Source of the DNA: Bacteroidales bacterium
GTDB taxonomy: Bacteria; Bacteroidota; Bacteroidia; Bacteroidales; Bacteroidaceae
NCBI GenBank assembly: GCA_015060885.1
Contig: SUXO01000020.1
Coordinates: forward strand, 1-37,932
DNA length: 37,932 nt
Direction of reading: 5' to 3'
The position numbers and the translations under genes were made by a program. The stretch's first letter is position 1; the number at the start of each line of letters is the position of its first letter. Of the stretch, positions 1-37,932 are shown in pieces. A model generated the notes under the pieces. It was not told where the DNA came from. It made no database searches and saw nothing but the letters and a program-made list of their open reading frames with translations.

Positions 1-164
1 CCGTCGAAATCAACCTCGATGCCTTCGGGGAGTTCAAGGTCGAACTGGATTGCCGAGAAGGGATAGCCGGGGTTGTTGATGTTGATGAGCAGTGTAGAGC
101 CATCGCCATCGGCCGATACTGTGCTAACCTCACCGGCGCGTGTAGCGGCTGCTTTTGCAGGAGC
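1..164 (-). repeat. Dispersed 164-bp coding repeat, copy 1 (others at 8719-8882 plus and 34468-34631 minus)
   Basis: From the alanine-rich linker (APAKAAATRAGE) into the first strands of the cohesin-like domain, the three loci are almost identical in DNA. Copies 2 and 3 differ at about two positions, copy 1 at about six to eight. Third-codon positions are also conserved, which selection on protein would not require. Confidence 0.8.
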
Positions 165-3100
165 TGCACTTGCAGTATCTTTACCCAGGATTATGGTAAC
201 AAGTGCTGTTGCATCTGCAACTGTCAACTCACCGTCACCGTCAACGTCAGCTGCGGCGGTTGTTTCTACATCACCGAGAATCATTGCAACTACTGCTGTT
301 ACGTCGGCTACGAGAACCTCACCGTCGCCGTCAACATCGCCTGGAAGTGTCTCTTCAACATCTTTAATTTCGGCGAATTTCTCATACAACTCTTCGTTCT
401 TCACAACCGAGTGGAATTCGAATGTCCACATACTGGTTGTTGTAGTTGTATTATATGAGAGGTTTGCACCTCCTGTGTCTACCGCTTTCGACAATGTACC
501 TTTGGTGGCATCGATACCGGTGTATATTATTGCTGCTTTCTCGTCAATGTCATACTCGAATGTTATTGTACGATAATCAACGTCGTCAAATTCGGCTACC
601 ATATAGTAGTTCTGCTCGCGACCGTTTGTTGCGTTTCTGAAACGGTAAACACACATCTCGTACGACTTGTTTATAATTTTGTATCCACCATATTTGTTTA
701 CAGGGATAATTGCCCACAACATATCATCGGTGATGGCCTCTTCGTTTGCTGCTGCAACGAGAGATACACGTTGGTTCGTTGCGTTTACACTCCATACCTT
801 GCCGGTCGATTTACTACGTATAACATACCATTTGATGTTGCTGTCGTTGGTCTCTGTGGGCGATACAACATTGTATTTGCCTTCGATGTTTTTGAGGCTC
901 ACACGCAACTCGGTAATATAATTGTAGTAGCTGTCTGTGTTCTCCCAATCAACAGAAGTGTAGTCGTTGTAGAGGTCTGTAATGTAATCCTGCAAGAGAA
1001 TGTCATTTGAGTAAACATTCTTGTTCAGGAGCACAGTGTCACCCTTTGCAAGCTCAATAGTGTCGGTAACCTCAATAAGTGTCTTTTTCGCTTTTGCTAC
1101 AAGCTCGTTAAGAGTTGCTGTTTCGAATTCAAGTGCTTTGTCTTCGAGTACACGTACAGCCCATCTTGCTTTTGCTTCGCTGGGGCTCATACCAAGCGCA
1201 TTGCCTCCAAGTTTGTTAAGACCAATACTTATCGAAGAGTTGTTCTTCGTTGTGAAGAATGTTCTACCGTCGTTTGAGTAGTTTACATTGAATACGATAG
1301 CCGAACTTGTATACTTGCTCATTGCATATATATCACTGTTGAGTGCTATCGATGAAATGTAGTAACCGTTCTCGTTCTTTATATAGTAGTCACCGGGAGT
1401 GCCTGCGTATTCAAAAGTCCAATGTTTGTCGGCATCATCCTGGTATGTGCCTAATGTGGGGTTGCTTATCTGTCCGATAAGGCCTGTTTCTGCCCAAGTG
1501 AGGTAGTTCGAAGCAAGGCTGTAATGGCCATTGAACATATAGTAGACATTACCCTCTTTAATGGTGACACGTGCCTTTTCGTTGTTTACAACCTTGTTGT
1601 ACTCGTCGTCGAGCATACCACTCCATTCTGCATATGAGTGCTCGCTTGTGTCTTTGTTGTCATACGCGGCCTTTGCTGCTGCATAAACTGTTTCGAGTTC
1701 CGAAACATAATCGGTAAAGTATTTACCTACTTCATTGTTCGACGATGCAATGTTGTTAATAATATATGAAGCGTTTTTGATAGACGCACTGAGTGTCTCA
1801 TACTGCATCTCTTCGGGGCCTTCCGAAGCATTAGGCACAATGTAATCTGTTCCATCGGCTTGTGCTGCAACAATTCTCAATTCGGCACCGACGTGCATTG
1901 CGGGAATTGTCATACTCTTCTTGTTTGTAAAGGTAAGCAATTCACCTGTTTCGGCATTGTACATCTTGAAACCGAGGGCGCCCTTTGCACCGGTGTCCTC
2001 TTTAATCATAATTTTGCCATTAACATTGGTGTAGTAGTAGCCTTGCGCCTTCACGCTTTCATCGATATAATCTTCCCACTGGCCGAAGTCGCCAACATCT
2101 CCAATACGCTCACCATCCCAGTTGGCATAATTGGCGCGATAGCCGTTTTTAATATATTCGTTGTCTTTGAGTCCGCCGATAAGGTCTAATTTCGCGTTAA
2201 GTTCTTCGTTAACGATGTATTTAGAGGGGCGTATACGGTCTTCAAGGAACATTAAGTGTCCGCCTTTCTTCTCATACTTTTGCATACGTGCCTTGCTTGC
2301 ATCGATATCTGCCTGGTGCAAGTATACATAGTGGTGTCCATAGTCGCCCACAAATGCGTTCTTCATAGGAATGAAGAAACCCCAGGCTTCGAAGAACTCG
2401 CTAAGGTCCATTTGCAGAATTTCGCAGCAAACCTCGGCAAACTTCAATTGGTCGTTGAGCGCATTCATAGAGCCGATATAGTAGCCGTTCTCGTCGAGTT
2501 CATCGCGTGCACCGGTGCTCCATCCAACAAGGCGGTCGTAGCGCAGTCTTTCGAACAGTTGAGGATAAAAATCGGGGTGTTTGCCGGCTGCGTATGTGTA
2601 GAGGAAGAGCTGGAAGTACATACGTGTCATACTGAACAATTTACTTCCGTATGCACTCTCGCCGCGTACTACATAGGGTACTTTGTTCTCAAAATCCACA
2701 ATCTGGTTAGTCATGTTCTGGCCACGGCTGGTATGTGTACCCACTGTGAATATAACCATATTTGCGAGGGCGTTGTTGCTGACCTCCGATGTTCCCACAA
2801 TCTCAAATGCATACTGGTTGTTGTGTCCAATCTCGTGGTTGGGGCCCCAAGAACTACCGGCATCGGTAGAAATTACCTCATAGTTTACGATTGTGCTCAA
2901 AGTGTTGTTGTTGTAGTGTGTACGGTGGTTACCGGCGTCCATAAATCCGTTGTCATCGGACATTGCCAACTGCAAGTTGTTGAACCAGGAATAATACTTG
3001 TCGAGGTTCATGAATTTCTGTTGTGTCTTGTTCCAATAATCCCAAAGGGTCATAACTTCGGAAATCTTTTCGGGACAAGCGGCAAGGAATTCTCTTTTGC

Positions 3101-4307
3101 GGAAGTCAAGCAATGTGAAATCGCCTTTGGCCTGTATGGCATCCTCGTTCTTGAACATATTGTTCTTCATATATGTCCAGTCGGCATTTGTGTGTCCGCG
3201 CTCTTTGCTCCAAAAACCGTTGACATAGCCGTTCTCTATGTGTATTTTAACGGCGGGGTAGTCGGCAAGTTTTTTGCCTGCGGTGTCGGTGTCACAAATA
3301 TAACGTACATAGATAACACCATCGCGCTGTGCGGCGGGAACAATGTTCAAACCTTTGCGCAGGGGGGTGTTGGTGCCAAAGTAACCGGTTCCCGACATCT
3401 CGGCAAGTTCAATTGTCGAACCTTCGGGAATTGTGTCTACAAAAACGTATGTATAGCTCTTGTCATCGGCAGAGCATATACCGGTAGGGTTGTCTATGGG
3501 GCTGTAAAGACGTGTATACAGTATGTTAACCCACTTGTTGGGGTTGCTGTAAGGTTTGTAGTCGTATATACGGAACTCCTTCTCGCGTGTAACGCTGTCC
3601 CAAGTGTTGTTCTTTACTTTAAGGGCAACAGCTTGCAGGTCGGCAGGAATTGATGCCGCATCCATTGCGCTTTGCAGGTCGGCATCGCTCATTGCGGCAT
3701 ATTCGGCCTTTAATATTGTGCAGGCTTTGTCCTCGAAGAACGGTTCGAAAGCATATGCAATGTTCAATGCATTGTCGACAACGCTTGTGAAATTCTGGTA
3801 GATTGTGCGCGCTTCTGCAATCTCTTCGGCGGTAATGCTCACCTCCTCAAAAGTCCAGTTGGTTGCCTCTGCACTTGCGTTCCAGGGTACACAGGTACCA
3901 CTGCTGTTACAGTGCATTGCCCAGTTGCTGCCTTTTGTCGATGTTATAGTATAACAGCCGTTAAAATATGTGCTGTTATCATTTATAAATAGGTAGTAAC
4001 TTGTGCTGGGGGTTGTATAGAATGGAACGTTTGTGCCATTTTGGAACCCGAGGTTACGCCCTGTGTACACATTCTGAATTGTGTAGCACGACTCAACACC
4101 GGTTTCTGTTATTATCCACAGTTGGTTGTAGTCTGTGATTGTACCCGCTTTTGCGCAACCAACGGTGTGGTCGGCAACTTTTTCAAAGGCTACTGTTCCG
4201 TATTGCTTGTTTACTATACGATAAACTTTGCCCGATTCAACCTGCGCAGTGGCAACAATGGTTGAAAATACTGTAAGTAGTGACAGTAGTAAGGTTTTGA
4301 TTTTCAT
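1..4307 (-). CDS. Secreted M60-like (enhancin/mucinase-type) zinc metallopeptidase with dockerin and cohesin-like C-terminus, partial
   Basis: Reading the minus strand from ATG at 4307 gives an uninterrupted frame of about 1435 codons that leaves the window at the left edge, so the C-terminus is missing. Residues 1-22 are a signal peptide (MKIKTLLLSLLTVFSTIVATAQ region). Residues 24-155 resemble a ricin-type/lectin-like module. The M60-like catalytic motif HEIGH is at residues 491-495, with the downstream glutamate in GTSEVSNN at 508, matching the HExGH(8-28)E pattern of the M60/gluzincin family; these residues should bind zinc and catalyse peptide cleavage. Two further lectin-like stretches lie near 910-1060 and 1140-1290. 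A dockerin with two DxDGDG EF-hand loops is at about 1321-1374, then the start of a cohesin-like domain. Characterised M60 members of gut bacteria cut mucin-type O-glycoproteins; that substrate is inference here. It is divergent from the gene at 4900, which shares its C-terminal module. Confidence 0.88.
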   Translation of the reverse strand, partial: MKIKTLLLSLLTVFSTIVATAQVESGKVYRIVNKQYGTVAFEKVADHTVGCAKAGTITDYNQLWIITETGVESCYTIQNVYTGRNLGFQNGTNVPFYTTPSTSYYLFINDNSTYFNGCYTITSTKGSNWAMHCNSSGTCVPWNASAEATNWTFEEVSITAEEIAEARTIYQNFTSVVDNALNIAYAFEPFFEDKACTILKAEYAAMSDADLQSAMDAASIPADLQAVALKVKNNTWDSVTREKEFRIYDYKPYSNPNKWVNILYTRLYSPIDNPTGICSADDKSYTYVFVDTIPEGSTIELAEMSGTGYFGTNTPLRKGLNIVPAAQRDGVIYVRYICDTDTAGKKLADYPAVKIHIENGYVNGFWSKERGHTNADWTYMKNNMFKNEDAIQAKGDFTLLDFRKREFLAACPEKISEVMTLWDYWNKTQQKFMNLDKYYSWFNNLQLAMSDDNGFMDAGNHRTHYNNNTLSTIVNYEVISTDAGSSWGPNHEIGHNNQYAFEIVGTSEVSNNALANMVIFTVGTHTSRGQNMTNQIVDFENKVPYVVRGESAYGSKLFSMTRMYFQLFLYTYAAGKHPDFYPQLFERLRYDRLVGWSTGARDELDENGYYIGSMNALNDQLKFAEVCCEILQMDLSEFFEAWGFFIPMKNAFVGDYGHHYVYLHQADIDASKARMQKYEKKGGHLMFLEDRIRPSKYIVNEELNAKLDLIGGLKDNEYIKNGYRANYANWDGERIGDVGDFGQWEDYIDESVKAQGYYYTNVNGKIMIKEDTGAKGALGFKMYNAETGELLTFTNKKSMTIPAMHVGAELRIVAAQADGTDYIVPNASEGPEEMQYETLSASIKNASYIINNIASSNNEVGKYFTDYVSELETVYAAAKAAYDNKDTSEHSYAEWSGMLDDEYNKVVNNEKARVTIKEGNVYYMFNGHYSLASNYLTWAETGLIGQISNPTLGTYQDDADKHWTFEYAGTPGDYYIKNENGYYISSIALNSDIYAMSKYTSSAIVFNVNYSNDGRTFFTTKNNSSISIGLNKLGGNALGMSPSEAKARWAVRVLEDKALEFETATLNELVAKAKKTLIEVTDTIELAKGDTVLLNKNVYSNDILLQDYITDLYNDYTSVDWENTDSYYNYITELRVSLKNIEGKYNVVSPTETNDSNIKWYVIRSKSTGKVWSVNATNQRVSLVAAANEEAITDDMLWAIIPVNKYGGYKIINKSYEMCVYRFRNATNGREQNYYMVAEFDDVDYRTITFEYDIDEKAAIIYTGIDATKGTLSKAVDTGGANLSYNTTTTTSMWTFEFHSVVKNEELYEKFAEIKDVEETLPGDVDGDGEVLVADVTAVVAMILGDVETTAAADVDGDGELTVADATALVTIILGKDTASAAPAKAAATRAGEVSTVSADGDGSTLLININNPGYPFSAIQFDLELPEGIEVDFD

Positions 4308-4385
4308 ATGGTTAATGTTTAAAAAGTTTGCTTTTTATTCCGTATATATGCTCTAATGGCATAATAACTCTAATATATTTCTTTG

Positions 4386-4393
4386 CAAATATA
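4386..4393 (-). promoter_or_regulatory. Possible -7 element (TATATTTG) for the M60 gene
   Basis: On the minus strand this octamer is a perfect match to the Bacteroidota -7 consensus TAnnTTTG, about 80 bp upstream of the M60 start. No convincing -33 TTTG is seen at the usual distance; the DNA upstream is an A-tract-rich stretch. Confidence 0.35.
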
Positions 4394-4800
4394 GTGTTTT
4401 TTTTTAATATGTCTTTTCTTTTTAATATTTATTTGAATTTTAACTTTTGTTTAAAGGAATGTTTGGGCTTATGTCTTTGAAATTTTTATAGGTCTTTTCT
4501 GTGCAAGAAGCTGTCTGAAAGTTATCCGGCTTCTAAATATATATTGATTGGATTGCAGTTTGTGTGCTGTGCCTTTCTTCTCCTTATTTATATTAGTCTC
4601 TTATTTATATTACTCTTGTGCTCTTGTTCTCGATATTATTCCTGTGATGTTCGCCTGTAATAAATTTATCATACTTTTTTATTTTTTCTTTAAAATAATT
4701 GCGTGTTTCGATAAATCTCTACATATTTGCATATTAAAAAGTACGTTCAAATTGGAGTGTATAGTGCGTTTTATGGCTATTGGTTTGATAGTCAAAACGT

Positions 4801-4829
4801 TTTGCAAAAAATGGAATGTGATAATGTTT
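4801..4829 (+). promoter_or_regulatory. Candidate Bacteroidota promoter for the 1467-residue protein
   Basis: TTTG at 4801-4804 and TAATGTTT at 4822-4829 are separated by 17 bp and fit the -33/-7 pattern used by Bacteroidota sigma factor. The TTTG is the right end of a perfect 12-bp palindrome CAAAACGTTTTG (4793-4804), which could be an operator. Confidence 0.45.
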
Positions 4830-4899
4830 AACCGTCGGGAATACCGCCGGTGTTATAAAAGATTATAATTAACCTATTTTATTAACTAATTTCTACGTT

Positions 4900-7800
4900 A
4901 TGAGAAAAAATCTATTTCTAACATTTGCGTTGCTGCTTGCATCATTTGCAACTGTTAACGCACAGTGGTCGCAGACAATGTCTGCGTTGGATGGTTTTGC
5001 CGGCGTAGCAGACGAACAAACCGGCTGCAAAACTATCAAAACCGGTCTTATCACGCCCGATTCTCCAATCGAGGGTTTGCGTATCACAATCGTTGATACA
5101 GAGGCTCCCGAATTGAACAAGGGTGTGACTATGGCGGCTTTTGCCGAAATTAAGGTTCTTGACGGTGAAGGTAACGCACTGAACTTTACTCCCACAAGTA
5201 ACTCTATTCAGACAGGTGGTGCAGACGGTGGCGGTATGCCTGCGTTGAACGATGGTGATTACAATACCTATTACCACTCTTATTGGGGGGGTAGCGGTAC
5301 CAACGATCGTGCCGAGGGCGAGTATGTTTATGTAGAACTTGCATTCGATCAGCCTGTTGAGGCTTTCCGTTTGATGCTTGTTTCTCGTAAAAACACACCC
5401 AAGTTTACTCCCACCGTAGCTGTTCTTACTCCCGCAGGTGTAGTTGGTGTTCCCGGTGAGGTAGGCGAGGTTCCCCAAGGTGAATTTACTCTTGGTGAGC
5501 GTCTTACCACTATGGACGATGTTGTGGCATCTCCCTACGTAGCTCTCAAAACAAACACTTTGAAAGAGTGGACAAAAGATAAAGAGACATATGAGTGGGT
5601 AGGTCCCTACTTCGTAACCGGTACAGGTTCAGGATGCTATGTTTCGGCCGATTCTACACACTTGTATAACTATGCAATGGCGATGACAGTTACCGAAAGC
5701 GCAGCTGTGCCCGGAACATATCATTTTTATAGCGTTGACTATGACGCATATTTCTCAAAAGTCTTGAACGGATATACTCAAAAAGCGTATAACGGACAGG
5801 ACAACTGGCAAGGTTGGCAGGTTGGCGACAGAAATGAAGAGAACGCTGCCGATATCGTAGTGGATGAACTTGCAAACGGCCGTTTTGAGTTCTCTTACGA
5901 AGTTGTACTCGATACCGCGGCTACAAAACTCGATGAGCCGGTAGTTTCTACTGCATACATTGCTGCTCACCCTATACCCACCGGTGGTCGTCCCTTAAAG
6001 ACTTTCGATGGTAACAACAAGGCAGCTTTGAAGAGCGGCATTGTACAGTCTGAAACATATGGTTATCCTGTTGCTTTCGACTTTGAGTTCTATGCTTGTA
6101 CTTATGTAGCTCCCTTGTATCTTGCACAGGCCGAGCTTAATGGCTACCTCTTCGATGCTGCAAATGCGATAGCAAGCTATGGCGGCTTGCAGGACAGCGA
6201 GGCTAACTGGGGCTATGAAGGCTATTATGATGCTTTGGTTCAGGCTATCGAGGATGGTCAGGCTCTTATTGACGGCGGTGCCGGCAGCGAGGAGCTTGAA
6301 GCGTATGCCGATGTTGTGAAAGAGGCTATCGTTTGGTATCTTTATACCGTAGCATACCAGAAGTTTGACGAAATCGACAACCTCTATACAGAGTTGTCAG
6401 ATGGAGGTCTTTTCTGTTCAAACGATGCTCTCGAAGTTGGCAAATACACCGAAGAGTCTTTCGAATCTATCGTTCGTCCTCACCAGACAGTAATGGAGGT
6501 TCTCTATGGCGATGTTGAGTCTTTTGGTGCCGACTATAGTTTGTATCCCTCTCTCGTTGCAGGTTTTGCCGACTATGAAGCTGCACTCAAACAGTTCTAT
6601 GCAGGTAAAGTTGTTGCAACACCCTGGCCCGCTACATTCACTTCGGCCGATGGTTTGCACGTAACAGGTGCAGCTGTTTGGCAGTCACCTCTTATCCGTC
6701 CCGACTTCAATGGTTTGACCGGCTTCCGTATTACATTCTTGGAGGTAGCTCCCAATAATGGTATGTATGGTGGTTATCCTATGGTGAGCCTTTCAGAGTT
6801 TGCCGTTAAGGATGTTGATGGCAACACAATTCCTTTGACCGATGCAAACATCACTTGTAACTCAATAGCTACAAACGAAGGTAGCAATGGTCCTTTGAGC
6901 AATCTCCTCGATGGTGACCGCTCAACATTCTATCACTCAACTTGGGGTGGTGGTGATGCAGCTCCCTCTGAATATGTATATTTCGATGTTGAACTTCCCG
7001 ACACATATGTAGGTATCACAATCGAGTGGATTGCACGTGACCATAGCAATCCCTTCTCTCCCAAGAAAGTTTGTGTAGGTCCTTACGGAGAGAAATACGA
7101 CCCCATTGCAGAGTCGGAGAACACTTACAACGTAACAGTCGGTGCACAGGTTGCCGAGGCTTCTCAAATCCAAGACTGGGGACTTTATGCAATCAAGGGC
7201 TTGCTCGACACCAATGCAAGTGTATTGAGCGAGGAGCAGCTTGGTAAGGAGAACTGGTATTCAGGTACAGGACACTTCCACACAACAGTGGTACGTGAGG
7301 ATTGTGCTTACTTCTTCGTGAAGAACAGCGATGGCACATTCAACATCCTTAACTTGAAGAGCTCTAAATTCTGGGGTGCCGATGCAACAGAAGTCAACAC
7401 AACTTCGGAAGCTGCCGACATTAACATTGTTAAGTCTACCAACGCAGCATTCTCTAACACATTTGTACTTTACAGTGTATTGCCCGAAACAACAATCGAT
7501 ACAGCATCTTTCAAATACGTGTTCGAAGACAAAACCGACTCAATTGAAGTTGCTGAAGTTGAAGTTCCCACAACATACAACGTGTTTATGGACTGGGCCG
7601 GTGGTTTGGCACGTCGTAACTGCGTAGCTCCTCAGCCCGGTATCGCTGACGCTTCAATTTGGGGCGAGCAGGCTGTAAACGTTGAAAAGGTAACCGAATA
7701 TCTCCAAGCTAAATCTTCGGCAGGTGACTACTTGCACTTCAACAAGACCAATGGTGAGGGTGAGTGGAAGATATATCGTCTTACAATGGACAACCCCTAC

Positions 7801-9303
7801 TTCTATTGGTTGACATCACTTGTTGGTATTGCCGAGTCTATGGGTATCACAGAGGGTGTTAACCCCGGTCAATTCGTAGATACCGGTGATTTTGCTGCCG
7901 ACTACGCAGCTGCACAGGCTGTTGTTGAGGCTCAGAATTATGCAGGTGCCGAAGCTGCTGCCAAGAAGTTGGCTGCAACAATGGAGGCAACTGTAAACGG
8001 TAACTTGGTTCGCAACCCCATCACCGAAGGTGTTTATATCTTCGAGGCTGCTCACAGCGGTTATGGTGGCAGAAAGGCTATGTATGTTAAGACTTTGGAT
8101 GATGGCTCACACGACCTCGCTTGGGGTAACAAACCCGAAGACTACACAACAGAGGAGGGCAAAACATTCCTCTTCCAGCTCGAAACATCTCCTTATGTTG
8201 ACGACCTCATCGCCGATGGTGTTATCACAGAGGATTTGAGAGAGTGTGTATACTTCATCAAGAACGTTGCAACAGGTGAGTATGTACAGAACTACACAGG
8301 TGACCCTGCTTACACATTCTCGTTCACAACCGATAATCAGGCTGCGTTTACATATATCTTTAAACGTGGTACAACCGATATCTACACTATCAATACCGAT
8401 GGCCAGGGCCACTTGCACACAGAAGGTCACAGTAACGGTAACGGTAACGCCGGAGATATCGTGAACTGGAACGGTACTCCCGACAATACATCGGCTTCTG
8501 CTTGGCGTTTGATCAAGTATGTTGAGGAAACTACACTTCCCGGCGATATTGACGGTGACGGCGAGGTTCTTGTAGCCGACGTAACGGTGCTGGTTGCAAT
8601 GATTCTCGGTGATGTAGCGACAAACGCCGCAGCTGACGTTGATGGTGACGGTGAGGTTCTCGTAGCCGACGCAACAGCACTTGTTTCCATAATCCTGGGT
8701 AAAGACACTGCAAGTGCAGCTCCTGCAAAAGCAGCCGCTACACGCGCCGGTGAGATTAGCACAGTATCGGCCGATGGCGATGGAGAAACACTGCTCATCA
8801 ACATCAACAACCCCGGCTATCCCTTCTCGGCAATCCAGTTCGACCTTGAACTCCCCGAAGGTATCGAGGTTGATTTCGACGGCGAGTACTACGCAGTTGA
8901 CCTCGGCAGCCGTACAAACAGCCGCAAGCACTCATATCCCGAGTGTGCCATTCAGCCCGACGGTTCACTTCGCGTGGTAATCATCTCAATGAGCAACGCT
9001 CTTTACAACGGCACAGAGGGTGACGTTGCAACCGCATCCCTCAAAGTGAACGGTGCTGCCGATGGCGACTATCAGTTCACCATCAAGAACGTGGTTCTCT
9101 CGGCTCCCGGTTCAAAAGAGAAACTTGAACCCTACACAGGTTGGATTAACGTAACAGGTGGTGTTACCGGTATCGACGAGATTACTGCCGAAGCTGCCGA
9201 TGCAGCTGCTACTGCAATCTACGACCTCCAGGGCCGCAAGGTTAACAGCACTGTTAAGGGTGGTATCTACATCCAGAACGGTAAAAAGTTTATTGCAGAA
9301 TAA
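4900..9303 (+). CDS. Large secreted protein with discoidin-like and lectin-like modules, dockerin, cohesin-like domain and sorting tail
   Basis: 1467 residues. Residues 1-21 form a signal peptide ending at VNAQ. Two F5/8-type C (discoidin-like) modules appear at about 25-190 and 585-720; each holds the same core (DGDYNTYYHSYWGG and DGDRSTFYHSTWGG) followed by EYVYVE/EYVYFDVE. Helical linkers near 425-500 and lectin-like segments near 190-400, 750-870 and 1060-1205 follow. A dockerin with loops DIDGDGEVLVAD and DVDGDGEVLVAD is at 1213-1268, a cohesin-like beta domain at about 1286-1425, and a tail IYDLQGRKV...GGIYIQNGKKF at 1440-1467 similar to type IX-like sorting tails of gut Bacteroidales. 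No catalytic domain was recognised, so it may be a glycan-binding scaffold or adhesin, or an unrecognised enzyme. The C-terminal module is nearly identical to those of the M60 gene (1-360) and the broken LRR gene (34075-34830). Confidence 0.88.
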   Translation: MRKNLFLTFALLLASFATVNAQWSQTMSALDGFAGVADEQTGCKTIKTGLITPDSPIEGLRITIVDTEAPELNKGVTMAAFAEIKVLDGEGNALNFTPTSNSIQTGGADGGGMPALNDGDYNTYYHSYWGGSGTNDRAEGEYVYVELAFDQPVEAFRLMLVSRKNTPKFTPTVAVLTPAGVVGVPGEVGEVPQGEFTLGERLTTMDDVVASPYVALKTNTLKEWTKDKETYEWVGPYFVTGTGSGCYVSADSTHLYNYAMAMTVTESAAVPGTYHFYSVDYDAYFSKVLNGYTQKAYNGQDNWQGWQVGDRNEENAADIVVDELANGRFEFSYEVVLDTAATKLDEPVVSTAYIAAHPIPTGGRPLKTFDGNNKAALKSGIVQSETYGYPVAFDFEFYACTYVAPLYLAQAELNGYLFDAANAIASYGGLQDSEANWGYEGYYDALVQAIEDGQALIDGGAGSEELEAYADVVKEAIVWYLYTVAYQKFDEIDNLYTELSDGGLFCSNDALEVGKYTEESFESIVRPHQTVMEVLYGDVESFGADYSLYPSLVAGFADYEAALKQFYAGKVVATPWPATFTSADGLHVTGAAVWQSPLIRPDFNGLTGFRITFLEVAPNNGMYGGYPMVSLSEFAVKDVDGNTIPLTDANITCNSIATNEGSNGPLSNLLDGDRSTFYHSTWGGGDAAPSEYVYFDVELPDTYVGITIEWIARDHSNPFSPKKVCVGPYGEKYDPIAESENTYNVTVGAQVAEASQIQDWGLYAIKGLLDTNASVLSEEQLGKENWYSGTGHFHTTVVREDCAYFFVKNSDGTFNILNLKSSKFWGADATEVNTTSEAADINIVKSTNAAFSNTFVLYSVLPETTIDTASFKYVFEDKTDSIEVAEVEVPTTYNVFMDWAGGLARRNCVAPQPGIADASIWGEQAVNVEKVTEYLQAKSSAGDYLHFNKTNGEGEWKIYRLTMDNPYFYWLTSLVGIAESMGITEGVNPGQFVDTGDFAADYAAAQAVVEAQNYAGAEAAAKKLAATMEATVNGNLVRNPITEGVYIFEAAHSGYGGRKAMYVKTLDDGSHDLAWGNKPEDYTTEEGKTFLFQLETSPYVDDLIADGVITEDLRECVYFIKNVATGEYVQNYTGDPAYTFSFTTDNQAAFTYIFKRGTTDIYTINTDGQGHLHTEGHSNGNGNAGDIVNWNGTPDNTSASAWRLIKYVEETTLPGDIDGDGEVLVADVTVLVAMILGDVATNAAADVDGDGEVLVADATALVSIILGKDTASAAPAKAAATRAGEISTVSADGDGETLLININNPGYPFSAIQFDLELPEGIEVDFDGEYYAVDLGSRTNSRKHSYPECAIQPDGSLRVVIISMSNALYNGTEGDVATASLKVNGAADGDYQFTIKNVVLSAPGSKEKLEPYTGWINVTGGVTGIDEITAEAADAAATAIYDLQGRKVNSTVKGGIYIQNGKKFIAE

Positions 9304-9328
9304 TTAAACTCTGAACTTAATAAACGTA

Positions 9329-9366
9329 CCTCGGCCGTGCAATGCACGGCCGAGGTTGTTTTTTCT
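9329..9366 (+). terminator. Strong intrinsic terminator after the 1467-residue protein gene
   Basis: CCTCGGCCGTGCA and TGCACGGCCGAGG (9329-9355) form a perfect 13-bp GC-rich stem around a single A, followed by the T-rich run TTGTTTTTTCT. It lies 26 bp after the stop codon. Confidence 0.9.
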
Positions 9367-9550
9367 CCCATAGTGGAGAGTTTTTTGCTCACCGGCAAAT
9401 TCTATAATGTTTACCCAAGGCCCATCGGTGTTATTCTGGCTCAGTAGCAAAAAGGTGTGGTCACTCACTATATACGATACTAAACATTCTTTCTTTTGAC
9501 TTCTCGGTGTTATTTGTCGGTTATTCTCTCATTGGAAATATATCTTTGAT

Positions 9551-9571
9551 GTTCTTTGTCGCGCAAAGAAC
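9551..9571. repeat. Perfect 8-bp inverted repeat (GTTCTTTG/CAAAGAAC)
   Basis: GTTCTTTG at 9551-9558 pairs with CAAAGAAC at 9564-9571 around the loop TCGCG. It stands at the left of a larger structured region; a GNRA-type hairpin TCGCC-GAAA-GGCGA follows at 9621-9634. Confidence 0.6.
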
Positions 9572-9658
9572 CAAACGCCCGGCACGCGAGAAAAATCAGT
9601 CGCTCGGTTCTTTGTTCACGTCGCCGAAAGGCGAACCTTCAGTCGAACCTCCCTTGCC

Positions 9659-9778
9659 GTGTTTATCTTTCTCGCATTTGCAGGGTGCTGTGGGACTTCC
9701 TCAGTTAGTCGCCTTGCGGCACCTAACTCGCGGGCAAACATTCCTCGCACTCTCTCCTGCAAATGCTCGGATAAACAC
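9659..9778. repeat. 120-bp nested inverted repeat; possible structured RNA or non-autonomous element
   Basis: Outer arms GTGTTTATC (9659-9667) and GATAAACAC (9770-9778) are perfect complements. Just inside, GCATTTGCAGG (9674-9684) pairs perfectly with CCTGCAAATGC (9756-9766). An inner hairpin AGTTAG..GCC-TTGC-GGC..CTAACT lies at 9703-9728. The nested stems point to a fold kept by selection or to a palindromic mobile repeat. The family is not recognised. Confidence 0.55.
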
Positions 9779-9931
9779 TGTGATTTTAACGGTGCCGGTT
9801 TCTTTTTAGAATTACCATTGCAGGAGATAATTCGTTACACAAAGGGCTGCGTGAGGTGACACAACTTATTAAAAAATCAACTTCTCCACACTAAATTTCT
9901 ACTGAACCGTTATTCTCGGCTATTCTCCAAT

Positions 9932-10005
9932 GTAGGGGCGTCACCGGTGTGTGCGCCCTGTTTCGCGTGGTGCTTTTTTGGGCAGACACATAGGTCTGCC
10001 CCTAC
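9932..10005. repeat. REP-like palindromic unit (GTAGGGG...CCCCTAC)
   Basis: Outer GTAGGGG (9932-9938) and CCCCTAC (9999-10005) bracket an imperfect hairpin GGGCGTCAC..GTGTGCGCCC and a perfect hairpin GGGCAGAC-ACATAG-GTCTGCCC (9980-10001). The pattern is that of short extragenic palindromes dispersed in bacterial chromosomes; no transposase is nearby. Confidence 0.5.
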
Positions 10006-10040
10006 GGCAGAATCGTAAACCTTCTATGCCGGGTGTTTTC

Positions 10041-10067
10041 GTTACTTTTTAAGCGACAAAAAGTAAA
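10041..10067. repeat. AT-rich inverted repeat (ACTTTTT/AAAAAGT)
   Basis: GTTACTTTTT and AAAAAGTAAAC flank a seven-base spacer. It is a third palindrome in the same intergenic stretch and could act as a weak terminator or be a dispersed repeat. Confidence 0.4.
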
Positions 10068-10206
10068 CAAATGAATTCAGGATAGAAAGAATAGTTCACG
10101 GATCACCGAGGATTTAAAAGTGAGAAATCTTTCCCTAACTTTTGCAAGTGAGTCATTTTTTTGCATATTATTTCCCGTAAATAAGACTTTTTAACTTTTT
10201 TGTTCG

Positions 10207-10214
10207 TATCTTCG
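10207..10214 (+). promoter_or_regulatory. Candidate -7 element (TATCTTCG) for the arabinose-5-phosphate isomerase gene
   Basis: TATCTTCG is the same octamer found in the purL promoter candidate at 22940-22947 and is close to TAnnTTTG. It lies 35 bp upstream of the ATG at 10250; the -33 region is only a T-rich tract. Confidence 0.45.
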
Positions 10215-10249
10215 CAGAACTTATTGAACCGAACAAACAAGAATAGAAT

Positions 10250-11197
10250 ATGATAGATGTAATAAGCGTTGCAAAAAAGTGCTTCCAGGACGAAGCTGAT
10301 GCGATTCTGAATCTCATTCCTAATCTCGACGATAACTTCACAAAGGCCATAGAACTCATTTATGAGAGTAAGGGTAAACTGATAGTTACCGGTGTTGGAA
10401 AATCGGGACATATCGGTGCAAAGATAGCTTCTACACTTGCAAGCACAGGTACTCCTGCATTCTTTGTAAATCCCCTCGACGCTTTCCACGGCGACTTGGG
10501 TATGTTCACCGGTGACGATGTTGTGCTTGCTATCTCCAATTCGGGACAGACCGACGAACTCTTGCGTTTCATCCCCCTGCTCAACGAGCGTAAGATACCC
10601 ATAATTTCAATGTCGGGAAATCCAAAATCACTGCTTGCAACATATTCCGATTGCCACCTGAATATTGCGGTTTCGCGCGAAGCCTGCCCGCTTAATCTGG
10701 CACCCACATCATCGACCACGGCAACGCTTGCAATGGGCGATGCCATTGCATGTGCATTGATGACAGTGCGCAAGTTCAAAGCATCCGACTTTGCACAGTT
10801 CCACCCGGGCGGTTCGCTCGGCCGTCGTCTGCTTGCGCGTGTAAAGGACTATATGATTTCATCCGACCTGCCCATTGTTACACGCGATTCCAAGATAAGT
10901 GATGCCCTGCTAAAAATAAGCAGCACCAAAATGGGTATTGCCATTGTGGTTGAAGAGGGTAAAGTTATGGGAGTTGTTACTGACGGCGACATACGTCGTG
11001 CAATGCAGTTCCATCAGGATATATTCTTCGAACTCACAGTGAAGGACCTTATGAGCCATAATCCCAAGACCATAAACGAGAATGCAAAGCTCGCCACTGC
11101 CGAAAAGATATTGCGCGAGCACAACATTCACTCGTTGATAGTTGTTAATTCCGAGGGACAGCTCGTGGGCGTAATTGACACGTTCAGCTGTATCTGA
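10250..11197 (+). CDS. kdsD: D-arabinose 5-phosphate isomerase, KpsF/GutQ family
   Basis: 315 residues, close to the usual length of KpsF/GutQ proteins. These cytoplasmic enzymes interconvert D-ribulose 5-phosphate and D-arabinose 5-phosphate, the first step toward KDO for lipopolysaccharide. A SIS sugar-isomerase domain covers about 30-170, with GVGKSGHIGAKIAST near 47 and the serine-rich NSGQTDE near 100; HPGGSLGRRLL near 187 is a family hallmark. Two CBS domains follow at about 205-260 and 268-315. The downstream CMP-sugar synthetase starts 19 bp after the stop, suggesting an operon for surface-sugar activation. Confidence 0.9.
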   Translation: MIDVISVAKKCFQDEADAILNLIPNLDDNFTKAIELIYESKGKLIVTGVGKSGHIGAKIASTLASTGTPAFFVNPLDAFHGDLGMFTGDDVVLAISNSGQTDELLRFIPLLNERKIPIISMSGNPKSLLATYSDCHLNIAVSREACPLNLAPTSSTTATLAMGDAIACALMTVRKFKASDFAQFHPGGSLGRRLLARVKDYMISSDLPIVTRDSKISDALLKISSTKMGIAIVVEEGKVMGVVTDGDIRRAMQFHQDIFFELTVKDLMSHNPKTINENAKLATAEKILREHNIHSLIVVNSEGQLVGVIDTFSCI

Positions 11198-11216
11198 TAA
11201 CTATAAATCAAGAGTT

Positions 11217-11855
11217 ATGAAGGTCGTGGCATTTGTTCCCATCCGCTTGAACAGCAAGCGAGTGGTTGGAAAGAATCTTAAACTTCTGGGCGGCAAGCCT
11301 ATGATGTGCTATCTGTTGGAGACGCTTGTACAGGTTCCGCAGATTGACGAGGTATATGTATATTGCAGCAGCGACGAGGTGCGCGAGTTTCTCCCCGCAG
11401 GTGTGAAACTGCTTAAACGCGATACAGCCCTCGACAGCGACACCGCGCTCGGCGAGGAGATATATGATGCCTTTGTGCGCGATGTTGATGCCGATGTCTA
11501 TATGCTTGCCCACACAACCTCTCCTTTTATAAAGGCCGATACAATATCCAAAGCCATTGACGAGGTTGTAAAGGGTGGCCACGATTCGGCTTTTTCGGCA
11601 CAGAAAATACAGACTTTCACTTGGTACGAAGGCAAGCCGCTAAACTATTCCCCAACTAGCATTCCCCGTACACAGACCATAGAGCCTGTTTTTGTAGAAA
11701 CGAGTGCTTTCTACATCTTCCGTCGCGATATTTGGGTGGAGCATCATCGCCGTGTGGGTTTCAATCCTTATATGGCACTTGTGGGCCCTGTCGAGGGTGT
11801 CGATATCGACTACCCCGAAGACTTTGAGTTTGCAGCCAGGATAATAGGTAAATGA
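11217..11855 (+). CDS. Acylneuraminate cytidylyltransferase-family protein (CMP-sugar synthetase)
   Basis: 212 residues from ATG at 11217. The frame extends upstream to 11175, but that would overlap the isomerase gene and adds residues before the normal N-terminal strand VVAFVPIRLNSKRV. That strand with the GKNLKLLGGKPM segment is the CTP-binding signature of NeuA-like enzymes, which transfer CMP from CTP to a nonulosonic acid. The PIRLNSKR form is nearer to NeuA/legionaminate/pseudaminate synthetases than to KdsB, although its neighbour is a KDO-pathway enzyme. Which sugar it activates cannot be decided from sequence. It probably shares a transcript with the upstream isomerase and ends at the hairpin 11855-11901. 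Confidence 0.8.
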   Translation: MKVVAFVPIRLNSKRVVGKNLKLLGGKPMMCYLLETLVQVPQIDEVYVYCSSDEVREFLPAGVKLLKRDTALDSDTALGEEIYDAFVRDVDADVYMLAHTTSPFIKADTISKAIDEVVKGGHDSAFSAQKIQTFTWYEGKPLNYSPTSIPRTQTIEPVFVETSAFYIFRRDIWVEHHRRVGFNPYMALVGPVEGVDIDYPEDFEFAARIIGK

Positions 11856-11910
11856 TTAAACAGTAAGAGGCTGTGCAATGCACTGCCTCTTACTGTTTAA
11901 TATTGTTTTC
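11855..11910 (+). terminator. Intrinsic terminator between convergent genes
   Basis: ATTAAACAGTAAGAGGC (11855-11871) and GCCTCTTACTGTTTAAT (11885-11901) form a perfect 17-bp stem; the loop holds a second small palindrome GTGCA-A-TGCAC. TATTGTTTTCTC follows on the plus strand. Because nuoN converges from the right, the hairpin may serve both directions. Confidence 0.85.
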
Positions 11911-11931
11911 TCTCTTGTCTGTGAGGCCTCT

Positions 11932-13356
11932 TTACATACCGAAACTTATACTGTTTATGCCACCATACACAAAACTGCAAATGCCAAGCGATATAATGCC
12001 AATGAGGCATATTGCAAGGCTTGCACGGGTTATGATGCTGCACTTGAATGGCGGCACAGGGGTATCGTTCCTGTTTATGTACATAGCCTTTACGATGAGC
12101 AGGTAGTAGTAGAGCGAAATAACGGTGTTTATGAGAGCAATGAACACCAGCACCTTGAACCCCGCACCAAAGGCACTCATAAATACAAAGAACTTGCTGA
12201 AAAAACCTGCAAAGGGCGGTATTCCCGCAAGCGAGAAGAGTGCAAGTGTGGTTAGAAAGGCAAGTTTGGGGTTGCTCTTGTAGAACCCGTCGAGTGTTTC
12301 ACGGCGCACCTCGTTCTTTATATTATGTTCCACGGCACCTATGACACCGAATACAGCGAGGTTGGCAAAAATGTAGACAAGTACATAATATACCATCGCG
12401 CTCATTCCTTGTGCCGTGCCACCAATCATCGCAAGCACAATGTAACCGGCTTGCGAAATGCTGCTGAACGCCATAAAACGCTTTATGTTGCGCTGTTTCA
12501 TAGCAAACAGGTTGGCAATGGTGATACTTGCCACGGTTGTAATGTAGAGAATTGTCTGCCACTGCTCTATCATTGGTGCAAACACCGTTGTGAGTACAAT
12601 GAAGAGTGTGAATGCAGCAGCTCCCTTTGAAATTACCGAAAGGTAGGCCGTGACGGCCGTGGGGGCACCCTCGTAGCTGTCGGCAGTCCACAGGTGGAAG
12701 GGTACAAGCGAAATCTTGAATCCAAGCCCGGCGAAGAACATTACAAGGGCATATATCTGCATTGGCGACGCTGTGAGTCCCTCGCGTACCTCGTTGTAGT
12801 AGAGCGAGCCTGTGGTGCCGTAAAGGAACGATATGCCGTAGAGCATTACAGCCGATGCGAACATCGAGGTGAGGATATATTTAATTCCGGCTTCGGCCGA
12901 ATGGTGGCGGTATTTGTCGAAGGCAACCATACAGGCCATAGGCAACGATGCGAGTTCTATTCCCACAAAGAGCAACAGGAAATGTCGCGCGCTTATCATA
13001 AAGTACATTCCCACAAGGGTGCTCAACAGCAGTATGTAGAATTCTCCCTGTTTGTAGTATGTGGTGGTTATGCGCAGCCACCGGTGTGCCTGCATCACCA
13101 CAATGGCACTGCCGAACGCAAGCATTGCCTTGACAAATACTATCATTGCATTGCTGTGGTACATCCCCTCGAAAAGGGTATATTCGCTTGTGTCGCGAAA
13201 ACATATTACGGTGTGCAGCAGCATTGCTACGCATACCAACGGGTGAAAATAGCGTCGTGAACGGCCGGTGTATATGAGGTCGTAGAGGAATATTATGAGG
13301 AAGAACCCAAGCAGGCTCGCCTCGGGGCGCATATGAAAGAATTGAATGTAATTCAT
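11932..13356 (-). CDS. nuoN: NADH-quinone oxidoreductase-type complex I subunit N
   Basis: 474 residues, a polytopic membrane protein with the proton-translocating antiporter-like core of NuoL/M/N (about 14 membrane helices). Family features include the conserved charged helix region [12 protein letters not shown], the [24 protein letters not shown] segment and the [14 protein letters not shown] helix. It is the last gene of the nuo operon, 19 bp after nuoM, and subunit N is normally at the end of such operons. It forms one of three proton pathways in the membrane arm. Confidence 0.95.
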
Positions 13357-13375
13357 AAAAGTGCTTTATTGTTCT

Positions 13376-14860
13376 TTATGGTTGTATGTTAGTAATGATG
13401 TTTGCAACGCCGCCCTCAATAAGGTGGCTCACCCACATAGGTGCAATGCCGAGGGCAGCCACGCACACCACAAGGCAGATGATGGTGAAACGCTCGTCCC
13501 AACGGGCATCGGTGAGCAGTTTGTGCTCCTCGTTTTCCGGTTCGCCGTACAGTATGCGCCCCACAACACGCAGAATGTACACAGCTGTTATCACAATGCT
13601 TGTGCAGGCAATTATGGTTACCGTGCGGTGGAAAATGTCATCTGTTTCAAAGGCCCCCACAAATATTGTCATTTCGGCAACAAAACCACTGAACCCCGGC
13701 AGTCCCAGGTTGGCCAGTCCGGCAATTATGTAGGTCACGGCAAGGAAAGGCATTATCTTCATAAGGCCGCGCATCTTGTTTATGTCGCGCGTGTGTGTAC
13801 GGCCGTAAATCATACCTATCACGGCGAAGAAGAGGGCGGTCATAAGCCCGTGCGACAGCATTTGCAGTATGGCACCCGTGCAGGCGGTGCGTGTGCTCAT
13901 AAGAAGGGCGAAAAGCACAAGGCCGCAGTGCGACACCGAAGAGTAGGCATTTATATATTTGAGGTCGGTCTGGCTTATCGCGCTCAATGCGCCATAGACA
14001 ACGCTTATGGTAGTAAGTATTATGAATATCCACGCGAGGTCGTGGGCAGCTTGGGGCAACAGGTACATAGCTATGCGGAAACAGCCGTAACCGCCCAGTT
14101 TCATCAGCACGCCCGCGTGCAGCATAGAGACGGCTGTGGGGGCACAGGCGTGTCCGTCGGGGCTCCAAGTGTGGAAAGGGAACAACGCGCCAAGCACGCC
14201 GAACCCAATGAATGTAAGCGGGAAGAATACATATTGCACCTCGCGTGCAATGTTTCCCATTGCGGCAATCTCGTTTATGTTCATTGTGGTTGCTCCGCTA
14301 CCATAGTATATGCCCAGAATGCCTATAAGCAGGAATGCCGAGCCGCCCATGAGCATAAGCGTGAGTTTCATTGCCGAATACTCCTTGCGGCCGCTGCCCC
14401 AAACGCCAATGAGCAGGTACATGGGTATGAGCGCGGTTTCGTAGAACATGAACATTGCGAAGAGGTCGGTCGATATGAAGAAGCCGTAAACGCCGGCCGA
14501 CAGCAGCGTGTACCACAGGAAGAACTCCTTTGTCATCGGTTTCAGCCTCCACGAAGCGAACGTGCCGGTAAACACAATTATGGAGGAGAGCAAGAGCATT
14601 GCCACCGAAATTCCGTCGACACCGATGGAGTAGTTTATGTTCAGCGGTGCATACCAGCTCCACGAGTCGCAGTAGAGCATAGCGGCTGTGTTGCCGGCAT
14701 TGCGCAGGGCAATAAAATCTATTGTAAGGTAAACCGACAGGGCAAGCAGCAGGGTGGAACCTGCAACCATAGCTGCGCGTGTCTGCTGCAATGTGCGGCT
14801 ACACCACAGTGCAAGCAGCATTAGCAGGGGAATTATTACAAAGAGGTTCAGTATATTCAT
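13376..14860 (-). CDS. nuoM: Complex I subunit M (proton-pumping membrane subunit)
   Basis: 494 residues, multi-spanning antiporter-like subunit. It carries the typical NuoM elements YSIGVDGISVAMLLL near the N-terminus, a conserved glutamate in FMFYETALIPMYLLIGVWG, and PFHTWSPDGHACAPTAVSMLHAGVLMKLGGYG with functional lysine and histidines. It sits 9 bp after nuoL and 19 bp before nuoN. Within complex I it is the middle proton-pumping unit. Confidence 0.95.
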   Translation of the reverse strand: MNILNLFVIIPLLMLLALWCSRTLQQTRAAMVAGSTLLLALSVYLTIDFIALRNAGNTAAMLYCDSWSWYAPLNINYSIGVDGISVAMLLLSSIIVFTGTFASWRLKPMTKEFFLWYTLLSAGVYGFFISTDLFAMFMFYETALIPMYLLIGVWGSGRKEYSAMKLTLMLMGGSAFLLIGILGIYYGSGATTMNINEIAAMGNIAREVQYVFFPLTFIGFGVLGALFPFHTWSPDGHACAPTAVSMLHAGVLMKLGGYGCFRIAMYLLPQAAHDLAWIFIILTTISVVYGALSAISQTDLKYINAYSSVSHCGLVLFALLMSTRTACTGAILQMLSHGLMTALFFAVIGMIYGRTHTRDINKMRGLMKIMPFLAVTYIIAGLANLGLPGFSGFVAEMTIFVGAFETDDIFHRTVTIIACTSIVITAVYILRVVGRILYGEPENEEHKLLTDARWDERFTIICLVVCVAALGIAPMWVSHLIEGGVANIITNIQP

Positions 14861-14869
14861 AGCTATTCT

Positions 14870-16795
14870 TTATGCAAGGTATATGAGTACAAGTATTATT
14901 ATAAGTGCACCGCTGAGGAACCACACGCTGTAAGACTGCACGTTGCCGCTCTGTACGGGGCGTATGAAGGTCGCTGCTTTCTGTGTGCCGGCCGCCAGCT
15001 TGTCGAGCGTTCCGTCGATGAATTTGCGGTCGAACCAGGCAATGGGGCGGCTTATGCAGTTGAATATAACCTTCTTCGTGACAAAGAGCCACAGGTCGTC
15101 GATGTAGAAACGGTTGTAGGCGGCCGACATAAGTTCGCGCAAGCTGCTGTTGAGCCCGCGTGTTATGCGGCTGTTGCCGCTCTTGTACATAAGGGTGGCA
15201 AGGAATATGGCTCCAACAGCAAGTGCAATGCTTGTAGCTGCCACACTCTTGTCGATGTGTATCGCGTATGCCGTGCCGTTGCTGCTTATGAACCGGCCGA
15301 ATGGAATGAACCCGGCAACGCAGCTGATGGCTGCAAGGATAATGAGCGGAACAGTCATTGTGGCAGGTGCCTCGTGGGGTTTGTGGGGCTTGTGGGTGGT
15401 GCGCCCTGCATCGTAGAGTGCCTTCTGCTCTTCGTAATGGCTTTTGCCCCAGAAGATGAGATAATAGAGACGGAACATATAAAAAGCGGTGAGCGCGGCA
15501 ACAAAGCTCATAAAAAGCCCTGTCGCGTTGGAGTAGGCATAGCAGGCTGCCAAAATCTCGTCCTTGCTGAAAAACCCGCTAAATGGCGGTATGCCGGCAA
15601 TGGCAAGGCAGGCTATCAGGAATGTGATGTGGGTGATGGGCATATAGCGTCGCAACCCGCCCATATACATCTTCTCGTTGCTGTGAACGCTGTGTATTAT
15701 GGCTCCGGCACCCAGGAACAGCAACCCCTTGAACATCGCGTGGGTAAACAGGTGGAACATCGAAGCCATATATCCGAGCCCGCCGTTGTGGGGGTCGGCC
15801 GATGTGCACACGCCAAGAGCAACCATCATAAATGCAATCTGTGATATGGTAGAAAAGGCCAGTACACGTTTTATGTCGGTCTGCACGCAGGCCACCACGG
15901 CTGCATATAGTGCGGTGAAGGCCCCCGCGTATGCAATTATATGCAGCACGTCGGGCGCATACTCCACAAAGAGCGGGAACATACGCGCTACAAGATATAC
16001 GCCTGCAACAACCATTGTGGCGGCGTGTATAAGTGCCGACACGGGCGTGGGGCCCTCCATTGCATCGGGCAACCATATATGCAGGGGGAACATCGCGCTC
16101 TTTCCAGCACCGCCCACGAACATCAGTCCCAGGGCCGTGGGCAATACTCCGCTTGCTGCTATGAGCGCACTCTCTTGTGGAGCGAAAGTGAATGTGCCGG
16201 TGTAATATCCGTAAATGAGTATGCCGATGAGGAAAAAGAGGTCGGCAAAGCGTGTCACGATAAATGCCTTTTTCGATGCCGCAATGGCCGCAGGCTTTGT
16301 GTAGTAGAACCCTATGAGCAGGTACGATGATACTCCCACAAGTTCCCAGAATATATACATCTGGAATATGTTGGTTGCAACCACAAGCCCCAGCATCGAG
16401 AATGTGAACAGCGAGAGGAATGTATAATATCGCTGGAACCCTCGCTCGCCCTTCATATATCCCAGTGAATAAATGTGTACCATAAGGCTCACGGTCGATA
16501 TGACAATGAGCATCATCACCGAAATCGGGTCGAGCATAATGCCCAGGTCGATGCTTAACGTATCGCCCAGTGGCAACCACTCAATGTTGAACGGCGTTAT
16601 CGTGGCAAAAATGCCCTCGGCAGTGCGCCCTGCACCAAAATATATGGCAGCGGTGGCGTATGCCAGAACGGTTACTGCCGTCAGCGTGGCTGTGCCTGTT
16701 ATGCCTGCCGCCTTGTGCGACATAAATTTGCCTGCAAGAGCCAGTGTGAGAAAACTCAACAGGGGCAAGGCGAGTATCGAAAGTGTGAAATCCAT
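14870..16795 (-). CDS. nuoL: Complex I subunit L (distal proton-pumping membrane subunit)
   Basis: 641 residues, normal for NuoL. Antiporter-like core helices include FSMLGLVVATNIFQMYIFWELVGVSSYLLIGFYY and FPLHIWLPDAMEGPTPVSALIHAATMVVAGVYL. The C-terminal extension after about residue 500 should contain the lateral helix that runs along the membrane arm. It is separated from nuoK by 69 bp, the widest gap in the operon; that gap carries an imperfect inverted repeat described separately. Confidence 0.95.
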   Translation of the reverse strand: MDFTLSILALPLLSFLTLALAGKFMSHKAAGITGTATLTAVTVLAYATAAIYFGAGRTAEGIFATITPFNIEWLPLGDTLSIDLGIMLDPISVMMLIVISTVSLMVHIYSLGYMKGERGFQRYYTFLSLFTFSMLGLVVATNIFQMYIFWELVGVSSYLLIGFYYTKPAAIAASKKAFIVTRFADLFFLIGILIYGYYTGTFTFAPQESALIAASGVLPTALGLMFVGGAGKSAMFPLHIWLPDAMEGPTPVSALIHAATMVVAGVYLVARMFPLFVEYAPDVLHIIAYAGAFTALYAAVVACVQTDIKRVLAFSTISQIAFMMVALGVCTSADPHNGGLGYMASMFHLFTHAMFKGLLFLGAGAIIHSVHSNEKMYMGGLRRYMPITHITFLIACLAIAGIPPFSGFFSKDEILAACYAYSNATGLFMSFVAALTAFYMFRLYYLIFWGKSHYEEQKALYDAGRTTHKPHKPHEAPATMTVPLIILAAISCVAGFIPFGRFISSNGTAYAIHIDKSVAATSIALAVGAIFLATLMYKSGNSRITRGLNSSLRELMSAAYNRFYIDDLWLFVTKKVIFNCISRPIAWFDRKFIDGTLDKLAAGTQKAATFIRPVQSGNVQSYSVWFLSGALIIILVLIYLA

Positions 16796-16864
16796 TGCTT
16801 CTTGGAAACTGTTTAAATTTCTTGTAAAATATATATCAAAGCTGAATAAATCTCAAACAGCTTC
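16796..16864 (-). repeat. Imperfect inverted repeat in the nuoK-nuoL gap
   Basis: On the minus strand GAAGCTGTTTGAGATTT and AAATTTAAACAGTTTC are near-complementary 16-17-bp arms around about 27 bp. The second arm, extended to 21 bp (16802-16822), recurs exactly upstream of purL at 22878-22898. It could attenuate or process the nuo transcript between K and L, or be a dispersed repeat. Confidence 0.5.
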
Positions 16865-17176
16865 TTAATGTTTAAGTTCTCTCAATCGTTTGATGTGTAT
16901 CGAGTGTATGTTGCGGTACACGTTTATTATTATGGCTATTGCCACGGCAGTTTCGGCAGCTGCAATTCCAATGCCGAAGATTGCGAACACATACCCTTCG
17001 AGCAGGCCGGGGTGGCAGTAGGCATTGAACACTGCAAAGTTTATATCCACGGCGTTGAGCATAAGTTCGGTGCTTATGAGCAACGATACGAGGTTGCGTC
17101 GGGTGAAGAACCCGAATACTCCTATAAAAAAGAGTATTGCCGACAGTATAAGAAAGTAGTGTGCAGGTATTATCAT
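16865..17176 (-). CDS. nuoK: Complex I subunit K
   Basis: 103 residues with three predicted membrane helices. The helix-2 pattern LVSLLISTELMLNAVDINF contains the conserved glutamate of NuoK that takes part in proton transfer, and FGIGIAAAETAVAIAIIINVYR holds the second one. Only 6 bp separate it from nuoJ. Confidence 0.93.
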   Translation of the reverse strand: MIIPAHYFLILSAILFFIGVFGFFTRRNLVSLLISTELMLNAVDINFAVFNAYCHPGLLEGYVFAIFGIGIAAAETAVAIAIIINVYRNIHSIHIKRLRELKH

Positions 17177-17182
17177 GGCTCT

Positions 17183-17692
17183 CTATTTTTTGCGTGCGAT
17201 AAGTATTGCTCCCACCGTGCAGGCGAGCAGCAGTATGCTCAGTACCTCGAACGGCAGTATGTAGTTATAGCGGTCGGTTCCCATTATTGCCAGGCCGAGC
17301 GATTTCATAGGTACATCTTTTCCCATAAAGTGCGTAGCATCGAAGGCGGTGGAATCTATAAGGTATATTGTTATGACTGCTCCCGAAAGGGCCGACAGGA
17401 GTCCGGCAAGGTAACGCAGTTTCGACGTGTGCGTGATGTCGATGCTTCCTTTGCCAATGAGCAGAATGGCGAATATGAAAAGCACCACAATACCGCCCGC
17501 ATACACCGTTATCTGCACCGCTCCCAAGAACGTGTAGTGCAACATAAAGTATAGGCCGGCAGTGCCGAAGAGCACGAACAGCAGCAGGGTGGCGGCGCGC
17601 ATAATGCGGCTCGACGTAACAGCGAACATTGCTGCCAGAATCATAAAGAGAGCAAGCCCCGAAAATATAAAAAGGTTATTGTGAAACTCCAT
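17183..17692 (-). CDS. nuoJ: Complex I subunit J
   Basis: 169 residues, five membrane helices expected. The conserved NuoJ core YAGGIVVLFIFAILLIG (helix 3) is present. The C-terminal part is shorter and more variable, as in other members. It follows nuoI after 5 bp and precedes nuoK by 6 bp. Confidence 0.92.
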   Translation of the reverse strand: MEFHNNLFIFSGLALFMILAAMFAVTSSRIMRAATLLLFVLFGTAGLYFMLHYTFLGAVQITVYAGGIVVLFIFAILLIGKGSIDITHTSKLRYLAGLLSALSGAVITIYLIDSTAFDATHFMGKDVPMKSLGLAIMGTDRYNYILPFEVLSILLLACTVGAILIARKK

Positions 17693-17697
17693 ATTCT

Positions 17698-18144
17698 CTA
17701 TCTGTTTAGTTTAAGTACAAGTTTGCTGCGGTCGAACACCGCGTTCTCAAAGTCGTTGTTGAAGCGTATTGCATCCTTCGGGCAGGCATTCACGCAAAGC
17801 TGGCAGAATGTGCAACTGCCCAGGTCGTAGCTGTATTCGGCCAGCACTTTGCGGCTCTTTCCTGTGGCCTCGTCGGTAATGGTCGATGTGGTGATGCTTA
17901 TGGTACCGTTGGGGCAGGCATTTTCGCACAGCCTGCAAGCAATGCAACGGTTGCGCCCCTCCTCGTCGAGGGGCATATAAAGGCGTGCGCGGTGTCTTTC
18001 GGGTATGTGCAGCGTGGCGCGGTTTTCGGGGTACTGCTCGGTAACCTTCGGTCTGAAAAACTCAACGACAGTTGTCTTTAAGCCGGTGAGCAGCGAAGCC
18101 ACCGTAGTGGCAACAATTCCTATGTATGTATCTTTAATTCTCAT
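17698..18144 (-). CDS. nuoI: Complex I subunit I, two-[4Fe-4S] ferredoxin-like subunit
   Basis: 148 residues. Two cluster motifs CIACRLCENACPNG and CTFCQLCVNACPKD (CxxCxxCxxxCP) bind the N6a and N6b [4Fe-4S] clusters that carry electrons toward NuoB. An N-terminal amphipathic segment fits membrane attachment. Since NuoEFG are absent, the electron donor to this subunit is not NADH through NuoF; in related Bacteroidota the natural donor is unresolved, with ferredoxin or flavodoxin as candidates. Confidence 0.95.
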   Translation of the reverse strand: MRIKDTYIGIVATTVASLLTGLKTTVVEFFRPKVTEQYPENRATLHIPERHRARLYMPLDEEGRNRCIACRLCENACPNGTISITTSTITDEATGKSRKVLAEYSYDLGSCTFCQLCVNACPKDAIRFNNDFENAVFDRSKLVLKLNR

Positions 18145-18156
18145 ATCTTCAATAAT

Positions 18157-19242
18157 TTAGAATGTCCATTCAGCCACAACGCAAATGGTCATTATGAGCA
18201 GGTTTACAAGTCCTATGGGTACAAGATATTTCCATTCAAGCACCAGCACCTGGTCTATGCGCAGGCGCGGGAAGGTCCAGCGTATCCACATAAGCAGCCA
18301 TATCACGAAGAAGGTCTTTCCAAGCATCCACACGATGCCCGGAATGTAATCCATAACAGTGTTGAAACCCTCTAATCTCGGTATGTGGAGCGGAGCCCAG
18401 CCGCCCAGGAAAAGGGTCGATGCTATGCCGGCCACAATAAAGAGGTTCATAAACTCGGCAACATAGAAGAAACCGAAGTGCATACCCGAATATTCGGTGT
18501 GGAAACCGGCTGTCAGCTCCGACTCGGCTTCGGGCAGGTCGAACGGTGCGCGGTTCGTTTCGGCATTGCCGGCAATGAGGTATATGAAGAATGCGATGCA
18601 GGCCGGTATGTGCCCTTTGAATATGAACCACCCGTCGAGTTGCTGCTCCACAATCTCGCTTATCTGCATAGTGCCGCCAAGCACCACCATTGTGAGCATA
18701 CACAACCCCACCGACAGCTCATAGCTTATCATCTGTCCGCCGCTGCGCATTGCGCCAATCATCGAGAATTTGTTGTTGCTGCTCCATCCGGCAAGCAGAA
18801 TGCCAAGTACCCCGAACGACGATGTCGCCATAATGAAAAAGACACCTATGTTGAAGTCGAGAGCCTGCAATCCCCGTGCAAAGGGAAGGCAGCTGAATGT
18901 GAGTACCGAACTCATTACCACAATGTATGGTGCAAGGGCATATAGTATGCGGTCGGAACGCTTGATGCTTATAATCTCCTTTATGAGCATCTTGAACACA
19001 TCGGCAAAAACCTGCAACAACCCCCAGTAACCCACACGCATAGGGCCCAAGCGGCACTGGAACGCGGCACACACCTTGCGCTCCATAAATATCATTACTA
19101 TTGCTAAAACAACGTATGCGAGAACGAGGCACAGCGCAACCAATACACATTCGGTGAGTATTGCGGCCTGTTCGGGCAGGTGGCTGCGCAGCAGGTTGTC
19201 TATGGCTGTGGTTATTATGCTGAAATCCATTTGCAAATACAT
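18157..19242 (-). CDS. nuoH: Complex I subunit H (quinone-site membrane subunit)
   Basis: 361 residues from the first ATG; an alternative ATG at 19230 begins MDFSIITTAI. About eight membrane helices. Conserved elements include MIFMERKVCAAFQCRLGPMRVG, GLLQVFADVFKMLIKE, and NRAPFDLPEAESELTAGFHTEYSG, which line the quinone channel. It lies between nuoCD (16 bp) and nuoI (12 bp). Confidence 0.94.
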   Translation of the reverse strand: MYLQMDFSIITTAIDNLLRSHLPEQAAILTECVLVALCLVLAYVVLAIVMIFMERKVCAAFQCRLGPMRVGYWGLLQVFADVFKMLIKEIISIKRSDRILYALAPYIVVMSSVLTFSCLPFARGLQALDFNIGVFFIMATSSFGVLGILLAGWSSNNKFSMIGAMRSGGQMISYELSVGLCMLTMVVLGGTMQISEIVEQQLDGWFIFKGHIPACIAFFIYLIAGNAETNRAPFDLPEAESELTAGFHTEYSGMHFGFFYVAEFMNLFIVAGIASTLFLGGWAPLHIPRLEGFNTVMDYIPGIVWMLGKTFFVIWLLMWIRWTFPRLRIDQVLVLEWKYLVPIGLVNLLIMTICVVAEWTF

Positions 19243-19258
19243 TTTTAAAGAGGTTCCT

Positions 19259-20824
19259 TTATCGGTCGATGTCGGGTATCACATAGTCGAGTGTGGCACC
19301 TGTGGTTATGAGGTCGGCAATCTTGCACCCTTTAAGTATCTTGTGCATACAGGCTACAAGCGGCAGTCCCATAGAACGGAATTTCACGCGGTAGGGCTCC
19401 CGTTCGCCGTGGCTTTCGATGAACACGCCGAACTCTCCGCGCGAGCCCTCGACTGCGGCAAAAAAACGTCCTTCGGGCAGTTTTATTATGGGCTTTGTCT
19501 TCTGCTTGAACTCGCCGGCAGGTATGTTGTCGATGAGCTGTCTTATAATGCTTACCGACTCCTTTATCTCGTCTATGCGCAGGAGCATACGGTCGTAACT
19601 GTCACCGTGTGTGCGCAGTGCCTCCTTGAATTCTACTTCGCCGTATAGGGCATACGGGTGACGCTTGCGCACGTCGCAGGCCCAGCCTGCCGCGCGGCCT
19701 GTGCAACCTGTTGCGCCGTAGGATATGGCATCTTCGAGCGAGAGGGGGCTCACTCCGCGCATACGGTTCCTGGTTATTATGCAGTTTACAAAGAGGTCCT
19801 CGAACTCCTTGATCTTGTCAATCTGGTATGTGCAGTACTCCTTTACCTTGTTTTCCCATCCGGGAGTGATGTCGGCCTGTACACCACCTATTATATTATA
19901 GTTCTGAATAAGGCGGCCGCCGGTAACCTCCTCAAATATGTCGAGTATCTTTTCGCGGTCGCGGAATCCATAGATGAATGCAGTGAGGGCACCCAGGTCC
20001 ATTGCTGCGCACGAGAGCATAAGCAGGTGCGAGTCAATGCGTTGCAGTTCGTCCATTATGGTGCGCAGGTATTGGGCGCGTGGTGTAACGTCGAGCCCTA
20101 TGGCCTTTTCTATACACATACACATTGCGTGACGGTTCTGGTGGGCACTCAAATAGTCGAGCCTGTCGGTAAAGGCAAGCAACTGCGGGTAGCTTTTGCT
20201 CTCGCACAGTTTCTCAATGCCGCGATGTATGTAGCCGCAGTGGATGTCAATCTTGCGTATCTCCTCGCCTGCAAGTGCCAGACGGAAACGGAGTACTCCG
20301 TGTGTGGCCGGGTGCTGCGGGCCTATATTTATCACATACTCATCGACGTGCATAAAGTTCTCGCGCTTGGCTATGGCCTCGAACTCCTTCTCCTCCTCAA
20401 TCTCATAGGAACGCTGCAAGTCCTCGCTGGGCTCGCTTGTGAGGCGTATGGGGTTTATGGCTTCGCTGGGGTTATAATCCTTGCGCAGGGGGTATCCCAC
20501 CCAGTCGTTACGCAGGAAGAGGCGGCGCATATCGGGGTGTCCGGTGAAACGTATGCCGTAGAAGTCGTAGACCTCACGCTCATATAGCTCGGCAACTTTC
20601 CACAGGTCGCACACTGTTGGTATGGTGGGTTTCTTGCGGTCGGTCGTGCGCACGGCAATCCCTACATTCTCGTGGGTAGTGCTGTTTTCGAGCAGGTATA
20701 TTACACCCAGCCCCTCGTCGCCCCAGTCCATACCAATGAGCTCGCGCAAGAAATCCATTCCGCTGTTGCGCAACTCTTTCAGTTTGGTGCGCAGTTCCTT
20801 CTTGTCTATGAATTCGAGTTCCAT
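19259..20824 (-). CDS. nuoCD: Complex I fused subunits C and D
   Basis: 521 residues from the ATG at 20824, which overlaps the nuoB stop as TAATG; an in-frame upstream start at 20845 would lie inside nuoB and is less likely. Residues 1-115 are the NuoC (30-kDa) part with ENSTTHENVGIAVRT and RDWVGYPLRKDYNP-like end (here RNDWVGYPLRKDY). From about 135 on is NuoD (49-kDa): NIGPQHPATHGVLRF holds the conserved histidines near the quinone head group. The C/D fusion is common in several phyla including Bacteroidota. Together with NuoB it forms the quinone-reducing site. Confidence 0.94.
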   Translation of the reverse strand: MELEFIDKKELRTKLKELRNSGMDFLRELIGMDWGDEGLGVIYLLENSTTHENVGIAVRTTDRKKPTIPTVCDLWKVAELYEREVYDFYGIRFTGHPDMRRLFLRNDWVGYPLRKDYNPSEAINPIRLTSEPSEDLQRSYEIEEEKEFEAIAKRENFMHVDEYVINIGPQHPATHGVLRFRLALAGEEIRKIDIHCGYIHRGIEKLCESKSYPQLLAFTDRLDYLSAHQNRHAMCMCIEKAIGLDVTPRAQYLRTIMDELQRIDSHLLMLSCAAMDLGALTAFIYGFRDREKILDIFEEVTGGRLIQNYNIIGGVQADITPGWENKVKEYCTYQIDKIKEFEDLFVNCIITRNRMRGVSPLSLEDAISYGATGCTGRAAGWACDVRKRHPYALYGEVEFKEALRTHGDSYDRMLLRIDEIKESVSIIRQLIDNIPAGEFKQKTKPIIKLPEGRFFAAVEGSRGEFGVFIESHGEREPYRVKFRSMGLPLVACMHKILKGCKIADLITTGATLDYVIPDIDR

Positions 20825-21462
20825 TATCCTTCGCATTTTTCGCATCCCTCAACAGGAGCATTGGTTACTGTTATGGGCTCGCGGCGCACTTCGCGCGGGT
20901 CTTGCTGAATATTTTTGCCTCCGAAGAACTTTTCCACTTTCACCTTGCGTTGCAGCTGCATCATACCATAAAGAATGGCTTCGGGGCGCGGCGGGCATCC
21001 CGGTATGTAGACATCGACGGGCAAGAACTTGTCCACGCCGTTCACAACGTGGTATGAGCCCTTGAACGGGCCGCCGCTTATGGCGCAACCGCCTACCGCA
21101 ACCACATATTTGGGTTCGGCCATCTGGTCGTACAGGCGTTTAAGAACCGGCGCCATCTTGTGGGTAATTGTACCGGCTACCATTATGAGGTCGGCCTGGC
21201 GGGGGGAGTTTCTTGTCACTTCGAACCCGAAGCGGGCAAAATCGTAACGGGCAGCACCCACCGACATAAACTCTATTCCGCAACAGCTTGTGGCAAAGGT
21301 GAGCGACCATAGGGAGTTGCTGCGTCCCCAGTTTATAAGGTCGTCGAGCGCTCCAACTACAACATTGGTGCGCTCTTTGTTGAGTTCCTTTACGAGGGCT
21401 TCGAGTGTTTCGTTGTCCTTGAACTCTTCGTAGGGTATCGATTTTATAACGGGTTTTTTCAT
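20824..21462 (-). CDS. nuoB: Complex I subunit B, N2 [4Fe-4S] cluster subunit
   Basis: About 212 residues from ATG at 21462, whose ATGA overlaps the nuoA stop by four bases; a start two codons earlier at 21468 is also possible. The tandem cysteines in TSCCGIEFM with later cysteines in [12 protein letters not shown] and [12 protein letters not shown] ligate cluster N2, the last electron carrier before quinone. The C-terminus has an extra cysteine-containing end (GCEKCEG), an unusual but small extension. Overlaps on both sides show tight co-translation with nuoA and nuoCD. Confidence 0.94.
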
Positions 21463-21809
21463 TTCCATTCAAGGGCTTTTTTGCGCCAGGCATAGGCGAG
21501 GCCGAGTATGAGAATAAACATAAAGAAGAGCACTCCCACAAGAGCCTTTAAACCAAGTTCCTGTACAATGGTTGCCCAGGGGAAGAGGAACACCGCCTCA
21601 ATGTCGAACATAAGGAAGAGGATGGCGAAAAGGTAGTAACCGGCCTTGAAGTGCACCCAAGTCTCCCCCTGTGTGGGAATTCCGCATTCGTAGGACTCGC
21701 TTTTCTGCTTGTTGTATGTGCGCGGCGAAATCCACCTTGCAATCAACATTCCGGCAAAGACAAGCACCACCGATGCAATAATCATTGTGAAGAGTAGAAT
21801 GAAATTCAT
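21459..21809 (-). CDS. nuoA: Complex I subunit A
   Basis: 116 residues, three membrane helices. The conserved loop [21 protein letters not shown] contains the cysteine seen in the TMH1-2 loop of NuoA near the quinone site, followed by [17 protein letters not shown], a family hallmark. It is the first gene of the ten-gene operon nuoA-B-CD-H-I-J-K-L-M-N; no nuoE, F or G lies anywhere in the window. Confidence 0.95.
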
Positions 21810-21916
21810 ATATCTCCTGTTTGTTGTTTTTTATAAACTGTTTATTAAACAATTTTTTAATTTTGCTATTGCATTAAAAGATAAGCAATTTGCGGTTCTG
21901 GGCCATTGTGGCGCGG

Positions 21917-21924
21917 CAAATGTA
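21917..21924 (-). promoter_or_regulatory. Possible -7 element (TACATTTG) for the nuo operon
   Basis: On the minus strand this is a perfect TAnnTTTG, 107 bp upstream of nuoA, implying a leader of about 100 nt. No good -33 box was seen. Confidence 0.3.
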
Positions 21925-21985
21925 ACAAAAATATCCTTTGGGGTGGATGCCTTTTTTGTATAAAAATATAACAATTTTGCCACTC

Positions 21986-22762
21986 TTATCCGATAGTGGC
22001 ATCGAATATCATCATAAGTGCAAAGCCGGCCGCAAAACCAATGGTACCAATGTTGCTGTGTTTCCCGCTTTGCGACGAGGGTATAAGCTCTTCAATGACA
22101 ACATATAGCATAGCTCCTGCGGCGAAAGCAAGCAGCAATGGCATTGCGCCGGTTGCGCCTTCGAGGAAAAAGAGTGTGGCGACAGCCGCAACAGGTTCCA
22201 CAAGCCCGGAGAGTGCTCCGAACAGGAATGCCTTTCCGCGGCTCTTCCCTTCACTGCGCAACGGCATCGAAATTATGGCACCTTCGGGAATGTTCTGCAC
22301 TGCCATACCTATCGCCAGAGCCAGAGCCGCAGCAAATGTGATGGTTCCGCTCCCGTCGCCGATTCCGGCAAACACCACTCCCACAGCCATGCCTTCGGGT
22401 ATGTTGTGCAGTGCCACGGCAAGCATCATCTTGGTGGAGCGGGGCAGAGCCGAGCGCGGCCCTTCGGGCTGGTTGTCCTCGATGTGCTGGTGCGGTATAA
22501 AGGTGTCGAGCGCAAGCAGGAACCCCATACCCACAATAAAGCCTATGATTACCGGTGCGGCTTCTTGCAGTGAACTGCTGCCCGTCTGTTCCAGTGCCGG
22601 CTGCAAAAGCGACCAGAAACTTGCAGCCACCATTACACCCGATGCAAAGCCAAGCATCGCCTTGTTGGTGAAATCGGAAATCCTGTCGCGCACAAGGAAT
22701 ACCATTGCTGCGCCTATCGTTGTGCCCAAAAGGGGCACGGTGAGTCCTGTGAGTAGTTCCAT
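21986..22762 (-). CDS. ZIP-family divalent metal transporter (ZupT-like)
   Basis: 258 residues with about eight hydrophobic helices. The signature HNIPEGMAVGVVFAG in a central helix and VQNIPEGAIISMPL in the next provide the His/Asn/Glu metal ligands of the ZIP channel; the loop HQHIEDNQPEGP between helices is histidine-bearing, as is usual in ZIPs. It most likely imports zinc, perhaps iron or manganese. It is monocistronic, downstream of and in line with its own promoter region shared divergently with purL. Confidence 0.88.
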   Translation of the reverse strand: MELLTGLTVPLLGTTIGAAMVFLVRDRISDFTNKAMLGFASGVMVAASFWSLLQPALEQTGSSSLQEAAPVIIGFIVGMGFLLALDTFIPHQHIEDNQPEGPRSALPRSTKMMLAVALHNIPEGMAVGVVFAGIGDGSGTITFAAALALAIGMAVQNIPEGAIISMPLRSEGKSRGKAFLFGALSGLVEPVAAVATLFFLEGATGAMPLLLAFAAGAMLYVVIEELIPSSQSGKHSNIGTIGFAAGFALMMIFDATIG

Positions 22763-22994
22763 AATCTAAAATATGTTTATGCGCAAAATTATGCATTATT
22801 TTTTATAACAACTCCATTGGGCCTGCTGTTTTTGCAAGGAAATATATCGTTTTGCCGGGCTCCCGAATAAATTTTAAAGAAATTTAAACAGTTTCCAAAA
22901 TCGTATCTCAAAGATTGTTTGAAATCCGTTTTTTGTTACTATCTTCGCGTGTTGTAAACACAGAATGCAAACAATAAAAATATAAAACCGGTTT
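22763..22994. other. Divergent promoter region between the ZIP transporter and purL
   Basis: 232 bp with no gene. It holds the purL promoter candidate and a 21-bp segment (22878-22898) that recurs exactly in the nuoK-nuoL gap. No PurR-type box or purine riboswitch was recognised by eye. Confidence 0.6.
22918..22947 (+). promoter_or_regulatory. Bacteroidota-type promoter of purL
   Basis: TTTG at 22918-22921, an 18-bp spacer and TATCTTCG at 22940-22947 match the -33/-7 consensus. The start codon is 48 bp downstream. Confidence 0.6.
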
Positions 22995-25900
22995 ATGATC
23001 TATTTTTTCAGTACCCCCGGCCGTACGGTTGTTGCAACCGAGGCTGCAAGTGCACTGCAAGCACAAGATATTGAGAAACTATGTTGGTTGTACGGCGAAG
23101 CCGCACTCATAGAGGGTGAGCAGGTCGAAGGCTTTTTTGTGGGCCCCCGCCGCGAAATGATTACCCCGTGGAGTACAAATGCTGTTGAGATTACCCAGAA
23201 TATGGGACTCGGCGGCATTCTTCGTATAGAGGAGTATTTTGCCGTTAATGACGAGAATGCCGAGTACGACCCCATGTTGCAGCGTATGTACAAAGGGCTC
23301 GACCAGCAGATTTTCAAGGTAGACATCGAGCCCCGTCCCATCGAATTCATCGAGGACCTCGACAGCTATAACGAGCAGGAGGGCCTTGCCCTGTCGAAGG
23401 AGGAAATCGACTACTTGCACCGTGTCGAGGGCGAGCTCGGCCGTAAACTCACCGACAGCGAGGTGTTCGGCTTTGCGCAGATAAACTCGGAGCACTGCCG
23501 TCATAAGATATTCGGCGGAACATTCATTATCGATGGCGAAGAGATGCCCTCGTCGCTATTCGCAATGATTAAACGCACCACCAACGAAAACCGCAACAGC
23601 ATAATTTCGGCCTACAAGGATAACGTGGCCTTTGCGCAAGGTCCCGTTGTGGAGCAGTTCGCCCCCGCCGACCACTCGATGCCCGACTATTTCGTCATAA
23701 AGGACATTGAAACCGTAATATCACTGAAAGCCGAAACACATAACTTCCCCACAACGGTGGAGCCCTTCAATGGCGCATCCACAGGAACCGGCGGTGAGAT
23801 ACGCGACCGTATGGGTGGCGGTAAGGGCTCCTGGCCCATTGCCGGTACAGCGGTCTATATGACATCGTATCCCCGTACATACGACGACCGCAAGTGGGAA
23901 GATATCCTCCCCGTGCGCAAGTGGCTCTATCAGACTCCCGAACAGATACTTATAAAGGCATCGAACGGAGCCTCGGACTTCGGTAACAAGTTCGGCCAGC
24001 CGCTCATCTGCGGTTCGGTGCTCACGTTTGAACACAAGGAGAATAACGAGGTATACGGTTACGACAAGGTTATTATGCTTGCCGGCGGTGTGGGCTACGG
24101 TACACGCCGCGACTGCCTCAAAGGAACCCCCGAAAAGGGCAACAAGGTCATTGTGATGGGTGGCGACAACTACCGCATCGGTCTTGGTGGCGGTTCTGTT
24201 TCGTCGGTCGACACAGGCCGTTACTCGTCGGGCATTGAGCTCAACGCCGTGCAGCGTGCCAATGCCGAAATGCAGAAACGCGCCTACAATGTGGTGCGCG
24301 CACTATGCGAAGACGACACCAACCCCGTAGTATCCATACACGACCACGGCTCGGCAGGCCACGTGAACTGCCTCTCGGAACTCGTGGAGGAGTGCGGCGG
24401 TCTTATAGATATGTCGGCTCTTCCCGTGGGCGACAAGACACTCTCGGCAAAGGAGATTATAGCCAACGAGTCACAGGAGCGTATGGGCTTGCTCATTAAA
24501 GAGGATGCCATTGAATATGTGAAACGTGTAGCCGACCGCGAGCGTGCTCCCATGTATGTTGTGGGTGAAACGACAGGCGATGCCCGTTTCGCCTTCGAGC
24601 AGGCCGACGGCAAACGTCCTTTCGACCTCTCGGTGAGCCAGATGTTCGGCTCTTCGCCCAAGACATATATGATTGACAAGACAGTGGAACGCCACTACAA
24701 GGATGCCGTTTACAGCGAAGACAAGATAGAGGAGTACCTCACCGATGTGCTCCGCCTCGAAGCCGTTGCCTGCAAGGATTGGCTCACAAACAAGGTGGAC
24801 CGCTCTGTAACAGGCAAGATAGCCCGTCAGCAGTGCCAGGGCGAAATTCAGTTGCCTTTGAGCGACTGCGGCGTGGTAACGCTCGACTATCGTGGCAAGA
24901 AGGGTATTGCAACATCTATCGGTCACGCGCCCCAGGCTGCGCTTGCATCGCCTGCAAAGGGTTCGGTGCTTGCCGTGTCGGAGGCACTCACAAATATTGT
25001 GCTTGCTCCCCTTGCCAACGGAATAAAGACACTCTCGTTGAGTGCCAACTGGATGTGGCCCTGCCGCTCACAAGAGGGCGAGGATGCCCGTCTGTACCGT
25101 GGCGTTGAGGCTTTGTCCGACTTCTGCTGCGCTCTCAAAATAAATGTCCCCACAGGAAAGGACTCTTTGTCAATGACACAGAAATACCCCGACGGCACAA
25201 AGGTGATAAGCCCGGGCACTGTAATAGTATCGGCCGGCGGCGAGGTTTCCGATGTCCGCAAGGTTGTGTCGCCCGTGATGGTCAATGAACCCAAGAGCTC
25301 GTTCTACCACATCGATTTCAGTTTCGACAACCTGCGTCTTGGCGGCTCGGCATTTGCGCAATCGCTCAACTGCATAGGTGACGATGTTCCCACAGTGCAG
25401 AATCCCGAATATTTTGCCGAGGCTTTCGATGCCGTGCAGAAACTGGTGAACGAGGGCATTATACTCGCCGGTCACGACATTTCGGCCGGTGGTCTCATAA
25501 CCACCCTGCTCGAAATGTGTTTTGCTAACACCACAGGCGGTATGGAAATAGACCTCAACCAGATAGCCGAAAAGGATATTGTGAAACTGCTGTTTGCCGA
25601 AAACCCTGCGCTTGTAATTCAGGTAGCCGACAAGGATAAGTGCCGTATGCAGGGCATTCTCGACGATGCAGGCATCTGTTTCGTGAAGATTGGTGCTCCC
25701 ACCACAAAACGCCACATTGCCGTTACGAAAGAGAAACGCACACGCCTCTTCGACATCGACCACTACCGCGATGTCTGGTACGACAGTTCATATCTTATGG
25801 ACCGCAAGCAGAGCTTCAATGGCTGTGCCGACGAGCGTTTGAAGAATTACAAGAACCAGCCTTTGCGCTACCGTATGCCTGCGCAGTTCAATGGAAAACT

Positions 25901-26696
25901 TGCCGCCTATGGAATGTCGGCCGACCGTCGTGAGAAATCGGGCGTTCGTGCAGCCATCATCCGTGAGAAGGGTACCAACGGCGAGCGCGAAATGGCCTAT
26001 GCAATGTATCTTGCAGGGTTCGATGTAAAGGATGTTACAATGACCGACCTCATCAGCGGCCGTGAGACACTCGACGAGGTGAACTTCATCGTGTTCTGCG
26101 GCGGTTTCTCCAACTCCGACGTGCTCGGCTCGGCCAAAGGATGGGCAGGCGGTTTCCTCTATAACCCTGCTGCAAAAGCAGCACTCGACCGTTTCTATGC
26201 ACGCGAGGATACCCTCTCGCTCGGTATCTGCAACGGTTGCCAGCTTATGATGGAGCTTAACCTCATAAATCCCGCTCACGAGCAGCGCGGATATATGCGC
26301 CACAACAACTCGCACAAGTTCGAGTCGTCGTTCGTTGGCGTGAATGTGCCCGAAAACAACAGCGTGCTCTTCGGCTCACTGTCGAACAGCCGTCTTGGCG
26401 TTTGGGTGGCTCACGGCGAGGGTAAGTTCGACCTTCCTTATGCCGAAGATAAATACAACATCGTGGCACGCTATGCTTACAGCGACTATCCTGCCAACCC
26501 CAACGGCTCGGCCTACGATGTTGCGGCACTTGCAAGTGCCGACGGCCGTCACGTGGCAATGATGCCTCACCCCGAACGTGCCATCTTCCCCTGGCAGTGT
26601 GCAACCTATCCCGCTGCGCACATCAATGACGATGTAACTCCCTGGATTGAGATTTTCCGCAACGCATATATGTGGGTGGCCGAAAAGACCAAATAA
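22995..26696 (+). CDS. purL: Phosphoribosylformylglycinamidine synthase, large single-chain form
   Basis: 1233 residues, the usual length of the one-chain PurL of proteobacteria, Bacteroidota and eukaryotes. It makes FGAM from FGAR, glutamine and ATP in purine synthesis (step 4). Order of domains: PurS-like N-terminal region (about 1-140), linker with the HCRHKIF motif (QINSEHCRHKIFGGTF), first AIRS-type half with ETHNFPTTVEPFNGASTGTGGEIRD, second half, and a class I glutaminase from about 960. The glutaminase triad is visible: Cys1079 in LGICNGCQ and His1192/Glu1194 in MMPHPERAIFPW. It is transcribed alone and ends at the hairpin 26716-26745. Confidence 0.97.
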   Translation: MIYFFSTPGRTVVATEAASALQAQDIEKLCWLYGEAALIEGEQVEGFFVGPRREMITPWSTNAVEITQNMGLGGILRIEEYFAVNDENAEYDPMLQRMYKGLDQQIFKVDIEPRPIEFIEDLDSYNEQEGLALSKEEIDYLHRVEGELGRKLTDSEVFGFAQINSEHCRHKIFGGTFIIDGEEMPSSLFAMIKRTTNENRNSIISAYKDNVAFAQGPVVEQFAPADHSMPDYFVIKDIETVISLKAETHNFPTTVEPFNGASTGTGGEIRDRMGGGKGSWPIAGTAVYMTSYPRTYDDRKWEDILPVRKWLYQTPEQILIKASNGASDFGNKFGQPLICGSVLTFEHKENNEVYGYDKVIMLAGGVGYGTRRDCLKGTPEKGNKVIVMGGDNYRIGLGGGSVSSVDTGRYSSGIELNAVQRANAEMQKRAYNVVRALCEDDTNPVVSIHDHGSAGHVNCLSELVEECGGLIDMSALPVGDKTLSAKEIIANESQERMGLLIKEDAIEYVKRVADRERAPMYVVGETTGDARFAFEQADGKRPFDLSVSQMFGSSPKTYMIDKTVERHYKDAVYSEDKIEEYLTDVLRLEAVACKDWLTNKVDRSVTGKIARQQCQGEIQLPLSDCGVVTLDYRGKKGIATSIGHAPQAALASPAKGSVLAVSEALTNIVLAPLANGIKTLSLSANWMWPCRSQEGEDARLYRGVEALSDFCCALKINVPTGKDSLSMTQKYPDGTKVISPGTVIVSAGGEVSDVRKVVSPVMVNEPKSSFYHIDFSFDNLRLGGSAFAQSLNCIGDDVPTVQNPEYFAEAFDAVQKLVNEGIILAGHDISAGGLITTLLEMCFANTTGGMEIDLNQIAEKDIVKLLFAENPALVIQVADKDKCRMQGILDDAGICFVKIGAPTTKRHIAVTKEKRTRLFDIDHYRDVWYDSSYLMDRKQSFNGCADERLKNYKNQPLRYRMPAQFNGKLAAYGMSADRREKSGVRAAIIREKGTNGEREMAYAMYLAGFDVKDVTMTDLISGRETLDEVNFIVFCGGFSNSDVLGSAKGWAGGFLYNPAAKAALDRFYAREDTLSLGICNGCQLMMELNLINPAHEQRGYMRHNNSHKFESSFVGVNVPENNSVLFGSLSNSRLGVWVAHGEGKFDLPYAEDKYNIVARYAYSDYPANPNGSAYDVAALASADGRHVAMMPHPERAIFPWQCATYPAAHINDDVTPWIEIFRNAYMWVAEKTK

Positions 26697-26715
26697 AAAG
26701 GAAAAAGTGTTTGTG

Positions 26716-26750
26716 AGAGGCTGTCTGCAATCGCCGGCAGCCTCTTTATA
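26716..26750 (+). terminator. Terminator after purL
   Basis: AGAGGCTG (26716-26723) pairs with CAGCCTCT (26738-26745), with a GC-rich 14-base loop, then TTATATAT. It lies 20 bp after the purL stop and 18 bp before chrA1, so some read-through into the transporter genes is possible. Confidence 0.6.
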
Positions 26751-26767
26751 TATCCCAAAGCAGTATA

Positions 26768-27313
26768 ATGAACATAGGGCTTTTTAAACTCTTCATCACA
26801 TTCTTTAAGCTGGGGCTTTTTACCATAGGCGGCGGTTATGTGATGATACCTTTGATTGAACGTGAAGTTGTCGACAAGTATGGCTGGCTCGAACGCCGCG
26901 ACTTCGTCGACCTGCTTGCCGTGGCGCAGTCGGCACCCGGAGTGCTTGCCGTGAATATGTCCATTTTCGTGGGCTATAAGCTGCGTGGCGTGCGTGGCTC
27001 AGTGGCGGCAGCCGTGGGCAATGTAATCCCCTCGGTGGTTATAATACTGCTCATTGCTCTCTTTTTCAACCGTTTCCGTGAATACGAAGTGGTCAATAAT
27101 GTATTTATGGGAATACGCCCGGCTGTGGTGGCATTGATAGCCTCACCGGTATTTTCGGTGGCAAAGAGCGCGAAGGTGGGGTGGATCAATGCGTGGATAC
27201 CGGTGCTGTCGGCCCTGCTCATAGTGGCCTATGGCGTTTCTCCTGTTTATATAATCCTTGCTGCGGGTGTGGGCGGTTTCCTTTGGGGTAAAGTGAAAGG
27301 AGGCAGTGTATGA
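26768..27313 (+). CDS. chrA: Chromate transporter family protein, first half
   Basis: 181 residues, one CHR domain with about six membrane helices. The N-terminal FFKLGLFTIGGGYVMIPLIEREVV and VAQSAPGVLAVNMS are the CHR signature. In two-gene (short-chain) systems two ~190-residue halves are both needed and insert with opposite topology. Known members export chromate; others are general anion carriers, so the substrate is uncertain. The stop overlaps the next start as ATGA, showing coupled translation. A 19-bp piece of this gene (26911-26929) reappears at 30026-30044. Confidence 0.88.
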   Translation: MNIGLFKLFITFFKLGLFTIGGGYVMIPLIEREVVDKYGWLERRDFVDLLAVAQSAPGVLAVNMSIFVGYKLRGVRGSVAAAVGNVIPSVVIILLIALFFNRFREYEVVNNVFMGIRPAVVALIASPVFSVAKSAKVGWINAWIPVLSALLIVAYGVSPVYIILAAGVGGFLWGKVKGGSV

Positions 27314-27897
27314 TAATTCTGTTGGAACTCTTTTACACCTTCATAAAGGTGGGGCTCTTCTCCTTTGGCGGCGGTTACGGAATGTTGTCGGTGATACAGG
27401 GCGAGATTGTGACGCGCCACGCCTGGCTCACAAGTACCGAATTTGTGGATATTGTGGCTGTGAGCCAGATGACTCCCGGTCCCATAGGCATAAACTCGGC
27501 CACGTATGTCGGTTACACGGCTGCAATGAATGCCACGGGCTCGCCGGCAGTGGCGGTGGCCGGTTCATTGCTTGCCTCGTTGGCTGTTATGTTGCCTTCG
27601 TTTGTGATAATGCTCACTATAAGCCGTTACTTTATGAAGTACTGTAAGCATCCGTTGGTGGAATCGGTCTTTAATTTTCTGCGTCCGGCAGTTGTGGGGC
27701 TTATTGCATCGGCAGCCTTGCTGCTTATGACCGAAGAGAATTTCGGTTCTCCCACAAAGGATACGGTGCAGTTTGTTGTGAGCCTTCTGCTCTTTGTTGC
27801 TGCCTTTGTTGCTGCAAAGTGGTTCAAGGTGAGCCCCATTCTCATTGTGGTTGCCTGCGGTGCAGCCGGCGGGTTGTTCTATGGCCTGTTCTGTTAG
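27310..27897 (+). CDS. chrA: Chromate transporter family protein, second half
   Basis: 195 residues, a second CHR domain: FIKVGLFSFGGGYGMLSVIQGEIV and VSQMTPGPIGINSATYVGY. It is the partner of the preceding gene, overlapping it by four bases. About six membrane helices, with a hydrophobic C-terminus ending GAAGGLFYGLFC. The last 24 bp-scale segment of the gene (27862-27885) is copied at 30041-30064. It converges with the small gene at 27926. Confidence 0.88.
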   Translation: MIILLELFYTFIKVGLFSFGGGYGMLSVIQGEIVTRHAWLTSTEFVDIVAVSQMTPGPIGINSATYVGYTAAMNATGSPAVAVAGSLLASLAVMLPSFVIMLTISRYFMKYCKHPLVESVFNFLRPAVVGLIASAALLLMTEENFGSPTKDTVQFVVSLLLFVAAFVAAKWFKVSPILIVVACGAAGGLFYGLFC

Positions 27898-27925
27898 ATG
27901 TTAATGGCTGCCGTAGCAAGCCATA

Positions 27926-28108
27926 TCATAGTCCGGGTTCTTGCATTTCGCTCCATATATTGGCCCAGGCATCTCTGTATTCATACTCTTCGGAGTCCCA
28001 ACTTTCATCTTCGTCTGTGGTGGTTGATGGGATTATTACGCTGTCCATAACGTCATCGGTCGCATATTCTATAATATTAGCTTGTGGCGTTCGATATATT
28101 TTTTTCAT
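27926..28108 (-). CDS. Small hypothetical protein downstream of the LRR protein
   Basis: 60 residues beginning MKKIYRTPQANIIEYATDD and ending in an acidic, tyrosine-containing half. No domain recognised. Short proteins beginning MKKxYxxPxxxxI are frequent beside surface-protein genes in Bacteroidales; their role is not known to me. It starts 27 bp after the LRR gene stop, so the two are probably cotranscribed. Codon use and position favour a real gene; there is no signal peptide. Confidence 0.6.
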   Translation of the reverse strand: MKKIYRTPQANIIEYATDDVMDSVIIPSTTTDEDESWDSEEYEYRDAWANIWSEMQEPGL

Positions 28109-28135
28109 AGCATTTCTTCTTGTTTAGTGTGTAGT

Positions 28136-29845
28136 TTACTTTATGTAAATCTTTTTGCCGTTCTTAATGTATATGCCCTTTGTGGGGCTGTTTACAGGGC
28201 GGCCGTGCAGGTCATACAGTGTCTGCTCTTTTTCGTTCCCGGTCTTTTCGGTTATGGTATTAATGTCTGTGGTACCCCATTGCTGGAACTGTCCGAATTT
28301 GAATGTGGTGTTTGCGCTTTTTGCTCCCGGAGTTATAGTAAGGTACCAACGGTATGCGCCCAATGTTACATTGTTGTTGCCCGCCTGTCTTAATTTTCCT
28401 CCCGACAGGGCGTAAATGCCTGTTGCACCGTCTTCGCTTGCGATTTCTCCCGCAGTTCGCTTCTCATATTGCCCCACAAGTGTGTATGTGTTACCGTTGT
28501 TTGATGTGAATGTGGCATTGCGCTTTTCCGATGCAGGTTCAAGGTGTCGTGCTATGGTTTGGTTGTTGTTGTCAACACCTTTTTGCAGGTCGATATCACG
28601 CTCCACTCCTTCGGCACTCGCGCTCTTGGAACGTATAAGGCAGGGGGTGTGGGCGGTAATGACTTCTGTGTCATTGTCCAATGTCCTTGCTGTGAGATAG
28701 AAGTATGTTACATTGTTGTTGCTGTCGATGTAATCGGTAACACCCTCTATCACGGCGACCTCCATCATATCCTCCCTGTAATCGAATTTCTGGAACTCAA
28801 AAGGTGTGTACAGGGCTTGCCAATCGCTGTTTTTAAAGGTGCGCTCATATGTTGCCGACGATGAGTAGTATACATTTATTGTGGTGATGTTGCCGGTTGT
28901 TGTACTTGTTCTTCCCAGTTCATCCCCGATGGTGTGTCGCTCCTCTCTTGTATAATCTTCACTGTCGCTCAGAATTATTTTCTCGACGTGTTGAATGTAC
29001 TCAATCTCGGGGGTGTCCTCTTCTTCAGGTGCAATAGCCGCCAATTCCACAATCTCAAAATTCCCCCATCGGCTTGCCGCTTCGTAGGTATTGCCGGTTC
29101 CGTACGGGACTTTAATTATTGCGGTTTCCATTCCGTAGAAACCGTGTGTGTTGTTTGCATTCCAACGCTGCCCCATAACCTCCGGCGGGGTTGTTGCAAG
29201 GCAGGTGAGCGATGTTAGGTTTGTACCGGTGAATGCGTATTGGTGAATTTCGGTTACCGTGGCGGGGATGATTATACCTTTGATGTTGCTGCAACCGTCG
29301 AAGGCGCAGTCACCGATTATCGTGGTTCCGTCAAGAATGGTAACGTTTGTTTTTGCTCCCGGGCAGGCAACCAGCTCAAATTGGTTCTTTTCGGGGTTGA
29401 AAGGGTCGTCGGGGTCCTTTACCAGCCATTTGTACACAACACCGTCGTTGTCGAAGTAGGTTTCGTTTTCGTCGCTTACGTTTATGTTTTGCAGGTAGAT
29501 GCAGTCGGCAAACGCAGCTGTTTGTATGTCTGTGATTGTCTTCGGTAATGTGGCTGTTGTAATGTAGGAGTATTGAAAGGTGCCTGCACCTGCCTGTGTC
29601 CACGATGAACGTTTCTCTAATGTGGTAATAGTTGTGTTCCCGTTTTTCTCTGGAATAAAGATGTCGCCATAATATTTGTTGCTTCCCGGTGTGTCCTTTG
29701 TGCCGCCGTTGCTCACCACGGAGTTGCCGTCGAATACAAGGTCACTGCCGGTCTTTCCGCCTTCAATAATGTAATCCTGTGCCGTAGATGGTGATATGAG
29801 CACTGTTGTAAACAGCGCCATCAATAAAAATGATAGTCTTGTCAT
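28136..29845 (-). CDS. Secreted BspA-like leucine-rich repeat protein
   Basis: 569 residues. Signal peptide 1-22 (SPSTAQ cleavage region). BspA-type LRRs lie between about 85 and 240: TITDIQTAAFADCIYLQNINV, GTTIIGDCAFDGCSNIKGI, ATVTEIHQYAFTGTNLTSL. From about 290 a beta-rich region of unknown family follows (YTREERHTIGDELGRT, NVYYSSSATYERTFKN, GVTDYIDSNNNVTYFYL). The last 35 residues LYDLHGRPVNSPTKGIYIKNGKKIYIK match the sorting-like tail of the other secreted proteins here, but there is no dockerin. BspA-like proteins mediate adhesion to host matrix in oral relatives. A G8 tract sits in the promoter. Confidence 0.85.
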   Translation of the reverse strand: MTRLSFLLMALFTTVLISPSTAQDYIIEGGKTGSDLVFDGNSVVSNGGTKDTPGSNKYYGDIFIPEKNGNTTITTLEKRSSWTQAGAGTFQYSYITTATLPKTITDIQTAAFADCIYLQNINVSDENETYFDNDGVVYKWLVKDPDDPFNPEKNQFELVACPGAKTNVTILDGTTIIGDCAFDGCSNIKGIIIPATVTEIHQYAFTGTNLTSLTCLATTPPEVMGQRWNANNTHGFYGMETAIIKVPYGTGNTYEAASRWGNFEIVELAAIAPEEEDTPEIEYIQHVEKIILSDSEDYTREERHTIGDELGRTSTTTGNITTINVYYSSSATYERTFKNSDWQALYTPFEFQKFDYREDMMEVAVIEGVTDYIDSNNNVTYFYLTARTLDNDTEVITAHTPCLIRSKSASAEGVERDIDLQKGVDNNNQTIARHLEPASEKRNATFTSNNGNTYTLVGQYEKRTAGEIASEDGATGIYALSGGKLRQAGNNNVTLGAYRWYLTITPGAKSANTTFKFGQFQQWGTTDINTITEKTGNEKEQTLYDLHGRPVNSPTKGIYIKNGKKIYIK

Positions 29846-29889
29846 AGTAGTTTAGTTTTTGCGATGATAGTCTGTTTTCGCTTTTTTTG

Positions 29890-29927
29890 CAAAGGTAAGC
29901 AAATGTGGTTGTGCAATTACCCCCCCC
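29890..29927 (-). promoter_or_regulatory. Promoter of the LRR gene with a homopolymeric C8/G8 tract
   Basis: TACCTTTG at 29890-29897 (minus) is a perfect -7 element. Twenty-two bp further upstream is a run of eight Cs (plus strand 29920-29927), where the -33 region would lie. Length change of such a tract could alter promoter strength. Confidence 0.45.
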
Positions 29928-29997
29928 GTGTTAAAAAGAGTTAATAATTGTGTTGATTTCTTAAATAGATTTTAAGGAAACTTCCTGTGTGTGATGC

Positions 29998-30064
29998 TTC
30001 GCAGGCTGCAACCTCTTCGGGAGTACCTGCTTGCCGTGGCGCAGCCGGCGGGTTGTTCTATGGC
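29998..30064. other. Mosaic of exact fragments from uvrA, chrA1 and chrA2
   Basis: 29998-30031 equals uvrA 31104-31137 (34 bp exact). 30026-30044 equals chrA1 26911-26929 (19 bp exact). 30041-30064 equals chrA2 27862-27885 (24 bp exact). Neighbouring pieces overlap by 6 and 4 bases, as expected from microhomology joining or template switching. No coding role is likely. Confidence 0.8.
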
Positions 30065-30078
30065 AGGGCTGGTGGTTG

Positions 30079-30250
30079 CTAAGGGTAATTAAAGGGGGTA
30101 AGGGCAATTAAAGGCTATTAAGGGTGATTAAGGGTGATTAAGGGTTATTAAGGCATTAGTTCTCCTTAGTAGCCCTTAGTCTTCTTTAATTCTCTTTTCT
30201 CTTTAATTTCCCTTAATTCTCTTTCCTCCTTAGTAGCCTTTAGTTTTCCT
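30079..30250. repeat. Structured repeat, copy A: 10-bp ATTAAGGGNN units plus complementary pyrimidine arm
   Basis: A purine-rich arm made of ATTAAGGGTG/ATTAAGGGTT units about 10 bp apart is followed by a pyrimidine-rich arm (CCTTAGTAGCCCTTAG, TTCCCTTAATTCTC). The arms are imperfect complements, so each copy could fold into a long hairpin. 30147-30201 matches copy B 30942-30996 with one mismatch in 55 bp. Confidence 0.75.
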
Positions 30251-30262
30251 TTTCTTCTCCTT

Positions 30263-30826
30263 TCAGTCTTTCTCTTTGCTTCCTTTTGAGCGTTGTTGCA
30301 GCCTTGTGCGGGATAGTTTTTCTCGGAAACCGCCTTCGTTTATAAATCGTTCTCCTGCCGATTGCAGATATTTGTAAAGTAAATAATCTTCTTGGTATAT
30401 AAGTATAATGGCTATGTTTGCTATTGTGCAGGCATCGCGCGTTGTTACAATGTTCATCCAATAATCGGAGTCGTTATGTGCGCGGCCCAATTGTTGCGCA
30501 CATTTTGCCTGTTCCGAATCTTCTTTCCAGCGTGTGTGCCCACGCGTGCGCAAATAATCCTCATAGTCCACAAGTAGTTCTTGCAAACTGCTTTTAGCCA
30601 CATTAAAAAGTTTTAATTCAGTTTCTGCCGATGTTGCACCGGCTGCATAGCCCTCAACAATGTTTTGTTTGCCACTGCGGGCGGCTTGTACCATTTGGTC
30701 GATAGTACGGTCCCCTTTACCAAGAAATTGCTTGGTAAAAAAGTATGTTATATCGTATATTGCTTCGGCTTTGCGGTAGCATAGCAAATTTTTGTAGTTT
30801 CCTCTGTTGGGTATAAGGTTGGGCAT
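30263..30826 (-). CDS. Four-helix-bundle suffix-domain protein (23S rRNA intervening-sequence protein-like)
   Basis: 187 residues, all helical. The N-terminal part (YRKAEAIYDITYFFTKQFL, DQMVQAARSGKQNIVEGYAAG, ELKLFNVAKSSLQELLVDYEDYL) follows the four-helix-bundle family of proteins encoded in rRNA intervening sequences and in diversity-generating retroelements (Avd). The C-terminal TIANIAIILIYQEDYLLYKYL and GGFREKLSRTRLQQR are typical of the suffix-domain subgroup. Biochemical function of the subgroup is not known to me; basic residues suggest nucleic-acid binding. No reverse transcriptase or rRNA gene is nearby. The gene is bracketed by two copies of a structured repeat (30079-30250 and 30852-31050), which sets it apart as a small cassette. 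Confidence 0.8.
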   Translation of the reverse strand: MPNLIPNRGNYKNLLCYRKAEAIYDITYFFTKQFLGKGDRTIDQMVQAARSGKQNIVEGYAAGATSAETELKLFNVAKSSLQELLVDYEDYLRTRGHTRWKEDSEQAKCAQQLGRAHNDSDYWMNIVTTRDACTIANIAIILIYQEDYLLYKYLQSAGERFINEGGFREKLSRTRLQQRSKGSKEKD

Positions 30827-30851
30827 AGCGGGTAATGGTTTGCTGGCGGTA

Positions 30852-31050
30852 ACTAAGGGTTATTAAGGGCTATTAAGGGTTATTAAGGGCTATTAAGGGC
30901 TATTAATGGCTATTAAGGGTTATTAAGGGCTATTAAGGGTGATTAAGGCATTAGTTCTCCTTAGTAGCCCTTAGTTTTCTTTAATTCTCTTTTCTCCTTA
31001 GTAGCCCTTAGTTTCCCTAAATTCTCTTTTTCTTTTCTTTTTCCTTTCTC
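30852..31050. repeat. Structured repeat, copy B
   Basis: Ten or so ATTAAGGGCT/ATTAAGGGTT units (30852-30950) followed by CCTTAGTAGCCCTTAG-type pyrimidine arm repeated twice (30959-31015) and a CT-rich tail that runs to the uvrA stop. Same orientation as copy A, so the four-helix-bundle gene lies between direct copies. The pyrimidine tail, read on the minus strand, lies just after uvrA and may affect its 3' end. Confidence 0.75.
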
Positions 31051-31058
31051 TCTTTTTA

Positions 31059-33839
31059 TTATTGTTGCAGTTTCTCTTTCAAAAACTGCCCTGTGTAGGA
31101 ACTTTCGCAGGCTGCAACCTCTTCGGGAGTACCTGCTGCAACGAGTGTGCCTCCCTCTTCACCCCCTTCGGGGCCCAGGTCGATGAGGTAATCGGCACAT
31201 TTTATTATGTCCATATTGTGCTCGATGATTACTATGGAGTGGCCACGCGCTATGAGCCTCTCGAACGAGTTGAGCAGTTTCTTTATGTCGTGGAAATGGA
31301 GCCCGGTCGTTGGTTCGTCGAAAATGAAGAGGGTGGGGCTGTCGCTCTGTCGGCTTAAATAGTAGGCGAGTTTCACACGCTGGTTCTCACCGCCCGAAAG
31401 GGTTGATGATGATTGCCCCAGCTTTATGTAGGCAAGCCCCACATCCTGCAATGGTTGCAGGTTGGCGGCTATGCGTTTCTCCCCGTGCTCCTGGAAGAAG
31501 TTTATTGCATCGCCTACAGTCATTTCCAGTATGTCGTGTATGTTCTTGTCGTGGAACTTTACTTCGAGCACCTCTTTCTTGAACCTTTTGCCGTGGCAGG
31601 CCTCACATTCCAGTTGCAGGTCGGCCATGAATTGCATCGATACGGTTATGGTGCCTTCGCCCTTGCACTCTTCGCACCGGCCCCCTTCGGCATTGAACGA
31701 GAAGTAGCTTGCGCCGAACCCCAGCTGCTTGGCGAGTGGCTGTTGTGCAAAGAGGTGGCGTATCTCGTCATACACTTTGAGGTATGTGGCGGCATTGGAG
31801 CGCGACGATTTGCCAATCGGGTTCTGGTCGACAAATTCCACACCGCTTATCTGTTTCACAGCTCCCTCTACGGTTTCGCACTGTCCGGGCGCGTCGGCCA
31901 CCTCGCCAAAATGGCGTTTGAGCGAGCGGTAGAGAATGTCGCGTACCAGTGTCGATTTCCCCGACCCGCTTACACCGCTTACGACTGTAAGTACATTGAG
32001 CGGGAAGTTCACATCAATCCCTTTAAGATTGTTCTCGCGGGCGCCTTTGACAGTGATGCAGTTGTTCCATTTGCGGCGGTGTGCGGGCAGTTCTATTACC
32101 TCTTCGCCCAAAAGGTATTTCACGGTGTAGCTGTTGCTGCCCGGTGCAAGGTCCTTCATATCGCCCTCATATACAATGTTGCCGCCATAGGAGCCGGCTT
32201 TTGGCCCCACGTCTATTATGTAATCGGCGGCGCGTATAATCTCCTCGTCGTGCTCCACAACAACCACGGTGTTGCCCAGGTCGCGCAAGCGGTAGAGCAC
32301 GCTTATGAGGCGTTCCGTGTCGCGGCTGTGAAGCCCTATGCTGGGCTCGTCGAGTATGTATAGCGAACCTACAAGCGCACTGCCAAGCGATGTCACAAGG
32401 TTTATTCGTTGGCTCTCGCCGCCCGAAAGGCTGTTGCTCAAACGGTTGAGTGTGAGGTAACCGAGCCCCACGTCCATAAGGCAGTCGATGCGGTTCTTTA
32501 TTTCGGTGAGAATGCGTGCGGCAATCGCATTGTCGTGCTCGTCGAGTTGCAGGTTGTCGAAAAACTCTTTCAAGTGGTTCACCGGCATCTCAATGAGTTC
32601 GGTAATGCTTGCTCCGCCCACCTTCACGTATGTGGCCTCCTTTTTCAGGCGTGTGCCGTGGCAGGTGGGGCATATGGGCTTCCCGCGGTAACGGGCAAGC
32701 ATCACGCGGTATTGTATCTTGTATTGGTTGGCCTGCACCATCTTGAAGAAGTTGTCGATGGATATTGCCTCGCCATACTCCTCAATCCACGGCCCTTTGT
32801 GCCACAGGTAGTCCTTCTGTTCTTGTGTGAGGTTGTAGTATGGCTCAAAAATGGGAAAATCGTCCTTTGGGGCGTGGCGGCAGAACTCTTTTCGCCACTC
32901 GCCCATCTTCTCGCCGCGCCAGCAGAATACCGCACCGTCATATACACTCAATGTCTTGTTGGGCACGACAAGGTCCTCGTCTATGCCCACAATGCGCCCG
33001 AAGCCTTCGCAGGTGGGGCAGGCACCAATGGGAGAGTTGAACGAGAACAGCTGCTCGCTGGGCTCCTCGAACTCAATGCCGTCGGCCTCGAATTTTGTGC
33101 TGAACGTGTACTGCTCCTTCTCATTGACAAATTGCAGTATGCAGGTGCCTCCACCCTCGTAGAAGGCCGTTTCGGCCGAGTCGAGTAGGCGGCTTGCCGT
33201 TTCGTGCGACTGCGATACCGACAAACGGTCAATGAGCAGCAGTGGGGTGTCGCCCTTCTTGTGCGTGTAATCTTCGATGCGAACAACCTCGCCGTTTATA
33301 TATATACGGGTGAAGCCCTGTTGCAGGTATATCGATAACTGCTCTTCAATGGTGCGCCCCTTGCGTTTGGGAATGGGGGCGAGTAACAGGAAACGAGTCC
33401 CTTCGGGGCGGCTTTTCATCAGCTCCACAATATCCTCGGGGTTCTCCTTCTTTACGAGCTTGCCGCTTATGGGGGAGTAGGTCTTGCCCACACGGGCGTA
33501 GAGCAGTTTCAGGTACTCATATATTTCGGTGCTTGTGCCCACGGTTGAACGGGGGTTGCGGTTGTTCACCTTCTGCTCTATTGCTATTGCCGGCGGAATA
33601 CCTTTGATGAAGTCACATTCGGGCTTGTTCATCTGCCCCAGGAACTGCCGTGCGTAGGAACTTAACGACTCCACATAACGTCGTTGTCCCTCGGCATACA
33701 GGGTATCAAAGGCCAGTGACGACTTGCCCGACCCTGAAAGGCCGGTAATGACAACCAGTCGGCCGCGCGGTATATCCACGTTCACGCTTTTAAGGTTGTT
33801 TACTCTTGCACCGCGTATGGTTATGAACTTCTGCTCCAT
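31059..33839 (-). CDS. uvrA: Excinuclease ABC subunit A
   Basis: 926 residues, near the usual 940. UvrA is the damage-sensing ATPase of nucleotide excision repair and loads UvrB. Two ABC modules are seen: Walker [11 protein letters not shown] at 33-42 and [11 protein letters not shown] near 622; signature [11 protein letters not shown] and [11 protein letters not shown]; Walker [11 protein letters not shown] and [10 protein letters not shown]. Zinc-binding cysteine pairs occur in [24 protein letters not shown] and CEACHGKR. It ends with the short KEKLQQ tail. A 34-bp piece of its 3' coding end (31104-31137) is duplicated at 29998-30031. Confidence 0.96.
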
Positions 33840-33919
33840 AAATCAACTGCTCCTTTGATAATCTTCCGCGAAAATACATAAAAAACAGTAAGGTTGTATC
33901 CCTTTAACAAAAAATAGTG

Positions 33920-33949
33920 CAAACGTAGGCGATGGGTGCGGCAATGCAA
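33920..33949 (-). promoter_or_regulatory. Candidate promoter of uvrA
   Basis: On the minus strand TTG (33949-33947), a 19-bp spacer and TACGTTTG (33927-33920) fit the Bacteroidota consensus, about 80 bp upstream of the ATG. It directly follows the terminator of the upstream gene. Confidence 0.4.
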
Positions 33950-33981
33950 TAAAAAGCCCCGGGCAGTTCACTGCCCGGGGC
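33948..33981 (-). terminator. Intrinsic terminator after the LRR-dockerin pseudogene
   Basis: GCCCCGGGCAG-TTCA-CTGCCCGGGGC (33956-33981) is a perfect 11-bp stem. On the minus strand it is followed by TTTTTATT, so it stops transcription coming from 34059 before uvrA. Confidence 0.9.
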
Positions 33982-34058
33982 GGAAGGAAAAATCAATTTC
34001 TTATTTTATTAACTTTTTCACGTTTCGGGTTAATCATTTACAACCACCTTCTTGCCGT

Positions 34059-35357
34059 TTACCACATAACCTTTTTGCCGTTCTGTATGTAGATACCGCC
34101 CTTGACAGGCTCTGTTACCTTGCGGCCTTGCAGGTCGTAGATTGCAGTAGCAGCTGCTGCATCATCGGCTACGATAGAGTCGATACCTGTAACGCCACCG
34201 CTTACTGTTATCCAACCGGTGTAGTCGGCAAGTACCTCTTTACCGGTAGATGAGATAAACACGTTCTTGATGGTGAAGGGATATTCGCCATCGGCAGCAC
34301 CATTGGCTTTGAGAAGCACTGTTGCTACATCACCCTCAGTATCTTTGAAGAGAGCGTTGCTGAGTGACATAATAACAACACGCAAAGAACCGTCGGCCTG
34401 AACTGCGCACTCGGGGTCTGAGTGTTTGCGGTGTGCACGGCTACCGAGGTAAACCTCATAGTACTCACCGTCGAAATCAACCTCGATGCCTTCGGGGAGT
34501 TCAAGGTCGAACTGGATTGCCGAGAAGGGATAGCCGGGGTTGTCGATGTTGATGAGCAGTGTTTCTCCATCGCCATCGGCCGATACTGTGCTAATCTCAC
34601 CGGCGCGTGTAGCGGCTGCTTTTGCAGGAGCATCGTTTGCTGTTCTCGTTCCCAGGATTATGGAGATGAGTTCTGTTACGTCGGCAACATCAACTGTGCC
34701 GTCGCCATCGACATCGGCAGCATCGGTTGCGAGCGAGTTGTCGAGAATCATCGACACCAATGTGGTGGCATCGGCAACGTCGATAACTCCATCGCCATCG
34801 ACATCGCCCGTGAGGCTGTTTGCCTCTTCAACAATATTGGCAAAGTTCTTCCAGTGGGTTGTTGTCAATTTTGTATCCCCTTCTACGGGAATGAGCATTA
34901 TCTGGTCGAGCAAGAAGCGGAAAGCAAACCGGTTGGCATTCTTGGCAGTATAAAGTCCGTTTCCTTCATTATACTGCAATGGACGCAAAAGCTCAATGTT
35001 TACATCCACACTATGATTGTTTACAAAGTCAAAAATATAATCTTCGTTATTCGCATCCTTCAAGAAGATGGTATCTATGCGCGAACGGTCGGGAACAATC
35101 GCGTGCTTCTCCCACACACCGAAATTGGTATTTGAAGTACCAATGTTGAACGAATCGCAAGGGAACATAGCAAGCTGTTCATTGTTCTGGTTTACACGTA
35201 CACGCAGATAAGAGTCGGCATATTGCGGGTCGATAGATGAGCTTATCAATGTATCGCTGTACGATTCTATGAACCAGGGTACTGTAACAAGTGCTATTTT
35301 ATATCGCCCGTTACGTGCAATGCTCGTCTCGAACGTGGCTTTGGGCAGGTCGGTCAT
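34059..35357 (-). CDS. C-terminal fragment of the broken LRR protein: beta domain, dockerin, cohesin-like domain, altered tail
   Basis: 432 codons from an ATG at 35357, but this is probably not a real start: there is no signal peptide, and the same frame continues upstream past a single TAA (35367-35369) into LRR coding sequence. Residues 1-170 are a beta-rich region (GRYKIALVTVPWFIESYSDT). The dockerin has loops DVDGDGVIDVAD and DVDGDGTVDVAD at about 184-238, then a cohesin-like domain (about 255-390), then IYDLQGRKV..GGIYIQNGKK. The frame ends in KVMW; in another frame the DNA continues as KGYVVNGKKVVVND then stop, the remains of a second tail. May still be translated as a stand-alone cytoplasmic fragment, but more likely inert. 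Confidence 0.55.
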   Translation of the reverse strand: MTDLPKATFETSIARNGRYKIALVTVPWFIESYSDTLISSSIDPQYADSYLRVRVNQNNEQLAMFPCDSFNIGTSNTNFGVWEKHAIVPDRSRIDTIFLKDANNEDYIFDFVNNHSVDVNIELLRPLQYNEGNGLYTAKNANRFAFRFLLDQIMLIPVEGDTKLTTTHWKNFANIVEEANSLTGDVDGDGVIDVADATTLVSMILDNSLATDAADVDGDGTVDVADVTELISIILGTRTANDAPAKAAATRAGEISTVSADGDGETLLINIDNPGYPFSAIQFDLELPEGIEVDFDGEYYEVYLGSRAHRKHSDPECAVQADGSLRVVIMSLSNALFKDTEGDVATVLLKANGAADGEYPFTIKNVFISSTGKEVLADYTGWITVSGGVTGIDSIVADDAAAATAIYDLQGRKVTEPVKGGIYIQNGKKVMW

Positions 35358-35759
35358 TTTTGTTTTTTACGGTTGATAGGCAAGCAGATAGTCGTTTCCA
35401 TTGAGAGTGCCGGCAACATCGGGGTTCTGCGCTTCCACTTTCACAGTCTCATATTGGGCTTCCTTATCGAATCCGCTCATAGAAGCCAACAGGTCGTTAT
35501 TGTAAACCGGCAACCTCCTAATCTCCATCTCCTCTCTTTGCGAAGTGCTCGATTGGTAGGCAGCCTTTGTGCCCGCCGGAACGTGGAGGGTAGCACTTGC
35601 ATAATGTTCGGCAAAGGCCTCGCTATCGAGCAACGCAGGTATGCTACCCAGTGCATATATATCTTTAAGAGCAGTGCAACCCTTGAATGCGTCTGCGCCA
35701 ATTGCAGTTACACCATCGGGGATTGTCACACCGGTTATGACCGTATTTCCATTGAACGC

Positions 35760-36320
35760 ATTATCACCAATCATATAACTGCCGCCCTTGTAATTTGCAG
35801 GAAGTGAAATTATAGAGTCATTGCCAATGTAGGCATAGAGAGTATTTACCCCATCAATTATAGTAAATATATAATCTCCTTCGAACGAACCGTCAGGCAC
35901 ATTGATTACCTTGTCGGCATAATAGGCAACGTAGCCATTACCTGTTGAGCCCTTTATTAGTTTTAAAGAAGAAAAATTATAAACAGTTTTAAGGCCCGTG
36001 CAACCATAGAACGCATTGCTTTCTATCGATGTTACGCTATTTGGGATTTCAATGCTTGTGAGGCCTGTGTAACCACGGAACGCATTGCTGCCAATTACAT
36101 AATTCTAGCTCTTGTAATTTTCGGGAAGCGTTATTGTAGAACTGTTGCCAATATAACCACACAAGGTATTTACCCCATCAATTACTCCAAAGACATAATC
36201 TCCTTCAATGGAGCCATTAGGCGCATTGATTACCTTGTCGGCATAGTAGGCTACATAACCATTAGTGGTACTGCCCTTAACTATATTCAAAGAAGAATTG
36301 TTGGCTACGGTTTTTAGGCC
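35760..36320 (-). repeat. Diverged 324-bp tandem duplication in the LRR gene
   Basis: Segments with KGSTxNGYVAYYADKVIN and EGDYxFxxIDGVNTL occur twice, offset by 324 bp (for example 35911 and 36235). The TAG stop lies in the upstream copy, where the other copy encodes glycine (NYKGGSYMIG against NYKS-stop-NYVIG). Confidence 0.75.
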
Positions 36321-36710
36321 GGTGCAATTATAGAACGCATACTCTCCTATTGATGTTACGTTGTTGGGTATTTCGATGCTTTTTAGGCCGGTGCAATTAT
36401 AGAACGCACAGCCCCCTATCGTTGTTACGCTATTACCTATTGTTACGTTTGTGAGGCCGGAGCAACCATAGAACGCATAATCTCCAATGCTTATTACACT
36501 GTTAGGAATTTCGATGCTGGTGAGACCGCGGCACCAATAGAACGCACTTTCTCCTATGCTTGTTACGCTGTTGGGTATTGTTACGCTTGTGAGGCCGGTA
36601 CAACTACCGAACGCTCCATTTCCTATGCTTGTTACGCTGTTGGGGATTACAATGCTTGTTAGGCCGGTGCAACCAACGAACGTACTGTTTCCTATTGATG
36701 TTACGCTGTT

Positions 36711-36848
36711 TGGAATTTCAATGCTTGTGAGGCCGGTGCAATAAGCAAACGCCCAAACTCCTATCGATGTTACGCTGTTTGGAATTTCAATGCTTGTGAG
36801 GCCGGTGCAATAAGCAAACGCCCAAACTCCTATCGATGTTACGCTACC
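36711..36848 (-). repeat. Exact tandem duplication of one 69-bp LRR unit
   Basis: The 69 bp starting at 36711 are repeated without change starting at 36780, encoding two identical 23-residue units (VWAFAYCTGLTSIEIPNSVT...). Exactness means the duplication is recent compared with the other units. Confidence 0.85.
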
Positions 36849-37932
36849 CGGAATAATTGTATTTTGGCAACCTGCAACAAGTGTATTTGTTGCAGTTTCA
36901 ATGATGGCATTGCAACCCTCGCGACTGTCATAAACGCTATTGCCGCAAATAACGATGATACTTGTGAGGCCGGTGCAACCACGGAACGCTTCATTTCCAA
37001 TACTTGTTACACTACTCGGAATTTCAAAGCTTGTGATGCCGGTGCAATCACAGAACGCATTGCTTCCTATCGTTGTTACGCTATTGGGAATTTCAATGCT
37101 TTTGAGGCCGGTGCAATAATAGAACGCCCAATCTCCTATGCTTGTTACACTACCCGGAATTTCAATGCTTTTGAGGCCGGTACAATCACGGAACGCACTG
37201 TTTCCTATGCTTGTTACGCTGTTTGGGATAATGGTATTCTTGCAACCTGCAACAAGTGTATTTGTTGCAGTTTCAATGATGGCATTGCAACCCTCGCGGC
37301 TGTCATATACACTATTGTTCGCATCAACAACTATGCTTGTGAGGCCGGAGCAATAGCTGAACGCGCTGCTTCCTATCGTTGTTACGCTATTGGGAATTAT
37401 AATGCTTGTTAGGCCGGTGCAACCACTGAACGCATTGCTTCCTATTGATGTTACGCTGTTAGGAATTGTTACACTTGTAAGGCCGGTGCAACCACGTAAC
37501 GCACTGTTTCCTATGCTTGTTACACTGTTGGGAATTTCAATGCTTGTGAGGCCTCTGCACTGGCTGAACGCCCAATTTTCTATGCTTGTTACGCTATTGG
37601 GAATAGTAATGCTTGTGAGGCCGTCACATTCATAGAACGCTCTGTTTCCTATCGTTGTTACGCTATTTGGGATAATTGTATTTTTGCAGCCTGCAATAAG
37701 ATTATTTGTTGCTGTTTCTATAATGGCATTGCAACCTTCGCGGCTGTCATATACACTATTACCCGCATCAACAACAATGCTTGTTAGGCCGGTGCAACCA
37801 CTGTATTTACAACCAGTTATTACTCAATATTTTGCGAGTAATAAGTCAGAAATATGGTCATAACCTTTAAGGGTGCATTCTAAAAGGTGAAGATTTAACA
37901 TTTTTATTGTTTCTTAACGCTCAAAGCGTATC

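Follow-up and report, generated by a model that had tools for sequence, protein, structure and literature searches.

The window, 37,932 nucleotides long, is the whole of one contig (C49) of a 2.24 Mb Bacteroidales genome; as this genome is 88.5% complete in 64 contigs, all module counts given for it are minima. On the reverse strand at 3–4307 lies P0001, which ORF reading and Pfam resolve into an M60 peptidase (signal-like N-terminus; HEIGH motif at residue 491), a ricin-B-like region, an M60_C domain, a type I dockerin (198–344, reverse strand; 35 bits in a genome scan) and the start of a cohesin (3–134, reverse strand; 74.7 bits with profile A1, built from 11 copies in this genome). The contig edge cuts the gene after about 44 residues of the cohesin, so that its tail is not visible. 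The divergent gene P0002 (4900–9303, forward strand; ORF reading and Pfam), whose start codon lies 592 bases from that of P0001, shows weak F5/8-type-C (24.6 bits, cut-off 28.2) and beta-trefoil (20.8 bits, cut-off 27) matches, both below cut-off, and no catalytic domain is recognised in it by the Pfam scan. P0002 ends with a type I dockerin (8539–8685, forward strand), a cohesin (8749–9162, forward strand), identified from predicted models whose best PDB matches are cohesins, and a sorting-like C-terminal tail (9166–9294, forward strand), identified with a tail profile made here and resembling tails elsewhere in the genome.

A third cassette stands in P0003 (34059–35357, reverse strand; ORF reading, Pfam and a paralogue on contig C18), with, all on the reverse strand, a type I dockerin at 34656–34808 (36.3 bits in the genome scan), a cohesin at 34194–34601 (219.3 bits with A1) and a sorting-like tail at 34065–34190 (tail profile). 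The preliminary description had taken this as a gene of its own, and while its cassette stands, the gene as a whole does not: LRR frames of 245 and 572 aa lie upstream with in-frame stops between them, so that we read P0003 as the 3′ end of a broken BspA-like LRR gene. The piece just upstream, an LRR_5 segment at 35367–35900 (reverse strand; Pfam and frame reading), is in the same frame with a stop between, and over the full extent of 34059–37800 (reverse strand) the gene carries two in-frame stops where the C18 paralogue (L064) is uninterrupted, which reflects either a broken gene or an assembly error. Between the cassette genes lies a complex I (nuo) cluster (11932–20845, reverse strand), and an LRR_5 protein at 28136–29845 (reverse strand) bears the same sorting-like tail with neither dockerin nor cohesin.

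Dockerin, cohesin and sorting-like tail

Two DxDGDG loops followed by a beta domain, as the preliminary description reported, are present in P0001, P0002 and P0003, and the cassette is indeed common to an M60 peptidase, a discoidin-like protein and LRR proteins; the tail also reported there is found on P0002 and P0003, P0001 being cut before it. The window proteins have the two F-hand calcium loops of type I dockerins (PF00404) together with a profile match, Dockerin_1 scoring 29.1 bits in P0001, 32.5 in P0003 and 21.6 in P0002, the last just below the cut-off of 22.9 in the Pfam scan of the protein and above it, at 28.8 bits, in the genome scan. Among 52 dockerin loops of this genome, listed with a pattern that demanded D at positions 1 and 12, position 10 holds V or I (49 loops), position 11 A or S (47) and position 14 T (50). 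In clostridial dockerins, specificity is carried by positions 10–11, and from their loop sequences the dockerins of this genome look like one class.

The beta domain copies of the window match no Pfam or NCBIfam family. We find that they are cohesins both by predicted fold and by family profile, in agreement with the resemblance noted at the outset. Models of the window copy, of moderate confidence (mean pLDDT 56.5 and 67.9), have cohesins as their best PDB structure matches, in keeping with a cohesin beta-sandwich, and the closest solved cohesins are those of Clostridium perfringens GH84 and GH33. For the dockerin, the model has pLDDT below 50 over most of its length, and it therefore says nothing on docking. 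At the sequence level, the wider family profile A2 retrieves 14 PDB hits, all 14 cohesin-bearing; cohesins in the PDB are reached by A2 only and not by the narrower A1, whose 11 hits include no cohesin and consist of 10 MEF2/MADS-box chains (E 0.13 to 0.76) and one periplasmic protein (E 0.065). Of the 61 members of the cohesin family, 26 give a PF00963 match at E up to 1, and Pfam misses the other 35.

The tail of the window proteins matches no Pfam or NCBIfam model at E up to 1, curated sorting-domain models included, and we therefore infer its role in T9SS-type sorting from reading, by which it appears T9SS-like. The genome encodes SprA and PorV, and PF18962 is found on dockerin partners from other families above cut-off in three of seven and below it in two of seven. 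In this genome the tail profile recognises eight of nine frames that combine dockerin and cohesin, the ninth being the truncated P0001, as well as one cohesin-only protein, and none of the 20 other dockerin frames, a GH31 among them; similar tails also occur on proteins with neither module. In all nine complete frames with this cohesin, the tail follows immediately on the last cohesin, and nine of the 20 dockerin frames without it end within five residues of the dockerin. Among nearer relatives (set 1, below) the tail is detected on 12 of 36 dockerin-cohesin, 14 of 38 cohesin-only and 2 of 20 dockerin-only frames, counts affected by the many frames truncated at the fetch edge and by divergent tails that escape the profile.

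Carriers across the genome

A search of the genome for the module returns 51 places at E up to 10, mostly dockerin-only or tail-only matches. The preliminary description had proposed counting the proteins that carry the module, and with the profiles built here this gives nine frames with a dockerin and this cohesin, one with the cohesin and no dockerin, and 20 with a dockerin and without this cohesin; a weak dockerin match (C20:44174, 17.9 bits in the genome scan) is missed by our profile and left uncounted. Two of the 20 appear to be parts of a single gene interrupted by a stop. Modules may be repeated in one frame, an LRR protein on C13 having the order cohesin-dockerin-cohesin-tail and a CotH protein on C20 the order dockerin-cohesin-dockerin-cohesin-tail. 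The cohesin-only protein (C43:256–873) consists of a signal-like peptide, cohesin and tail, and 62 bases upstream of it ends one more gene, outside the count, of which the C43 contig edge leaves the cohesin end and tail. The sole candidate for a dockerin-cohesin gene pair in this genome lies at a contig edge, and no such pair is demonstrable here.

Pfam scans of ten of the 20 dockerin frames identify a C10 peptidase with LRRs, an M6 peptidase, a GH2, a GH31, an Endonuclease I, a Cthe_2159-like protein, three LRR proteins and one protein with a dockerin match only. Dockerin-bearing enzymes here comprise M60, C10, M6, GH2 and GH31 families, and P0001 joins a catalytic domain (M60) and the start of a cohesin on one polypeptide. 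The GH31 (L071:7535–11494, C57, reverse strand) gives a Pfam Cohesin match of 32.4 bits in the genome scan that hmmscan of the same frame does not list, and it has no tail. No frame of this 88.5% complete genome holds more than two cohesins, and neither a cohesin array nor a scaffoldin in the cellulosomal sense is seen in it.

The cohesin copies are largely homogenised. Seven of nine are 93–97% identical in DNA, the other two (P0003 and a copy on C10) being 71–84% identical to the rest, and identity drops within roughly 60–180 bases 5′ of the cohesin, as measured in fixed 60-base bins in which indels depress the values; the dockerins are thus mostly less alike than the cohesins. Since the near-identical cohesins sit on carriers of several kinds, with LRR proteins recurring, the pattern suggests that the cohesin end was recently copied or gene-converted.

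Dockerin-cohesin gene pairs in Bacteroidales

We find that a cohesin protein that lacks a dockerin is usually encoded directly downstream of a dockerin gene. This is so in 48 of 62 assessable cases across Bacteroidales, 28 of 35 in nearer relatives (set 1) and 20 of 27 in an order-wide sample (set 2), where the pairs belong to 12 families according to the sample's kinship codes; in the control, a dockerin gene lies directly downstream in 1 of 49 (0 of 27 in set 1, 1 of 22 in set 2). A pair was scored when the dockerin frame ends −250 to +400 bases from the cohesin frame, a rule fixed after both locus listings had been seen, an earlier and narrower one having missed pair L162. Paralogous cassettes, and pairs within one genus, are not independent events, and Fisher values, in which related proteins count as independent, are not taken as probabilities.

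Set 1 comprises 63 loci, mainly from the genus and family of the window, plus L092 and L093, the two loci found by a related-locus search of genome contigs, in which named loci are labelled Bacteroidaceae and Prevotellaceae. It covers part of the profile matches, 19 outside this genome being omitted by hand count, among them 11 frames of 1,531–1,602 aa and four of 112–145 aa. Of its 74 cohesin proteins, 36 have a dockerin in frame and 38 do not; the 38 divide into 28 paired on the same strand, three standing second behind a cohesin-only gene, three at a contig edge and four with none of these. Set 2 comprises 40 loci, drawn from 28 of the 31 genomes with matches in the order-wide sample (G000, G063 and G081 were already covered), with at most ten candidates per genome scored and two further matches in those genomes left out; one locus, L245, shows no module by our profiles. 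Here 17 of 49 cohesin proteins have a dockerin, and the 32 without comprise 20 directly downstream of a dockerin gene, three second, five at an edge and four with none. The eight assessable cases with neither an upstream dockerin nor an intervening cohesin gene are L127, L128, L133, L169, L228, L229, L240 and L248; L133 is half of a gene that is split over two frames, the remaining half being counted among the three second-position cases of set 1, and L127, a seven-cohesin protein, is a clear exception to the pairing.

S8 subtilases account for four of seven scanned upstream partners in set 2, and the cohesin of the downstream partner may be N-terminal, up to about 2,600 residues from the C-terminus, or in arrays: 18 cohesin-only frames hold 3 to 10 cohesins and no dockerin, with eight and five in adjacent genes that follow a dockerin gene in G063 and ten in G108. 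G063, from another Bacteroidales family, has three multi-cohesin proteins, of eight, five (L124, C25) and at least seven (L127, C18) cohesins. In 20 of the 48 pairs, no more than 30 residues separate the end of the dockerin from the protein C-terminus, and the partner carries a tail in all 20, judged by eye and least clearly in L138. In the other 28 the dockerin is not C-terminal and most such proteins have, by reading, their own tail; tail sharing as a general rule is rejected, holding in 20 of 48.

Across the order-wide sample, dockerins occur in 25 of 31 genomes with this cohesin versus 63 of 362 others. Dockerin and cohesin also co-diverge within pairs (Mantel r 0.86 and 0.69, 0 of 2000 permutations), a result given no weight because r drops to 0.16 and 0.55 among dissimilar pairs and shared ancestry explains it equally. 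A viral contig scan returned no relatives.

Probable docking in trans, its alternatives and known systems

The pattern is real and beyond chance, and it is part of a wider system. Gene order, co-occurrence, cohesin arrays and dockerin-only enzymes together favour docking in trans over latching within one chain or a spacer role, and we consider it probable, from these sequence features, that dockerin proteins dock onto tail-bearing cohesin carriers, with the cassette acting as a surface socket and chains possible. The order at the C-terminus of the window proteins is dockerin, Ala/Pro-rich linker, cohesin and sorting-like tail. The tail would place cassette proteins on the cell surface by T9SS-type export, where the largely near-identical cohesins could serve as one shared socket. 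Dockerin proteins without this cohesin and tail, among them peptidases, a GH2, a nuclease, carbohydrate-binding and LRR proteins, would plug into these sockets through calcium-loaded dockerins of a single specificity class, and the dockerin of a cassette protein may join another cassette protein to give chains or networks. In related Bacteroidales the same logic appears often to be split over adjacent genes, dockerin first and cohesin next, and the cis cassette is possibly the fused form of such a pair, a plausible origin.

The preliminary description had left open chaining or self-latching on the surface. The latter, in which the dockerin folds onto its own cohesin to form a closed cap, protecting the C-terminus or regulating the tail, and proteins do not assemble with one another, accords with the presence of both modules on one chain in nine frames here, 36 of 74 set 1 and 17 of 49 set 2 proteins and with a linker of about 30 residues in the window cassette, yet cohesin-only and dockerin-only proteins are common, and neither adjacent gene pairs nor the 18 dockerin-free frames of 3 to 10 cohesins fit it; we regard it as improbable. 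The beta domain might instead be a mere structural spacer before the tail and the dockerin a calcium-stabilised stalk, with no mutual binding. The invariable position of the last cohesin before the tail in the nine complete frames here would suit such a spacer, as would Dockerin_1 matches in the 63 of 362 sample genomes that lack this cohesin, but the N-terminal, remote or arrayed cohesins of relatives and the ordered pairs in 12 families argue against it, and this too seems improbable.

A mucin-directed multienzyme complex equivalent to the Limousia mucinolysome would be compatible with trans docking and differ in its target. The M60 peptidase in the cassette set, the dockerins on GH2 and GH31 and the kinship of fold with C. 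perfringens GH84 and GH33 cohesins are consistent with it; against it, the dockerin set also has C10 and M6 peptidases, Endonuclease I and LRR proteins, and no cohesin array is seen in this genome; we consider equivalence unlikely. The mucin targeting that had been proposed for this locus is a possibility read from family names, and the dockerin set also holds nuclease and LRR proteins. The 20 pairs with a tail-less, dockerin-ended protein and a tailed partner raise the question of joint export, and suggest a further reading: the terminal dockerin and the partner's tail might form one sorting signal split over two proteins, which would pair in the periplasm and be exported and anchored jointly, the window genome having a shared version in which homogenised cohesins serve many tail-less dockerin proteins. 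We consider this rather unlikely. Docking in trans remains our preferred account, and a surface assembly unlike the textbook cellulosome, as first proposed, is the best reading of the locus; the idea of the M60 and discoidin/lectin proteins as enzyme plus scaffold is weak, both having the same cassette and no frame more than two cohesins.

Dockerin and cohesin on one chain, seen here, had been set against their separation in cellulosomes, and this arrangement alone is not new, having been described in GH31 proteins of C. perfringens and Akkermansia muciniphila (PMC12997984). The C. perfringens complexes resemble the present case in that catalytic proteins carry single cohesins and dockerins, a GH31 having both (PMC12997984), and in that their cohesin folds are the closest solved ones to the window copy. 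They differ in belonging to a Gram-positive organism without a T9SS-like tail, and the accessible text mentions no dockerin-to-cohesin gene pair (PMC12997984); here, in contrast, a multi-copy and largely near-identical cohesin end is found on several protein kinds. The Limousia mucinolysome, as described in the same text, likewise places dockerins on peptidases and glycosidases of a gut bacterium and has two scaffoldins that bear both modules, but is a Firmicutes system with tandem-cohesin scaffoldins and an LPxTG anchor (PMC12997984). In the Cloacimonadota, the available part of one report infers for Ca. Stygibacter a multi-cohesin scaffoldin-like protein with a conserved C-terminal surface domain, with dockerins at the C-termini of peptidases and GHs, and also refers to a "planctosome" in Planctomycetes; Ca. 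Stygibacter belongs to another phylum, and that part describes neither a cis cassette nor gene pairing (PMC8542988). The classical cellulosome shares the two module families and differs in that its cohesin arrays sit on a scaffoldin, versus at most two cohesins per frame here.

Within Bacteroidetes, both modules have been noted in 78 MAGs, a finding called surprising and left open in the accessible text (PMC12997984). Excerpts of genome-bin studies report dockerins (PMC6071333, PMC7480376) and also cohesins (PMC6071333), the camel rumen bins including cohesins in certain Bacteroidetes and one Bacteroidetes bin, 136, among those with tandem cohesins, though as domain counts only in the portion available (PMC6071333); in the available parts of two other papers, the Bacteroidetes under discussion are reported to have no cellulosomal dockerin components (PMC5831590, PMC6247017). 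In the accessible portions of the open-licence literature we find no account of the dockerin-cohesin gene pair or the cassette, both of which look new, the cis arrangement alone being known in kind. Matched plug-and-socket modules, as in cellulosomes, end several secreted enzymes and adhesins of a gut-type bacterium, and in its relatives plug and socket are often encoded next to each other, which suggests an overlooked cell-surface assembly system in Bacteroidales. The question of Bacteroidetes dockerins and cohesins is made concrete by a cohesin family that Pfam misses in the window copies and in 35 of 61 members at E up to 1, by a gene pair with a set order that recurs in many families, by cohesin arrays with as many as ten copies and by the cis cassette of this genome. 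Every such gene pair offers a candidate for binding tests, and were binding to hold, Bacteroidales would have a surface assembly system beside their PUL machinery.

Dockerin-cohesin proteins with a similar C-terminal end recur in the genus, at L136, L137, L139, L150, L165, L167, L170 and L174. The one scanned among them, L136, is a CotH protein, as is L063 of this genome.
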